Assembly (NCBI GenBank): GCA_963575745.1
Contig: CAUYUJ010014755.1
Span: 294,877-358,876 of the forward strand
Source: Prorocentrum cordatum
Lineage: Eukaryota > Sar > Dinophyceae > Prorocentrales > Prorocentraceae
Length of the DNA stretch: 64,000 nt
Reading direction: 5' to 3'
Shown: in pieces, positions 1-64,000 of the stretch
How positions within the stretch are numbered: position 1 is the first letter of the stretch
Layout: each line of letters begins with the position of its first letter
Notes under the pieces: model-generated
The model's database searches: none
Told to the model about the DNA's origin: nothing
The model's input: only the letters and a program-made list of their open reading frames with translations
Made by a program: the position numbers and the translations under genes

Positions 1-122
1 GCTGCTGCTCGTGCTGCTCCCTCTGCTCCCTCCTCCTCCTCTTGCCTTCCTTTTCCTCCTTGCGTCCTTTTCCTCCTCCTCCTTTTCCTCCTCCTCCTCC
101 TCCTCCTCCTCCACCCGCCTGC
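1..122. repeat. Pyrimidine-rich CCT low-complexity tract
   Basis: Almost entirely C and T on the plus strand, mainly CCT/CTC triplets. It ends exactly where the spliced-leader-like sequence starts, so it is probably the genomic flank of the retrocopy that follows. No gene is seen. Confidence 0.8.
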
Positions 123-144
123 TCCGTTGCCATGTTGGCTCAAG
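123..144 (+). other. Spliced-leader (DinoSL) relic
   Basis: These 22 nt match the conserved dinoflagellate spliced leader except at two positions: A to T at position 6 and T to G near position 13. The 3' end TTGGCTCAAG is intact. The leader is normally added to mRNA by trans-splicing, so a genomic copy next to an ORF suggests that an mRNA was reverse-transcribed and reinserted. It lies 95 nt upstream of the first ATG of the decayed ORF at 240-1174. A chance match is unlikely but I could not compute its probability. Confidence 0.7.
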
Positions 145-239
145 TTGCAGGGCAGTCCGCGATTTGAGTTGACATCTCCGCTTGAGGAGCAATCCCAGGT
201 GTCAAGCCTGGGCGGCCATCCCCTTCGTTTTTCGCACAC

Positions 240-1174
240 ATGCACCTCAGTTTTCTCTATCGTGCCATGAGCATGGTGGAGCAAGGCATCGCGCAGACCT
301 TGGCCCAAATCGACAGCGTTGACACCAGATTGTCGGCAGCCGAGACCATTCTCACCGTCATCGAGTCGATCCGAACTGGAATCCAGGGGCAGGACTCGAC
401 CATCACCAATTACATTCAGCGGCTTGGTTCTCTCGAAACCGAAATCAATACCTCGTCGGACTCAGCATCGCTCGACGCACTGCGGGTCCAAATGGAGGAC
501 CGCTTCGCCGCAATCGAGAGCTCCCAGTCATCAACGGCCAGCGCTACGGTTGAAAGTTGTGGCCCGCCTACGACCCGTCGCAGGCTCAGACCCTTCCCGT
601 CCATTGTCGGCTTCGATTCGTAATTCGACGACAGTTCGACCCGCTCAAAAGTTTGGGTTGGCGGGTTCTCCCCCCCCACGCGCCCTTGGGAGCCCATGGC
701 CGCCAGCTCATCTCCAGCCTCCCCACGCACATCAAGCAGGCGGGGGTCGTTGTCAAGGGCCACAACCTCTCCAAGAGCTACGCCATCACGCTTGCCAGCA
801 ACATCGCCGCGACCCCCCCTTCATCGATCATGCCAGAGCCCAGCCCACCCTGTGGAACGACGTTAGTTCTCGCACACAGGTCCAGCTCAGGTGCCGCCGC
901 GGCGCGCCATGCTCCGTCCGCCAGAACAGTAAGCTCCTCGGGAAGATCCAACTCCGCAAGTCCAGTCAGTGGAACGACGCCGTCCACAACCTCGGGGTGA
1001 ACGGGTTCCGCGGCATCCTGTTCCGCTCCGTCCAGACTCGGCCTTTGAGCTGTTCACCATAGTCAAACAGGACAGCGGCACTACGACGTCATCCACATCG
1101 CCGAGGGCACCGCTCACTTCAACATCGCCTGCACCCAGGCGTCAGCAATGGTAGCCGCCGCTGGTGCCTCATGA
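240..1174 (+). pseudogene. Decayed retrocopy with coiled-coil N-terminus, unrecognised
   Basis: Protein-like sequence runs through several frames of the plus strand. Frame one from the ATG at 240 gives about 105 residues with alternating hydrophobic and charged positions typical of a coiled coil (around IAQTLAQIDSVDTRL and ITNYIQRLGSLETEI). A second frame (about 690-810) reads AHGRQLISSLPTHIKQAGVV and then GHNLSKSYAITLASNIA. A third gives FELFTIVKQ near 1047, and a fourth gives YDVIHIAEGTAHFNIACTQA and ends at the TGA at 1172-1174. At least three frameshifts are therefore needed to join it. With the SL relic 95 nt upstream, the simplest reading is a processed pseudogene. I do not recognise the family. 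A mobile-element ORF1-like protein is one possibility, but this is inference. Confidence 0.5.
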
Positions 1175-1396
1175 TGGTGCGTCACGCTCACGAGGTCGGT
1201 GCGGAGTTCTTCGCCCTATTTGATAATACCATATGTTGTCACGCAGTGCTATAGTTATTATTCCTCTTCTCCCTCACGCTCTTCCTAAGTATTGTGTTGG
1301 GCCGTCCTCTTAGGGAATGTGCTGTGGCTGCTGTTGTTGCTGTTGTTGTTGGTGGTGTTGGTGTTGGTGTTGGTGTTGGTGTTGGTGTTGTTATTA
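1175..1396. repeat. AT-richer spacer then GTT/GGT microsatellite
   Basis: Positions 1175-1319 hold nothing I recognise. Positions 1320-1395 are an imperfect GTT/GGT run that ends at the inverted repeat bounding the satellite. Confidence 0.75.
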
Positions 1397-1425
1397 GCGA
1401 CGCTCGCTGGCGCCGGTATGATCGG
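1397..1425 (+). repeat. Left arm of inverted repeat bounding the satellite
   Basis: GCGACGCTCGCTGGCGCC at 1397-1414 is the exact reverse complement of 12453-12470. After two mismatched bases the match continues for about nine more bases into the first satellite unit. No target-site duplication is obvious outside the arms; both outer flanks are GTT-rich. Confidence 0.85.
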
Positions 1426-3057
1426 AATAATCGGATCCGATTATTCCGATCATTGGATGGTCGGAGTAATCGGATCCGATTATTCCGATCATTGAATTAT
1501 CGGAGTAATCGGAATCGATTATTCCGATCATGCAACCGCAGTAGAGCACAAACCCATGTGTATGATCGGAATAATCGGATCCGATTATTCCGATCATTGA
1601 ATGATCGGAGTAATCGGATCCGATTATTCCGATCATCCAATGATCGGAGGAATCTGATCCGATTATTCCGATCATTGGATGATCGGATGGATCGAATTCG
1701 ATCAATCCGATCATACAATTGGAATCCCACACAATCCAAATGGGAACCCAATACAATCGGAATCCCATTGTTCTGATCATTGGATGATCGGAATAATCGG
1801 ATCCGATTATTCCGATCATCCAATGATCGGAGTAATCGGGTCCGATTATTCCGATCATACAATTGGCATCCCACAGAATCCAAATTGGAACCAGATACGA
1901 TCGGAACCCTATTGCTCCGATCATCCAATGATCGGAGAAATCGGATCCGGGATCCGATTAGTCCGATCATACAATTGGAATCCCACAGAATCCAAATTCG
2001 AACCCAATACAATTGGAATCCTACTACTCCGAGCATTTGATGATCGGAATAATCGAATCCGATTATTCCGATCACTGGATAATCGGAAGGATCAAATTCG
2101 ATCAATCCGATCATACAATTGGAATCCCACAGAATCCACATGGGAACCCAATACAATCGGAATCTTACTATTCCGATCATTGGATGATCGGAATAACCGA
2201 ATCCGATTATTCCGATCATCCAATGATCGGAATAATCGGATCCGATTATTCCGATTATACAATTGGAATCCCACAGAATCCATATTGGAACCCAATACAA
2301 TCGGAATCCTATTACTCCGAGCATCCAATGATCGGCAGGATCGGAATCGATTATTCGGATCATCCAATGATCGGAGTAATCGGGTCCGATTGTTCCGATC
2401 ATTGGATGATCGGATGGATCGGATTCGATCAATCCGATCATACAATTGGAATCCCACAGAATCCACATGGGAACCCAATGCAATCGGAATACTACTATTC
2501 TGATCATTGGATGATCGGAGTGATTGGATCCGATTAGTCCGATCATCCAATGATCGGAGTAATCGGGTCCGATTGTTCCGATCATTGGATGATCGGATGG
2601 ATCGGATTCGATCAATCCGATCATGCAATTGGAATCCCACAGAATCCATATTGGAACCCAATACAATCGGAATCCTATTACTCCGAGCATCCAATGATCG
2701 GCAGGATCGGAATCGATTATTCGGATCATCCAATGATCGGAGTAATCGGGTCCGATTGTTCCGATCATTGGATGATCGGATGGATCGGATTCGATCAATC
2801 CGATCATACAATTGGAATCCCACAGGATCCACATGGGAACCCAATGCAATCGGAATCCTACTATTCTGATCATTGGATGATCGGAGTGATTGGATCCGAT
2901 TAGTCCGACCATCCAATGATCGGAGTACTTGGATCCGATTATTCCGATCATACAATTTGAATCCCACAGAATCCACATGGGAACCCACTGCAATCGGAAT
3001 CCTATTATTCCGATCATGGGATGATCGGAAGGATCGGATTCGATCATTCCGATCGTC
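1415..3057. repeat. Divergent left part of 39-bp palindromic satellite
   Basis: Monomers related to the main array alternate with a variant spacer (TACAATTGGAATCCCACAGA and relatives). Copies differ more from each other than in the right-hand array. A block of about 360 bp is duplicated (compare 2320-2540 with 2690-2900). Long ORFs cross this region in several frames only because the units are multiples of three and lack stops. Confidence 0.85.
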
Positions 3058-6000
3058 CAATTGGAATCCCACAGATTCCAAAATGGAGCCCAATACGATC
3101 GGAATCCTATTACGCCGATCATCCAATGATCGGGGTAAGCGGATCCGATTATTCCGATCATCCAATGATCGGAGTAATCGGATCCGATTATTCCGATCAT
3201 CCAATGATCGGAGGAATCGGATCCGATTATTCCGATCGTCCAATTGGAATCCCACAGATTCCAAAATGGGGCCCAATACGATCGGAATCCTATTGCGCCG
3301 ATCATCCAATGATCGGAGTAATCGGATCCGATTATTCCGATCATCCAATGATCGGAGTAATCGGATCCGATTATTCCGATCATCCAATGATCGGAGGAAT
3401 CGGGTCCGATTATTCCGATCGTCCAATTGGAATTCCACAGATTCCAAAATGGAGCCCAATACGATCGGAATCCTATTACGCCGATCATCCAATGATCGGA
3501 GTCATCGGATCCGATTATTCCGATCATCCAATGATCGGAGTACTCGGATCCGATTATTCCGATCATCCAATGATCGGAGGAATCGGATCTTATTATTCCG
3601 ATCGTCCAATTGGAATCCCACAGATTCCAAAATGGAGCCCAATACGATCGGAATCCTATTACGCCGATCATCCAATGATCGGAGTAATCGGATCCGATTA
3701 TTCCGATCATCCAATGATCGGAGTAGCCGGACCCGATTATTCCGATCATCCAATGATCGGAGGAATCGGATCCGATTCTTCCGATCGTCCAATTGGAATC
3801 CCACAGATTCCAAAATGGAGCCCAATACGATCGGAATCCTATTACGCCGATCATCCAATGATCGGAGTAATCGGATCCGATTATTCCGATCATCCAATGA
3901 TCGGAGAATCGGATCCGATTATTCCGATCGATGATCGGAGGAATTCCGATCGTCCAATTGGAATCCCACAGATTCCAAAATGGAGCCCAATACGATCGGA
4001 ATCCTATTACGCCGATCATCCAATGATCGGAGTAATCGGATCCGATTATTCCGATCATCCAATGATCGGAGTAATCGGATCCGATTATTCCGATCATCGA
4101 ATGACCGGAGGAATCGGATCCGATTATTCCGATCGTCCAATTGGAATCCCACAGATTCCAAAATGGAGCCCAATACGATCGGAATCCTATTGCGCCGATC
4201 ATCCAATGATCGGAGTAATCGGGTCCGATTATTCCGATCATCCAATGATCGGAGTAACCGGATCCGATTATTCCGATCATCCAATGATCGGAGGAATAGG
4301 ATCAGATTATTCCGATCGTTCAATTGGAATCCCACAGATTCCAAAATGGAGCCCAATACGATCGGAATCCTATTACGCCGATCATCCAATGATCGGAGTA
4401 ATCGGATCCGATTATCCCGATCATCCAATGATCGGAGTAATCGGGTCCGATTATTCCGATCATCCAATGATCGGAGGAATCGGGTCCGATTATTCCGATC
4501 GTCCAATTGGAATCCCACAGATTCCAAAATGGAGCCCAATACGATCGGAATCCTATTACGCCGATCATCCAATGATCGGAGTAATCGGATCCGATTATTC
4601 CGATCATCCAATGATCGGAGTAATCGGATCCGATTATTCCGATCATCGAATGATCGGAGGAATCGGATCCGATTCTTCCGATCGTCCAATTGGAATCCCA
4701 CAGATTCCAAAATGGAGCCCAATACGATCGGAATCCTATTACGCCGATCATCCAATGATCGGAGTAGTCGGATCCGATCACTCCGATCATCCAATGATCG
4801 GAGTAGCCGGATCCGATTGTTCCGATCATCCAATGATCGGAGGAATCGGATCCGATTATTCCGATCGTCCAATTGGAATCCCACAGATTCCAAAATGGAG
4901 CCCAATACGATCGGAATCCTATTGCGCCGATCATCCAATGACCGGAGTAATCGGATCCGATTATTCCGATCATCCAATGATCGGAGTAATCGGATCCGAT
5001 TATTCCGATCATCCAATGATCGGTGGAATCGGATCCGATTCTTCCGATCGTCCAATTGGAATCCCACAGATTCCAAAAGTGAGCCCAATACGATCGGAAT
5101 CCTATTACGCCGATCATCCAATGATCGGAGTAATCGGATCCGATTATTCCGATCATCCAATGATCGGAGTAATCGGATCCGATTATTCCGATCATCCAAT
5201 GATCGGAGGAATCGGATCCGATTTTCCGATCGTCCAATTGGAATCCCACAGATTCCAAAATGGAGCCCAATACGATCGGAATCCTATTACGCCGATCATC
5301 CAATGATCGGAGTAACCGGATCCGATCATTCCGATCATCCAATGATCGGAGTAACCGGATCCGATTATTCCGATCATCCAATGATCGGAGGAATCGGGTC
5401 CGATTATTCCGATCGTCCAATTGGAATCCCACAGATTCCAAAATGGAGCCCAATACGATCGGAATCCTATTACGCCGATCATCCAATGATCGGAGTAATC
5501 GGATCCGATTATTCCGATCATCCAATGATCGGAGTAATCGGATCCGATTATTCCGATCATCCAATGATCGGAGAAATCGGATCCGATTATTCCGATCGTC
5601 CAATTGGAATCCCACAGATTCCAAAATGGAGCCCAATACGATCGGAATCCTATTACGCCGATCATCCAATGATCGGAGTAATCGGATCCGATTATTCCGA
5701 TCGCCCAATTGGAATCCCACAGATTCCAAAATGGAGCCCAATACGATCGGAATCCTATTACGCCGATCATCCAATGATCGGAGTAATCGGATCCGATTAT
5801 TCCGATCATCCAATGATCGGAGTAATCGGATCCGATTATTCCGATCATCCAATGATCGGAGGAATCGGATCCGATTATCCCGAGCGTCCAATTGAAATCC
5901 CACAGATTCCAAAATCGAGCCCAATACGATCGGAATCCTAATGCGCCGATCATCCAATGATCGGAGTAATCGGATCCGATTATTCCGATCATCCACTGAT

Positions 6001-9000
6001 CGGAGTAATCGGATCCGATTATTCCGATCATCCAATGATCGGAGGAATCGGATCCGATTTTTCCGATCGTCCAATTGGAATCCCACAGATTCCAAAATGG
6101 AGCCCAATACGATCGGAATCCTACTACGCCGATCATCCAATGATCGGAGTAATCGGGTCCGATTATTCCTATCATCCAATGATCAAAGTAATCGGATCCG
6201 ATTATTCCGATCATCCAATGATCGGAGGAATCGGATCCGATTATTCCGATCGTCCAATTGGAATCCCACAGATTCCAAAATGGAGCCCAATACGATCGGA
6301 ATCCTATTTCGCCGACCATCCAATGATCGGAGTAATCGGACCCGATTATTCCGACCATCCAATGATCGGAGTAATCGGATCCGATTATTCCGATCAGCCA
6401 ATGATTGGAGGAATCGGATCCGATTATTCCGATCGTCCAAATGGAATCCCACAGATTCCAAAATGGAGCCCAATACGATCGGAATCCTATTACGCCGATC
6501 ATCCAATGATTGGAGTAATTGGATCCGGTTATTCCGATCATCCAATGATNNNNNNNNNNNNNNNNNNNNNNNNNNNNNNNNNNNNNNNNNNNNNNNNNNN
6601 NNNNNNNNNNNNNNNNNNNNNNNNNNNNNNNNNNNNNNNNNNNNNNNNNCTTCCGATCGTCCAATTGGAATCCCACAGATTCCAAAATGGAGCCCAATAC
6701 GATCGGAATCCTATTACGCTGATCATCCAATGATCGGAGTAATCGGATCCGATCATTCCGATCATCCAATGATCGGAGTAATCGGATCCGACTATTCCGA
6801 TCATCCAATGATCGGAGGAAGCGGACCCGATTATTCCGATCGTCCAATTGGAATCCCACAGATTCCAACATGGAGCCCAATACGATCGGAATCCTATTAC
6901 GCCGATCATCCAATGATCGGAGTATTCGGATCCGATTATTCCGATCATCCAATGATCGGAGTAATCGGATCCGATTATTCCGATCATCCAATGATCGGAG
7001 GAACCGGATCCGATTATTCCGATCGTCCAATTGGGAATCCACAGATTCCAAAATGGAGCCCAATACGATCGGAATCCTATTACGCCGATCATCCAATGAT
7101 CGGAGCAATCAGATCTGATTATTCCGATCATCCAATGATCGGAGTAATCGGATCCGATTATTCCGATCATCGGAATCCTATTACGCCGATCGTCCAATGA
7201 TCGGAGTCATCGGATCCGATTAGTCCGATCATCCAATGATCGGAGTAATCGGATCCGATTATTCCGATCATCCAATGATCGGAGGAATCGGGGCCGATTA
7301 TCCCGATCGTCCAATTGGAATCCCACAGATTCCAAAATGGAGCCCAATACGATCGGAATCCTATTGCGCCGATCATCCAATTATCGGATGAATCGGATCC
7401 GATTATTCCGATCATCCAATGATCGGAGTACTCGGATCCGATTATTCCGATCATCCAATGATCGGAGGAACCGGGTCCGATTATCCCGATCGTCCAATTG
7501 GACACCCACAGATTCCAAAATGGAGCCCAATACGATCGGAATCCTATTGCGCCGATCTCAATGATCGGAGTAATCGGATCCGATTATTCCGATCGTCCAA
7601 TTGGAATCCCACAGATTCCAAAATGGAGCCCAATAAGATCGGAATCCTATTACGCCGATCATCCAATGATCGGAGTAAATCGGATCGGGATAAGCCGGGG
7701 AAGAATCCCATGATCGGAGTAATCGGATCCGAATATTCCGATCATCCAATGATCGGAGGAATCGGATCCGATTCTTCCGATCGTCCAATTGGAATCCCAC
7801 AGATTCCCAAATGGAGCCAATACGATCGGAATCCTATTACGCCGATCATCCAATGATCGGAGTAATCGGATCCGATTATTCCGATCCTCCAATGATCGGA
7901 GTAATCGGATCCGATTATTCCGATCATCCAATGATCGGAGGAACCGGGTCCGATTATTCCGATCGTCCAATTGGAATCCCACAGATTCCAAAATGGAGCC
8001 CAATACGATCGGAATCCTATTACGCCGCTCATCCAATGATCGGAGTAATCGGATCCGATTATTCCGATCGTCCACTGATCGGATTCATCGGACCCGATTA
8101 TTCCGATCATCCAATGATCGGAGGAACCGGATCCGATTATTCCGATCGTCCAATTGGAATTCCACAGATTCCAAAATGGAGCCCAATACGATCGGAATCC
8201 TATTGCGCCGATCATCCAATGATCGGAGTAATCGGGTCCGATTATTCCGATCATCCAATGATCGGAGTAATCGGATCCGATTATTCCGATCCTCCAATGA
8301 TCGGAGGAATCGGATCCGATTATTCCGATCGTTTAATTGGAATCCCACCGATTCCAAAATGGAGCCCAATACGATCGGAATCCTATTACGCCGATCATCC
8401 AATGGTCGGAGTAATCGGATCCGATTATTCCGATCATCCAATGATCGGAGTAACCGGACCCGATTATTCCGATCATCCAATGATCGGAGGAATTCGATCC
8501 GATTATTCCGATCGTCCAATTGGAATCCCACAGATTCCAAAATGGAGCCCAATACGATCGGAATCTTATTGCGCCGATCATCCAATGATCGGAGTGATCG
8601 GATCCGATTATTCCGATCATCCAATGATCGGAGTAATCGGATCCGATTATTCCGATCATCCAATGATCGGAGGAATCGGATCCAGAAATTATCCGATTCC
8701 GTCCATTGGAATCCCACAGGTTTGTGTCGCAAAATGGAGCCCAATACGATCGGAATCCTATTAGCGCCGATCAATCCCATGTCGGAGTAATCGGATCCGA
8801 ATTACATATCCGATCATCCAATGATCGGAGTAATCGGATCCGATTATTCCGCTCATCCAATGTTCGGAGGACTCGGATCCGATTATTCCGATCGTCCAAT
8901 TGGAATCCCACAGATTCCAAAATGGAGCCAATACGATCGGAATCCTATTACGCCGATCATCCAATGATCGGAGTAATCGGATCCGATTATTCCGATCATC

Positions 9001-12000
9001 CAATGCTCGGAGTAATCGGATCCGATTATTCCGATCATCCAATGATCGGAGGAATCGGGTTCGATTATTCCGATCGTCCAATTGGAATCCCACAGATTCC
9101 AGAATGGAGCCCAATACGATCGGAATCCTATTGCGCCGATCATCCAATGATCGGAGTAATCGGATCCGATTATTCCGATCATCAAATGATCGGAGTAATC
9201 GGATCCGATTATTCCGATCATCCAGTGATCGGAGGAATCGGATCCGATTATTCCGATCGTCCAATTGGAATCCCACAGATTCCAAACTGGAGCCCAATAC
9301 GATCGGAATCTTATTACGCCGATCATCCCATGGTCGGAGTAATCGGATCCGATTATTCCGATCATCCAATGATCGGAGTAATCGGATCCGATTATTCCGA
9401 TCATCCAATGTTCGGAGGAATCGGATCCGATTACTCCGATCGTCCAATTGGAATCCCACCGATTCCAAAATGGAGCCAATACGATCGGAATCCTATTACG
9501 CCGATCATCCAATGATCGGAGTAATCGGATCCGATTATTCCGATCATCCAATGATCGGAGTAATCGGATCCGATTTTTCCGATCATCCAATGATCGGAGG
9601 AATCCCCCCCCTCCCCCCCTGGATCCGATTATTCCGATCGTCCAATTGGAATCCCACAGATTCCAAAATGGAGCCCAATACGATCGGAATCCTATTACGC
9701 CGTTGATCCAATGATCGGAGTAATCGGATCCGATTATTCCGACCATCCAATGATCGGAGTAATCGGATCCGATTATTCCGATCATCAAATGATCGGAGGA
9801 ATTGGATCCGATTATTCCGATCGCCAATTGGAATCCACAGATTCCAAAATGGACCCAATACGATCGGAATCTATTGCGCGATCATCCAATGATCGGAGTA
9901 TCGGATCCGATTTATTCCCGATCGTCCAATGATCGGATAATCGGATCCGATTACTTCGATCATCCAAGGGCGATGATCGGAGGAATCGGGGTCGATTATT
10001 CCGATCGTCCAATTGGAATCCCACAGATTCCAAAATGGAGCCCAATACGATCGGAATCCTATTGCGCCGATCATCCAATGATCGGAGTAATCGGATCCGA
10101 TTATTCCGATCATCCAATGATCGGAGTAATCGGATCCGATTATTCCGATCATCCAATGATCGGAGGAATCGGATCCGATTTTTCCGATCGTCCACTTGGA
10201 ATCCCACAGATTCCAAAATGGAGCCCAATACGATCGGAATCCTATTACGCCGATCATCCAATGATCGGAGTAATCGGATCCGATTATTCCGATCATCCAA
10301 TGATCGGAGTAACCGGATCCGATTATTCCGATCATCCAATGATCGGAGGAATCGGATCCGATTATTCCGATCGTCCAATTGGAATCCCACAGATTCCAAA
10401 ATGGAGCCCAAAATGATCGGAATCTTATTACGCCGCTCATCCAATGTTCGGAGTAATCGGATCCGATTATTCCGATCGTCCAATGATCGGAGTAATCGGA
10501 TCCGATTATTCCGATCATCCAATGATCGGATGAATCGGATCCGATTATTCCGATCGCCCAAATGGAATCCCACAGATTCCAAAATGGAGCCCAATACGAT
10601 CGGAATCCTATTGCGCCGATCATCCAATGATCGGAGTAATCGGGTCCGATTATCCCGATCATCAAATGATCGGAGTAATCGGATCCGATTATTCCGATCA
10701 TCCAATGATCGGAGGAATCGGATCCGATTATTCCGATCGTCCAATTGGAATCCCACAGATTCCAAAATGGAGCCCAATACGATCGGAATCCTATTACGCC
10801 GATCATCCAATTATCGGAGTAATCGGATCCGATTATTCCGATCATCCAATGATCGGAGTAATCGGATCCGATTATTCCGATCATCCAATGATCGGAGGAA
10901 TCGGATCCGATTTTTCCGATCGTCCAATTGGAATCCCACATATTCCAAAATGGAGCCCAATACGATCGGAATCCTATTACGCCGCTCATCCAATGATCGG
11001 AGTAATCGGATCCGATTATTCCGATCATCCAATGATCGGAGTAACCGGATCCGATTATTCCGATCATCCAATGATCGGAGGAATCGGATCCGATTTTTCC
11101 GATCGTCCACTTGGAATCCCACAGATTCCAAAATGGAGCCCAATACGATCGGAATCCTAGTACGCCGATCATCCAATGATCGGAGTAATCGGGTCCGATT
11201 TTTCCGACCATCCAATGGCCGGAGTAATCGGATCCGATTATTCCGATCATCCAATGATCGGAGGAATCGGATCCGATTATTCCGATCGTCCAAATGGAAT
11301 CCCACAGATTCCAAAATGGAGCCCAATACGATCGGAATCCTATTGCGCCGATCATCCAATGATCGGGGTAATCGGATCCGATTATACCGATCATACAATC
11401 GGAATCCAATACACTCGGAACCCAATACAACCGGAACCCAATACAATCGGAATCCATTATAATCGGAATCCAATACAATCGGAATCCATTATAATCGGAA
11501 TCCAATACAATCGGAATCTTATTACTCCGATCATCCAATGATCGGAGTAATCGGATCCGATTATTCCGATCATCCAATACAATCGGATTCGTGGTATTCC
11601 GATCATTTGATGATCGGAGTATTCGCATTTGATTATTCCGATCATCCAATGATCGGAGGAATCGGATCCGATTATTCCGATCGTCCAATTGGAATCCCAC
11701 AGATTCCAAAATGGAGCCCAATACGATCGGAATCCTATTGCGCCGATCATCCAATGATCGGAGGAATCGGATCCGATTATTCCCATCGTCCAAATGGAAT
11801 CCCACAGATTCCAAAATGGAGCCCAATACGATCGGAATCCTATTACGCCGATCATCCAATGATCGGAGTAATCGGATCCTATTACGCCGATCATCCAATG
11901 ATCGGAGTAATCGGATCCGATTATTCCGATCACCCAATGATCGGAGGAATCGGATCCGATTATTCCGATCGTCCAATTGGAATCCCACAGATTCCAAAAT

Positions 12001-12452
12001 GGAGCCCAATACGATCGGAATCCTATTACGCCGATCATCCAATGATCGGAGTAATCGGATCCGATTATTCCGATCATCCAATGATCGGAGTAATCGGATC
12101 CGATTATTCCGATCATCCAATGATCGGAGGAATCGGATCCGATTATTCCGATCGTCCAATGGAATCCCACAGATTCCAAAATGGAGCCCAATACGATCGG
12201 AATCCTATTACGCCGATCATCCAATGATCGGAGTAATCGGATCCGAGTATTCCGATCATCCAATGATCGGAGTAATCGGATCCGATTATTCCGATCATCC
12301 AATACAATCGGAAATTGTAGTATTCCGATCGTTGGATGATCGGAGTAATCGCATCTGATTATTCCGATCATCCAATGATCGGAATAATCGGATCCGATCA
12401 CTCCGATCATCCAATGATCGGAGTAATCGCATCCGAGTATTCCGATCATAGG
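3058..12452. repeat. Hyper-palindromic satellite, 183-bp higher-order unit
   Basis: Each higher-order unit is three 39-bp monomers plus a 66-bp spacer containing CCACAGATTCCAAAATGGAG. CAATTGG starts at 3058, 3241, 3424 and 3607, giving exact 183-bp steps. Within a monomer, 36 of 39 bases form a near-perfect palindrome centred on GGATCC with core TAATCGGATCCGATTA. Roughly 45-50 units are present. Because 39 and 183 are multiples of three and stops are rare, several frames on both strands are open for hundreds of codons (for example MIGVIGSDYSDHP per monomer). Local breaks occur at 7680-7712, 8680-8800, 9604-9619 (a C-run), 9825-9985 and 11390-11520 (short GGAATCCAATACAATC units). No gene is supported here. 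Confidence 0.95.
6550..6649. other. Assembly gap, 100 Ns
   Basis: Exactly 100 N inside the satellite. A round 100 usually marks a scaffold join of unknown length, so the true array length is not known. Confidence 0.95.
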
Positions 12453-12470
12453 GGCGCCAGCGAGCGTCGC
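12442..12470 (-). repeat. Right arm of inverted repeat bounding the satellite
   Basis: 12453-12470 (GGCGCCAGCGAGCGTCGC) pairs perfectly with 1397-1414. The inner nine bases also pair after a two-base mismatch. Immediately outside begins a GTT microsatellite. Confidence 0.85.
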
Positions 12471-12473
12471 CAG

Positions 12474-12474
12474 T

Positions 12475-12510
<36 letters not shown>
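12474..12510. repeat. (GTT)n microsatellite
   Basis: About twelve GTT triplets just outside the right inverted-repeat arm. It mirrors the GTT/GGT tract outside the left arm. Confidence 0.9.
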
Positions 12511-12884
12511 GTCTTCTCTCGTGCCGCCAAGCTTTCTCCTATCCTTGGTTCCTGGACTCATCCCCCGTTTGTCTGGAAATCCACTATGAGCTTCGCGTCT
12601 TGGAATGCTCGGCCCTTGTTCGGAGGGCCTACCTCTACTCTGGATACCGCCCAAAACAGGATGTCACGCTTACTTTCCTACATCCAGAAGTGTCAGGTGG
12701 CTTACATGCTGGATTTGATACGTTCAGAACCCCCACGCTTTCTGGAGTTCGGTCCCGCCGGGGACCCTGGAAGTGTACGTGGTTTTGTGGTGTACACAAG
12801 CACTTAAGTGCACCAGAGCTGTGGCGCACGAGTATGGTGCTGAAGCAGCAACCGTGGTGCACGTAGGCGTCGTCGTGTACACAG

Positions 12885-12943
<59 letters not shown>

Positions 12944-13860
12944 TGTACACAGGCGCTGCGGTGCACGCGGCTGCTGTATTGCATAGACAGGCGCTGTTGT
13001 GTACACAAGCAGCTGTGGTGTACAAAGGCGTCGTGGCGCACGCTAGACAGGCGCTGTGGTGTGCGCACACACGGTCGGCCCAAAACGGGGGGACCGCACC
13101 CTGGGCCAGAAACAATCATAACCACAAGTAAGTTACATATTGAATTTGATGCGTTCGGGCCCCCGGGGATTTTCCAGATTTGTGCCCCGGATGGATCTTG
13201 GAGGTGCACGTGCACGGAAGTGTTGTGCCGCAAATGTTCGCCATGCGCTGTGGTGCACGCGGCTCTTGTGTGCACAAGCGCCGCGGTGTGCACAGGCGCC
13301 GTGGTGCACGCGGCTGCTGTCGTGTACACAGGCATCGTGGTGTACACAGGCACTTTTATCTAGACAGGCGCTGCGGTGTACACAAGCAGCTGTGGTGTAC
13401 AAAGGCGTCGTGGTGTACACTAGACAGGCGCTGTTGGTTGTACACAAACATGGTCGGCCCAAAAGACAGAGAGGGACCGTGCCCCGGGCCAGAAAAATCA
13501 ATAGTCACAAAGAGCTTACACAATGAATTTGATACGTTCGGGCCCCCAGGGATTTTCCAGATTTGGGCCCCGTCGGGACCGTGGAGGTGCACGGAAGCGC
13601 TGTGGCGCAAATGTTCGCCAAGCGTTGTGGTGCACGCGGCTCTTGCGGTGCGCACAGGCATCGGGGTGTATACAGGCGCTGTGGTGCACGCGGAAGACTC
13701 TGCTGCAGCAACACCTGTGGTGTGTAAGACCGTTGTGGCGCACGCCTTTTTCGTAGTGTTCACAGGCAGTGTGGTGCACGCGGTTTTCTAAATTGTGGAC
13801 ACAAGACCTTGCGGCTACGCTTAGCAATCACATCCCGCGTATTCCAATGCGTGCTGTCCA
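12511..13860 (+). repeat. GTGTACACAGGCGCTG minisatellite with three long modules
   Basis: Short units such as GTGTACACAGGCGCTGTGG and GTGCACGCGGCTGCTG recur throughout. A longer module containing GATACGTTCGGGCCCCC, a GGGATTTTCCAGATTTG block and a GTGGAGGTGCACG block occurs at about 13142 and 13523, with a more diverged copy at about 12713 (spacing roughly 430 and 380 bp). The same short units occur in reverse orientation at 36600-36900. No coding signal stands out. Confidence 0.85.
12888..12942. repeat. (GT)n microsatellite
   Basis: Uninterrupted GT repeat of about 27 units inside the first minisatellite module. Confidence 0.95.
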
Positions 13861-13865
13861 GACAT

Positions 13866-13890
13866 CCCTAGGCATTTTCAGACGGCGCCC
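13866..13890. repeat. Conserved terminus shared with the element at 36540
   Basis: CCTAGGCATTTTCAGACGGC followed by GCC matches, in reverse complement, the terminus at 36551-36580 (GCCGTCTGGGAATGCCTAGG) with few changes. In both places it sits at the edge of the same GTGTACACAGG minisatellite, so it is probably a true element end. Confidence 0.6.
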
Positions 13891-14475
13891 GCATCGTCAC
13901 AGCACCAAATAGCATCGCGGCAGCATCGTTAGCAACTGTACGGGCCGCAGCACTGGTGCGCGCGGGCGTATGCAGAGCTGCCCACAGCGCGAAGGTTTGG
14001 TTATCAGCTGGCCCCCTCCCCCCTCCGGGTAACCCGCGGTATCGCCGATTCAACAAACATGATCGACCCACGAACCCGGAAAGGAATGTAGAAATGTAAC
14101 GCATGGCAACGTTTTCAAAGACACCTGATTGGGTGACGGTCAAGTGCAATGCTGATTGTGTCGATCTTGATGTACCGTGCCAAGGACTGTGCTGTGCTGC
14201 ACCGTGCTGAATTGCGATGTGCCATGCCGCGGTTGTGCTCAATAGCGTCGTGGATCGAGTCGTCCTTTGCATCCGAGTCCTGACCGAACTGATCTGGATC
14301 TTAAGCTCGAGCTGCCTGAACACAGAAGCTGCCCCAGAGCTAATTGACAGGGGGACACGCCAGGAGGACGCGCCGCGAAACGTCCCAAGGGACGCGCCAT
14401 TCGACGTGCCAGGGGACGTGCCATGGGGTCGCACCGTAGGACGTGCCAAGGGGACGCGCTACGGATCGTGCTGGG
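13891..14475. other. No gene seen; short GGACGYGCCA repeats at its end
   Basis: 13891-14340 contains nothing I recognise. From about 14345 to 14460, GGGACGCGCCA/GGACGTGCCA-type units recur every 12-24 bases. Confidence 0.6.
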
Positions 14476-14479
14476 GACA

Positions 14480-15105
14480 AGCGTTTCGCTCGAGTCATCC
14501 TGTCAAAATCCTCATTCTAGACATCCTCCTGAGCGACCTGGACACGTGAAAACAAACGTTTCGCTCAACACATCCTCAACACATTCTCATGCTAGACATC
14601 CGCCTGGGCGAACTGGACACGTGAAAACAAGTGGCTCGCTCGAGACATCCTCAACACATCTTCATGTTAGACATCCGCCTGGGCGACCTGGACATGTGAA
14701 AACAAGCGTATCTCTCGAGACATTCTCAACACATCCTCATGCTAGGCATCCGCCTGGGCAACCTGGACACGTGCAAACAAGCATCTCGATCGAGACTTCC
14801 TCAACACCTCCTCATTCTAGACATCCGCCTGGGCGACGAGGACGCGTGAAACCAAGCGTCTCGCTCGAGACATCCTCAACAAATCCTGGCGCTTGACCTC
14901 TGCCTGGGCAACCTGGAGGCGTGAAACCAAGCGTCTCGCTCGAGACATCCTCAAGACCTGGGCACGTGAAACCAAGCATTTCACTTGAGAGATCCTCTAA
15001 ATTCTGGTCCCCAGGAGAGGACAATCTATAACACAAAACAAGCGTTTCGCTCGAGACATCCTCAACAAGTTATGAACAACAAGCGTTTCGCTAGGGACAT
15101 CCTCA
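14480..15105 (-). repeat. 75-bp minisatellite carrying the GAGGATGTC motif, reverse strand
   Basis: ACATCCGCCTGGGCGACCTG recurs at about 14596, 14671, 14746 and 14821, an exact 75-bp step. Each unit also has CGTTTCGCTCGAGACATCCT, the reverse complement of the motif dispersed at 17280-18380. About ten motif copies are present, the last ones with irregular spacing. Confidence 0.9.
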
Positions 15106-15229
15106 AATGTTACTTCGCCGGCCCTCTTCCCACTCGTTATTTATCGCAAAAGAAACCTGACCGGACAAGAACGGGAAGCGTCGCTTTAATCCATTAAGCA
15201 TGTGGAAAATGCTCTGTTGTTGTTATGCC
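15106..15229. other. Short unique spacer, no gene seen
   Basis: Contains CGCCGGCCCTCTTCCC, which is seen again near 18524, and nothing else I recognise. Confidence 0.4.
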
Positions 15230-15430
15230 GCGCAGGTATGCCGTGGCGCGCGTGTCGGCGTGCGTGCGGGGTGTGTTTTGCTGGGCTCCTGTGTGTTCTG
15301 CCGTGCTCCTGTTCTGCCGTGCTTCTGTGTTCGGCCGTGTCTCTGTGTGCTCTGTGTGTTCTGCCGTGTTCCTGTATCTGCCGTGCGGATCGTCGCGGTG
15401 GTCGTTTTGGCAGAGCTTCTGGGCGCACAC
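15230..15430 (-). repeat. Inverted segment of the CACGGCAG minisatellite
   Basis: TTCTGCCGTGCTCCTG and relatives here are the reverse complement of CAGGAGCACGGCAGAA in the large array to the right. The two orientations meet near 15430, so transcripts or single strands could fold back on themselves. Confidence 0.8.
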
Positions 15431-17140
15431 GGTAGAACAAGATGAGGAGCACGGCAGAATAGGCCCCAAGAGCGAAGGAGCACGGCAGAGAAAGACAAGG
15501 AACACGGCATAATAGACCCCAAAAGCTAAGGAGCACGGCAGAAATGACCAGGAGCACGGCAGAATAGACCTCAAGAGCTAAGGAGCAGGCAGAAAAAGAC
15601 CAGGAGCACGGCAGATTAGGCCCCAAGAGCGAAGGAGCACGGCAGAAAAAGACCAGGAGCACGGCAGAATAGACCCCAAGAGCTAAGGAGCAGGGCTGGA
15701 TATGCCTCAAGTGCGAAGGAGTACGGCAGAGAAACACCAGGAGCACGGCAGGATAGATCCCAAAAGCTAAGGAGCACGGCAGATAATGACCAGGAGCACG
15801 GCAGAATAGGCCCCAAGAGCGAAGGAGCACGGCAGAAAAAAAAAACATAAGCACGCCAGAGTAGACCCCGAGAGTTGAAGGAGTGCGGGAAAATAGACCC
15901 CAAGAGCGAAGGAGCAAATCAGAAAAAGACGAGGAGCACAGCAGAACAGGACCCAAGAGACAAGGAACACGGCAGAACATGCCCCAAGTGCGAAGGAGCA
16001 CGGCAGAAAAAAAGCAGGAGCACGGCAGACAAAGACCAGGAGCACCGCAGAATAGGTGCCATGAGCGAAGGAGCACGTCGGAAACAAACCATGAGCATGG
16101 CAGAATAGACTCCAAGAGCTGCCGAACACGGCAGAAAAAGACGAGGAGCACGGCAGCATAGACCCCAAGAGCTAAGGAGCACGGCATAATAGGCCCCAAG
16201 AGCGAAAAAGACGCCAGAAAAAGACCAGGAGCACGGCAGACGATGCCCCAAGAGCTAAGGACGACGGCAGAAAATACAGAAACGCAGCAGAAAAGGCCCG
16301 AGGAGCCAAGGAGTACGACAGAAAAGACCAGGCGCACGGCAGAATAGGCCCGAAGAGCGAAGGAGCAAACCAGAAAAAGACAAGGAGCACGGCAGAATAG
16401 AACCCAAGAGACAAGGAGCACGGCAGAAGATGCCCCAAGTGCGAAGAAGCACGGCAGAAAATGACCAGGAGCACGGCAGAATAGACCCCCAGAGCTCAGG
16501 GGCACCGCAGAAAAAGACCAGGACCACGGCAGGATAGACCCCAGAGCTAAGGAGCACGGCAGAAAAAGACCAGGAGCACGGCAGAATAGGCCCCATGAGC
16601 GAAGGAGCACGGCAGACAAACAAACAAAGAGCACGGCAGAACAGACCCCAAGAGTTGAGGAGCACGGCAGAAGAGGCCCCAAGAGCGAAGGAGCATGACA
16701 GAAAAAGAAAACATGAGCACGGCAGAATAGACCCCAAGAGCTGAGGAGCACGGCAGAATAGGTGCCAGGAAAGAAGGAGCATTGCAAAACACGACCAGTG
16801 ACCAGGAGCACGGCAGAATAGACCGCGAGAGCTAAGGAGCACGGCAAGATAGATGCAATAATACAGCATAATACGCCCCAAGGAAGAAGGAGTGTTCAAG
16901 AAAAACACAAGGAGCACGGCAGAATAAACCCCGAAAGCGAAGGAGCACGGCAGACTATGCCCCAAGAGCTAAGGAGCCCGGCGGAAAACGACCAGGAGCA
17001 CGGCATCATAAGCCCCAAGAACAAAGGATTGTGACAGAAAATGGCCAGGGGCATGGCAGAATAGGCCCGTAGAGCGAAGGAGGACGGCACAAAAAAACAA
17101 CGAGCATTGCAGAATGGATCCCGTGAGCGACGGAGCACGG
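15431..17140 (+). repeat. About 53-bp minisatellite (GGAGCACGGCAGAA)
   Basis: Unit GCCCCAAGAGCGAAGGAGCA followed by CGGCAGAAAAAGACCAGG and a second GAGCACGGCAGAATAG, with a modal step near 53 bp and many truncated units. The long leucine/cysteine-rich reading frame on the minus strand is a by-product of the repeat. Confidence 0.9.
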
Positions 17141-18430
17141 CAGAACTGTTCATTTTTTGTTTTGCTCTTTTTTCGCCGACCATGCTCCGCCCGATTTTTT
17201 TGAGGATGTATGCAGCGAGAGCGCGATTTTTAACACGAGAGGTAGTAACAACGCCACTCCGAGATATCATTGTTGTTAGGATGTCTCAGGCGAGACATCC
17301 GTTTTTGAACATCTGTCGAATTCGCGGCTTCCCATGTTTAAGGGATGTCTCAAGCTAAACGCTAATGTTTGATGAAATCGATGTTGTGAACATTTCATTT
17401 GTAAGGATGTCTCAGACGAAATCGCCATTTTGGATCGTCTCGAGGGCGCTCCTGAGGGTCAAATTTGGGCATGTTTGGGGCCTTTGGGGGCCTTCCTGAT
17501 GCCTCACAAAACCGTTACAGTCCGATATTACACATTCATTTTTTCAGGATGTCCCTAGCGAGATCGTCATTTTTAGACGACTGGCTTAAACCATCTAGAA
17601 GCCTTCTCAGGAGGGATCCCAAGACGATGTTAAAACAGCAGTTTTCAAAACGATGTTGTTCGATTTGTTATGTGTTTGAAGATGTCCCTAGCGAAATCAC
17701 TATTTTCAGCAACCTTAAGGGCGCTCTTGGAGCCATGTTGTGGCCTTCTTTTGCTTCCTGATGCCCTCCTAAAATCATTACGATGCGATGTCGCACGCAT
17801 CAATTTTTTGAGGATGTCCCTAGCGAAATCGACATTTTTGAAGGCTGCCTTGGGCCGTCTGGAAGCTTTTTTCAGAAGCAATGCCAAAACTATGTAAGAA
17901 CAACCGTTTTCAGGTCGATGCTGGTGTATGTTTTCACTTTTTGAGAATGTCCCTGGCGAAATCGCTATTTTCGGAAGTCCCCCAATCGTTCTGACAGCCA
18001 TCTTGATGTGCTTTTTGGCCTCTCATTTCGTCATCTTGAGGTACTTCGAGAACGATATCAAGACGACGTTGAGGACATCTCATTTTGTTGAGGATGTCCC
18101 TAGCGAAATGCAAATTTTCTGCCGCGCTCTTCGTTCTGGTCCGCCGTGCTGCCGCTCGTTTTCTGAGGATGTCCCTAGCGAAATCGCAATTCTTAACAGA
18201 AGAGTTAGTTAAAGACTTCAGTCGTCATCTCATTTTTTCGAGGATGTCCCGAGCGAAACGCAATGTTTCACAGACGGCGAAATTTCGCTGTCATCAAGTT
18301 TTCGAGGATGTCTCGAGCGAAACGCTTGTTTTTGTTAAACGCGATGTCGCGAAGATCTCATTTGAGGATGTCTCACGCGAAATCGCCATCCCGAGGAATC
18401 CGCTAAGCCTCTTCCCCGTGCAATCCGCCA
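17141..18430 (+). repeat. Field of dispersed GAGGATGTCCCTAGCGAAAT motifs
   Basis: About twelve copies of a roughly 22-base core lie at about 17279, 17341, 17403, 17547, 17679, 17812, 17945, 18099, 18164, 18240, 18304 and 18363, with irregular spacing of 60-150 bp. Flanks differ, although many copies follow a T-run and precede ACATTTT or CAATTTT. The core contains a weak palindrome (CTAG or CTCGAG). Two more copies are at about 22384 and 22701. No gene is seen. Confidence 0.8.
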
Positions 18431-18599
18431 CCCCCTATAGTTAAGAGATCTCTTACTGATATGAGGAGGATTCAGCCAAAACGTCCAGCTCGCTTCTCGT
18501 TCCTCGAAGACGCTTCCCGTCATTCGCCGGCCCTCTTCCCGTCAGACCCGGGGGTAAACAGCTAAAAGAGAACCCTGGGCCTACGCCCTTTCCGGGAAA

Positions 18600-19145
18600 C
18601 AAATGTCTCTTGGGGGTGGTGGAACAGGTTCAGAAGGGAGGGGAGCAGGGGGTGGAGGATAATGAGTGAGGATAGGAGGATCGTTGTAGAAGGGCGGGAT
18701 CTTTGCAGGGGAGTGGAGAAGGGAGGGTAGGGGAGGTGAGAAGATGAGGGCGGGTGAAGGAGCAGAGAAAGGCCTCGGATGTGGAAGGGAGGAGGGGATG
18801 AGGAGGTGAGGGGAGGAGGAGTGGGGAGGGGAGGAAAACTAACGGAGGAGAGTAGGGGGAAGGGTATGGGAGGTGAGGGGAGGCGGGCTGGGAAATGGAA
18901 GCAGTGATTCGGAGGTGTAGGGAGGAGAGGAGGACAGGGGAGGGGGAGGTGAGGGCAGGAGCGTTGGGGAGGGGAAATCGGTTTCGGCGAGGAGGGGAGG
19001 AGGTGAGTGGAGGGCATGCAAGGGGATGGTTGGCGAGGGGAAGAGGGCTTCGGAGGGTAGGGGAAGGGTGGAAGGGAGGAGATGAGGAGAGGAGAGCCGG
19101 GGAGAAATCGGGGGCTTCGCAGGGCAAGGAAAAGGGGCATGATTG
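18600..19145 (+). repeat. Polypurine (GGA-rich) tract
   Basis: About 540 bases consist of G and A with few interruptions, mostly GGAGG, GGGGA and GAGGTGAGGG. Long ORFs here (proline/serine/leucine on the minus strand) are compositional artefacts. Such a mirror-like purine tract could form triplex DNA. Confidence 0.85.
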
Positions 19146-19163
19146 GTGATTTGGCATTTCGCC

Positions 19164-20410
19164 ATGCGCGCTCTCCCTGAGTTCCGGTCCTGGTCTTACG
19201 TCGACAACCGGAACTTGAAGAGCGCAAGCGTGGCGGCCCGCTCTGCGGCCTTAGGTGTGACGGCCACACTCGATGCCCCTGCGTGAAAACGCCGGCACAC
19301 GGCAGTTGCGGGAAGACGACGGCGACACGAAACTTTTGGGCATCCGTGCCTGCCCTGGGAACCATCTCGTTTCCCCCCCGATCCCGGGGCCTTGTGACGG
19401 TTGGGTGGTCATCGAGGATGCTACGCGCAAGTGGGTGCTTGTCCCCTGCAGCTCTGGAATCCGCGCCTTGACGGGCGCCATAGTTGTGGCTTCGAAATAC
19501 AAGTGGGCCGTCCCGTTCGTTGAGTGCCCCCCCGTCGCTGGTCCAGCTCACCTTCGGGTGCGTCGCTCGCGCCCGGTGCATTTGGAGGGGCCAGCGTCGG
19601 CGGTGGGCCGAGCGCCTGGAGCTCCGCCCCATTTTTGGCACCTCCCTACAGGCCCTCCGCCTGGCAGCTCGCTTCCCCCGGTCGCCCCTCTGGCCTTCGG
19701 GCGTGGCTCACCGTGCTGATTCGTTCGGGCTCGTCTCTCACCCGGAGTCGCCTGGGCTGCTGCCGGTCTGGGTCTGCGCCCAGGCCGACCTCGATCCGCG
19801 GGCTGCGGCCGCCGCGGCCTCGATCGCGGCCTCCTCCGCCCTCCCGCCTTATTTCGATGCTTCTCCCCCCCGGGGGCAGCGCGTCCTTCGGGTGCGCGCG
19901 CGCCCGTTTGCATCAGGGGCGGCCCCGTGGCGCCGCGCCACGACGAGGAGGGGGCGGGGGCCATCGACATCGAGGCCTCGTCGAAGCTCCCGCGGAGCTC
20001 TCGGCGCGCAAGCCTTGCTCGGGACGGTCGGAGCCGCCCGCGCCCCTGCGCGCCTGGCCCACGGTCGGGCCCCGTGCCTGTTTTGTGGGCACGCCGCCGC
20101 CTCGGCTAGGCACTCGTGGGCTGAGCGCCCCCGCTTCGCGCCCGACCGCGCCGCCCTCAGACGGGAGCATGGACTTGGTGAGGGCTGGTGGGCCGACCAG
20201 CTTGGAATCACAGCCAAAACTGGTTGGGTTACTTTCGTCGCCGGCCCCACTACTGAGGCCCGGTCACGGCTGCAGGTCATGCGCTGCAGGCTCGGTCTCC
20301 GCATCTTGGGCGCTCTGCCCCGGGGCGCCGCCCCGGCGGCCCGCTGCCGGGCGGCCCGCTGAGGCCAGCCCTGCAGGCGCTCCGCCTTCGAAGCGGCGGC
20401 CTCCTCCTCC
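19164..20410 (+). pseudogene. Broken LINE-type retrotransposon ORF, C-terminal part
   Basis: Read across frameshifts, this resembles the 3' half of a non-LTR retrotransposon polyprotein. From 19164 FRSWSYVDNRNLKS resembles the YxDD catalytic motif of reverse transcriptase with its second aspartate changed to asparagine. A frame change leads to REDDGDTKLLGIRA and KYKWAVPFVECPPVA (19280-19540). Another leads to about 285 residues ending at the TGA near 20360, with RWAERLELRPIFGTSLQALR, then a CLFCGHAAASARHSW zinc-knuckle-like segment (Cx2C...H), then WWADQLGITAKTGWVTFVAG. The stop after LDAPA and at least two shifts make it non-functional. The family call rests on motif order, not on a search. 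Confidence 0.6.
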
Positions 20411-20886
20411 CATCCCCCCTCCTGATCCGGCTCAGGCGGAGGTGCAGGCTGGGGCCGACTGCGTGGACTGCCATGCTTTCGACGACGCCGTCGACGACGC
20501 CGTTGACGACCCCGCCCGCGGTCGGTGGCGTGGTTGCGGTCGGCACGCCGCGCGCGTTCCAGAGCCGCACGCGAGATTTGTCTCCCGTGGCTCCGTCGCC
20601 AGGCCGCCGCTCGCGGCGGCGGGTGGGTTCCCTGCCAGCGAGGCCCCGGCGACGGCCTCGCCCTACCTCTTCCCCTCCTTCTCCTCGCCGGATTCGGCAT
20701 CGAGCTGGATGGGTTGAGTTGGTTTGACTTTTTAGCCGTCCTGGGGCTTCCCAGATCCTTTGTCTGCGGCCGGGCAGGGTCTTCGAGTATGTTTTGCCGT
20801 ATCCCTTCACACCTTGTACTACTTTCTAGACCTCCAGCCGAGGGCGTCAAGGCATCAAGCAGCCTGTCGCCATCAACCGCTACTAG
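20411..20886 (+). mobile_element. Probable 3' end of the LINE remnant
   Basis: Arginine/proline-rich reading continues in other frames (for example RRIRHRAGWVELV before a stop near 20725) and then gives way to non-coding sequence. It ends abruptly at 20886, where ferredoxin-homologous sequence begins mid-exon. I infer a LINE 3' end inserted into an old ferredoxin copy. Confidence 0.4.
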
Positions 20887-21023
20887 GTGCTGTTTGGCGG
20901 GATCGACCATTCGGACCAGGCCTTCTTGGACGAGGACCAAACGGGAGAGGGTTTTGCCTCACGTGCGTGACGTACGCGACCTCGGACGCGACCGTCAAGA
21001 CCCACTGCGAGGACGACTTGTGA
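20887..21023 (+). pseudogene. Plastid ferredoxin, 3' fragment
   Basis: [20 protein letters not shown] and [20 protein letters not shown] plus the end EDDL align with the last 46 residues of the intact genes downstream. One base is missing within GAGGGTTTTGCCTC (intact: GAGGGCTTCTGCCTC), which shifts the frame before the fourth cysteine ligand. Substitutions include S to G, Q to H, V to A, I to V and E to D. The sequence after the stop (GATGCCGAGAACGCGGTCGG) still matches the intact 3' flank. The 5' part is absent, replaced by LINE-like sequence at 20886. Confidence 0.85.
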
Positions 21024-21983
21024 GATGCCGAGAACGCGGTCGGAACGCAGCTGGGGCAGTGGTGCCGATTTGCTTCTCTGCCTCCCATCTTTTCATATTA
21101 CAAAAGCCTTGCAGCCAGTTCCGCCGCCGACCCCTTGACGCTCTTGCTACCGATCTGGCACGAACGATCAGATCACCATTTGGCCCTTGGGACTTCCAAG
21201 ATGACCCGTCAGGCTCCAGGTTGGCCCTGAGGGCTCAAGCCAGCGCGTCCCAAAGATAGCCAAATTGGTCCCAAGATCGGCCGAGTCACTCCAGGGCGGG
21301 GGGGGGGCACCCCCTCCCGCATGGGCCCCCCGCCCTGGCGGAAATCCAAGCGCAGGGGCTTCTTCGACTCGGTTGCGACCTGGGTCGATTCACGGCTGCC
21401 AAGCTTGGAGAGCCCAGGCGAAGAGCTTCGAATGGAAAAGCGTCTCTCAGGACCACCCCATGGACGACCCCAAGACTCCCCCTCACACGCCGACAGGGTC
21501 GACACATTCAGTGTCTGCTTGGGCGAGCCTCGCGCTCAAGGACGCGCGCAGTCCAAGTTTGCGTGGATAGGTGCGGGGTGGCATGGCGGTCCGAGATTTG
21601 CCCGATCATAGACATGCATCGCCTTCCGTCTGCTCCCTCCCTTCGGTCTTCCGTCCTCCTGCACTTCCGCGCCCTCCAAATTGCTCGTCGCTGGCGGCTT
21701 CAGCGGAAGGCTGATGGGAGGGGGAGGAGGGAAGGGAATAGAGTTCTCTTGCCCTGGTGGAGTGTACCACGACCGGGCGCAGCCCGAAAAAATACTGGTC
21801 AGATCGACATGATGGCGCCGAGGAGGTACCCCATGTACCGATTGTGAGCGAGTTCGAGGCAAGCGGGATGTGTACCCGCGCACGCTTGAGGGATGATGGG
21901 CGGCGTCGCGCAATCCTTCTGGCTCCAGCCCTCTCGGCCATATCTTCGCCCCAGCTGCTCTCCTGGCGCCCACCAAGGGGACC
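21024..21983 (+). repeat. Diverged ferredoxin 3' flank and upstream spacer
   Basis: 21024-21080 matches the intact 3' flank. 21200-21330 resembles the spacer at 25220-25320, and 21360-21983 resembles the segment that precedes each intact gene (CTGGGTCGATTCAC, CGAAGAGCTTCGAATGGAA, GATGATGGGCGGCGTCGCGC). This is an older, shortened tandem unit. No separate gene is supported. Confidence 0.75.
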
Positions 21984-22375
21984 ATGGCCCTCCGCTCCAG
22001 CGTGCTCCCGACGGCCGTCGTGGCTGCCGTGTGCCTCCTGGCGCTGCGCGGCCTGCTCGCCCCGGGCCCGAGCCAGGCCTTCGTTGCGCCAGAGGTCGGC
22101 CTCACGCAGTCCGTCCACCGCCAGTGCAGGCCCGTGGCGGGCGGCCCAGGCGTCGCCGCGGATGCCCTGCGAGTGGATGGACCACGGCTGGAGGAAACCG
22201 AGTGAAGCCTTACAGGACATCCCAAGAGGAGTTAAGGAGCGTCGAGCTGCTGTGCGCGAGATTGCTATCGTGCTCGAGCTGCCCTGCGAGGTGCAGATGG
22301 CAGGGCGAGAGGGCCCGGAGCCAGGCCTTCTTGACTTCGGGACCCCTTCACGTCGTGACGTGCGACGTCGGACGC
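21984..22375 (+). pseudogene. Plastid ferredoxin, decayed copy
   Basis: The start ATG and first 54 residues equal the intact leader apart from AFVAP in place of AFAAP. An in-frame deletion of 57 nt then removes residues 55-73. After GVAA the reading diverges and stops at 22203-22205, before any iron-sulfur ligand. Faint homology returns from about 22268 (CTCGAGCTGC, CCAGGCCTTCTTGAC, GTGACGTGCGACG), so the rest of the exon is present but scrambled. A copy of the GAGGATG...GCGAAACG motif lies just after it (22384). Its leader keeps the classical FVAP form, which may be ancestral. Confidence 0.85.
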
Positions 22376-22867
22376 GGAATTTTTTGAGGATGCCTGCGAA
22401 ACGACTGCCGATGGAGGTCGGGCCGGAGGGGCAGTTTTCAGAAGTTCCGCCAAAATATGAAGAACAAATGTTTTCAATGCATCTGGCCATTTTCACCACC
22501 GAGAAGTCCCTGGCAGGTGCCAGTGTGGAAGTCCAAACGGGCAGGGGGCAGTGGCAGCTTTCTTGCGGTTGACGATCTAACGTCTTGGGCCCATCCCGCC
22601 ATTGCGCCTGGCTGCGTTCCTGGATCCCCTGGGGGAGGGGGATCGTGGGGGGGTTATTTTTCTCCGCGGCTTGTTCGGTCCGGAAGTGCGCCTTCGTTTT
22701 CTGAGGATGTTTTTAGCGAATCGCAATTCTTAACAGAAGAGTAGCGAACTTGTTGGGCCGCGTCGTCTCCTTTTTTGTCGCCTCTCCCGAGCCAAACGGG
22801 GGTTTCTTGGGCGGTCGTGGGAGGTGTGGGCCGTTTGGAGCTTTTGCGAGCGATGCGGCGACAATGT
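22376..22867 (+). repeat. Degenerate 3' spacer of the ferredoxin unit with inserted motif copies
   Basis: 22476-22670 corresponds to the post-gene spacer of the intact units (GACGATCTAACG, CCCATCCCGCCATTGCGCCTGG). Motif copies of the 17.2-18.4 kb family interrupt it at about 22384 and 22701. Confidence 0.7.
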
Positions 22868-23649
22868 TTAGATCACGCACGCACGCACGTTAAGGGATTT
22901 AACAGGTTTGAGCCTCTTGGCGGGACCTCCAAGGCGGCCCGTTAGATTCCAGGTTGGCCCCGAGGGGGCTCTAGCGGGCGCGGTCCAAGATAACCAAACT
23001 GGCATCAAGATCGCCCGAGTCACTCCAAGGAGGGCGGTGTGGGAGGTTGGGAGGTGCACCATTCCCACCCGAGTTCCTCGAGGGGGCTCCTTGGGGCTTC
23101 TCGGGGGGCTCCTTGGGAGGCTGCCTCGGAGGCTCCGTGGCCACTTGGAGCCGTCTTGGAGCGGTCTTGGGGCCTCTTGGAGGCATACTAGTGGCCGTGT
23201 CGAGCCATCCTGGAGTATCTCGAACACTCGTGTAGGCCATCGGGGGCTCTCTGCGACCAGATTGCGCTCATGTTGGGCCAAAAGCCTCCCAATTGTGCCC
23301 CCGAGATGCCAGAAAGTCTTTGACAACCATGTGTATCTCAATGATGTTGGCTTTGAGAGAAGGGGGGTCCTAATTACGGCTGCCCCTCTTGCGCCCAAAC
23401 ATTGAGCGTTCCCCGATAAGCTTTGGGAAGCGAGTTCGGTCCTCTCTTGGGTGGGGCCATCCTTGGGAGGTTTTTTTCCCTTCGACTCAAACCACCTGGG
23501 TCGATTCACTTCGAGCTGCCGAGCTTGGAGAACCCCATTTGGCCGGCGAAGAGCTTCGAATGGAAGACCGTCTCCTAGGACCACCCCTGGACGACCACCC
23601 CAGGACTCCCCCTCACACACGCCGACAGGATCGCCAGATACAGTATTTG

Positions 23650-24118
23650 CTTGGGCAAGCCTCGCGCTCAAGGCGCGCGTAGTCCAAGCTTGCGTGGATA
23701 GCTGCGGAGTGGCATGGCGGTCCGCGCAGGTCTTTGTCCGATCATAGATACTCATCGCCTCCCCTCTGCTCCCTCCCTCCTGCCGTCCGTCATGCTGCAC
23801 CTCCTCACCCTCCCAATCGCTCGTCGTTGGTGGCTCGGGCGGAAGGCCGAGAGGAGGGAGAGGGAAGGGGTCGGAAGGAATCAAATGTGGGGCTCTTGCC
23901 CTCAGGGGTGGACCACGACCGGACGCAGCCCGAAAGCTTGGTCAGGATGGCGCCGAGGAGGTACCCCATGTACCGATTGTGAGCGAGTTCGAGGCAAGCG
24001 GGATGTGTACCCGCGCACGCTTGAGGGATGATGGGCGGCGTCGCGCAATCCTTCTGGCTCCAGCCCTCTCGGCCATATCTTCGCCCCAGCTGCTCTCCTG
24101 GCGCCCACCAAGGGGACC
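23650..24118 (+). promoter_or_regulatory. Conserved upstream region of ferredoxin copy 1
   Basis: This segment is kept before all intact genes and, diverged, before both pseudogene-type units (21500-21983, 29565-29830, 31040-31170), so it is the best candidate for the promoter and 5' leader. A pyrimidine-rich stretch ends in AG at 24088-24089, 30 nt before the ATG, and is a plausible trans-splice acceptor. An alternative AG is at 24062-24063. I see no TATA box. No binding site can be named. Confidence 0.45.
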
Positions 24119-24637
24119 ATGGCCCTCCGCTCCAGCGTGCTCCCGACGGCCGTCGTGGCTGCCGTGTGCCTCCTGGCGCTGCGCGGCCTGCTCGCCCCGG
24201 GCCCGAGCCAGGCCTTCGCTGCGCCAGAGGTCGGCCTCACGCAGTCCGTCCACCGCCAGTGCAGGCCCGTGGCGGGCGGCGACCGCGCCCTCGCCTCCGG
24301 CGCAGCCCCGGCCGTCCTGAGCACCGTCCCGGCGCGCCCAGGCGTCGCCGCGCACTTCAAGGTGACGCTGGAGACGCCGGACGGCACCCAGGAGTTCGAG
24401 TGCCCCGAGGACGTGTACATCCTGGACCAGGCCGAGGAGGAGGGCCTCGAGCTGCCCTACTCCTGCCGCGCGGGCTCGTGCTCGAGCTGCGCGGGCAAGG
24501 TGCTGTCTGGCGAGATCGACCAGTCGGACCAGGCCTTCCTGGACGAGGACCAGACGGGGGAGGGCTTCTGCCTCACGTGCGTGACGTACGCGACCTCGGA
24601 CGTGACCATCAAGACCCACTGCGAGGACGAGCTGTAA
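24119..24637 (+). CDS. petF: Plastid [2Fe-2S] ferredoxin, copy 1
   Basis: A 172-residue precursor of plant-type ferredoxin, which takes electrons from photosystem I and passes them to ferredoxin-NADP reductase and other plastid enzymes. Residues 1-30 are a hydrophobic secretory-type leader ([17 protein letters not shown]). It is followed by AFAAP at 32-36, resembling the FVAP motif of peridinin-plastid transit peptides, and a transit region to about 77. The mature domain starts near [11 protein letters not shown] (79). The cluster ligands are C116, C121, C124 and C154 ([15 protein letters not shown], then CLTC), the canonical Cx4Cx2C plus 30 spacing. The acidic C-terminus is typical. The gene is intronless. 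The ATG is chosen because the leader is conserved in all copies and upstream sequence has stops. Two neighbouring copies follow on the same strand at 2.4-kb steps. Confidence 0.97.
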
Positions 24638-26057
24638 GATGCCGAGGACGCGGTCGGAGCACAGCAGGGGCAGTGGTGCCGATTTGCTTCTCGATTTCCG
24701 TCGATTCAGTATTGCAATGGCCTCAATGCCAGTTCCGCCACCGACCCTGGAAAGTGATCAGTTGGTGCGCAGGTGACGGAATGTGGACGGGCGCAGGGGG
24801 GCAGTTGGCAGTGGCGGCTTTTCATGCGAGGTTGACGATCTAACGGTCTTGGGCCCATCCCGCCATTGCGCCTGGCTGATGTCCTGGAGGCCTCGGGGAC
24901 AGGTGGGGGGATCGTGGGGGGGTTATTGGGGAGATCCGCGGGGCCTTTGCGGCCCACGTAAGTGCGGCTTGGGCTTTTTTTTTGGAAGGGATTGCTTCCA
25001 GCGGTGCGACAGTAGCGAACTTGTTGGGCCGCTCGTTGACCTTCTTTGTCGCCTCTTGGCCCCATCTTGGGGGCTTCTTGGGCTGGTCGTGGGAGGTCCT
25101 GGGCCGTCGTGGACGCTTTTGCGACTGATGCGGCGACAATGTTTAGATCACGCACGCACGCACGTTAAGGGATTTAACAGGTTTGAGCCTCTTGGCGGGA
25201 CCTCCAAGGCGGCCCGTTAGATTCCAGGTTGGCCCCGAGGGGGCTCTAGCGGGCGCGGTCCAAGATAACCAAACTGGCATCAAGATCGCCCGAGTCACTC
25301 CAAGGAGGGCGGTGTGGGAGGTTGGGAGGTGCACCATTCCCACCCGAGTTCCTCGAGGGGGCTCCTTGGGGGCTTCTCGGGGGGCTCCTTGGGAGGCTGC
25401 CTCGGAGGCTCCGTGGCCACTTGGAGCCGTCTTGGAGCGGTCTTGGGGCCTCTTGGAGGCATACTAGTGGCCGTGTCGAGCCATCCTGGAGTATCTCGAA
25501 CACTCGTGTAGGCCATCGGGGGCTCTCTGCGACCAGATTGCGCTCATGTTGGGCCAAAAGCCTCCCAATTGTGCCCCCGAGATGCCAGAAAGTCTTTGAC
25601 AACCATGTGTATCTCAATGATGTTGGCTTCGACAGAAGGGGGGTCCTAATTACGGCTGCCCCTCTTGCGCCCAAACATTCTTCTACTGGGGGGAGCGTTC
25701 ATGGGGCGTTCTTGAGCGATATTGGGGCCTTCTTTGACCATCTCGGAGCCACCTTGAGGCCCTAAGACCTAATAGCACATCGGAAGCGAGAAGGCATTCC
25801 CCATTGAGTCCCCGTAAGTTTGGGAAGGAGTTCGGCCTCTTGGGTGGGGCCATCCTTGGGAGGCTTTTTTCCCTTCGACTCAAACCACCTGGGTCGATTC
25901 ACTTCGAGCTGCCGAGCTTGGAGAACCCCACTTGGCCGGCGAAGAGCTTCGAATGGAAGACCGTCTCCTAGGACCACCCCTGGACGACCACCCCAGGACT
26001 CCCCCTCACACACGCCGACAGGATCGCCAGATACAGTATTTGCTTGGGCAAGCCTCG
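24638..26057 (+). repeat. Spacer between ferredoxin copies 1 and 2
   Basis: 3' flank (GATGCCGAGGACGCGGTCGG), a T9 run near 24976, the CACGCACGCACG marker at 25147, a GGGGGCTCCTTGGGGG run, then the AATTCACTTCGAGCTGCC-like upstream segment from about 25890. Overlapping ORFs on both strands recur identically in each unit but show no protein-like conservation, and I do not call them. Confidence 0.85.
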
Positions 26058-26524
26058 CGCTCAAGGACGCGCGTAGTCCAAGCTTGCGTGGATAGCTGCG
26101 GAGTGGCATGGCGGTCCGCGCAGGTCTTTGTCCGATCATAGATACTCATCGCCTCCCCTCTGCTCCCTCCCTCCTGCCTGCCGTCCGTCATGCTGCACCT
26201 CCTCACCCTCCCAATCGCTCGTCGTTGGTGGCTCGGGCGGAAGGCCGAGAGGAGGGAGAGGGAAGGGGTCGGAAGGAATCAAATGTGGGGCTCTTGCCCT
26301 GAGGGGTGGAGGGGTGGACCACGACCGGACGCAGCCCGAAAGCTTGGTCAGGATGGCGCCGAGGAGGTACCCCATGTACCGATTGTGAGCGAGTTCGAGG
26401 CAAGCGGGATGTGTACCCGCGCACGCTTGAGGGATGATGGGCGGCGTCGCGCAATCCTTCTGGCTCCAGCCCTCTCGGCCATATCTTCGCCCCAGCTGCT
26501 CTCCTGGCGCCCACCAAGGGGACC
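26058..26524 (+). promoter_or_regulatory. Conserved upstream region of ferredoxin copy 2
   Basis: Nearly identical to the region before copy 1, with an extra GGGGTGG near 26305. The candidate trans-splice acceptor AG is at 26494-26495, 30 nt before the ATG, after a pyrimidine-rich stretch. Confidence 0.45.
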
Positions 26525-27043
26525 ATGGCCCTCCGCTCCAGCGTGCTCCCGACGGCCGTCGTGGCTGCCGTGTGCCTCCTGGCGCTGCGCGGCCTGCTCG
26601 CCCCGGGCCCGAGCCAGGCCTTCTCTGCGCCAGAGGTCGGCCTCACGCAGTCCGTCCACCGCCAGTGCAGGCCCGTGGCGGGCGGCGACCGCGCCCTCGC
26701 CTCCGGCGCAGCCCCGGCCGTCCTGAGCACCGTCCCGGCGCGCCCAGGCGTCGCCGCGCACTTCAAGGTGACGCTGGAGACGCCGGACGGCACCCAGGAG
26801 TTCGAGTGCCCCGAGGACGTGTACATCCTGGACCAGGCCGAGGAGGAGGGCCTCGAGCTGCCCTACTCCTGCCGCGCGGGCTCGTGCTCGAGCTGCGCGG
26901 GCAAGGTGCTGTCTGGCGAGATCGACCAGTCGGACCAGGCCTTCCTGGACGAGGACCAGACGGGGGAGGGCTTCTGCCTCACGTGCGTGACGTACGCGAC
27001 CTCGGACGTGACCATCAAGACCCACTGCGAGGACGAGCTGTAA
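26525..27043 (+). CDS. petF: Plastid [2Fe-2S] ferredoxin, copy 2
   Basis: 172 residues, identical to copy 1 except serine for alanine at residue 34, giving AFSAP just after the leader hydrophobic segment. All four cluster ligands (C116, C121, C124, C154) are intact, and the mature domain is unchanged. The single difference falls in the motif expected to mark leader cleavage, where the three residue types seen in this window are A, S and V (V in the pseudogene). Near-identity of gene and spacer with copy 3 suggests recent duplication or gene conversion. Expected product and location are as for copy 1. Confidence 0.97.
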
Positions 27044-28464
27044 GATGCCGAGGACGCGGTCGGAGCACAGCAGGGGCAGTGGTGCCGATTTGCTTCTCGA
27101 TTTCCGTCGATTCAGTATTGCAATGGCCTCAATGCCAGTTCCGCCACCGACCCTGGAAAGTGATCAGTTGGTGCGCAGGTGACGGAATGTGGACGGGCGC
27201 AGGGGGGCAGTTGGCAGTGGCGGCTTTTCATGCGAGGTTGACGATCTAACGGTCTTGGGCCCATCCCGCCATTGCGCCTGGCTGATGTCCTGGAGGCCTC
27301 GGGGACAGGTGGGGGGATCGTGGGGGGGTTATTGGGGAGATCCGCGGGGCCTTTGCGGCCCACGTAAGTGCGGCTTGGGCTTTTTTTTTGGAAGGGATTG
27401 CTTCCAGCGGTGCGACAGTAGCGAACTTGTTGGGCCGCTCGTTGACCTTCTTTGTCGCCTCTTGGCCCCATCTTGGGGGCTTCTTGGGCTGGTCGTGGGA
27501 GGTCCTGGGCCGTCGTGGACGCTTTTGCGACTGATGCGGCGACAATGTTTAGATCACGCACGCACGCACGTTAAGGGATTTAACAGGTTTGAGCCTCTTG
27601 GCGGGACCTCCAAGGCGGCCCGTTAGATTCCAGGTTGGCCCCGAGGGGGCTCTAGCGGGCGCGGTCCAAGATAACCAAACTGGCATCAAGATCGCCCGAG
27701 TCACTCCAAGGAGGGCGGTGTGGGAGGTTGGGAGGTGCACCATTCCCACCCGAGTTCCTCGAGGGGGCTCCTTGGGGGCTTCTCGGGGGGCTCCTTGGGA
27801 GGCTGCCTCGGAGGCTCCGTGGCCACTTGGAGCCGTCTTGGAGCGGTCTTGGGGCCTCTTGGAGGCATACTAGTGGCCGTGTCGAGCCATCCTGGAGTAT
27901 CTCGAACACTCGTGTAGGCCATCGGGGGCTCTCTGCGACCAGATTGCGCTCATGTTGGGCCAAAAGCCTCCCAATTGTGCCCCCGAGATGCCAGAAAGTC
28001 TTTGACAACCATGTGTATCTCAATGATGTTGGCTTTGAGAGAAGGGGGGTCCTAATTACGGCTGCCCCTCTTGCGCCCAAACATTCTTCTATTGGGGGGA
28101 GCGTTCATGGGGCGTTCTTGAGCGATATTGGGGCCTTCTTTGGCCATCTCGGAGCCACCTTGAGGCCCTAAGACCTAATAGCACATCGGAAGCGAGAAGG
28201 CATTCCCCATTGAGTCCCCGTAAGTTTGGGAAGGAGTTCGGCCTCTTGGGTGGGGCCATCCTTGGGAGGCTTTTTTCCCTTCGACTCAAACCACCTGGGT
28301 CGATTCACTTCGAGCTGCCGAGCTTGGAGAACCCCATTTGGCCGGCGAAGAGCTTCGAATGGAAGACCGTCTCCTAGGACCACCCCTGGACGACCACCCC
28401 AGGACTCCCCCTCACACACGCCGACAGGATCGCCAGATACAGTATTTGCTTGGGCAAGCCTCGC
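27044..28464 (+). repeat. Spacer between ferredoxin copies 2 and 3
   Basis: Same order of elements as the previous spacer, with only a few substitutions (for example CTTTGAGAG for CTTCGACAG near 28036 and TTTGGCC for TTTGACC near 28139). No additional gene is supported. Confidence 0.85.
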
Positions 28465-28931
28465 GCTCAAGGACGCGCGTAGTCCAAGCTTGCGTGGATA
28501 GCTGCGGAGTGGCATGGCGGTCCGCGCAGGTCTTTGTCCGATCATAGATACTCATCGCCTCCCCTCTGCTCCCTCCCTCCTGCCTGCCGTCCGTCATGCT
28601 GCACCTCCTCACCCTCCCAATCGCTCGTCGTTGGTGGCTCGGGCGGAAGGCCGAGAGGAGGGAGAGGGAAGGGGTCGGAAGGAATCAAATGTGGGGCTCT
28701 TGCCCTGAGGGGTGGACGGGGTGGACCACGACCGGACGCAGCCCGAAAGCTTGGTCAGGATGGCGCCGAGGAGGTACCCCATGTACCGATTGTGAGCGAG
28801 TTCGAGGCAAGCGGGATGTGTACCCGCGCACGCTTGAGGGATGATGGGCGGCGTCGCGCAATCCTTCTGGCTCCAGCCCTCTCGGCCATATCTTCGGCCC
28901 AGCTGCTCTCCTGGCGCCCACCAAGGGGACC
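28465..28931 (+). promoter_or_regulatory. Conserved upstream region of ferredoxin copy 3
   Basis: As for copies 1 and 2, with one extra base in a G-rich run near 28715 and TTCGGCCCAG in place of TTCGCCCCAG. The candidate acceptor AG is at 28901-28902. Confidence 0.45.
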
Positions 28932-29450
28932 ATGGCCCTCCGCTCCAGCGTGCTCCCGACGGCCGTCGTGGCTGCCGTGTGCCTCCTGGCGCTGCGCGGC
29001 CTGCTCGCCCCGGGCCCGAGCCAGGCCTTCGCTGCGCCAGAGGTCGGCCTCACGCAGTCCGTCCACCGCCAGTGCAGGCCCGTGGCGGGCGGCGACCGCG
29101 CCCTCGCCTCCGGCGCAGCCCCGGCCGTCCTGAGCACCGTCCCGGCGCGCCCAGGCGTCGCCGCGCACTTCAAGGTGACGCTGGAGACGCCGGACGGCAC
29201 CCAGGAGTTCGAGTGCCCCGAGGACGTGTACATCCTGGACCAGGCCGAGGAGGAGGGCCTCGAGCTGCCCTACTCCTGCCGCGCGGGCTCGTGCTCGAGC
29301 TGCGCGGGCAAGGTGCTGTCTGGCGAGATCGACCAGTCGGACCAGGCCTTCCTGGACGAGGACCAGACGGGGGAGGGCTTCTGCCTCACGTGCGTGACGT
29401 ACGCGACCTCGGACGTGACCATCAAGACCCACTGCGAGGACGAGCTGTAA
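28932..29450 (+). CDS. petF: Plastid [2Fe-2S] ferredoxin, copy 3
   Basis: 172 residues, the same protein as copy 1 including AFAAP at 32-36. The iron-sulfur ligands and acidic C-terminus are intact. This is the last full member of the array. Its 3' flank agrees with the others for about 35 bases after the stop, then carries a duplicated GGCAGT and becomes different (GCTCATCTGCCTCC...). Copy 3 may therefore use a different 3' end from copies 1 and 2. Otherwise the annotation of copy 1 applies. Confidence 0.97.
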
Positions 29451-29564
29451 GATGCCGAGGACGCGGTCGGAGCACAGCAGGGGCAGTGGCAGTGGTGCCG
29501 TGTTGCTCATCTGCCTCCGGTGATCCCCGTATGCAGCCCGAGCTCGGGCGAGCCTCATTGTTTA

Positions 29565-29830
29565 CAGGATTTTCTAGCACCTGGGATGCGCCCAAGGACG
29601 CGCATGGTCCAAGTTTGCGTGGACAGCTGCGGAGTGGCATGGTGGTCCGAGCCGGGTATCGTCGATCATAGAAGCGCATCGCGTCCCTCTGCTCCCTCCG
29701 TCCTCTGTGATACGTTCTCCTGCTGCACCTCCTCGCTCTCCTGATCGCTCGTCACCGGCGGCTCTGGCGGAAGACCGAGGGGAGGAAGGGAGATTGCGGA
29801 GGAGAAAGGCTAGGCTAGACGCTTCGCGTA
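29565..29830 (+). repeat. Detached piece of ferredoxin upstream region
   Basis: GGACGCGCATGGTCCAAGTT, GCGGAGTGGCATGGTGGTCC and GGCGGAAGACCGAGGGGAGG match the segment at 23670-23870 with moderate divergence. It is the beginning of a fourth unit whose gene is missing. Confidence 0.8.
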
Positions 29831-29899
29831 ACCCCACCAGCCCATCCAGAAACGATGCCCAGAGGAATTGTCTCGATCAGGGAAGTGGGCAGCACACAG

Positions 29900-30790
29900 A
29901 GGAAGGGTCCCCCAGCGGAGGCCTATTGGAGCGTCTTGGGTGCCTCGGAGAGCTGCTTGGGGCATCTTGGGTATCTCTTGGGAGCATCTTGGAGGCCTCT
30001 TGAGCGCCTGTTGGGGCCTCCTGGGCGCCTCTTGGGGCCCTCTTGAAGCGCTCTTGGGAGCCTTGGGAGCGCTCTTGGGGCCATCTTGGAGGACATCGAT
30101 CAAACAAGAAGCGAGCATTAGTTAGCGTTGCCCCTCGGGAGCCCAACACATCGCCTCTTGGGGCGCTCCTTGGGCGCTCTTGGAGCGCTCTTAGGCGCTC
30201 TTGGGGCCGTCTTGGGGCTCTCTTGAGCCTCTCTTGGAGCCCTCTTGAGCCATCTTGGAGCCATCTTGAGGCCTCGGATGGCCATCGGAAGCGAAAAGGC
30301 GAGAAAGCCAAGCACATCGATTTTCCCAAGGTTTTGTGGCCTCTTCGGGGCCTCCTGGGGGAGCTCCTTGGCCACTTGGAGTCGTCTTGGAGCGGTCTTG
30401 GGGCATCTTGGAGCATCGTGGGAGCCATTATGAGACATCTTGGGGCATCTTGAGCCATCTTGGAGGTCATCTCGGGCTCTCCAAGGCGCCCTTGGAGTCA
30501 TCTTAATCAGTGCCCCCCCCAAAGAGGTCAACATGTGGCTAAAACCCTAGTGAAATCAATGATTGAGCATTCTCGCCGAGGCCTCTTGGAGCATCTTGGG
30601 TGCCTCTGGGGGGTCTCTTGGGGCCTATTGGGGGTCTCTTGGGAGCCTCTTTGGGGCATCCTGGGAGCCTCTTGGGGCTTCCTGGCCACCTCTTGGGGCC
30701 CTTTTGGGGCACCCTTGGGAGTCGGGGGCCATCTTTGGGCCATCTTGGGTGAGATCGATCACAGGAGCGGGGGGTACAAATTAGGGCCCC
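29900..30790 (+). repeat. CTTGGGGC-type short tandem repeats
   Basis: Units of about 11-14 bases such as CTTGGGGCCATCTTGGAGC fill 29930-30100, 30150-30520 and 30570-30750. They are separated by non-repetitive pieces that resemble one another: a run of C, then ...CTAAAACCCTAGTGAAATCA and ...CCAAAACCTTAGTACAACCA, each followed by CTCGCCGAGGCC. The same family occurs in the ferredoxin spacer, 55000-55780, 56360-56720, 57530-57760 and 60200-60680. Confidence 0.85.
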
Positions 30791-31039
30791 CCCCCTCAGG
30801 AGGCCAAAATGGAGCCAAAACCTTAGTACAACCAATGATTTTGGCTTCCTCGCCGAGGCCGTTTTCGACGCTCCGACGACTCGCGGAACCCCCTGTCCAG
30901 GTCCAGGGGAGGGGGTAGGGGGAGGTGTAAACCCACCCCGAAGGGGAAGGAGGGGTGAAAAAGGAAACTCCCTAAACCACATACGCCCAGAGGGCTGGTG
31001 GGATTGAGGTCTCTTGACATCGGGAGGTACCGACAAGCG

Positions 31040-31170
31040 GACGCAGCTCGAAAACCTTGTCAGGATGGTGCCCGGAGATGCCCAGTGGGACCATCGTGAG
31101 CGGATTCTTGGCGAGTTGAGGGTGCCCCCGCACGATCTTGAAGGATGATGGGCGGCGTCGCAGGTTCCAG
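31040..31170 (+). repeat. Second detached piece of ferredoxin upstream region
   Basis: CGGACGCAGCTCGAAAACCT, TGTCAGGATGG and GATGATGGGCGGCGTCGCAG match 23925-24045, the part just before the gene. Together with 29565-29830 it represents one upstream region split by about 1.2 kb of CTTGGGGC repeats. The gene that should follow is absent. Confidence 0.8.
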
Positions 31171-31189
31171 TTTCATGGGCAAGAGGAAG

Positions 31190-31880
31190 TACATCCTGCT
31201 CCCCCCCTCCCCTCCCTCCCACTCGGCCCCCTCTCCTCCCTCCTTGCGTCCTCCCTCCTCGACCTTTCTTTCCTCCATCCTTCTTCCCTCCTCCCTCCCT
31301 CGCCTTGCCCCTCTACCCTCTGCCCTCCCTCCTCCCCCCTCCCCACACGTCCTCCCTCTGTCGCGCCTCGCTCCTCCCCCGTCTGTCTCTACGCCCGCTC
31401 CCTCCCGCAGGAGCGCGCGCCTCCCGGGAACCCCGCAGCGAGCAGAGCTTCCCGCCCCCGGCCCTCCTCCCGTCGGGTGCCGCTGCGTGCGGAGCGCAGC
31501 AGGCCGACGGGCGCCGCCATGTGCGGAGGGCAGCAGGCCGAATGTGGTCTCGAGGGCAGGGGTCAGCGTGGCCACCACCCCCGTAGAGTCCTCCGCTCAG
31601 ATCGTGATCGGTGCTAGCTGCCGCTTCTGGGGGTGCCGTGGTTGCTCGTCGACAGGCGCTTTGGATTCTATGAGCCTGTCCCTGTTCTCGTTCCTTCCCC
31701 TCCTCACCCTCGTCCTCCCGCCCTCCTCCGTCCTCCCTGCCTCCCTCCTTCTTCGGCCATGGCGGACACCCAAGGCCTCCCTTCCCTCCCTTCCCTCCTC
31801 CCCCCTTCCCTCCCAGCAGGTGCAAGGCGCCCATCTCACTTGAGCAACGGAGGAAAACGGGTCCGTCTGTGTCGACATTG
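31190..31880. repeat. Pyrimidine-rich region, no gene seen
   Basis: Dense CCTCC/CTCCC runs at 31195-31340 and 31690-31820. Long ORFs on both strands follow composition only. Confidence 0.7.
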
Positions 31881-31884
31881 GGGG

Positions 31885-32000
31885 GGAGGCTGCCCGCGTA
31901 AGGTCGCGCGTGAGCGCCCTCCTCTCCAGCGCAGCGTGTCGCGCTTGCGTCCGCGTACGCTCCGGCGTAAGGTCGCTGCGTGTGTCATCCCGCGTAAGGC
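31885..32000 (+). repeat. Dispersed GCGTAAGGTCGCGC repeat, copy 1
   Basis: Shares GCCCGCGTAAGGTCGCGC, GAGCGCCCTC and GGCGTAAGGTCGCT in the same order as 34395-34510 and 36005-36120. Three direct copies about 1.6-2.5 kb apart suggest a SINE-like or intron-derived repeat; its nature is unknown. Confidence 0.7.
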
Positions 32001-32580
32001 CCATTTGGTGGTTGCTCATTCTCATTCTCATTCCCCCCCCCACCCCACCCCTCCGCCCTTCCTGCGGAGGCGGCGCGGGAGGAGTGGCGAGGCGAGGCGA
32101 AGGGCCTCTGGGCGGAGGCCCTGGCGCTGCGCCGCGGGGCAGAGGCCTGCAATCCGCTGCCGCGCGCCATTCGCCGGCCGTCGCCATCTCGGCACGATCG
32201 GGGGAGCCTTGACGGGGGTCAATGCAAACGGGGGTCGGCCAGAGCGCCAGATCTTGTAGGATCGAGCCAGGGTTGCATTCACCAGGGTCCGCGCGCAGGA
32301 TCCTGCAGAATCTTGCAGAATCCTGCAAAGCCCGACTGACCCAGATTTGCATCGTTAGCCCGTGTCGTTAGAATCCGGATCGATCGGAATGGATGCGGAA
32401 ATAATGAGAACGACGACCGACAGCAGTTCCTTCCCATGTGGAACAGGGCCGCGGACTTCGATCATTTGAGGCAGAAGGCCACCCCGCCCAACAGCGGCGC
32501 CGTCGATTTTGGACGGCAGCTCTTCTTGGGCATCGTGCCCATTCTTGCCGTACCCATGTCGGAAGTCCAGATCATCGCCT
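32001..32580. other. No gene seen
   Basis: GC-rich, with a short recurrence of AGGATCCTGCAGAATCTTGC near 32298-32325. No recognisable protein signature in any frame. Confidence 0.5.
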
Positions 32581-32700
32581 CAGTCATCGCCGCCGTCGCC
32601 GCGGCCGTCGTGGTCGTCGTGGTGGTCGTCGCCGTCGTGGTCGTCGTGGTCGTCGTGGTCGGTCGTCGTCGTGTCGGCCGTCGTCGTCCGCCGCCGTCGG
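32580..32700. repeat. (GTC/GTG)n trinucleotide repeat
   Basis: Alternating CGTCGTGGTCGTCGTGG-type triplets for about 120 bases. Confidence 0.9.
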
Positions 32701-33835
32701 CGGCTTTGTGGTTTTCGTCTTGAGTGGTCCGTCCCCTTCCCACATGTCCATTCGCTCGCTCGGGTGGCGGCCCGCGTATTATCTCTGCGGGCACTGGTCA
32801 TCAGAGGATCCGCTCGTCACCCAGATGGAAGGCGGCACCTTTTCACAACGATACTGCCGCTTACTAGTTCATTTGGTCTCACCAAGCTGCCTGGGTAGGG
32901 GTCGGTACATTTCAGCTTCTGCTCGTTTCAGTGATCCTCATGTTCTACGGTAGAAGAACGCAGAAGAAGGGTGGCATGTTATCAAGCAGTTGTTCTGAAG
33001 CGATTATGAAGTGGTTTTCCGAGCAGCTGCAGGGGTGGGGGGCTGCGCGGTCGCATCATCGATTTTTGGCCTCGAGGGCTCCTTACAAACTACAACAGTG
33101 ACCGTACAGCCCTGGTAAAGTCTAGGAACTGCGTGGATGGAGGGCGGCTGCGGCTCGTTTGCAAATGCTCGGCCGATCCACTCTCAGTTCCATGGCACGT
33201 AGGATGCATCGTTTCGCGGCCGACCACCAGCACGACAGTTTATGCACAGCTTATAGCACACAGTGTTCTCACCATGCAGGCTCATGGGGGCCCCCATATT
33301 CCTCACAGCTGTTGCTCGCCGTAGTGTGAGGAACTACTCGTGCTGTCAGCTGGGGAGTTTTCTTGGGACTGGATCGTGCGTGTGTGTTGCGGTAGGTGTG
33401 CCCTGGTACCCCTCCTGCGTCGTCTTCTCCACGTTTCCTTGCCATCCCCTCGCCCCCTCGACCACGCGGAGGCGAGCGGCGCGGGGCTACCAATCCCGTT
33501 GCTGTATCGTTTCGTGCTCCCCCCCTCTTGCACGCGTGCTTGCGCTTGGCGTGCGGAGTGTTTGCTTTCCTTCCCCCGCCCAGCCCGCCCGCACCCACCT
33601 CCGCCTGCCCTTGCCGCTGCCTCTGCTCATCGTGCTCATCCGACCGCGCTCCCGCTGCCGCGCCGGTCCTCCTCCTTCTCGTGCTGCAGGGCCTCGCACT
33701 TCGAGCGGCCGACTGCGAAACCTCGGCTGGGCGCCAGGCGTCCACAGAGTGGGCAGCCCTGTCGCAGAGCGTCGCCCCATGCAAAACCACAGGCGACGTC
33801 GCGCCAGCTGGCAGAGTAATCGGAGAAATCGCCCT
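32701..33835. other. No gene seen
   Basis: Mixed-composition sequence with several long arginine/proline-rich ORFs, none showing motifs or conserved partners elsewhere in the window. Confidence 0.5.
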
Positions 33836-34090
33836 CAGAACATCGTTTCCCCCCTTGTGCCGCCCCCCCTCCCCCCTCTCTCACTTCAGCCCATCCTCCC
33901 TTCCCCTTCCCTCCCCCCATCCTCCCATTCTCATCCCCCCTTTCCCTGCTTCCTCCTCCCCTGGTGACCTGTGCTTGCAAACCAGGTGGCGCTGTCTGAC
34001 TGCAGAGCTCCGCCCCATAGCCTCTTCGCATCCAGTCGACCTCCCTCCCCACTCCCCAACTCTCCCCCCGCTGCTGCCCCTCCGACGTCT
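33836..34090. repeat. Pyrimidine-rich tract
   Basis: CCCCCTCCC and CCTTCCC runs at 33850-33960 and again at 34040-34080. Confidence 0.75.
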
Positions 34091-34394
34091 GCGAGAAGGT
34101 GCACGCGTCGCGGCGAAATCCGATACCTACCCTCGCGGATCCAACAATTCGGGCAGTTCGACGGGTGGCGGGGGTAGGGTTCGGAACCCGTTGAATACGT
34201 GGCGAGGTCTGAACTTTCCTTCAACCTCCCATCGATTCAAGGGGTGCTCGATGTCTCAGCCACGTGCACGTTCGGGGCACGTGAGAGTACTGTGCAGCAC
34301 TCTCGGGCAAGCGTGGGCCCCTGGAGGCTTTCACAGGTCCCGTCTACATGGTCGAGTTAGGGCCCGAGGACACCTGAGCGACGCAACCAACGTT

Positions 34395-34510
34395 CGCGCG
34401 TAAGCTGCCCGCGTGCGGTCGCGCGCGAGCGCCCTCGTCCCCAGTGTGGCGCGCTGCGCTGGCGGCCTGCGCACGCCGCGGCGCAAGGTCGCTATGCCAT
34501 CTTGCACACG
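34395..34510 (+). repeat. Dispersed GCGTAAGGTCGCGC repeat, copy 2
   Basis: TTCGCGCGTAAGCTGCCCGC, GAGCGCCCTCGTCCCCAGTG and AAGGTCGCTATGCCATCTTG align with copies at 31885 and 36005. Confidence 0.75.
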
Positions 34511-34689
34511 ACACGGTTTTGCTTCGCCGCCCACTCGGCTATCCCGTTTTGTCCTGCTCATCCCCTCGCGGCGTGGCTCCCCAGAGGCCTGGACCCCCAG
34601 TCCGCCAGCAGGGGTGCGGAGAGAGATCGTCGCGCCCCGCGCCGGCGCGGCCTCTGTGTCCCGAGGGCTGCCCCTCTCGGGCCAGGGCG

Positions 34690-34930
34690 GCGCCACGGCG
34701 CGAAGACGTCCGTGCATCGGGGAGCGGCGACGCGCGAATTTGAGTGGCCTGGGAATCATGGGAAGAAAAGGTACCCATACCGCTACCCTTCCCTGGCTTG
34801 AGGCGCTCTCGGGCCTCCTGCGAGGCCTTCGTCGCCACCGCTGGATTCGCCTCGGAATCCCTGTCAGAACGCACCCCGGGAGAGGTCCACGGAGTAACGG
34901 TATCGATCCTTTTTGGCATCCCCAGAACGC
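34690..34930 (+). repeat. Dispersed repeat shared with 59145-59370, copy 1
   Basis: GGTACCCATACCGCTACCCT, TCGTCGCCACCGCTGGATTC and GAACGCACCCC occur in the same order and spacing in both copies (about 34768-34880 and 59198-59310). Orientation is the same. In translation both copies give RHRWIRL and RTHP, so a coding origin is possible, but no longer protein is conserved. Confidence 0.75.
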
Positions 34931-35095
34931 CTTTCCCAAAGACTGGGGTTGTTTCATGAGTCGTTTCGCGACAGCCCTGGGGCCCAGTCCAGGGCAACGG
35001 TAAGGGGGGGATGCGTGGGCCTCCAGATCGCCCATGGATCGCCGAGAGGGGCCTCGTAGCCCAACCCGCCCAGGAACGTGCGGATTCGTCGGGGG

Positions 35096-35121
35096 CCCAT
35101 CGCCGACCTATCGGCGATGGG
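35096..35121. other. Perfect 11-bp hairpin
   Basis: CCCATCGCCGA and TCGGCGATGGG flank a four-base CCTA loop, followed by a third half copy (TCGCCGATGCC). No T-run follows, and there is no adjacent gene. Role unknown. Confidence 0.6.
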
Positions 35122-36004
35122 TCGCCGATGCCAGCTGGATGTTTGCCCGAACGTCCCCCCTCGCCCAGGCGAAGGCCTCCCGTGTGGGCCGCAGGCGTGG
35201 CCCCAGGAGAGGAACATCGACCCAGACATGAGGAACAGCATCTTTCCATGAAGATCGGCGAGAATGTTGGACATGCAGGGGAAGACGGAACTCAAGAACA
35301 GATGGAAAACTATGTGAGTTCTTGGAATTCGTATATAGTATATATGCGTCTCCCTGGGCTCCTTTACTGACCCCCTCGCCCCGCGCCAAGGGGCGTCGCT
35401 TCGGGCCACGCGACGGGCGCGGGCAGGGCAGAGCGCGCCGCGCGCGCGGGGCGGGGAGCTGGGGAGGATCTGGCAGGGAGCGGCCCCGAAGCCCTGACCG
35501 TTGGTTGCCCTGACCTGTGCCCCCAGCGCATGGAGCGTGCTGTCTCAAGGGGGGCCCGGTGCGGCGGCCTTCCTCGGGGCCGCCCCGTCGCCGGCCGACA
35601 GGGCCTCGCCCGCGCGGCGCTGGCCTCGGCGCCACGCGGCGCGGCCGAGGAGGAGGCGGGCAGGACGCCGCCGCCGCCGCTCTCGCCGTCGTCGCTGGAG
35701 TGGGGGCGAGGGAGGGAGGAGCGAGGGAGGGAGGGATAGGGAGGGGGCGGCCATTATTCCTCCTCTTTGTTTCCCTCCTCTTTCTCTCCACTGGTCTTCC
35801 CCATCCTCCTCGTGCTGCACGCTGCATTTCGAGCCTCGGGCCGACCAGACTGATTAGCCACAATGGGCCCGCAGATCGTGTCCTCCCCTCCGGAAGACGG
35901 GGGGGAGTGTCGTCCGCTCCCCGTTGATTCTTCGCTCCTGTCCTTCTAACGCGTCGTCTGTCAGCTGAGCGACGTAAAACAATGGGGTCGTTTTCACCGA
36001 TCTT
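35122..36004. other. No gene seen
   Basis: GC-rich sequence, including a purine-rich stretch near 35700-35750 and a pyrimidine-rich one at 35760-35800. No supported gene. Confidence 0.5.
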
Positions 36005-36120
36005 GGCGCGTAAGTTGTCCGCGTAAGGTCGCGCAGAAGCGCCCTCGTTTTCAATGTGGCGTGCGGCGCTGGTGGCCTGCCTGAACCGACGCATAATGTC
36101 GCTATGCCATCTCGCGTAAG
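36005..36120 (+). repeat. Dispersed GCGTAAGGTCGCGC repeat, copy 3
   Basis: GGCGCGTAAGTTGTCCGCGT, AAGCGCCCTCG, TGTCGCTATGCCATCTCGCG align with the two earlier copies; it is the best-preserved match to copy 2. Confidence 0.75.
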
Positions 36121-36514
36121 CCCTGTTTTCTTTCGTCGCTCAGTTGTTGCTGCACCAGTTCACAGGTCCTACGGAGAGCGCCATCTTGGCTGCGTGCCAG
36201 ACAGAGGATTGTTTTTTTCTTTTTCCGAGCAGGGCGGCATTGCCGACAGCAGGTGCCGCCCACCGAAATGGCAGCCATCGCCACTCAGAGAGATCAAAGC
36301 AGTACAGCTCCGCAGCAGAGCAATGCAGCACCAATCACGGATGCGACGCCAGAGCTCCAGGAATTCGATTTGTTCCGATCCCCGTCCTGCTCCTTCTCAT
36401 CTCTTTCCGCATCCCCCTCCTCATGGCCTTGCCCCCTAGTTGAGCGCAGCCCTACCGCAGCAGGGCCAGGAACCTGCGTTTTATTCTGGGCCGATGACGG
36501 CCGTAATCTGGGGG

Positions 36515-37160
36515 GGGGAGGGGGCCGATGACGTCACGTTTCGCGCCGGCGCCGTCTGGGAATGCCTAGGAATGGCCGAGGACGGGTAGCAGTAGCATGT
36601 AAGTGGCGATTTGCAGCACAACGCCTGTGTACAACACAGTGTCTGCGTGCACCACAGCGCCTGTGTACACCACCGCTTATGTACACCACAGCTGCCGCGT
36701 GCAACGCACCGCCAGTGTGTGCCACAGTGCCTGCGTGCACCATAGCGCTTGTGTGCACCACAGCGCCTGCGTACACCATATCAGCCGTGCGCAACACAGC
36801 ACCAACGGACACCACAGTGCCCGCGTGCACCACAGCGCCTGTGTACACCACGGCGCCTGTGTGCACCACAGCAGCCGTGCGCAACAGCGCACCATTGTTT
36901 TGTATAGATGTTTGACGGAATCTTTATGACAAAATGGAGCGCCTGTGGATTCCATCGAAAACAGTTGTCGGATATGGGATTTGGAAAGGAATTCTTATGG
37001 AAAAAGGAGCCTTGCTGGAATCTACGAGTCCTCCCGAGTCCTCCCGCATCATCCTAACTCCTCCCATCTAAGACCACAGGGCTCCCGCAGAATATGCCGT
37101 CGGAAAATCCTTAGGCATTCCCGGACGCCGCCGGCGCCGAACGTGGCGTCATTTGGGGGG
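36515..37160 (-). mobile_element. Minisatellite bracketed by about 50-bp inverted repeats
   Basis: The left arm (36515-36575: G-run, GATGACGTCACGTTTCGCGC, CGGCGCCGTCTGGGAATGCC, TAGG) and the right arm (37095-37160, the reverse complement with about ten changes) bracket 620 bp. The interior holds GTGCACCACAGCGCCTGTGT units (36610-36900), the inverse of the array at 12511-13860, whose right edge carries the same terminus (13866-13890). No protein is encoded, so it would be non-autonomous. Mobility is inferred, and no target duplication was identified. Confidence 0.55.
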
Positions 37161-38227
37161 GGGGGGGGGCTTGGGCCGATAAAAAACATGTTCCAGACTG
37201 GGGCTCATTCGCTCCCTCCTCATGGTCATCATTCCCATTTTATTACGTTGGACAAACTTAGGCTGTTTAGCTGGAGCGTTCGTGCGTGAAGAGAAGCAAC
37301 ATTGGCCGACCCGACCTAGGACAAGCGAACAACATTTCCGCGTCGGACAGCAGCAGATACAGTAATGCAGAGAAAAGTGAAAATCATGTGTCCCAGCAGG
37401 GCATCTATAGTAACCTATCCCGCGGCAGTGCAAAGTAGGGAGGAGGGCACAACTATACAACATACAACACAATCATGAGGAATACAGTGGGGACGCGCAT
37501 CACGAAACCATATGCAGTCGGGGTACTGTGGGTTTCTTCGCTCCGCGCGCTGCGCGGTGACTTCACGCGGCCGTCGAAGAATATGCTACGTTCAGGGTGC
37601 CTTGGGCTTCTCCCCAGTCGCACCTCTCTCGCGGGTCTTCAGGACTGGGTTTCCTGCGGGGTTCTTTTGGGGCCGCGTCCGCACTGTACACCCTTCCCCC
37701 CCCCCCCCCTCCTTTCCAGCCTGCTCCTCCATCTTCCTCCCCCTGCTCTCCTGGCCCCACCCCTGCAGGACACTGCTGCCGCCCTCCAGCGGCGGCGTCG
37801 ACACGAAGGAGAGTTTCCTGCTTCCTCCTAGATATCGCTCCCGAGCCTGGGCGGGGGGTGGACGGCTCTGCTACAGTCGCCAGCCCAGCCCGACGCCGGC
37901 TCCTGCACCTCCCACGTCCCTCCCTCTCGCCCTCTTCTCCCTCGGCCCCGTCACCCTCCCCAGACCCCCTCGAATCACGAAAAAGTCACGGCGGCGGGAT
38001 TTCGCTGTTTTCGATATCCGTGAGCCTTTACCAGGCCTCGGGACCGGCAAAAAACGATTCAGATTGAGAATCGGGTCCCGGGGATTGGGTCGAGACCTCT
38101 GGGGCTCAAGGTTATGAAAAAAACATGACGTCGGGGGTATGGGTCTCGAGAGTGCAAAAGCCACATATCCATACCTAAACGACCACCCTTCGGGTGATAA
38201 GGAGGTTCGGGGGGGGGAGGAACCAAC
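37161..38227. other. No gene seen
   Basis: Poly-C stretch near 37700 and mixed sequence. ORFs up to 200 codons lack motifs and repeat partners. Confidence 0.5.
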
Positions 38228-38410
38228 GTCTCACTCGATCGGTCTCACTATCGATCTCACTATCGATCTCACTATCGGTCTCGCTCGATCGATCTCACTC
38301 GATCTATCTCACAATCGATCTCACTCGATCTATTTCATTCGATCGATATGACTATCGATCTCGCAATCGATCTCACTATCGGTATCACCATCGGTATCAC
38401 AATCGATCTC
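38228..38410. repeat. TCTCACTATCGA 12-bp tandem repeat
   Basis: About fourteen degenerate copies of TCTCACTATCGA/TCTCACTCGATC. Confidence 0.9.
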
Positions 38411-38439
38411 ACATTCAACGTCATCATCAACATCATCAT

Positions 38440-38457
38440 CGTCATCAACGTCATCAA
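38440..38457 (+). repeat. Left target-site duplication of retrogene
   Basis: CGTCATCAACGTCATCAA is identical to 40621-40638. It abuts the spliced-leader relic. Surrounding sequence is CAT/CAA-rich, as is the sequence after the right copy, consistent with insertion into a microsatellite. Confidence 0.7.
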
Positions 38458-38479
38458 TCCGTAGCCATTTGGGCTCAAG
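38458..38479 (+). other. Spliced-leader (DinoSL) relic of the retrogene
   Basis: All 22 bases match the dinoflagellate spliced leader (with T at its variable first base) except one T to G in the central T-run. It ends in GGGCTCAAG and is directly preceded by the 18-bp duplication. It lies 229 nt upstream of the ATG at 38709. This placement is expected at the 5' end of a reverse-transcribed, trans-spliced mRNA. Confidence 0.85.
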
Positions 38480-38612
38480 AGCCAGCCGCGGCCCGCGCGT
38501 CCGTGCCCCATGGTGTCTGCTGGCCGTGCCCCTCGGCGCACGGCGTCTGTGTCCCAGTGGGCGTGATGTACGTGCTCCTCGGTGCTACGTGATTGATGCC
38601 GACTTCCGTTAC

Positions 38613-38630
38613 CCCCCTGGCGCCAGGGGG
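38613..38630. other. Perfect 18-bp palindrome in the retrogene leader
   Basis: CCCCCTGGCGCCAGGGGG reads the same on both strands. It lies in the 5' leader inferred between the SL relic and the ATG. It could fold in RNA or bind a dimeric factor; no function is known. Confidence 0.5.
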
Positions 38631-38708
38631 TGCTAAGGCTGCTGATCGGAGAGCGGTTATTTTTCTCTTGGTGCTCTGCGATGCCTTGGGAAAACTGCTA
38701 AGGTTGGT

Positions 38709-40652
38709 ATGCATAATTCAGTACACTTCGCCCAGGCTGCACTCAGTCTTGTTGCTCTTGGACATGAATTGGACCACGGTCTGGTCGCGCCTTCGATTGA
38801 CTTCCCCATGCAACGTCGTATGCACGACATCGCGCAGTCTTCGAGTTTGCAGCGCTCTCTGGAGCTTGCGCATGGTATCCCTCATTGTAGGTCGCTGCAC
38901 GGTATGCTGGACATGGCGCAGGAGCGTGGTGTTTTCTCTCACGCGGCTTGGGCTCGGATGGGCATGATGCGGATGCGAGGTAGCAGTGCGCGGCATCGGC
39001 GCTGGAAGATTCCCCCTAGCACAGCTGTGGTGATTCGGATTTTTGACCATATTGATCCTGCCGATGTTGTTGGTGGAAAGTTGAATCCTCATGCTGCCGA
39101 GTTTGTGCCGGCTGCTCCAGTTCCTTTTCGTCTCCCTCCCCGTGCAGGTGATGCGGCGGACATACTCCTTAGAGAATTGTGCGGTGGACCGCTGGAGGCT
39201 GGGGTGGTGGGTGACGATGGTTCTGAGGAAGATGAGGATTCGGACCGCCCGCGTGATGACCCACAGGAGGATATCATCGATTCGATGCACTATGAATTTG
39301 GAGACGAACCCTACGAAGCCACCAGCGACCCCGCGAACGACGCAATCGACATGGTGCACTACGATTGCGGCGATGAGCCTTTTGAGACGGACGATGGTTG
39401 GGACGCGCTTGAAGGCACATTGCTACCATCTGATGCCGACTACGACGCGGTGCTTTTTGGCGGCTCTGATCGGGAAGATGGAGGCCCCGAGGTCCCGAGG
39501 CAAGATGGAGAGGCTGATGGGGGACTTCGAAAACCCATTCGCGATAGTGTTCCTGGTGCTGTTTTGCGTTCTGGGTGGGAAGACAGCGATCCTGCTCTTG
39601 CAGGAAGAACGGCGATTATGGATTATATTATTCGCGCCTCCTTTTCTGACACTGTCTATGTTGGCGCGGGCGGTCCAGATGAGACACATCTCTTTGCTGA
39701 TTTCGTCACTGGCACGGCTGAGGCTCTTCTCAACGATGCAGTTGCTCCTGGGAGTGGGAGTGGGGAAGATGGAGGCCCCGAGGTTCTGAGGCATTCCGCT
39801 GAAGCCGATGAGGGACTTCGAAAATCCATTCGCGCCGATGCTCAAGATGATATTGGTGCTCTCTCTGACGACGTTGTGGCCCCTCTGTGTCAGTATGGGG
39901 AAAGTGGAGGCCCCGAGGTCCTGAGGCACGGAGCCGCCGATGATGGACTTCGAAAACCCATTCGTGGTGCTGTTCCTGGCGGTCCTCGGTATAGTGCATA
40001 TGCAATATCTGATTCTGCACTCGTCGGGGAGTACATGTCGGATATGACCTCCTTGGTTGCTCTTGTTACTGGCTTGGTCGAGTCCGCGTCTGCCGATACT
40101 GCGGTCTCTGTGGGCTTGACATGCGAAGATGGGGGCCCCGAAGTCTGCGTGGCACCAATCCGCGCCCCTCTCTCTGACGACGCTGTGGCTCCGCTGTGTC
40201 AGCACGGGGAAGATGGAGGCCCCGAGGTCCTGAGGCACGGAGCCGCCGATGATGGACTTCGAAAACCCATGTGTGCGAGTGCGTCTGCTCCAGACCCTCT
40301 TCGTGTGGACAGTGACTCCGAGACTGCGATTGCGGATGACGACGACATTGCTGAATTCGTGCGTTCTTGGATTGCTGCGCGGGACCCGAGCTGCCTCTCG
40401 CTCCGACTCGCCCTGCAGGCAGCTACTCGCTGGTTCGGCCCACTCGGCCGTGCCTGCAAAGATCGGATTCGCACTGTGGCTCTCGACGTCATGGTTGAGA
40501 TGCTCCCAGTGGACTCGCCGAGCCCAGCGGCGGAGCCAGGCCCTGCGAAGAGGCGGCGCGGAGCGGCGGGGGCCCGCCCCAAAGGCTGGAGGGGAACAAA
40601 AAACAAAAAAACAAAAAAAACGTCATCAACGTCATCAACATCATCATCATAA
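38709..40652 (+). CDS. Retroposed intronless gene, repeat-containing acidic protein, unrecognised
   Basis: A 647-residue ORF; the first ATG follows an in-frame TGA at 38643. I do not recognise a family. Residues 1-110 are helical-looking and histidine/methionine-rich (GHELDHGLVAPSIDFPMQRR). The middle is strongly acidic. It holds a pair (SMHYEFGDEPYE near 200, MVHYDCGDEPFE near 222) and a repeated module, DGGPEVLRHGAADDGLRKPI, with full or partial copies near residues 256, 354, 398, 474 and 501, often preceded by LSDDAVAPLCQ. Residues 560-610 look like a folded helical segment (LSLRLALQAATRWFGPLGRA). A basic tail (614-637, KRRRGAAGARPKGWRG) suggests nuclear or nucleic-acid contact. The last ten residues, TSSTSSTSSS, are read from the 3' target duplication and microsatellite, so the stop codon is not original. 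SL relic, A-tract and target duplication mark it as a retrocopy; the open frame suggests youth or selection. Confidence 0.7.
   Translation: MHNSVHFAQAALSLVALGHELDHGLVAPSIDFPMQRRMHDIAQSSSLQRSLELAHGIPHCRSLHGMLDMAQERGVFSHAAWARMGMMRMRGSSARHRRWKIPPSTAVVIRIFDHIDPADVVGGKLNPHAAEFVPAAPVPFRLPPRAGDAADILLRELCGGPLEAGVVGDDGSEEDEDSDRPRDDPQEDIIDSMHYEFGDEPYEATSDPANDAIDMVHYDCGDEPFETDDGWDALEGTLLPSDADYDAVLFGGSDREDGGPEVPRQDGEADGGLRKPIRDSVPGAVLRSGWEDSDPALAGRTAIMDYIIRASFSDTVYVGAGGPDETHLFADFVTGTAEALLNDAVAPGSGSGEDGGPEVLRHSAEADEGLRKSIRADAQDDIGALSDDVVAPLCQYGESGGPEVLRHGAADDGLRKPIRGAVPGGPRYSAYAISDSALVGEYMSDMTSLVALVTGLVESASADTAVSVGLTCEDGGPEVCVAPIRAPLSDDAVAPLCQHGEDGGPEVLRHGAADDGLRKPMCASASAPDPLRVDSDSETAIADDDDIAEFVRSWIAARDPSCLSLRLALQAATRWFGPLGRACKDRIRTVALDVMVEMLPVDSPSPAAEPGPAKRRRGAAGARPKGWRGTKNKKTKKTSSTSSTSSS
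40598..40620 (+). other. A-rich tract, probable poly(A) remnant
   Basis: Runs of six, seven and eight A separated by single C. It lies directly before the right copy of the 18-bp duplication, where a poly(A) tail should be. The ORF reads through it as lysines. The C interruptions leave open that part of it was already in the parent mRNA. Confidence 0.6.
40621..40638 (+). repeat. Right target-site duplication of retrogene
   Basis: CGTCATCAACGTCATCAA, identical to 38440-38457, immediately after the A-rich tract. The two copies are 2.2 kb apart. Confidence 0.7.
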
Positions 40653-41470
40653 CCTCATCCCCATCATCATCACCATCATCATCATCATCAGCGGGACACC
40701 ATCATCGTCACCATCATCATCATCATCATCACACACATCATCATCATCACCATCATCATCTTCATCTTCATCATCAGCATCGGGAAACCATCATCACCAC
40801 CAGCATCACCGTTACACCAACATCAGCATCATCAGCATCACCATCATCATCTCACCATCTTGAACAACATCAACAATATCATCATCACCGGGACACCACC
40901 ATCATCAGCATTATCATCATCAACATCATCATCATCGGGACACCACCATCATCAACATCAGCATCATCACCATCTTCGGGCCACCATCATCAAAATCAAT
41001 CATCACCTCATCGTCATCATCATCATCGGGACGCCACCATCATCATCATCATCAACATAATCATCATCATTGGGACACCAGCTTCATCATCACCATCATC
41101 ATCAACAGCATCATCTTCATCAACCTCATCATTGTCAGCATCATCATCATCGGGACACCATCATCATTCTATCATTGTCCCATCTTCAGCATCATCATGA
41201 TCATCAACACCATCATCATCATCATCATCAACATCGGGACACCATCATCATCATCAGCAACATCATCATCAACATCGTCATCATCCTGACACCATCATCA
41301 TTATCACCACCATCACCAGGATCATCAGCAACATCGTCAGTATCATCATCATCTTTATCACCGTCGGGACACCATCATCATCACCACTATCAGCATCATC
41401 AACATCATCGACATCATCATCACCACCACCATCATCATCATCATCATCGTCATCATCATCATCACCGGGA
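40639..41470 (+). repeat. (CAT)n microsatellite with CGGGACACC interruptions
   Basis: About 830 bases of CAT triplets with CAC, CAG and CAA variants, punctuated by CGGGACACCA about every 60-100 bases. It continues the repeat interrupted at 38457. Confidence 0.95.
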
Positions 41471-41725
41471 CACCGACGGGACACCCGCGGGACACCGGCG
41501 GGACACCGCGCGCCACCGGCCCGGGGAGATGAAACATTTGGTCCGGCCACGCCTGAGCCGGAGGCGAGTCATCGGCGGGACACCGCGCGCCACTGGCCCC
41601 CGGAGAGGAAACATTTGGTCCAGCCGCGCCTCAGCCGGAGGCGGGACGCCGGCGGGACACCGAGCGCCACCGGTCCCCGGAGAGGAAACATTTGGTCCGG
41701 CCGCGCCTCAGCCGGAGGAGACTTT
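41471..41725 (+). repeat. 77-bp minisatellite, three copies
   Basis: GAAACATTTGGTCCGGCC recurs at about 41531, 41607 and 41684, each followed by GCCTGAGCCGGAGGCG or close variants and GGCGGGACACCG. It grows out of the GGGACACC interruptions of the preceding microsatellite. Confidence 0.9.
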
Positions 41726-41956
41726 CTTCTCGCCCGCCCACGCAGCTTCGCCTCGCCCGCACGCACGGCACGCACGAACACGAAACCGAAACTGATTTCC
41801 CGGTAGTGGGGCTCTCCGTTCCACTTCGACCTCACCCCCTCACCTCCGACACTTTCGGAGGTCCACGTAGGTTTCTCGGATCGGCGGTGGGCTCCCCCAC
41901 GCTCCCTTCTGCGCGCGAAGCGCGCGCAAGGGGCGTCGCCAGGGGTCGCCGCCAAG

Positions 41957-41995
41957 AGGGTCCAGAGTAGATCCAAGAACTCCGCGCGGACCTCT
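41957..41995 (+). repeat. Solo copy of the TCCGCGCGGA motif
   Basis: GTCCAGAGTAGATCCAAGAA then CTCCGCGCGGACCTCTGA resembles the right arm at 46710-46747 and a fourth site at 55245-55280. The centre TCCGCGCGGA is palindromic. Confidence 0.55.
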
Positions 41996-42715
41996 GAAAG
42001 CACTTGTTTATGTTTGTGCGTTTTTTCGTTCCTCTACCCTCGGCGCCCTACTTCTCCTCGTCGTCCTCCTCCTCGTCCTCCTCCTCCCTCACACTGATAT
42101 GAAGCAATCCCACAGTGGCCGCCACATCGCCATGGCTCAGGGACATCCCTGTCCCGGGTGTAGCTGATGATGTGCATCCCGGATCTCGTTTTTAGATTCA
42201 GCTTCCCTCTCGGCTAGCGCCTGCTTTGGCAAACAGAGTCGTCTGAATTGAGACACGCGCATGCGTTCTTCCATCTTGCAACGCTCAACAGGCGCGCGCG
42301 AGGGTCGGGGGGCGGGCCCGCCCCTGCCAACAGGGTCACCACCCCTCTGCGCCCCTTCTCCACAGAGGGGGCCGCCAGGGGGGGGGGGCATTCTGACTGG
42401 GGGGGAGCTTGCCTCCCCCCCCCCCCCCGGGGACCTCGCCACGTCGCGGGACCCCCCCCTCCCGGCGGGGATGGGAGCAAAGGGAAAGGGTCTCTGCTCG
42501 ATTCAAGAAGCATGGTGTTGCTGTTTCACGTCGCTTTGCCTGCGCGCTTGAGGGGGCCACGGGGAAAAAGGGAGTGGCGACCGCGAGGATGACGAACGAG
42601 AGAGCGTCTTCCACACGACGACCGGGTTTGCGGATTCCCAGCCCTCCTATGTGTTGGATTTTCGTTTTGCATAGAGCATTGCGCGCGCGTATTCCTCATG
42701 CCCTCTCTGGCCTCC
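41996..42715. other. No gene seen; G/C homopolymers
   Basis: Homopolymer runs (G10 near 42380, C12 near 42417) and (CCT)n near 42060-42090. ORFs here lack motifs. Confidence 0.5.
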
Positions 42716-42719
42716 TCTC

Positions 42720-43200
42720 CCTGCGTCCTGTGCGCTCCCTCCGGAGGCTGCAAACTGCGCAACTGTTGCCATGGACTCCAAGCAGGCGCGGCGTAGTGCA
42801 GGGCAGCGCAGATCACTTCGAGACCTCGCGGTTCCGTCGGGGGCTGCGAATGGCGCAATTGTCGCCACGTTCGTGGGTTCCTGGGAAGCATAGCAAGGTA
42901 AGGGCAGCGCAGAGCCATTTGAGACCTCGCGGCTCCCTCGGGGCCTGCGGATGGCGCAATCGTCGTCATTTTCGTGGGTTCCTGGGAGGCACAGCAGAGG
43001 TGAGGGCAGCGCAGATCCATTTAAGACCTCTCGCGGTTCCGTCGGGAGCTGCGAATTGTCACGATTTTCTTTGGCTCCAGGCAGGCACGGCGGAGTGCAG
43101 GGCAGCGCAGATCCATTCAAACTGCGAACTGCGCAATTGTCGCTGCTGTCGTGGGCTCTTGGGAGGCACGGCGGAGTGCAGGGTAGCGCAGATCGTGCAT
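42720..43200 (+). repeat. About 100-bp minisatellite, five copies
   Basis: GGGCAGCGCAGATC-type blocks start at about 42801, 42902, 43004, 43100 and 43181. Each copy also carries GACCTCGCGGTTCC, GGCTGCGAATGGCGCAATTG and TGGGTTCCTGGGAGGCA, with increasing truncation to the right. Confidence 0.9.
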
Positions 43201-44590
43201 ATCTCGCAACGTGTTTTTCATGTATGGCACGTTCACACACACAGCCGCCCGCGTGGACAAGGGGTTGGGTAAGTTTCGGGCAACTTTGAAGATTCTTCGG
43301 ACGGGAGCGGATCCCGGGTCTCTAAATGCGCATTTTCCCGCAATGGAAATAGATAATTGCAGTATTTTGCATCATGGTTGTTCGCGGTTCATTTGTTGCG
43401 GTTGCGTCGCCGTCGGTCGGAATCGATCGGTTCGACGATTCGGTTTTTGCGCGGCTTTTGTGTCGTCGCGTCTTCTCGCTTGCTTCGGTTGATTCGGTTT
43501 CGCCGCGGGCGCCTCGCATGCGCCTCGTGCGTTGGGCGGAGGCGACGGGGTGAGCGGCCATTTGCGCCTCGCGGGCGGCCGCGGGCGCGTGGCGGGCGCT
43601 CCATGCGCGGTGGTTGGTCGTCGGTCTGCGTCGCGCGTCTTACGTCACTCACGCCACGAACGCAAACTTCATCACAGATTTTTATGTTCGCAGTTTGCAC
43701 CGCGTATCTCGCGCCATTCGCCCTGTCCCAGATAGCATGCACCACGGAGCAGTCAACGCAAACCAGCGCGCCACTCACACGAATTGACTTACACCTGTTA
43801 AGCGCCCCCCAGAACTCTGAGCCTGATGCGCCCGCTGGTTGTTCCCGCTTTGCTTTGTGCGCAAGAGGTTCAGGGGGAGCAGGGAACAAGTTCTCATACC
43901 TGGGAACAAATCCTTGGTTTTCGCAGCCAAGAAACATATGTCAGAGTTTCCTGGGTTTCGGCGGTTGGAGTCCGCTCTGTACTCGCTTCGGGCAACAGTG
44001 TTTCGAGGGGTCTGGCATCAATTTCTCTAGTCTCGCACCTTGTTTTTTGCTGGACCCCAGGGCAGGATCGCCTGGGCGCTCAAGACTATATTTCGAGGCC
44101 GCCCCAAGGAAAACTCGGTGGTACATAGTATGTTTGGTTGGGGTGCGTCGGGGCGGCGTTTCTCAGGCTTTGCGTTGGGTCGCGGCGGGGGTGGGAAGGA
44201 AGCTGAGCAGAGGAGGCTTGAACGAATCTTCGTTGATTGAACTACGATTCTTGTCCGCGCGGGCACGGTTCGATCGATTTCGACGGTTCGCGCCCGATCT
44301 GCGATTCGCGTTGAATGTTCCATTGCCGCCCAGGTCATTCTTCTTCAGGGGTCAATGTGAGGATCCAGCGCTGCCCTTCCCCGAGCTGCCCCCCCCCGTG
44401 TTCGTTCCCCCATGCCCCCCCCCATGGGCGCATGGTATATGAGACATCCGGATACTATCCCGACTGTTGTGCTTTTACGTTTTGGTCCGTGGTGTCTCGG
44501 TAGGTTGAGCTTGCGCCTCGCGCGCGTGGCCCCTCATCGGCGGAATGGCGCGGCCGCTCTGGCGACGGGCGCGGGGTTCTATACCTACCC
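43201..44590. other. No gene seen
   Basis: Contains GATTCG/CGATCG-rich patches near 43420-43500 and 44240-44320 and a C-run region at 44385-44430. Long arginine-rich ORFs show no domain. Confidence 0.5.
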
Positions 44591-44599
44591 ACAGCCATA

Positions 44600-44705
44600 T
44601 ACATATGCATTCATACATTCGTGCATTCATGCGTACACACATAGTCACATGCATACATTCATTCATTCATGCATGCATGCATGCATGCATGCATGCATAC
44701 ATATG
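44600..44705. repeat. ATAC/ATTC/ATGC tetranucleotide repeat
   Basis: CATTCATTCATGCATGCATG run flanked by ACATAC variants. Confidence 0.9.
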
Positions 44706-44809
44706 AACAGTTTTCGTGTTGTACGCGCTGGCACTGTCCCGAGCCTGGTTGCTGTTCGTGTCGATGCCCCCCTGAACGCATCCTTCGCGGGGAGGGAAGC
44801 AGAAGGGCG

Positions 44810-45110
44810 GGCAGGGAATGAAGAGCGGAGGAAGAGAGAGAGAGAGAGGGAGAGAGCGAGACTTGACGGGGAATAGAGGAAGGAGAGAGGAGGAGGAGGA
44901 GGAGGAGGAGGAGGAGGAGGAGGAGGAGGAGGACTAGGAGGACAAGGAGGACGAGGGAGGGAGCTATGGAGGGAGGGGGGAGGAGGAGGAGGGACGGGAG
45001 GACCGAGAGACGAAGGGAGGGTGGACGGGACAAGGGGCAGAGAGAGGAGGGAAGGAGGAAACGGGGGGGCTGGGGGGAGGGAGGCAGGCAGGGAGGCAGG
45101 GAGAAGACAT
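44810..45110 (+). repeat. Polypurine (AGG/GGA)n tract
   Basis: GAGAGAGAGAGAGAGG near 44840 and an uninterrupted GGA run near 44890-44930, continuing as GGAGGGAGG to about 45100. Confidence 0.9.
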
Positions 45111-46318
45111 CCGAACTGAAAGCGACGTGTCATGTGCGGCGTCGCGTGGTCTCCGAGAGCTTACGCGGGATGTGCGAGAGAAGGTGCAGCATGCAGCAGC
45201 ATGAGAAACGGGCAAAGGAACATGAGGCGGAGAAAGGATGACGTCGAGCAGGATAAGCAGCGCAGAGTACACAGGAATTGGAGCAGGAGGCGGATTATAA
45301 CCTCCTGCTCCCCCTCGCCCTCCTCCCCCCATCCCATCCCTTCAATGAAGCCTGCAGGGTGTTGCTGGAATGTCAAACATATATCCAACGACCTCATGTT
45401 GTTATTGGCCAGTGCCGCACGCCGCCGACAATTGTGTGAAGCCTCGGAACGCACCCCGATAACCTGGCATCCCGATGGCCTCCCGAAAGCCTCTCGGGAA
45501 ACCGCCTGGCGCTGCTTCGAACCAACTCGAGGCGGCGCCGTCCGTCTCCCCGAGCCATATCGGGCGCCCCGCCCTGCCGAGGAGTTCCTCCCTCCTCCCT
45601 CCTCCTCCCTTTGTCTGTATTCGCTCTCCCTGCCCTCCCCCCTGCCCCCCTTCTCGCGACCCCATCCTCTCAATCCCATGCCCCCCCTTCGCCGGATAAA
45701 GAGAACACGGCGCAATGGGAAGGGATGGGTGGGAGAGGTCGGATTTTAGATATGGTGCGAGCGCGCCGATGTGGCCCTCCCCGTTCGCCTTCCTCCCCCC
45801 TTTCTCTTCCTCGTCGCCGCCGCCGCCGCCCCGTGCTACTCCATGGTGCCAGGGCCGCCGTGCCCTCATCGACCATTTAGGGAACTGGCGTTGGGTGTGC
45901 GGCCCTTCGATTGCAGGAGGGCGAAGGGGAGGTTCCAGGGAGAGAAGGCGGAGGAGGAGACTGGGCCGCCAGCCTTGCGGGCGCGCAAGCACGCGCGCGC
46001 GGCGGGCTTCCTCGTTCCTCGTCCACCGCCGTCTCCCCCCCCCCTCCTCGTGGTTTGATTTCCCCCGCCGTCGCCGAGGAGCTCCGCGAAGTGGAGTCCC
46101 GCCTTCAGCGACACATCGGCGCTACGCAGGAGGCGCAGGACACCGTTCGCGTTGGCTGGCCCCTGCCCCTGCCTCGCGCGGGTCGAATCGCACGCGCCTC
46201 GGGCGAGTTACCGCCCTCCTGCCTTTGGGAGGCGCCTGCTCAATGACATGTAAACCAGAATTCCAGCCATTCCAGCGTCGGAAAACCACCACTGACACAC
46301 ACACACACACCGAAATTT
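45111..46318. other. No gene seen
   Basis: Mixed sequence with pyrimidine-rich patches (45590-45690, 45780-45830). Several overlapping ORFs on both strands, none protein-like. Confidence 0.5.
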
Positions 46319-46350
46319 GCGGAGCTCCATGCGGATTTCTTAGCGCTGGA
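46319..46350 (+). repeat. Left inverted-repeat arm around GT microsatellite
   Basis: GCGGAGCTCCATGCGGATTT through GCGCTGGA is the imperfect reverse complement of 46710-46747, with a five-base length difference. Confidence 0.65.
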
Positions 46351-46396
46351 ACCCCACGTCGGCGCCGCTCATGGCTGGCGCGCTCTGCGCGCTAGT

Positions 46397-46708
46397 GTGT
46401 GTGTGTGTGTGCGTGTGTGTATACGTGTTTGTGCGTGCGTGCGCGCGTGTGTGTGTGAGTGAGTGTGTGTGTGTGTAAGTGTGTAAGGGTTCAACTGTGT
46501 AACTGTGTATCTGCGTAACTGTGTATGTGTGTAACCGTGTGTAACCGTGTGTAACCGTGTGTAACCGTGTATCTGCGTAAGTGTGTAAGTGTGTAAGTGT
46601 GTAAGTGTGTAAGTGTGTGCGTGCGGGTGTGCGTGTGCGTGTGCGTGTGCGTGTGCGTGTGCGTGTGCGTGTGCGTGTGCGTGCGTTCGTGGGTGTGTGC
46701 ATGTGTGT
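46397..46708. repeat. GT-rich microsatellite complex
   Basis: (GT)n, TGTGTAACCG and GTGTGC units in blocks, about 310 bases, lying between inverted-repeat arms. Confidence 0.95.
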
Positions 46709-46709
46709 C

Positions 46710-46747
46710 TCCAGCGCGGATCCAAAAAATCCGCGCGGAGCTCCGAC
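46710..46747 (-). repeat. Right inverted-repeat arm around GT microsatellite
   Basis: TCCAGCGCGGATCCAAAAAA then TCCGCGCGGAGCTCCGAC. It is related to the solo copies at 41957 and 55245. Confidence 0.65.
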
Positions 46748-46829
46748 ATAATATTGAAATGGTTTACTCCGCCGACCCCCGCAAGTAGTGAGTGTTTGAG
46801 ACGATCGTGGAAGGTATAGCTTGGATCAG

Positions 46830-47180
46830 GAGCGTCCTAGTTGATTTAGTCACCCTCCCGTGTGCTTATGCCATGCACAGCAACATTTCCGCCGCTGTGA
46901 GATGGTTTCCACAGTAAGCCCCACAAACGCCATGCCCCGCCGCGCGTGCGTGCCTGGCTGGCCGGGTCTTGTCTGCTTGTCGCAGTCACAAGTTTAGCGG
47001 GCATTGTCTCCTTTTCTTGCCATGGCAACAACAAGGAGTACAGCCCAATCCACAAGATGAGCCTGAGCAAAATATTGTTACAGGAAGAAGCTCAGAGCAA
47101 CCACAAAAATAACATGAACACAGTTTGCCGATCAACTGGGCCACGAAATCTCCCACATGAGCAGATAGTGTGGCAAACTA
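46830..47180 (+). repeat. Left copy of repeat pair flanking a decayed coding region
   Basis: AGTTGATTTAGT, CCATGCACAGCAACATTTCC, GCCGCTGTGAG and CCGATCAACTGGGCCACGAA occur in the same order as in 54722-54960. The left copy has about 85 extra bases in its middle. Same orientation, about 7.9 kb apart. These could be LTRs of an old element or merely two copies of a dispersed repeat. Confidence 0.65.
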
Positions 47181-47339
47181 CGGGTTATCAGCCGAAGGTT
47201 CTATCATCGATGAAAGTGGTACCACCAAAGGAGGAAACTATGGTTCAACCATATACGGATGATGTACGGCCGACAGAAGGATCACGCCACAGCTTGAGTG
47301 CGAATGTTCCTGGTGCAGATTTAGCCGACTACGCCGGGG

Positions 47340-47762
47340 AACCGAGCCAACGCCTTCCCCCAAGATCAGCTGGAACATCTCCTTTGACGATGAGCCTCGC
47401 CCCGCTACTCCAAAAATCAACGGCGTCGCGCGCCCCGACCGGCGCGAAGAAGATGAAGAAGATCCCATGCCAATCGGTGACCAACTTAATGTCCCCATCA
47501 AGCAGGCCGAGACGGATCGCGTCGTCACGAATGAGATGCGTGCTCGTTCCGCAGCTCAGATGCTACGCGCCCGCGAGGAGGTGCGACGAATCGAAGTGAT
47601 GATGAAGAGAAAGTCGCAGCGATTGCTCGTGCAGCGGAACAAAAGGCCGTCCGAATGGTGAAGAGCCGAGAAGCTGAACGGGGCAATTTGCATCGTGAGT
47701 TCAGTGAGCATCAGATGCAACGTCACCACGGGCAGGGGCTGAGACCGAAAATGGGGCTCTGA
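47340..47762 (+). pseudogene. Protein-coding relic, two frames, unrecognised
   Basis: One frame reads TEPTPSPKISWNISFDDEPR, then PATPKINGVARPDRREEDEE, then a helical stretch (NEMRARSAAQMLRAREEVRR) to about 47600. The continuation with the best protein character is in the neighbouring frame (SDDEEKVAAIARAAEQKAVR ... HHGQGLRPKMGL, stop at 47760-47762). One frameshift joins them. The proline-rich, acidic then helical order resembles linker regions of retroelement polyproteins, but I cannot name it. The 218-residue ORF starting at 46946 in another frame is probably a shadow. Confidence 0.4.
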
Positions 47763-49215
47763 CGGGGCGACGCGGGCATTGCGGGGAAGTCGGGGAAGTG
47801 CGCGGGCAGTGCGAGAGGCAAGCCATTCGGGAAGCGATGCGTCGACCCGAATCAGAAACCAGGCGTTGTTCTTGCCCTCTCCCTCACCTGCACTATTCCT
47901 CTTCCCTGTCCCCTCCTCCTTCTTCCGCTGTGTGGCCATTGGCGCGGAACGGCCATGTCCTTGGGGCGGGCTCTCCATGTTCGCCAGTTCCGCTGCGTCT
48001 TCTTTCGGGGGCAGCCCAGGGACTGCGCTGCTCGGGCTTCGCAGAGGGGAATCATTGCAAGGCTGACTTGTAAAACCGCGATTCGCAAAAGAGCTTGTCA
48101 CGGTTTCGGTGCGCTGCCGTTGGTTCCGTTTGTGTTGCCCCTTTCTATCCTTCTCTTCCTCCTCCTCCTCCTCCTCCTCCTCCGCCTCGTCTTCTGTTCC
48201 ACGAGAGCCTGCGCAACATTCGGGTGTGCAGCCGATCGGCCACGCGGCTGGGACAACATATGCTTGCTTTGAGGGGCCGAGTTTCGTGACATTGCCTCTT
48301 CTCTTCTTCCTCCCCCTCCGTATCTTCGCACTGCGACCCCTCAGGCCGAGGGTGGACGCATTGCGGATTTTGGCACGTCATCTTTCTCCCTCATCTTCCC
48401 TCCGCCGCTCGCTTGTGTTTTTAAGGCACAAGTTTGCGTGGCAGCGCCCTTTCTCCGTTGGCGTTACCCCCCGCCTGGTGCCCCGCCACTCTCACTGTGA
48501 ACCTCTGCCGCCTCTGCCGAGAGGCCGTCGGACTCGACCTTGCCTCCCCGCAACAAGGATGAGCACGCCGCCATGTGGTGTCGCATTCCCGCGTCTGTCA
48601 CAGCACTGAGCCCTGCGTTGCGCGGGGTGACGGTCGCAACGCCGCTGATATCGAATGTGTGTGTGTGTGTGCGGGCGCTGTAAGCGAGTTGCGTTTCGGG
48701 GGAGTTTTTATTTTCGGAGTTCGTCGGCGGTTGTCCTTGTCCCTGCCAAGAAAAACCAGCATGGCCGCAAACAGTGCGAGGTTGTTTGCGTATCAGGCGC
48801 ATGTTTCTATGTAAGCGCTGAGACCTCGTCTTTTATTGTGCTCTCCCATTTGGAGTGGCGTGTCCACCACTCTTGCGTGCAGCTGTCGCATGAGTGGCTT
48901 TGGTCGACTGACAGTTCCTTTCCGATCGGCTCGCCATCGTTAGCGTCAGTTCCATAGTCATCATCATCACCCCCTTCCCCCCGTCCCCCCTCTTCTATTT
49001 TCAGATCAGGTGCGTTCAGCAAGTTTCGCAGACGGGCCACGCGCCCAAAGGCTCGGGGGAATGTGTCGGGGCGCCCAGGGATAGGAGGAAGGGGTTTGGG
49101 GACGCCCCCAAAGATCGTCGAGAGATGGGGCTTCGAGGTTTCTTGGGCCGCCCAGCGGCCATCTTGGGCTGTCTTGGAGCCCATATCGGGCAGTGTTGGA
49201 AGCATCGTGGGCTAT
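47763..49215. other. No gene seen; (CCT)n near 48150
   Basis: Holds CCT runs at 47870-47930 and 48150-48185 and a short GT run at 48657-48672. No convincing coding region. Confidence 0.5.
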
Positions 49216-49720
49216 CTTGGCGCCGGGGCCCGCCGGATTTTTCTACGCACGCCGGCGCCTGTTTCGACGCAAGCCAGCGACAACGGCGTTCTCCTCCCTC
49301 CCTTCTCCTCCCTCCTCCCCCCTCCTCCGTCCCTCCTCCGTCCCTCCTCCCTCCCTCCTCCTCCCTCCCTCCCCTCCATCCTCCTCCCTCCTCCCTCCCT
49401 CCTCCCTCCTCCTCCTCTCCCTCTCTCCTCCCTCCTTCCTCCTCCCTCCTCCTCCTCCTCCTCCTCCTCCTCCTCCTTCCTCCCTCCTCCTCCTCCTCCT
49501 CCTCCTCCTCCTCCTCTGCCTCCTCCTCCTCCTCCTCCTCCTCTTCCTCCTCTTTCTTCTCCTCCGCCTCCTCCTTCCTCCCTCAGTCCCTCCCTCCCTT
49601 CCTCCATCCTGGCGTCGGGGCCCGTCGATTTTCTATGCATTTTGGCGACGCGCGGGAAATTTTCGACGCACGCCAGCGCCGTCGAAAAACTGCCCCGGGC
49701 CCGTCGGATTTTTTTTCTGG
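49216..49720. repeat. (CTC)n microsatellite between direct repeats
   Basis: About 300 bases of CCT/CTC (49295-49605) lie between GGCGCCGGGGCCCGCCGGAT (49221) and GGCGTCGGGGCCCGTCGATT (49612). Both flanks continue with TTTTCTA and a TTTCGACGCA-type sequence. The flanks are direct copies of one another. Confidence 0.8.
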
Positions 49721-50059
49721 CCTCATTTGGGGGCTCCGTGGGATTTTTTCTGGCCTGATTTGGGGTCGCCGTCGTCTTTGAATGCCCCATTGCGCCGACA
49801 GCATGTCGAAAAGCGTGGTTGTTTTTCTTTCCGCTTGTGTTCCCCTGTGAAAACACAAAGGACTCTTTCGACACAAGTTTTTCGACATCGTTTTTCGACG
49901 TCAGTTCTGCGACCCTTCTGGGGGGCCCTTCTTGGAGCCCTCTCGGGGTTGTCTTTGCGCTGCCCGGCCCTACGGACGCCCCACGGAACCCCGCGGCACC
50001 CCTCGCCCCTGTCGAGGAGGCGGGGTGTAGATGGCGGGGAACGGTCCTGGTGGCCTCCT
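49721..50059. other. No gene seen; TTTTTCGAC-rich patch
   Basis: TTCGACACAAGTTTTTCGAC and TTTTTCGACGTCAG near 49867-49905. CTTGGAGCC-type units appear at 49930. Confidence 0.5.
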
Positions 50060-50890
50060 GGGAGATTCTAGAAAAGGCGAGGCGCTTGGAGGGCTATGAC
50101 CCCACGCGGACCGACAACAGCGCGCAGTTCCGCGAGGCCCGTCGGCGACTCTGCATTCTTACAAAAAGAGCAGACCCAGGAAGTTCGTGACAACAGGAGA
50201 CTGCTCATCGAGCGCCTTCGAGCTAGTGCCAAAAACAATGGAGTACCTTGGGTTGGCGAGATGCACTGGGAGACAGCGCAGGAGACACACCACGTTCCAT
50301 AGACAGTACCATGCACCCCCCGATGTGCACAATCTAGACCGATGTGGCAGATTGCTGAAGATCGAGAAGAATAATATCATCCCAGCAAAGGTGGAGGCGG
50401 ACGACTGGTGGGTGCACTGTTCGATCGGTGATTTCATAACCCGGAGTTGCAGCGCCCACGGGCTACTGAAGGAGAGGATGACGATCTTGGCCGAGGAGCT
50501 GAGGCGCCCGGCGCAGATGCCGGTTACGCCCCAGACGAGGGTGAGTGGCTTCAGCCCACCATCGGCAAGGAGTTCCATCAGCGCGTTGTCGATTTCGTCC
50601 GAAACGACGAGGAGGGCAGCCACGCAATGACAATGGCTCGTCGTGCCATCATACTGGCCGGGAGGAAGCGTCAGCGCTCAAGCTGGGGAATTCTGGGTGG
50701 GGTGGAAGGGCGGCGTTTCATTGGCCGCCGCCGATGTTTGACGCGAAGCCATTTATTTGGAGAACGTGCCGTGGAGGTGAAAGGGGACTCTGTCTCGAGC
50801 GGAGCAGGTCAGCATTTGTCTTCGGGTCGGGTGCTACTGCGCGTCGCATTCAGAGGTGCATGAGGGGTCGAAGTCACAGCCGTCGACGCT
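50060..50890 (+). pseudogene. Multiply frameshifted coding relic, unrecognised
   Basis: Protein-like segments follow one another on the same strand: GYDPTRTDNSAQFREARRRL (about 50092), EVRDNRRLLIERLRASAKNN (about 50180), KIEKNNIIPAKVEADDWWVH (about 50360), EWLQPTIGKEFHQRVVDFVR (about 50540) and LGNSGWGGRAAFHWPPPMFD (about 50680). Each is in a different frame from the one before. Either it is a pseudogene with four shifts, or very short introns are present. No domain is recognised. Confidence 0.45.
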
Positions 50891-51035
50891 GAAACCGGTG
50901 GCATTATGCGACTCTTGTGACCAACTCGATACCGCTCCGCGCATTGACTTTTGCACTCCTCACCAGCGTGCGTAATCGCGTTGGGCTCACGCACGCAGGC
51001 GCGATGCTCCCGCCGAGGTCTTAGCGCGCGAGAGG

Positions 51036-52802
51036 ATGCTCTTCGAGTGGCGGTGCCAGGGCGAGATCAATGGGGGCGCGGCCGAGATGAGCGAGGAGAT
51101 CGACAGCCCGGCGGCAACGCCAGTCGACTCGGAGCCCCTTCAGAACGGGAGGGGGCAGTCATCCGCCGCGGGCATGGAAGGGGGAGCGCGAGGCTATGCC
51201 GCAGCCTCCCCGCTTGTTCCACTGCCCTCGGAAGCCGCCGCACCTGCGCAAGGCCGAGAACCTCTCGAGGGCCCGAAACCCAAGCGAGGGCAACCGTCCA
51301 CCAAGAAGGGCCCCGACTTGGTCAGTCTGGATGCGTCCGATGATGAGAACCCTCCGCCTCCGCCTCCTACCGCTGAGGCAGGGCGCCGGGCCCGGGCCAC
51401 ATTCCGCGGCCTGGCAGGCGAGGGGGGTGAGCAGTCAGACGAAGCCGATGAGAAACAGGATGGGGATGCGGAAGAGCAAGCCGAGGTCACCCCTCGTAGT
51501 GGCCCTCCTGAGCTGACCCCCTTGGAGGTGATCTCCGACAAATTACCTCGCGAGTTCATGTCGAAGTACTTCTGTCTCCGCGGGGTTCCGACCCCACCCC
51601 AGAAGGGGCATGCCTGGACCAGTGAGTACAAGCTGAGGAAGAAGGACATGCGAGAGACAGCTCACATCGGGCTTGAGCACGCAGAGAAGGGCGAATCTGG
51701 TGCCCCGCTGCTCGAAGACGAAGACGACGGGGCACTATGGGCCATTCCATCTGAGTTGGCACGGCCGCTGGAGAAATACCGCGACACCGGCCCAGAGCCC
51801 TTGAAGACCGAGAGAAGAGAGGCAGTGCTTGCGAGAAGCGAACGGTTGAGTGGGCGCGGGGTTAGGTCGGCGACCCACTGTTCGAGTTCTTGCGAGGCTG
51901 GACAGCTGAAGACGAACGAAAGGCTCGACGTTTCTTGCGCGCCCGTTTTCACACTGTGGAACCACGCTGCCTCCCGTCGCCCGAGATCCGCCTTGTCCCG
52001 ATGAGTCTGGCTTGCGACCTTCGTGCGCCAGCGTGGTATTCAGGTGTGGGCGTGGAGGAAGCTGGGCGCTCTGGCTCGCCGATAGTTAACATAGCGGTGC
52101 ACAGTGCATCCCGCGTCCGCGGTTCAGGGGGATGGATCGAGGCGCCCGCCATTGTCAAGATGCTGGATGATGAGGGCCACGATAAGGCGTGGGCGCGTTT
52201 CATGCGCGCCCTCGACCAACTGTCTCTCAACACGATCCAGATCCTTGGCGCGAACATGTCGGGCGCCGACACCGGATCGACCGCTGAGCCGGGCGACTGG
52301 GGCGATAGTTTCGGGCGCAAGCCAACGGGGGGCGCTTATGTCGACAGAGGAGTGCCAGCGGCGGCACCAATGGCCATGGTGCCTTTGATGTTACGCGCCT
52401 GCAAGGGCCATTCCGTCCGTGTCATTGACCAAAAGCGCATGCTCATCAGGCGCGATGCGGCGGCGAGGTGCCCCCACCTGGCGGCTGTCATTCCCCTAGG
52501 CATGCGAGAGGTCTATGACCGGACACGTCGAATCGCCGCAGAGGGATCCCCAAGGCGTTCGGCAGTCTCGCTTCATTGCCCGTTTCCTTGCTCAGCTCGG
52601 ACCAAGAAGCCCCCAAGTGACGCACTTGTTTGGAGTCGAGAAAGCCCAGATCGGCGAGCACGGCGAAACTCACGGAGAGCTGCCAGAGCAGTTCAGACCA
52701 GGAGGATTGGCGAGAGCGGTGGCTGGCCAGACGTTAGATGCCAGTTTTTTCGGCCTGGATGATCCGCACCCGCTCTCGGAGACTCACGTGCTCACCTTTT
52801 GA
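51036..52802 (+). pseudogene. Long coding region broken by two frameshifts, unrecognised
   Basis: Frame one (51036 to about 51860) encodes a proline/acidic N-terminal part and then a charged helical part (LTPLEVISDKLPREFMSKYF, EYKLRKKDMRETAHIGLEHA). Frame two takes over near 51870 (RGWTAEDERKARRFLRARFH) and continues for about 220 residues including HDKAWARFMRALDQLSLNTI and MVPLMLRACKGHSVRVIDQK. Frame three takes over near 52540 (DPQGVRQSRFIARFLAQLGP) and ends at a TGA at 52800-52802 after SETHVLTF. The frames run smoothly into each other, giving about 585 residues if joined. The sequence before 51036 is open back to a TAA at about 50970, so the true start may be earlier or in an upstream exon. 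I do not recognise the protein. Confidence 0.5.
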
Positions 52803-53049
52803 GCCCCGCATCTTCGAGAATCCGTGCATGTGAATTCAGCGCGACGGCGCGCTGGCAACCGCATTCCGCACGGAGTGGGGCGATATTCGCCATCTGATGC
52901 GGCTTACTGTGTCAGGAATATAGCGCGCCCGGGCATTGTAGACGTTGGTCGATGACCGTCTCTGCGCAGCGCTCTAGGTCTACCCCGAGTCCGGCACGGC
53001 TTGCATCGATTGGGTTCAGCAGCAACTTGAGCTGCATCGTATACCCAAC

Positions 53050-53544
53050 GTGGACACTATTCACGAGCTAGCTTCCACGGAGAAGAAGGACGCGCTATGC
53101 GCACCGAAATTATGGAACGAAGGCTACCTTTTGCGCAGCAGATATTGCCGTAATCGGATCGGAGCGCTGAGCTGTCTCACGCGCAGGGCAAACGCGCAGC
53201 GAGGAAGCCGCATTTCCGAACCCGACGCAATGAGGCCGAATATTGTCTACAGAGTCATCGGTCTAGCCAGGAGGGATCGCTTGGACGATGTCCGCGACCC
53301 AGGGGCGAGAAGATGGATTGATGCCGTCACCGATCGCGTGCGAGCACGGACGCGCAGGAAGTGGAAAGACATTGACGTTGCGGGAATAACTACCCGCAGA
53401 GACAACGCGTTACGAGGTAAAGCTGCTTTTCACAGCAACATCTGGACAGCTTTTGCCTGGTTGCCCACGTCCCCAGATGACGAGCTGCCTGCCCCGCAGC
53501 GTCCCTGCAAGCTCGCAAAGACGAGGAGGTTGGCTTGTAGATGA
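53050..53544 (+). CDS. Possible 164-residue protein, unrecognised
   Basis: MDTIHELASTEKKDALCAPK starts an ORF with balanced amino acid use, rich in arginine and aspartate (RRDRLDDVRDPGARRWIDAV, RARTRRKWKDIDVAGITTRR). It lies 250 bases after the previous coding relic and on the same strand, and may be another piece of that gene or element. No domain is recognised, and a spurious ORF is possible. Confidence 0.35.
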   Translation: MDTIHELASTEKKDALCAPKLWNEGYLLRSRYCRNRIGALSCLTRRANAQRGSRISEPDAMRPNIVYRVIGLARRDRLDDVRDPGARRWIDAVTDRVRARTRRKWKDIDVAGITTRRDNALRGKAAFHSNIWTAFAWLPTSPDDELPAPQRPCKLAKTRRLACR

Positions 53545-53799
53545 ACCGAGTTCCAGAATCACCATCTCAATGCGCCTGCGACAGGGGAGGATGCGGTAGT
53601 TCACCCGAAGGTGCGGTGGCCGTAAATCAGCAGGAGTGTTATGATGGGTGAAGGCCACGCCACCCTGAACCACCATGACTGGGGCCACGCCCGTCCAGCT
53701 GAGCGCCGCAACGACGAACCGCGCGCGGACGGCCCGCGCGGCGCGTGGCGGCTCCAGGAGCAGAGGAAGTCGAACCGCTCAGCCATCTAACGGATGCGA

Positions 53800-54521
53800 T
53801 GGAAAAAGGAGATCGTGGACCGCTGGCCGCAAGCAGAGTTCCGAAGGGCCCCGGCGCCGAAGGCGCGTGCAACGGGCACAGAGGCGCCAGCCGACTATGT
53901 CGGAGCCAACGCGTCTTCTCGCGAGCCATCTGCCAAGGGGGCCTAAGAGGCCGAATTCTGCGACGCCCGAGGGCCGCGCCGCAGCAGCCAGGACGTCGGG
54001 CGACGCCGCGGGCAAGGGCAAGGACAAAGAGAGCAGCGGCAAGGGAGCAAGGAGGCCAAGCAGTCGCGCACCAAATTATCAACGAGAATCCAGGCGGCGC
54101 CGAGCTGAGAGCCCGACGCAGTGAGACGCGTCCCGCAGCGCGGGGGCTGCTTCTTCGAGCTCAACGCCCGCTGCGAGGCCAGCTGCCGCCCGCGACTTCC
54201 GGCATTGGGCTCCACCGCGGCGCGCCGAGGCGGACGCCGCGCGGCGCCGCGCGGACGAGGCCAGGGCGCCCCGCATGCGGCGCGCGTGTCCCGACGCGGA
54301 GCAGCAGACTACGGCTTCTTCGCCTCCGTGGCAGGGGGGTGCCACAGATTGGTGGTCGTCGTGGAATTGGGGCTCTGACAACTGGCATGATCACAGCTGG
54401 AGCCAAGACGATCACAGTTGGAGGTGGGATGGGGGGGAACGAGGGGCAAGGCGGCTATGCCGAGAGTGCCCCTTCAAGCCTCACAATCGCGGCTCACATG
54501 CGTCCAGAAGGGATGCAGTGA
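53800..54521 (+). pseudogene. Arg/Ser-rich protein relic with Trp/Ser C-terminus, one internal stop
   Basis: A single frame reads GKGKDKESSGKGARRPSSRA up to a TGA at 54122-54124. Beyond that stop it continues equally protein-like (RPAAARDFRHWAPPRRAEAD, then GGATDWWSSWNWGSDNWHDH near 54345). At a G7 run near 54430 the best reading shifts by one base and ends GGYAESAPSSLTIAAHMRPE plus GMQ at 54521. The homopolymer shift could be a sequencing error; the TGA could be a real nonsense change. Function unknown. Confidence 0.45.
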
Positions 54522-54721
54522 GCCGCCGTAGCACAAAGGTGCCATGCGCCCGCGTCTTTACGCATGGCGAGCCAGGCGGCGGGGGCGCTGTCTGCCGGGC
54601 GCTACGTTGCAGGGCGTTTGTTTATATCAGATCCGGTGCGCTAACTCAACCAATTGCGCCCGCGAGCTAAATCAGCTGCCCCGACCGCGCGAGTGGAGCT
54701 TGCCGGGCCGGCCGCGGGGTG

Positions 54722-54970
54722 AGTTGATCTAGTGGCCCCTTCGCGTGCCTACTACCATGCACGGCGACATTTCCGCAGCTGTGAGTTGGCTTCGGAAGTA
54801 AGAATAGCGCCCCGCATCGCCGCGCGCGCCTGCCCGGCCGGCGGGGTCCCGTCTGTCTGTCACAGTCGCGATTGTTGCAGGATGAACATCAAGAATTATA
54901 ACCACGAGATGGGCGTGAACACTTTTGGCCGATCAACTGGGCCACGAAAGCTCCCGTTGCAACAAAGAGT
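54722..54970 (+). repeat. Right copy of repeat pair flanking the decayed coding region
   Basis: GAGTTGATCTAGTGG, CCATGCACGGCGACATTTCC, GCAGCTGTGAG and CCGATCAACTGGGCCACGAA match the copy at 46830-47180. Confidence 0.65.
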
Positions 54971-54999
54971 TGGCAACGTACTCTCCTGGGTGTATATAC

Positions 55000-55790
55000 G
55001 AGTCTCTTGGGGTGCCTGTCTGGGGGCCCTTGGAGAACTCATGGGGGCGTCTGGGAGGCCTTTGGGAGAACTTGGGCGGCTTCTTCGGGGCGTCATGGGG
55101 GCGTCTTGGAGGGGCCTCTGAGGGGCTCGGAGGGGGGGGGGGGGGGCGCTTTTTTGGGGAAGCTCGAACTGTCAGTTCGTACTCCCCCTCGCGGGCTTTC
55201 TTGAAGCCATCTTGGGGCCCTCCAGGGGCTGTTTTGGGCCGCGCTGTGGAAGCCAAAAGAAGTCCGCGTGGAGCTCTGGCACGATATGTTTGCGCAGTTT
55301 GTGCATTGTTCTTCTATGCGAATCATCGACCCTCTGCCTGCGGGAGACGCCAATTTGATGAAATGTGGGCCGAAATCCCACCCTTGCTAGAGGACTGCGA
55401 GTTACCCAGTTGTTGGGAAAACAGCTGAGGGAACCCTGGAGAATGACCTGCTGGGCCGCCTTGAGGCTTATTGGGGGCTCCTGCCCGACATTTTGCGCCT
55501 GCTTTGGGGGCCTGTTGGAGCCCTTTTGGGTGGGCAGTCTTGACGTTCTTGGGTGGCCGTTTGGCACCTTCGGAGGCCGTCTTGGGGGACTCTCTGGAGG
55601 CCGTCTTGGGGTTTTCTGAGCGCCTTTCGAGGCAGTCTTGGGGCTGTCTGGGATATCTCTTAGGCCGTCGGGAGGCCCTCTTGGGCCGTCTGGGGCCCCA
55701 CTTGGGGATATGATGTGCCATATAGAGGGGATGTTGGGGTGTCTTGGGCCGCTTGGACGCCCGTGGGAACAAGTTGCTTGAAGATCCGAA
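55000..55790 (+). repeat. CTTGGGGC-type repeats with a G-run
   Basis: GGCGTCTTGGGAGGCC-type units at 55010-55125 and 55440-55760, split by a G18 run (55131-55148), a GCTCGAACTGTCAGTTCGTA module also seen at 57665, and a TCCGCGTGGAGCTCTGGC copy at 55262. Confidence 0.85.
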
Positions 55791-56355
55791 ACTCACTCAA
55801 ACACCCGAGGGTGATCAATTATGTTGACCTCACGAGGCCCTGCTGGAGGGCCTCTTGAAGCCTTCGCGGGGCGTGTTTGGGGCATCTTGGGCAGTCTTGA
55901 GGCCATCGTTGGGTGCCTTTGGGGCATATGGCGTCCGTGCGGGGGTAATTCGAGCCCACTTGGGGCATTTTCCGACATCTTACGCCGACCTGATACCGAC
56001 CATGTTGCAGCCATTTTGGGCTGGGAATCCGACGGAGGCTGGTTTTCCTGGTGGTCGGCGGGTCGGTTTTAAGATTGAATATCCGGCAGTGGCCACATGA
56101 TGTTGCAAGATTTGGCACCCTAACACCCGTGTGGCAGGAAGCGGGAGCGGTGGATCGACGACGCCTACGGCGAATCACCGCCGCCCCCTGCGTGTGAGGA
56201 TCCGCCTATGCGGCCAAACGTTTGGACAAAGTTTGGCCACGCAATTGCACCATGCACTCACCGAGCCGGTGTGGAAGCCCTTCGGGGAACACGGGGGAGG
56301 AAGAGGAGGATGAGGAGAGGAAGGAAAAAGGAGGATGAGGAGAAGGATGAAAAGA
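55791..56355. other. No gene seen; fading repeats
   Basis: CTTGGGGCATC-type units at 55850-55980, then unique sequence and an AGGAGGATGAGGAG run at 56295-56350. Confidence 0.5.
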
Positions 56356-56359
56356 CCTA

Positions 56360-56720
56360 GTGGGAGCTTTTCGGGCCATTTTTCTTGCCTTCTGGAAGCT
56401 TCCTGGGGGCATCTTGGAGGCCTCTTGGTGGCCTCATTGGGCCTCTGGCGGACCTTTGGGATCTTCTGAGTGGCCTCTTTGGCAATCTTGCGGCGTTCCT
56501 GGCCCGTCTGAAGCCGTCGGAAGCCGTCTTTGGAGCTTCTTTGGGCCATCTTGAAGCCTTCTTGGGGCCCTTCAGGGACGTCTTGGAGGCCATCTTGGAA
56601 GTCTGGGAGGCCTCTTGGGCCGGCTTTGGCCCCTTGGGGCCGTTTTGGGGACTTTTTGGGTTGTCATGGAGCCATTTTGGAAGCCTCTTGGGCGATCTTG
56701 GGGCGATCTTGGGGGCATGT
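56360..56720 (+). repeat. CTTGGGGC-type repeats
   Basis: Degenerate TCTTGGAGGCC and GCCATCTTGG units across 360 bases. Confidence 0.8.
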
Positions 56721-56859
56721 TCGGGCGTATTGGGTCGTTGGACGTGCGAACAGGTTAAAGAGCCGGAAACCTCCAACAACCTTGAGAAGAACAATTAGCT
56801 CGGCGAAACCCCCAACCATATGTAGTTGTGAATACCGCATTGTGAATATCTTCTCCGGT

Positions 56860-57410
56860 GGCGCTCCCTATGGGGCCACAGCCCATGCGAGGGGTGCGCC
56901 GAAACGAACGAAGACGATAGGTTTGAGTGTACTGGGTGTGGCGGACGCATGCGGGCACCCCCACCTGGGGCCTTTGGTGGAGTTCCCTATGGGGCCACGA
57001 AACGCTGTACTTTGTGTGGCGGACGCATGCGAGCACCCCCACCTGGGGCCTTCGGTGGAGCTCCCTATGGGGCCACGAAACGCTGTACTTAGTGTGGCGG
57101 ACGCATGCGGGCACCCCCACCTGGGGCCTTCGGTGGAGCTCGCTATGGGGCCACGAAACGCTGTACTGGGTGTGGCGGTCGCATGCGGGTACCCACACTG
57201 GGGCCTTCGGTGGAGCTTCCGATGGGGCCACGAAGCGCTGTACTGGGTGTGGCGGTCGCATGCGGGCCCCCCCACTGGGGCCTTCGGTGGAGCTCCTCAT
57301 GAGGCGACGAACCGCTGTACTGGGTGTGGCGGTCGCATGCGGGCACCCCCACTAGGGCCTTCGGTGGAGCTTCCTATGGGGCCACGAAACGTGTGAGAGG
57401 TGCGCTGAAA
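56860..57410 (+). repeat. 78-bp minisatellite (GGAGCTCCCTATGGGGCCAC)
   Basis: GGGGCCACGAAAC recurs at about 56991, 57069, 57147 and 57224 (77-78 bp steps), with a first partial copy near 56872. It is the inverse of the 90-bp array at 62430-64000, sharing CTGGGGCCTTCGGTGGAGCT, ATGGGGCCACGAAACG and GACGCATGCGGGC. Confidence 0.95.
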
Positions 57411-57528
57411 CGGGTGATAACGATGATGACGGAGGAGGGAGGAGGGAGGGAGCAGCGGGAGGAGGAGTGAACGTGGGAACCGTCTCTTCAAAACGAGGAC
57501 CCAAATCCACAGGATGGTTGGGAATCAT
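57411..57528 (+). mobile_element. Purine tract and conserved tail of the composite minisatellite element
   Basis: A GAGGAGGGAGG tract is followed by CCGTCTCTTCAAAACGAGGA and CCACAGGATGGTTGGGAA. The same three parts in reverse order and complement occur at 62295-62420. The conserved tail therefore belongs to the repeated unit and probably marks its edge. Confidence 0.7.
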
Positions 57529-57529
57529 G

Positions 57530-57765
57530 TTGGCCGTTTCGAGCCTTTCTGGAGGACTTTTTGGACGCCTCCTGGGCCGTCTTTGAGGCCACTCTGGGGC
57601 CTCTTGGGACGTCTTGGGACATCTTGAGGTTGGGGCCTCGCCGTGGCCATTGTGGGGGGAAGTGCTCGATCTGTCGGTTCGAGTTCCCCCTTCGGGGCCT
57701 CTTGGGTCCTCTTGAGTTCTTCGGGGGCTGTCTTGGAGCTATCTTGGGGGCATCTCGGGCGACCA
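57530..57765 (+). repeat. CTTGGGGC-type repeats
   Basis: TCTTGGGACGTCTTGGGACA-type units, interrupted by a GCTCGATCTGTCGGTTCGAG module related to the one at 55165. Confidence 0.8.
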
Positions 57766-57995
57766 AGAGGGTGGCCAGCTCGACGCATGTTGAAAGTAAA
57801 GCAAAGAATCTCAATCAGCTTCCGAGGTCCCTGAAATGTCGTATGACGCCCCGAAAGAGTCCGAGAGGGCTGGTAACTCCAGGATCTTGTGTCTGCAATG
57901 CCGAACGACGCATCTTGACTGCATCGCTCGCGCAATGATGCCGTCTGCGGCCCAAAAGGACACAGACGAGCCCACCTGCGAAACGGGCCTCGGCG

Positions 57996-58395
57996 TTGCC
58001 TGCTCCTGTACCCCGAGATCGCGATGCCGAAGTGAGCGACGGCAGCGACGATTACACCGTCCTCGGCGGTGGCATCCAGCCACCCAGCCAGCACGCTTCC
58101 AGGATGGCCAGGCAGCCAGCCAGCAACCCAGCCACCAAGCCGCCCAGCGCACCAGCCGCCCACTCAGCTGCAGCGGCGGCTGCTGCTGCAGCGGCGGCGA
58201 TGGCGGCGGCGGCGGCGGCCGCGCCGCGCCGCGCAGGAGCGCGCGCTCGCCCGCGCGGAGGCCGCCCTGCGGGCGGAGGCGCGCGCCGTGGCGGCGGAGG
58301 CTCCGCCGCCCGGGGGCCCGCCGCCGACGCGTCGACGGCCACCGAAGCCGCTTACCGTCGCCCCCGTCGCCGCAGCCGTATTCGTCGGTCGCTGA
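57996..58395 (+). pseudogene. Alanine-rich coding relic, low support
   Basis: The first frame reads PRDRDAEVSDGSDDYTVLGG and then enters a GCG/GCA run (polyalanine, 58165-58225). After the run the neighbouring frame is more protein-like (ERALARAEAALRAEARAVAA) and stops near 58394. A slippage-type frameshift in the GCG run would explain this. No domain is recognised, and composition alone could produce it. Confidence 0.3.
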
Positions 58396-59144
58396 AAGTA
58401 GGTGTTCTTGGGCTCCCAGATCCCAATCTACTTTCGGCGCCTTGCTGCTTCAAGAGTCGATCTACTGCTGCTGTGTTTTGCTATTCTCTGGGAGGGCCTG
58501 AGCCCAATCTACTGTATCCGCCTTCCTACTTCATGTTTTACCTACGCCTTCAGACCAACGTGTAGCCGTCGCTGCTGGCGCAGCCGTCACAGCCGCCGCC
58601 ATCGTGACGTTTTCGTCGCCCGTCGCGGGCGCCTCTGTCGGCAACGCACCTCGGGACTACAATCAGAAGGCCGAGGGCCCCAGTTTCCGTGCTCAGTTGT
58701 TGCCCTTATTCGGTCGCCTTTCTTGGGGGAATGTTTGTTTGTTTCGCATATTCTCCGCTTACTCCCGATAGGTTTGCGCCGCGTTGACGCGGTGGCGACC
58801 CATGCAGAGGAGTGCAAGGTTGAACGCCGCCAGTGGCCCGAAACCAGCCGATCGCGAACGATCTGTGCTGCGGAGACGCTGCGATCGTTCAAGGTTGGAC
58901 GATCTACGGGGTGTGTGAGACCAACGCCGACGTCGTTGCGACGCGGACCTGCCATAGCCTAAACCCACCAGGCTTACGGACCTGACTTCCTGTCTGTGCG
59001 CCCGCTCGGCCTCTCCGCCGCTGGGGCGCAATTCTCCTGCCGCGGTCGGGGAGCCCGCCTGCCTCGCAGCGGAGCAGGGTGCGCGCGCGGCGGGGGCCAG
59101 CGCCCATGGAGGTCGGCCAGCGCCCTCCGATCCCTTCTGGCTGG
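58396..59144. other. No gene seen
   Basis: CCCAATCTACT occurs twice (58422, 58503). Otherwise nothing recognisable. Confidence 0.45.
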
Positions 59145-59370
59145 CCGAGGGCCTGTGATGCATGGGGAGCCGATTCCCCCCTCTCAGAGGAGAACGAGGT
59201 ACCCATACCGCTACCCTTCCCTCGTTGCTCCCTTGTTGGGCCTCCTGGGAGTGGGAGGCCCTTGTCGCCACCGCTGGATTCGCCTCGAAATTCTGCTCCG
59301 AACGCACCCCAGCAGAGGTCTAGGGTGTAGCAGTACTGGTACCTTTTGGTTTCCCCACCCTCCTTTCTTG
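59145..59370 (+). repeat. Dispersed repeat shared with 34690-34930, copy 2
   Basis: Carries GGTACCCATACCGCTACCCT, TTGTCGCCACCGCTGGATTC and GAACGCACCCC in the same order as the first copy. Confidence 0.75.
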
Positions 59371-60020
59371 CTTTTTTTTGCGACGTGTGTTTGAGAGCTG
59401 TAATGCGGCCGGCCAGGGTTCGCGACGTGGCCTTGGCTGGCCCGGGCTGGCGCGTCCCCAAGGGAGAAGGAGGGCGGCCAAGAGGGGGCGGGGCCTCCGT
59501 GATTTGGGTGACTCGTCCCTGCTGTTGCTAGTTCCCCGTCAGTTCTTGGATTGGCGAGGACCTCACGGAGGCGGAAAGATTTTGACGAACGCATTGGGCC
59601 GATCTCGGTAGGCGGCAGGCGGCTGTGGTCACAGATCCATTGGCTCCCGAGGTCTTGAGGTCGTAGCGGAAGTGTCCAGGGCTCCCAGAGTAGAGAGCAG
59701 AGGGACGAGGCTATAGATTTCAGAGAGCAGCAAGATCATGGGGAGCAGACGGAGTAGATATTAGAGACTAGATTGTAGAGAGCATGGCTCAACGCGCAAA
59801 GTGCAGAGTGCAGAAAACAGATAACATAGATCAATTTGCGAACACAATTCTTCACGCTTCGCCCATTCAGAAACCCTGCCTATGAGACATGATAGGAAAA
59901 CGGACGAAGATACACATGTAGTGAAACAAAGCAGGCGACCAGGGTGAACAAAAAGATCAATGGGAGCAAGGCGGTGGTTTTAGAGAGCCTCTTCGGGCCA
60001 TCCCTGGGGCCCGCGTGGGG
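59371..60020. other. No gene seen; AGAGAGCA-rich patch
   Basis: GTAGAGAGCA-type units at 59685-59800 recur at 60900-60955. No coding signal. Confidence 0.5.
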
Positions 60021-60024
60021 GCGA

Positions 60025-60180
60025 GGGAAGGAGGATGATGATGAGGAGGAGGAGGAGGAAGACGACGACGACGATGACGACGACCGCGACGGCGAAAAAG
60101 AGGCGGAAAAGGAACGGGAAGTCGATGAGTGCAAGGACGAGGAGGAGGAGGAGGAGGAGGAGGAGGAGGAGGAGAAGGAC
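60025..60180 (+). repeat. (GAG/GAC)n purine-rich repeat
   Basis: GATGATGATGAGGAGGAGGA, GACGACGACGACGATGACGA and a later GAG run. It forms an acidic frame inside a 225-codon ORF that I regard as spurious because its C-terminal half is CTTGGGGC repeat. Confidence 0.85.
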
Positions 60181-60199
60181 AACGATGACGATATAGCCT

Positions 60200-60690
60200 T
60201 CAAAATCGCCTCTTGGAGCCCTCTTGGGTCTCTTTTGGGGGATCTTAGGGTCCTCTTGGGGCTTCCCTGGAGGGCCTCTTGGGGCCATCTTGGAGGCCGT
60301 CGATCAAAAGGGGGGGGAGCTCATCAATATCTCTTGCGGCGGTCGTGCGGCCGATCTTGGGCGCTCTTGGGGCCGCCTGGGGGGGCCTCGTGGGCCCTTC
60401 TTGGGCCTCTCTTGGGCCATCTTGGGGCCATCTGGAGACCTCAACAGCACATCGGAAGCGAAGAGGCGAGAAGTCAAATATCCTCGGTGTTCCTCAGGTG
60501 TTCTGATGATTTGGGCCTCTTGAGAGTCTGGAGGGGGCTCCGAGAGCACGTGGAAGTGGTTATCCTGGAGCCTCTTGGAGGTATGTCAGAAGCTATCTTG
60601 AACCATCGTTGGTTATGTTGATCCATATTTGAGGCTATCTTGGAGCATTGGACGCCCTCTTGGAGCAAACTTGGACCATCTTGGACTCTC
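60200..60690 (+). repeat. CTTGGGGC-type repeats
   Basis: Units fill 60205-60300, 60355-60440 and 60570-60690, split by a GATCAAAAGGGGGGGGAGCT module resembling those near 30100 and 30760. Confidence 0.85.
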
Positions 60691-61490
60691 CAATCCGTCG
60701 CGAAGCCCCCCACAAACCTGAGGGAGAAGGGGGCAGGGTACCCCTCCCCGAAAGGCATATTGTTTTTTTGCCAGGGGAAAGAATGACTCGTTAGACCACT
60801 TTAGCCCAAAAGACTACTGGGACTTGGATGGTGCTAGAGATGGAGCAAGCTGGGGGAGGGAAGCGAGTTGATAATATGTATATCATGGCCAATAAGTGGT
60901 AGAAGGTAGCAAGCAGAGTGTAGAGAGCACAGGGTAGATAATAGAGAACCAGGGGCATCATGTTCGCCATTCTTTGCCCTCGCCCGCCAGCGTGCTACCT
61001 TGACGCTTTACGATCAACTGATCGGGACACTCGTCCCGTGCAGTCCCCCACCCTCAACACTGAAGTGTTGCTGCGCGCGTTGACGATCGCTCGGCATGGC
61101 CTGAGCCCTGCATCCCCATAGAAAGGCCAATCGTCGCCATGAAGTAAACGGGTACTGAGGAAAACGGGTCTCAATGTTGTCGGACGTTTTCGAATTTTCA
61201 AGGCCCTCCACGGCGGGCTCCAGGACAGTCGGAAGACGGCTCAAGATGAACGCACATGGATTGAGAAAGCCCTCGGGGGTGATGACCCGTTTCCTTTAGG
61301 ATCCGTCTTGTTCTTGCCAAACAGATCAGAGCGCGAGCTAAAGATTGTTTTGCCGATTCGTAGAATGGTTTGTTTGTTTTTTTGATGTTTTATCAAAATA
61401 AGCTTGCCCTATAGAAGTCCTAGCTCAAACTCTACTAATTGGTCACTTGCCCCCCCCCCTAATTCCTATGCCCCTCCCCTAATTCCTGAG
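60691..61490. other. No gene seen
   Basis: AT-richer than its surroundings after about 61300. No supported gene or RNA. Confidence 0.5.
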
Positions 61491-61680
61491 GCTATGCCTA
61501 TGCCTATGCCTATGCCTATGCCTCCCCCCTAACTCTTATGCATACGCCTATGCCTATGCCTGCTTGCTTGCTTGCTTGTGCGCTTGCGCGCTTTCGCGCT
61601 TGCTTGCTTGCTTGCTTGCTTGCTTGCGTGCTTGCGCGTTTGCTTGCACGATCGCTTGCTTGCTGAATTGCGGATTGCTG
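61491..61680. repeat. CCTATG hexamer and TTGC tetramer repeats
   Basis: TATGCC units at 61495-61560 followed directly by (CTTG)n to about 61680 with GCGC interruptions. Confidence 0.95.
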
Positions 61681-62280
61681 TGATTCCTTGATTTGAGTCG
61701 TCTAATCTATTGAGGGTCAACGCTGGCTGATATTCAGCAATTGGCGGAACGAAAATAGAACCAGGGACAACGAACACAACACGACATCGGAAATCCCTGT
61801 TTCGCTCGCGACCTAAAACGTACATCATGCCTTAGACACTCGATTTCTGCGTGGCGCCACGCTGGCCGCCCCCGCCGACACGCCGATGCCGAAGAGCTTT
61901 GGGCGCTCGGCATCGTGGGGGTCAATCGACGACGGGGATCGATGAGCGCAGGAAAGCGGCAACCTAACACGGCCCCAGTACGGCCCCCGAACTGCAACCG
62001 CGGGCCCACAAGGTGTTCTCGATAAGCCGGAATTATGTTTTCAACGTGGCAATGGCACCCCGAGGGTTGAGTTACCTCTGGTCTGGCTTCGTCGTTTTAG
62101 CGCTCTTGGCCAAAATACCTACAGTGAAATGTACGCACGCCCTCGCAGCTACGACGAATTCTTCGAATTTGGTCGTCGGGCTTCTGTCGCCCGAGGGCCA
62201 TAGGGCCATAAACCACTACCGCCCCCAACCAACGTACTATCGCACCACGCTGAGGGTGCGGCTGATCGAGAAGGTGCACG
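61681..62280. other. Mostly unique; weak 90-codon ORF
   Basis: An ORF at 62013-62285 (plus strand) has a hydrophobic stretch (YLWSGFVVLALLAKIP) but no other support. I leave it uncalled. Confidence 0.4.
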
Positions 62281-62294
62281 TTTGAGATAGTTTT

Positions 62295-62420
62295 TCCCAA
62301 CCATCCTGTGGTGTTGGGTCCTCGTTTTGAAGAGACGGTGCCCCGCGTTCCTCTCCTCTCCTCTCCTCTCCTCTCCTCTCCTCCTCTCCTCCCCTCCTCT
62401 CATCCTCTCCTCTTCACCCA
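62295..62420 (-). mobile_element. Conserved tail and (CTCCT)n tract of the composite element, inverted copy
   Basis: TTCCCAACCATCCTGTGG, TCCTCGTTTTGAAGAGACGG and a CTCTCCTCTCC tract are the reverse complement of 57411-57528, in mirror order. Confidence 0.75.
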
Positions 62421-62424
62421 CCCA

Positions 62425-64000
62425 GTACACCGCTTCGTGGCTCCATAGGGAGCTCCACCGAAGGCCCCAGTGCTCGCGCCCGCATGCGTCACCCACACTC
62501 ATTTCGGCACACCCCTCACACGTTTCGTGGCTCCATAGGGAGCTCCACCGAAGGCCCCAGTGCCCGCGCCCGCATGCGTCACCCACACCCATTTCGGCAC
62601 ACCCCTCACACGTTTCGTGGCTCCATAGGGAGCTCCACCGAAGGCCCCAGTGCCCGCGCCCGCATGCGTCACCCACACCCATTTCGGCACACCCCTCACA
62701 CGTTTCGTGGCTCCATAGGGAGCTCCACCGAAGGCCCCAGTGCCCGCGCCCGCATGCGTCACCCACACCCATTTCGGCACACCCCTCACACGTTTCGTGG
62801 CTCCATAGGGAGCTCCACCGAAGGCCCCAGTGCCCGCGCCCGCATGCGTCACCCACACCCATTTCGGCACACCCCTCACAGGCGTTTCGTTTCGCACACA
62901 TGTGGGCTCCACCGAAGGCCCCAGTGCTGGCGCCCGCATGCGTCACCCACATCTAATTAGGCACACCCCTCACACGTTTCGTGGCCCCATAGGAGCTCCG
63001 CCGAAGGCCCCAGTGACTGCGCCCGCATGCGTCACCCACACACAATTCGGCACACCCCTCACACGTTTCGTGGCCCCATAGGGAGCTCCACCGAAGGCCC
63101 CAGTGGCTGCGCCCGCATGCGGTTCCACCCCCCATTCTGGCACACCCCTCACACGTTTCGTGGCCCCATAGGGAGCTCCACCGAAGGCCCCAGTGGCTGC
63201 GCCCGCATGCGGTTCCACCCCCCATTCTGGCACACCCCTCACACGTTTCGTGGCCCCATAGGGAGCTCCACCGAAGGCCCCAGTGGCTGCGCCCGCATGC
63301 GGTTCCACCCCCCATTCTGGCACACCCCTCACACGTTTCGTGGCCCCATAGGGAGCTCCACCGAAGGCCCCAGTGGCTGCGCCCGCATGCGGTTCCACCC
63401 CCCATCCGGGAGCTCCACCGAAGGCCCCAGTGCTGCGTGCGGTTCCACCCCCCATTCTGGCACACCCCTCACACGTTCGTGGCCCCATAGGGAGCTCCAC
63501 CGAAGGCCCCAGTGGCTGCGCCCGCATGCGGTTCCACCCCCCATTCTGGCACACCCCTCACACGTTTCGTGGCCCCATAGGGAGCTCCACCGAAGGCCCC
63601 AGTGGCTGCGCCCGCATGCGGTTCCACCCCCCATTCTGGCACACCCCTCACACGTTTCGTGGCCCCATAGGGAGCTCCACCGAAGGCCCCAGTGGCTGCG
63701 CCCGCATGCGGTTCCACCCCCCATTCTGGCACACCCCTCACACGTTTCGTGGCCCCATAGGGAGCTCCACCGAAGCTCCAGTGGCTGCGCTCGCATGCGG
63801 TCCCACCCCCCATTTCGGCACACCCCTCACACGCTTCGTGGGTGGCTCCATAGGGAGCTCCACCGAAGGCCCCAGTGGCTGCGCCCGCATGTGGTTCCGC
63901 CCCCATTTCGGCACACCCCTCACACGTTTCGTGGCCCCATAGGGAGCTCCACCGAAGGCCCCAGTGGCTGCGCTCGCATGCGGTTCCACCCCCTTTTTTC
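62425..64000 (-). repeat. 90-bp minisatellite running off the window end
   Basis: GGGAGCTCCACCGAAGGCCC starts at 62448, 62538, 62628, 62718 and 62808, then 63081, 63171, 63261 and 63351: exact 90-bp steps. About seventeen units are seen. The left five carry GTCACCCACACCCATTTCGG and the right ones GGTTCCACCCCCCATTCTGG, so two subfamilies meet near 62900-63110. Truncated units lie near 62885-62930 and 63405-63440. The array is inverse to 56860-57410. Confidence 0.95.

Follow-up and report, generated by a model that had tools for sequence, protein, structure and literature searches.

Retrogenes tagged with the dinoflagellate spliced leader (SL) go back to Slamovits and Keeling 2008, as cited in PMC6050394 and PMC12014239, and the growth of dinoflagellate genomes is thought to be due in part to mRNAs returning to DNA (PMC11453091). 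In the accessible text of this literature, the enzyme for mRNA recycling is named only as retrotransposons, LINEs among them, and no target site is given. The available portions of PMC6050394 and PMC12014239 on DinoSL retrogenes describe neither target duplications nor an array preference. Nor was an array preference described in the accessible parts of the wider literature on dinoflagellate SLs, retrogenes, microsatellites and non-LTR insertion, a search from which subscription papers mostly fell outside.

SINEs encode no protein and are transcribed from an RNA polymerase III promoter, the site of the L1 endonuclease is A/T-rich, and Dong is one of the non-LTR retrotransposons that target microsatellites. 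Others of this kind, according to the available text of PMC4640811, are some HERO families and Togen, which is found at (TG)n.

Here, we analysed a 64-kb stretch of Prorocentrum cordatum DNA (the window), in which a complete, still-open retroposed gene had been predicted. The sequence is very probably a processed retrocopy of an SL mRNA, dead on arrival, placed by LINE-type insertion that favours trinucleotide arrays and derived from a source under purifying selection. Rather than a complete lone gene, it is a broken member of a recurrently inserted superfamily.

Insertion site and spliced leader of the window copy

The predicted 18-bp duplication is real: CGTCATCAACGTCATCAA occurs exactly twice in the 64-kb window, once on each side of the insert (38440-38457 and 40621-40638, + strand). 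The 18-mer is absent from 78 of the 79 loci examined, and the remaining locus (L001) is the same place as the window copy. In an anchored test, none of 247 shifted 5' positions gave an equally good match; a looser test against triplet-shuffled flanks was weak (p = 0.05), which may be what is to be expected inside a microsatellite. A chance duplication at this site was rejected on the basis of the two exact occurrences and the anchored test. The 5' copy of the duplication lies in an imperfect CAT array, and the CAT microsatellite continues on the far side (40639-41464, + strand; Tandem Repeats Finder gives the array as 40623-41464).

At 38458-38479 (+ strand) lies a 22-nt dinoflagellate SL with one mismatch, as originally proposed, and the shuffle control suggested at that time yielded no match at up to three mismatches in 100 shuffles of the window. 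The junction of this SL with AGCC is common to siblings of two subfamilies, A (the window's own) and B. The A-rich tract was likewise found as described, with C interruptions, at 40595-40620 (+ strand), where the retrocopy ends on its 3' side. That an SL-bearing mRNA was retroposed into a CAT microsatellite is well supported, with sibling insertions now in agreement. A trans-spliced nuclear mRNA would have been reverse-transcribed and inserted by LINE-type target-primed reverse transcription, leaving the 18-bp duplication, and the copy would have been decaying ever since.

The window contains several other repeated features. A further SL relic (124-144, two mismatches) stands behind a CTC array; its downstream sequence is unlike the superfamily leader, and no second copy of its 5' flank was found within the window. 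Long arrays of IGSDYSDHPMIG-like units occupy 1497-12530 on both strands, with a short N stretch inside, and 22840-29017 holds three tandem units of ~2.4 kb, with 98-100% identity across the blocks reported.

Reading frame and encoded protein

The open frame begins with an ATG at 38709, crosses the A tract and the 3' copy of the duplication, and ends inside the host repeat with a TAA at 40650-40652 (38709-40652, + strand), a total of 647 codons. The 637 codons counted originally are indeed open, but codon 637 is merely the end of the A tract, ahead of which there is no in-frame stop. An alignment of eight copies (the window and the siblings L031-L036 and L038, with L031 and L034 having common flanks) places the family 5' untranslated leader at 38480-38595 and the family start codon at 38596 (+ strand), inside what had been taken for a 229-nt leader. 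In the window alone, one base is missing between 38658 and 38659. A reading from the family ATG changes frame after codon 21 and meets a stop after 123 codons; the private deletion therefore severs the family frame start (38596-38708, + strand) and makes the ATG at 38709 an internal Met of the family frame. This frame also holds an 18-nt perfect palindrome (38613-38630; a self-match on the opposite strand) and in-frame repeats around EDGGPEVLRHGAADDGLRKPIR (39469-40270, + strand; self-BLAST). The alignment bears out an intronless frame, as neither the window copy nor its near siblings show an intron.

The encoded protein had been called unrecognised, which is nearly so. A single-sequence search (7997 candidates scored) yielded no homologue, no solved structure matched the window protein, and Pfam found no reverse transcriptase, endonuclease or mobile-element domain in five proteins (window, L031, L047, L048 and L039). 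The one recognisable element is a PAM2-like motif, KLNPHAAEFVP (39078-39110, + strand), a possible docking site for poly(A)-binding protein, which scores 16.7 bits with Pfam PF07145 (14.5 bits in L031), below the cut-off of 20 in both cases. The pattern arose in 3 of 20000 codon shuffles. Its core can be followed in divergent copies (LNPHAAECVP in L041, LSLDAAEFVP in L043, LNPNAAEFVL in L045) and in the L040 fusion described below (FNPSAAIFRP); it is absent in subfamily B. AlphaFold modelling of residues 1-145 with no alignment gave a mean pLDDT of 51.8. At the RNA level, the 3' tail was no stabler than shuffles (z = 1.16), and Rfam gave no match in 38000-41500.

An alignment-based search recovered a single protein (P0001; 94% identity over 140 residues), which belongs to a EukProt set under the label Pyramimonas. 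We take it for a contaminant transcript of the same or a near species, and the match suggests that the superfamily is transcribed. Together with the length of the open frame, the fact that this near-identical transcript-set protein begins with MHNSVHF, as the window frame does, could be read to mean that the window copy is expressed and makes a 637-residue protein. However, P0001 itself departs from the family frame after ~140 residues, and the window copy has no stop of its own, a broken family start and private changes (24 nonsynonymous, 9 synonymous) that look neutral, as under no selection. These results led us to reject a complete functional gene and make an expressed retrogene very unlikely. 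The description as a complete, still-open gene is therefore not supported, as the copy shows neither its own start and stop nor coding constraint after insertion.

The accessible part of PMC10235124 reports the sequence of a dinoflagellate RNA virus that has an SL at its 5' end, as well as SLs near endogenised viral genes, so that an SL-bearing viral RNA, endogenised in the same manner, could in principle give a similar locus. We regard this as highly improbable, as the window protein has no match in phages or viral contigs, and no viral Pfam family, polymerase or capsid was found in the window protein and its scanned relatives.

Sibling copies and their insertion sites

When the assembly that contains the window (21,875 contigs, 4.128 billion bases) was searched with the protein, 82 matching pieces were obtained among the best 69 of 1190 candidates scored. 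Three were 90-92% identical over nearly the full length, and the most distant of the SL-bearing siblings shared 32-37% identity with the window protein in the region aligned. Sibling DNA was examined in 20, then 8, then 14 stretches around matches, together with 7 short 3' pieces; the counts below cover only the matches in these stretches, and the other matches, C-terminal pieces among them, fall outside the counts. The genome search for an intron-containing parent, proposed with the original prediction, recognised none among these 82 pieces from the best 69 of 1190 candidates. L044 was considered for this role and rejected by eye, as its 1.27-kb gap has no clear splice acceptor and the locus has no SL and a frame break; we interpret L044 as an old copy that has been interrupted.

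A genomic SL with 0-4 mismatches is present at the 5' end in 36 of 38 testable separate insertions, the window included; at up to four differences, the SL did not occur in any of 300 900-mers produced by plain letter shuffling. This count drops the flank duplicates L034 and L054 and leaves aside L037 and L042 (N runs) and L039 (contig edge), whose 5' ends are untestable. The two exceptions are L040, with only a degenerate SL, and L044, with none (best match at 8 mismatches). In L043, the junction lies by eye 6 nt further in, as an alternative trans-splice site would give. A single SL is carried by 33 of the 36, and subfamily A has no tandem SL. The other three are L061, with an SL and then two 15-nt relics, L065, with an SL and one decayed relic, and L060, with two whole SLs. 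Tandem SLs are a known signature of a retrocopy that has been transcribed, trans-spliced and retroposed again (available text of PMC12014239 and PMC7245778), and these units therefore indicate repeated rounds of retroposition. It is thus in L060, L061 and L065, and not within subfamily A, that copies are seen to have given rise to copies.

Subfamily A copies start at an identical base and mostly end in a common 3' zone. By eye, the A tract is clear in L031/L034, L033, L035, L036, L037, L039, L040, L042, L047 and L048, short in L045, L046 and L049, and absent in L032, L038, L041 and L043; the sequences of L044 and L050 stop before the 3' end. The tract is probably a poly(A) tail and not an A-rich coding stretch primed internally. 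By eye, the window, L042, L046, L048 and L049 all have a G run with AAC or TGAAC after it, immediately upstream of the A tract or what remains of it; this may represent a common recognition or priming site.

The other copies are broken, each differently; among seven rows read over 2010 bases (L038 excluded), only L031 is stop-free. Along the conserved frame, 15 insertions were followed to the 3' end; in 12 of them the element contains no stop (window, L031, L033, L035, L036, L037, L046, L047, L048, L051, L057/L077 and L061/L078), while a stop is found in L045 (by eye), L052/L073 and L060/L075. Outside these 15, L032 is truncated into its array, and the frames of L041, L042 and L043 were not confidently traceable. 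The absent stops are not accounted for by the retrocopy reading and are counted against it; stop codons made by polyadenylation were sought at the 3' ends by eye, and no consistent frame emerged.

Duplications measure 18 bp in the window, 17 in L035, 19 in L036 and 15 in L048. Inside arrays such duplications, taken alone, are weak evidence, with the looser test giving p < 0.05 in only 4 of 15 rows (window 0.05; L034 repeats L031). The insertions are nevertheless shown to be real by duplications in unique DNA, outside arrays, of 19 bp (L057/L077), 16 bp (L060/L075) and 14 bp (L052/L073). No duplication was found for L033, L038, L041, L043, L045 and L076; L032 is ambiguous inside its array, and L074 is mostly N. 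The occurrence of every hallmark at one insertion had been considered unusual. Within the family it is not, as SL, A tract and duplication recur together in L031, L035, L036, L047, L048, L051 and L057/L077.

Insertions are strongly biased towards trinucleotide arrays. Judged by the longest perfect trinucleotide run (12 bases or more) in the 60 bases upstream, 25 of the 36 insertions lay at arrays (CTC 19, CAT 4, GAG 1, ATG 1), compared with 1241 of 20000 60-mers drawn from the same loci, and 23 of the 25 were oriented one way and 2 in reverse (p = 2e-5). With its imperfect CAT array, the window does not qualify under this rule, which also labels L051 and L038 as CTC although CAT is nearer the junction. 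A second, junction-near rule, based on the covered share of the last 40 bases, placed 24 of 36 at arrays (CTC 16, CAT 6 including the window, GAG 1, ATG 1) against a background of 1305 in 20000, with 22 oriented one way and 2 in reverse. The backgrounds contain the copies' own flanks and are, if anything, high. The remaining 11 or 12 of the 36 insertions lie away from arrays.

Duplication of a single locus at the DNA level, with repeats and SL as coincidence, would produce copies with shared flanks, and two such pairs, L031/L034 and L053/L054, are duplicates or alleles. The remaining 5' flanks compared differ, and the same copy start lies inside these differing flanks, several of them with duplications, which leaves this explanation a practically negligible probability.

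L039 and L040 are 96% alike over 2.2 kb (L039 1-2202; L040 reverse complement 1716-3919) and join the 5' part of another PAM2-like gene to the 3' part of the window superfamily. The fusion may have been inserted as one unit in L040, in which a 15-base flanking match was seen by eye, albeit in a repetitive array and with the automatic match elsewhere. The 5' flank of L050 contains, just upstream of the SL, sequence that by eye resembles the 3' end of a different subfamily B copy, so that one CTC array apparently received both.

Source, fate and relation to known systems

Six copies, with L034 set aside as a duplicate of L031, carry 131 nonsynonymous and 55 synonymous private substitutions. The nonsynonymous share expected under neutrality ranges from 67%, if only transitions are considered, to 75%, if all changes are, and the counts do not differ from neutrality under two expectations (p = 0.31 or 0.15). 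Between recent copies and L041, L043 and L045, dN/dS is 0.45-0.62, and in recent pairs it is 0.46-1.03. The source thus looks constrained and the copies do not, although L042, with values of 1.10 against L038 and 1.05 against L043 (282-287 codons), fits a constrained source poorly. A tree of 12 rows is comb-like, with long end branches in subfamily A, the pattern expected if a source gene kept producing dead copies. In this reading, mRNAs from a single gene superfamily would have been retroposed many times in the manner of the window copy, and in some lineages copies would have been transcribed, given a new SL and retroposed anew. The machinery, presumably a LINE enzyme, favours trinucleotide arrays whose sense strand is the pyrimidine-rich or the CAT one.

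An extension compatible with this processed-retrocopy reading would make the superfamily itself a mobile element, to which the host adds a new SL in each cycle and whose protein would help its own mRNA to capture the LINE machinery, perhaps by binding poly(A)-binding protein through the PAM2-like motif. The five scanned proteins lack a reverse transcriptase or mobile-element domain, subfamily B has no PAM2 motif, and with a single SL in 33 of 36 insertions subfamily A is equally explained by an ordinary source gene, so that we consider this extension possible but unlikely. It draws on the SL at 36 of 38 testable insertions, though these were found by protein similarity, compared with 22-25% of Symbiodinium genes being retrogenes (as cited in the accessible part of PMC12014239), on the tandem SL units as copies of copies, on the PAM2-like core partly kept in divergent copies and the L039/L040 fusion, and on the deep dN/dS below 1. 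A class of SL-headed retroposons is therefore put forward only tentatively; in it, trans-splicing would rebuild the 5' end in each cycle, a putative product docking poly(A)-binding protein would favour its own poly(A) mRNA, and an array-seeking LINE would insert it. If true, this would be a mobile element with a 5' end supplied afresh by the host spliced leader RNA and not carried by the element.

Under the processed-retrocopy reading, the dozens of insertions, their duplications and the strong array preference offer a handle on how dinoflagellate algae recycle RNA into DNA and make it testable which LINE uses CTC/CAT arrays and whether all SL relics land there. They also call for caution where an SL relic precedes an open frame, which is not necessarily a gene.

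Among known systems, SINE-type retroposons are similarly multi-copy and presumably reliant on another element's enzyme, but the window superfamily copies have a protein frame and an SL. HERO, Togen and Dong also insert into simple repeats; unlike the five scanned superfamily proteins, they carry a reverse transcriptase. The L1-type processed pseudogenes of mammals share the 3' poly(A) and target-site duplications (available text of PMC3747384), as well as a dead-on-arrival fate (available text of PMC12014239), whereas the target here is a trinucleotide array and the 5' end is the SL. DinoSL-tagged retrogenes, as far as the accessible sources describe them, are likewise intronless, with a genomic SL relic and tandem SL and CCATTTTGGCTCAAG relics after repeated rounds. 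What sets the present case apart from them is one protein superfamily of unknown kind, with the SL at 36 of 38 testable insertions, visible duplications and A tracts, and a preference for arrays in one orientation.
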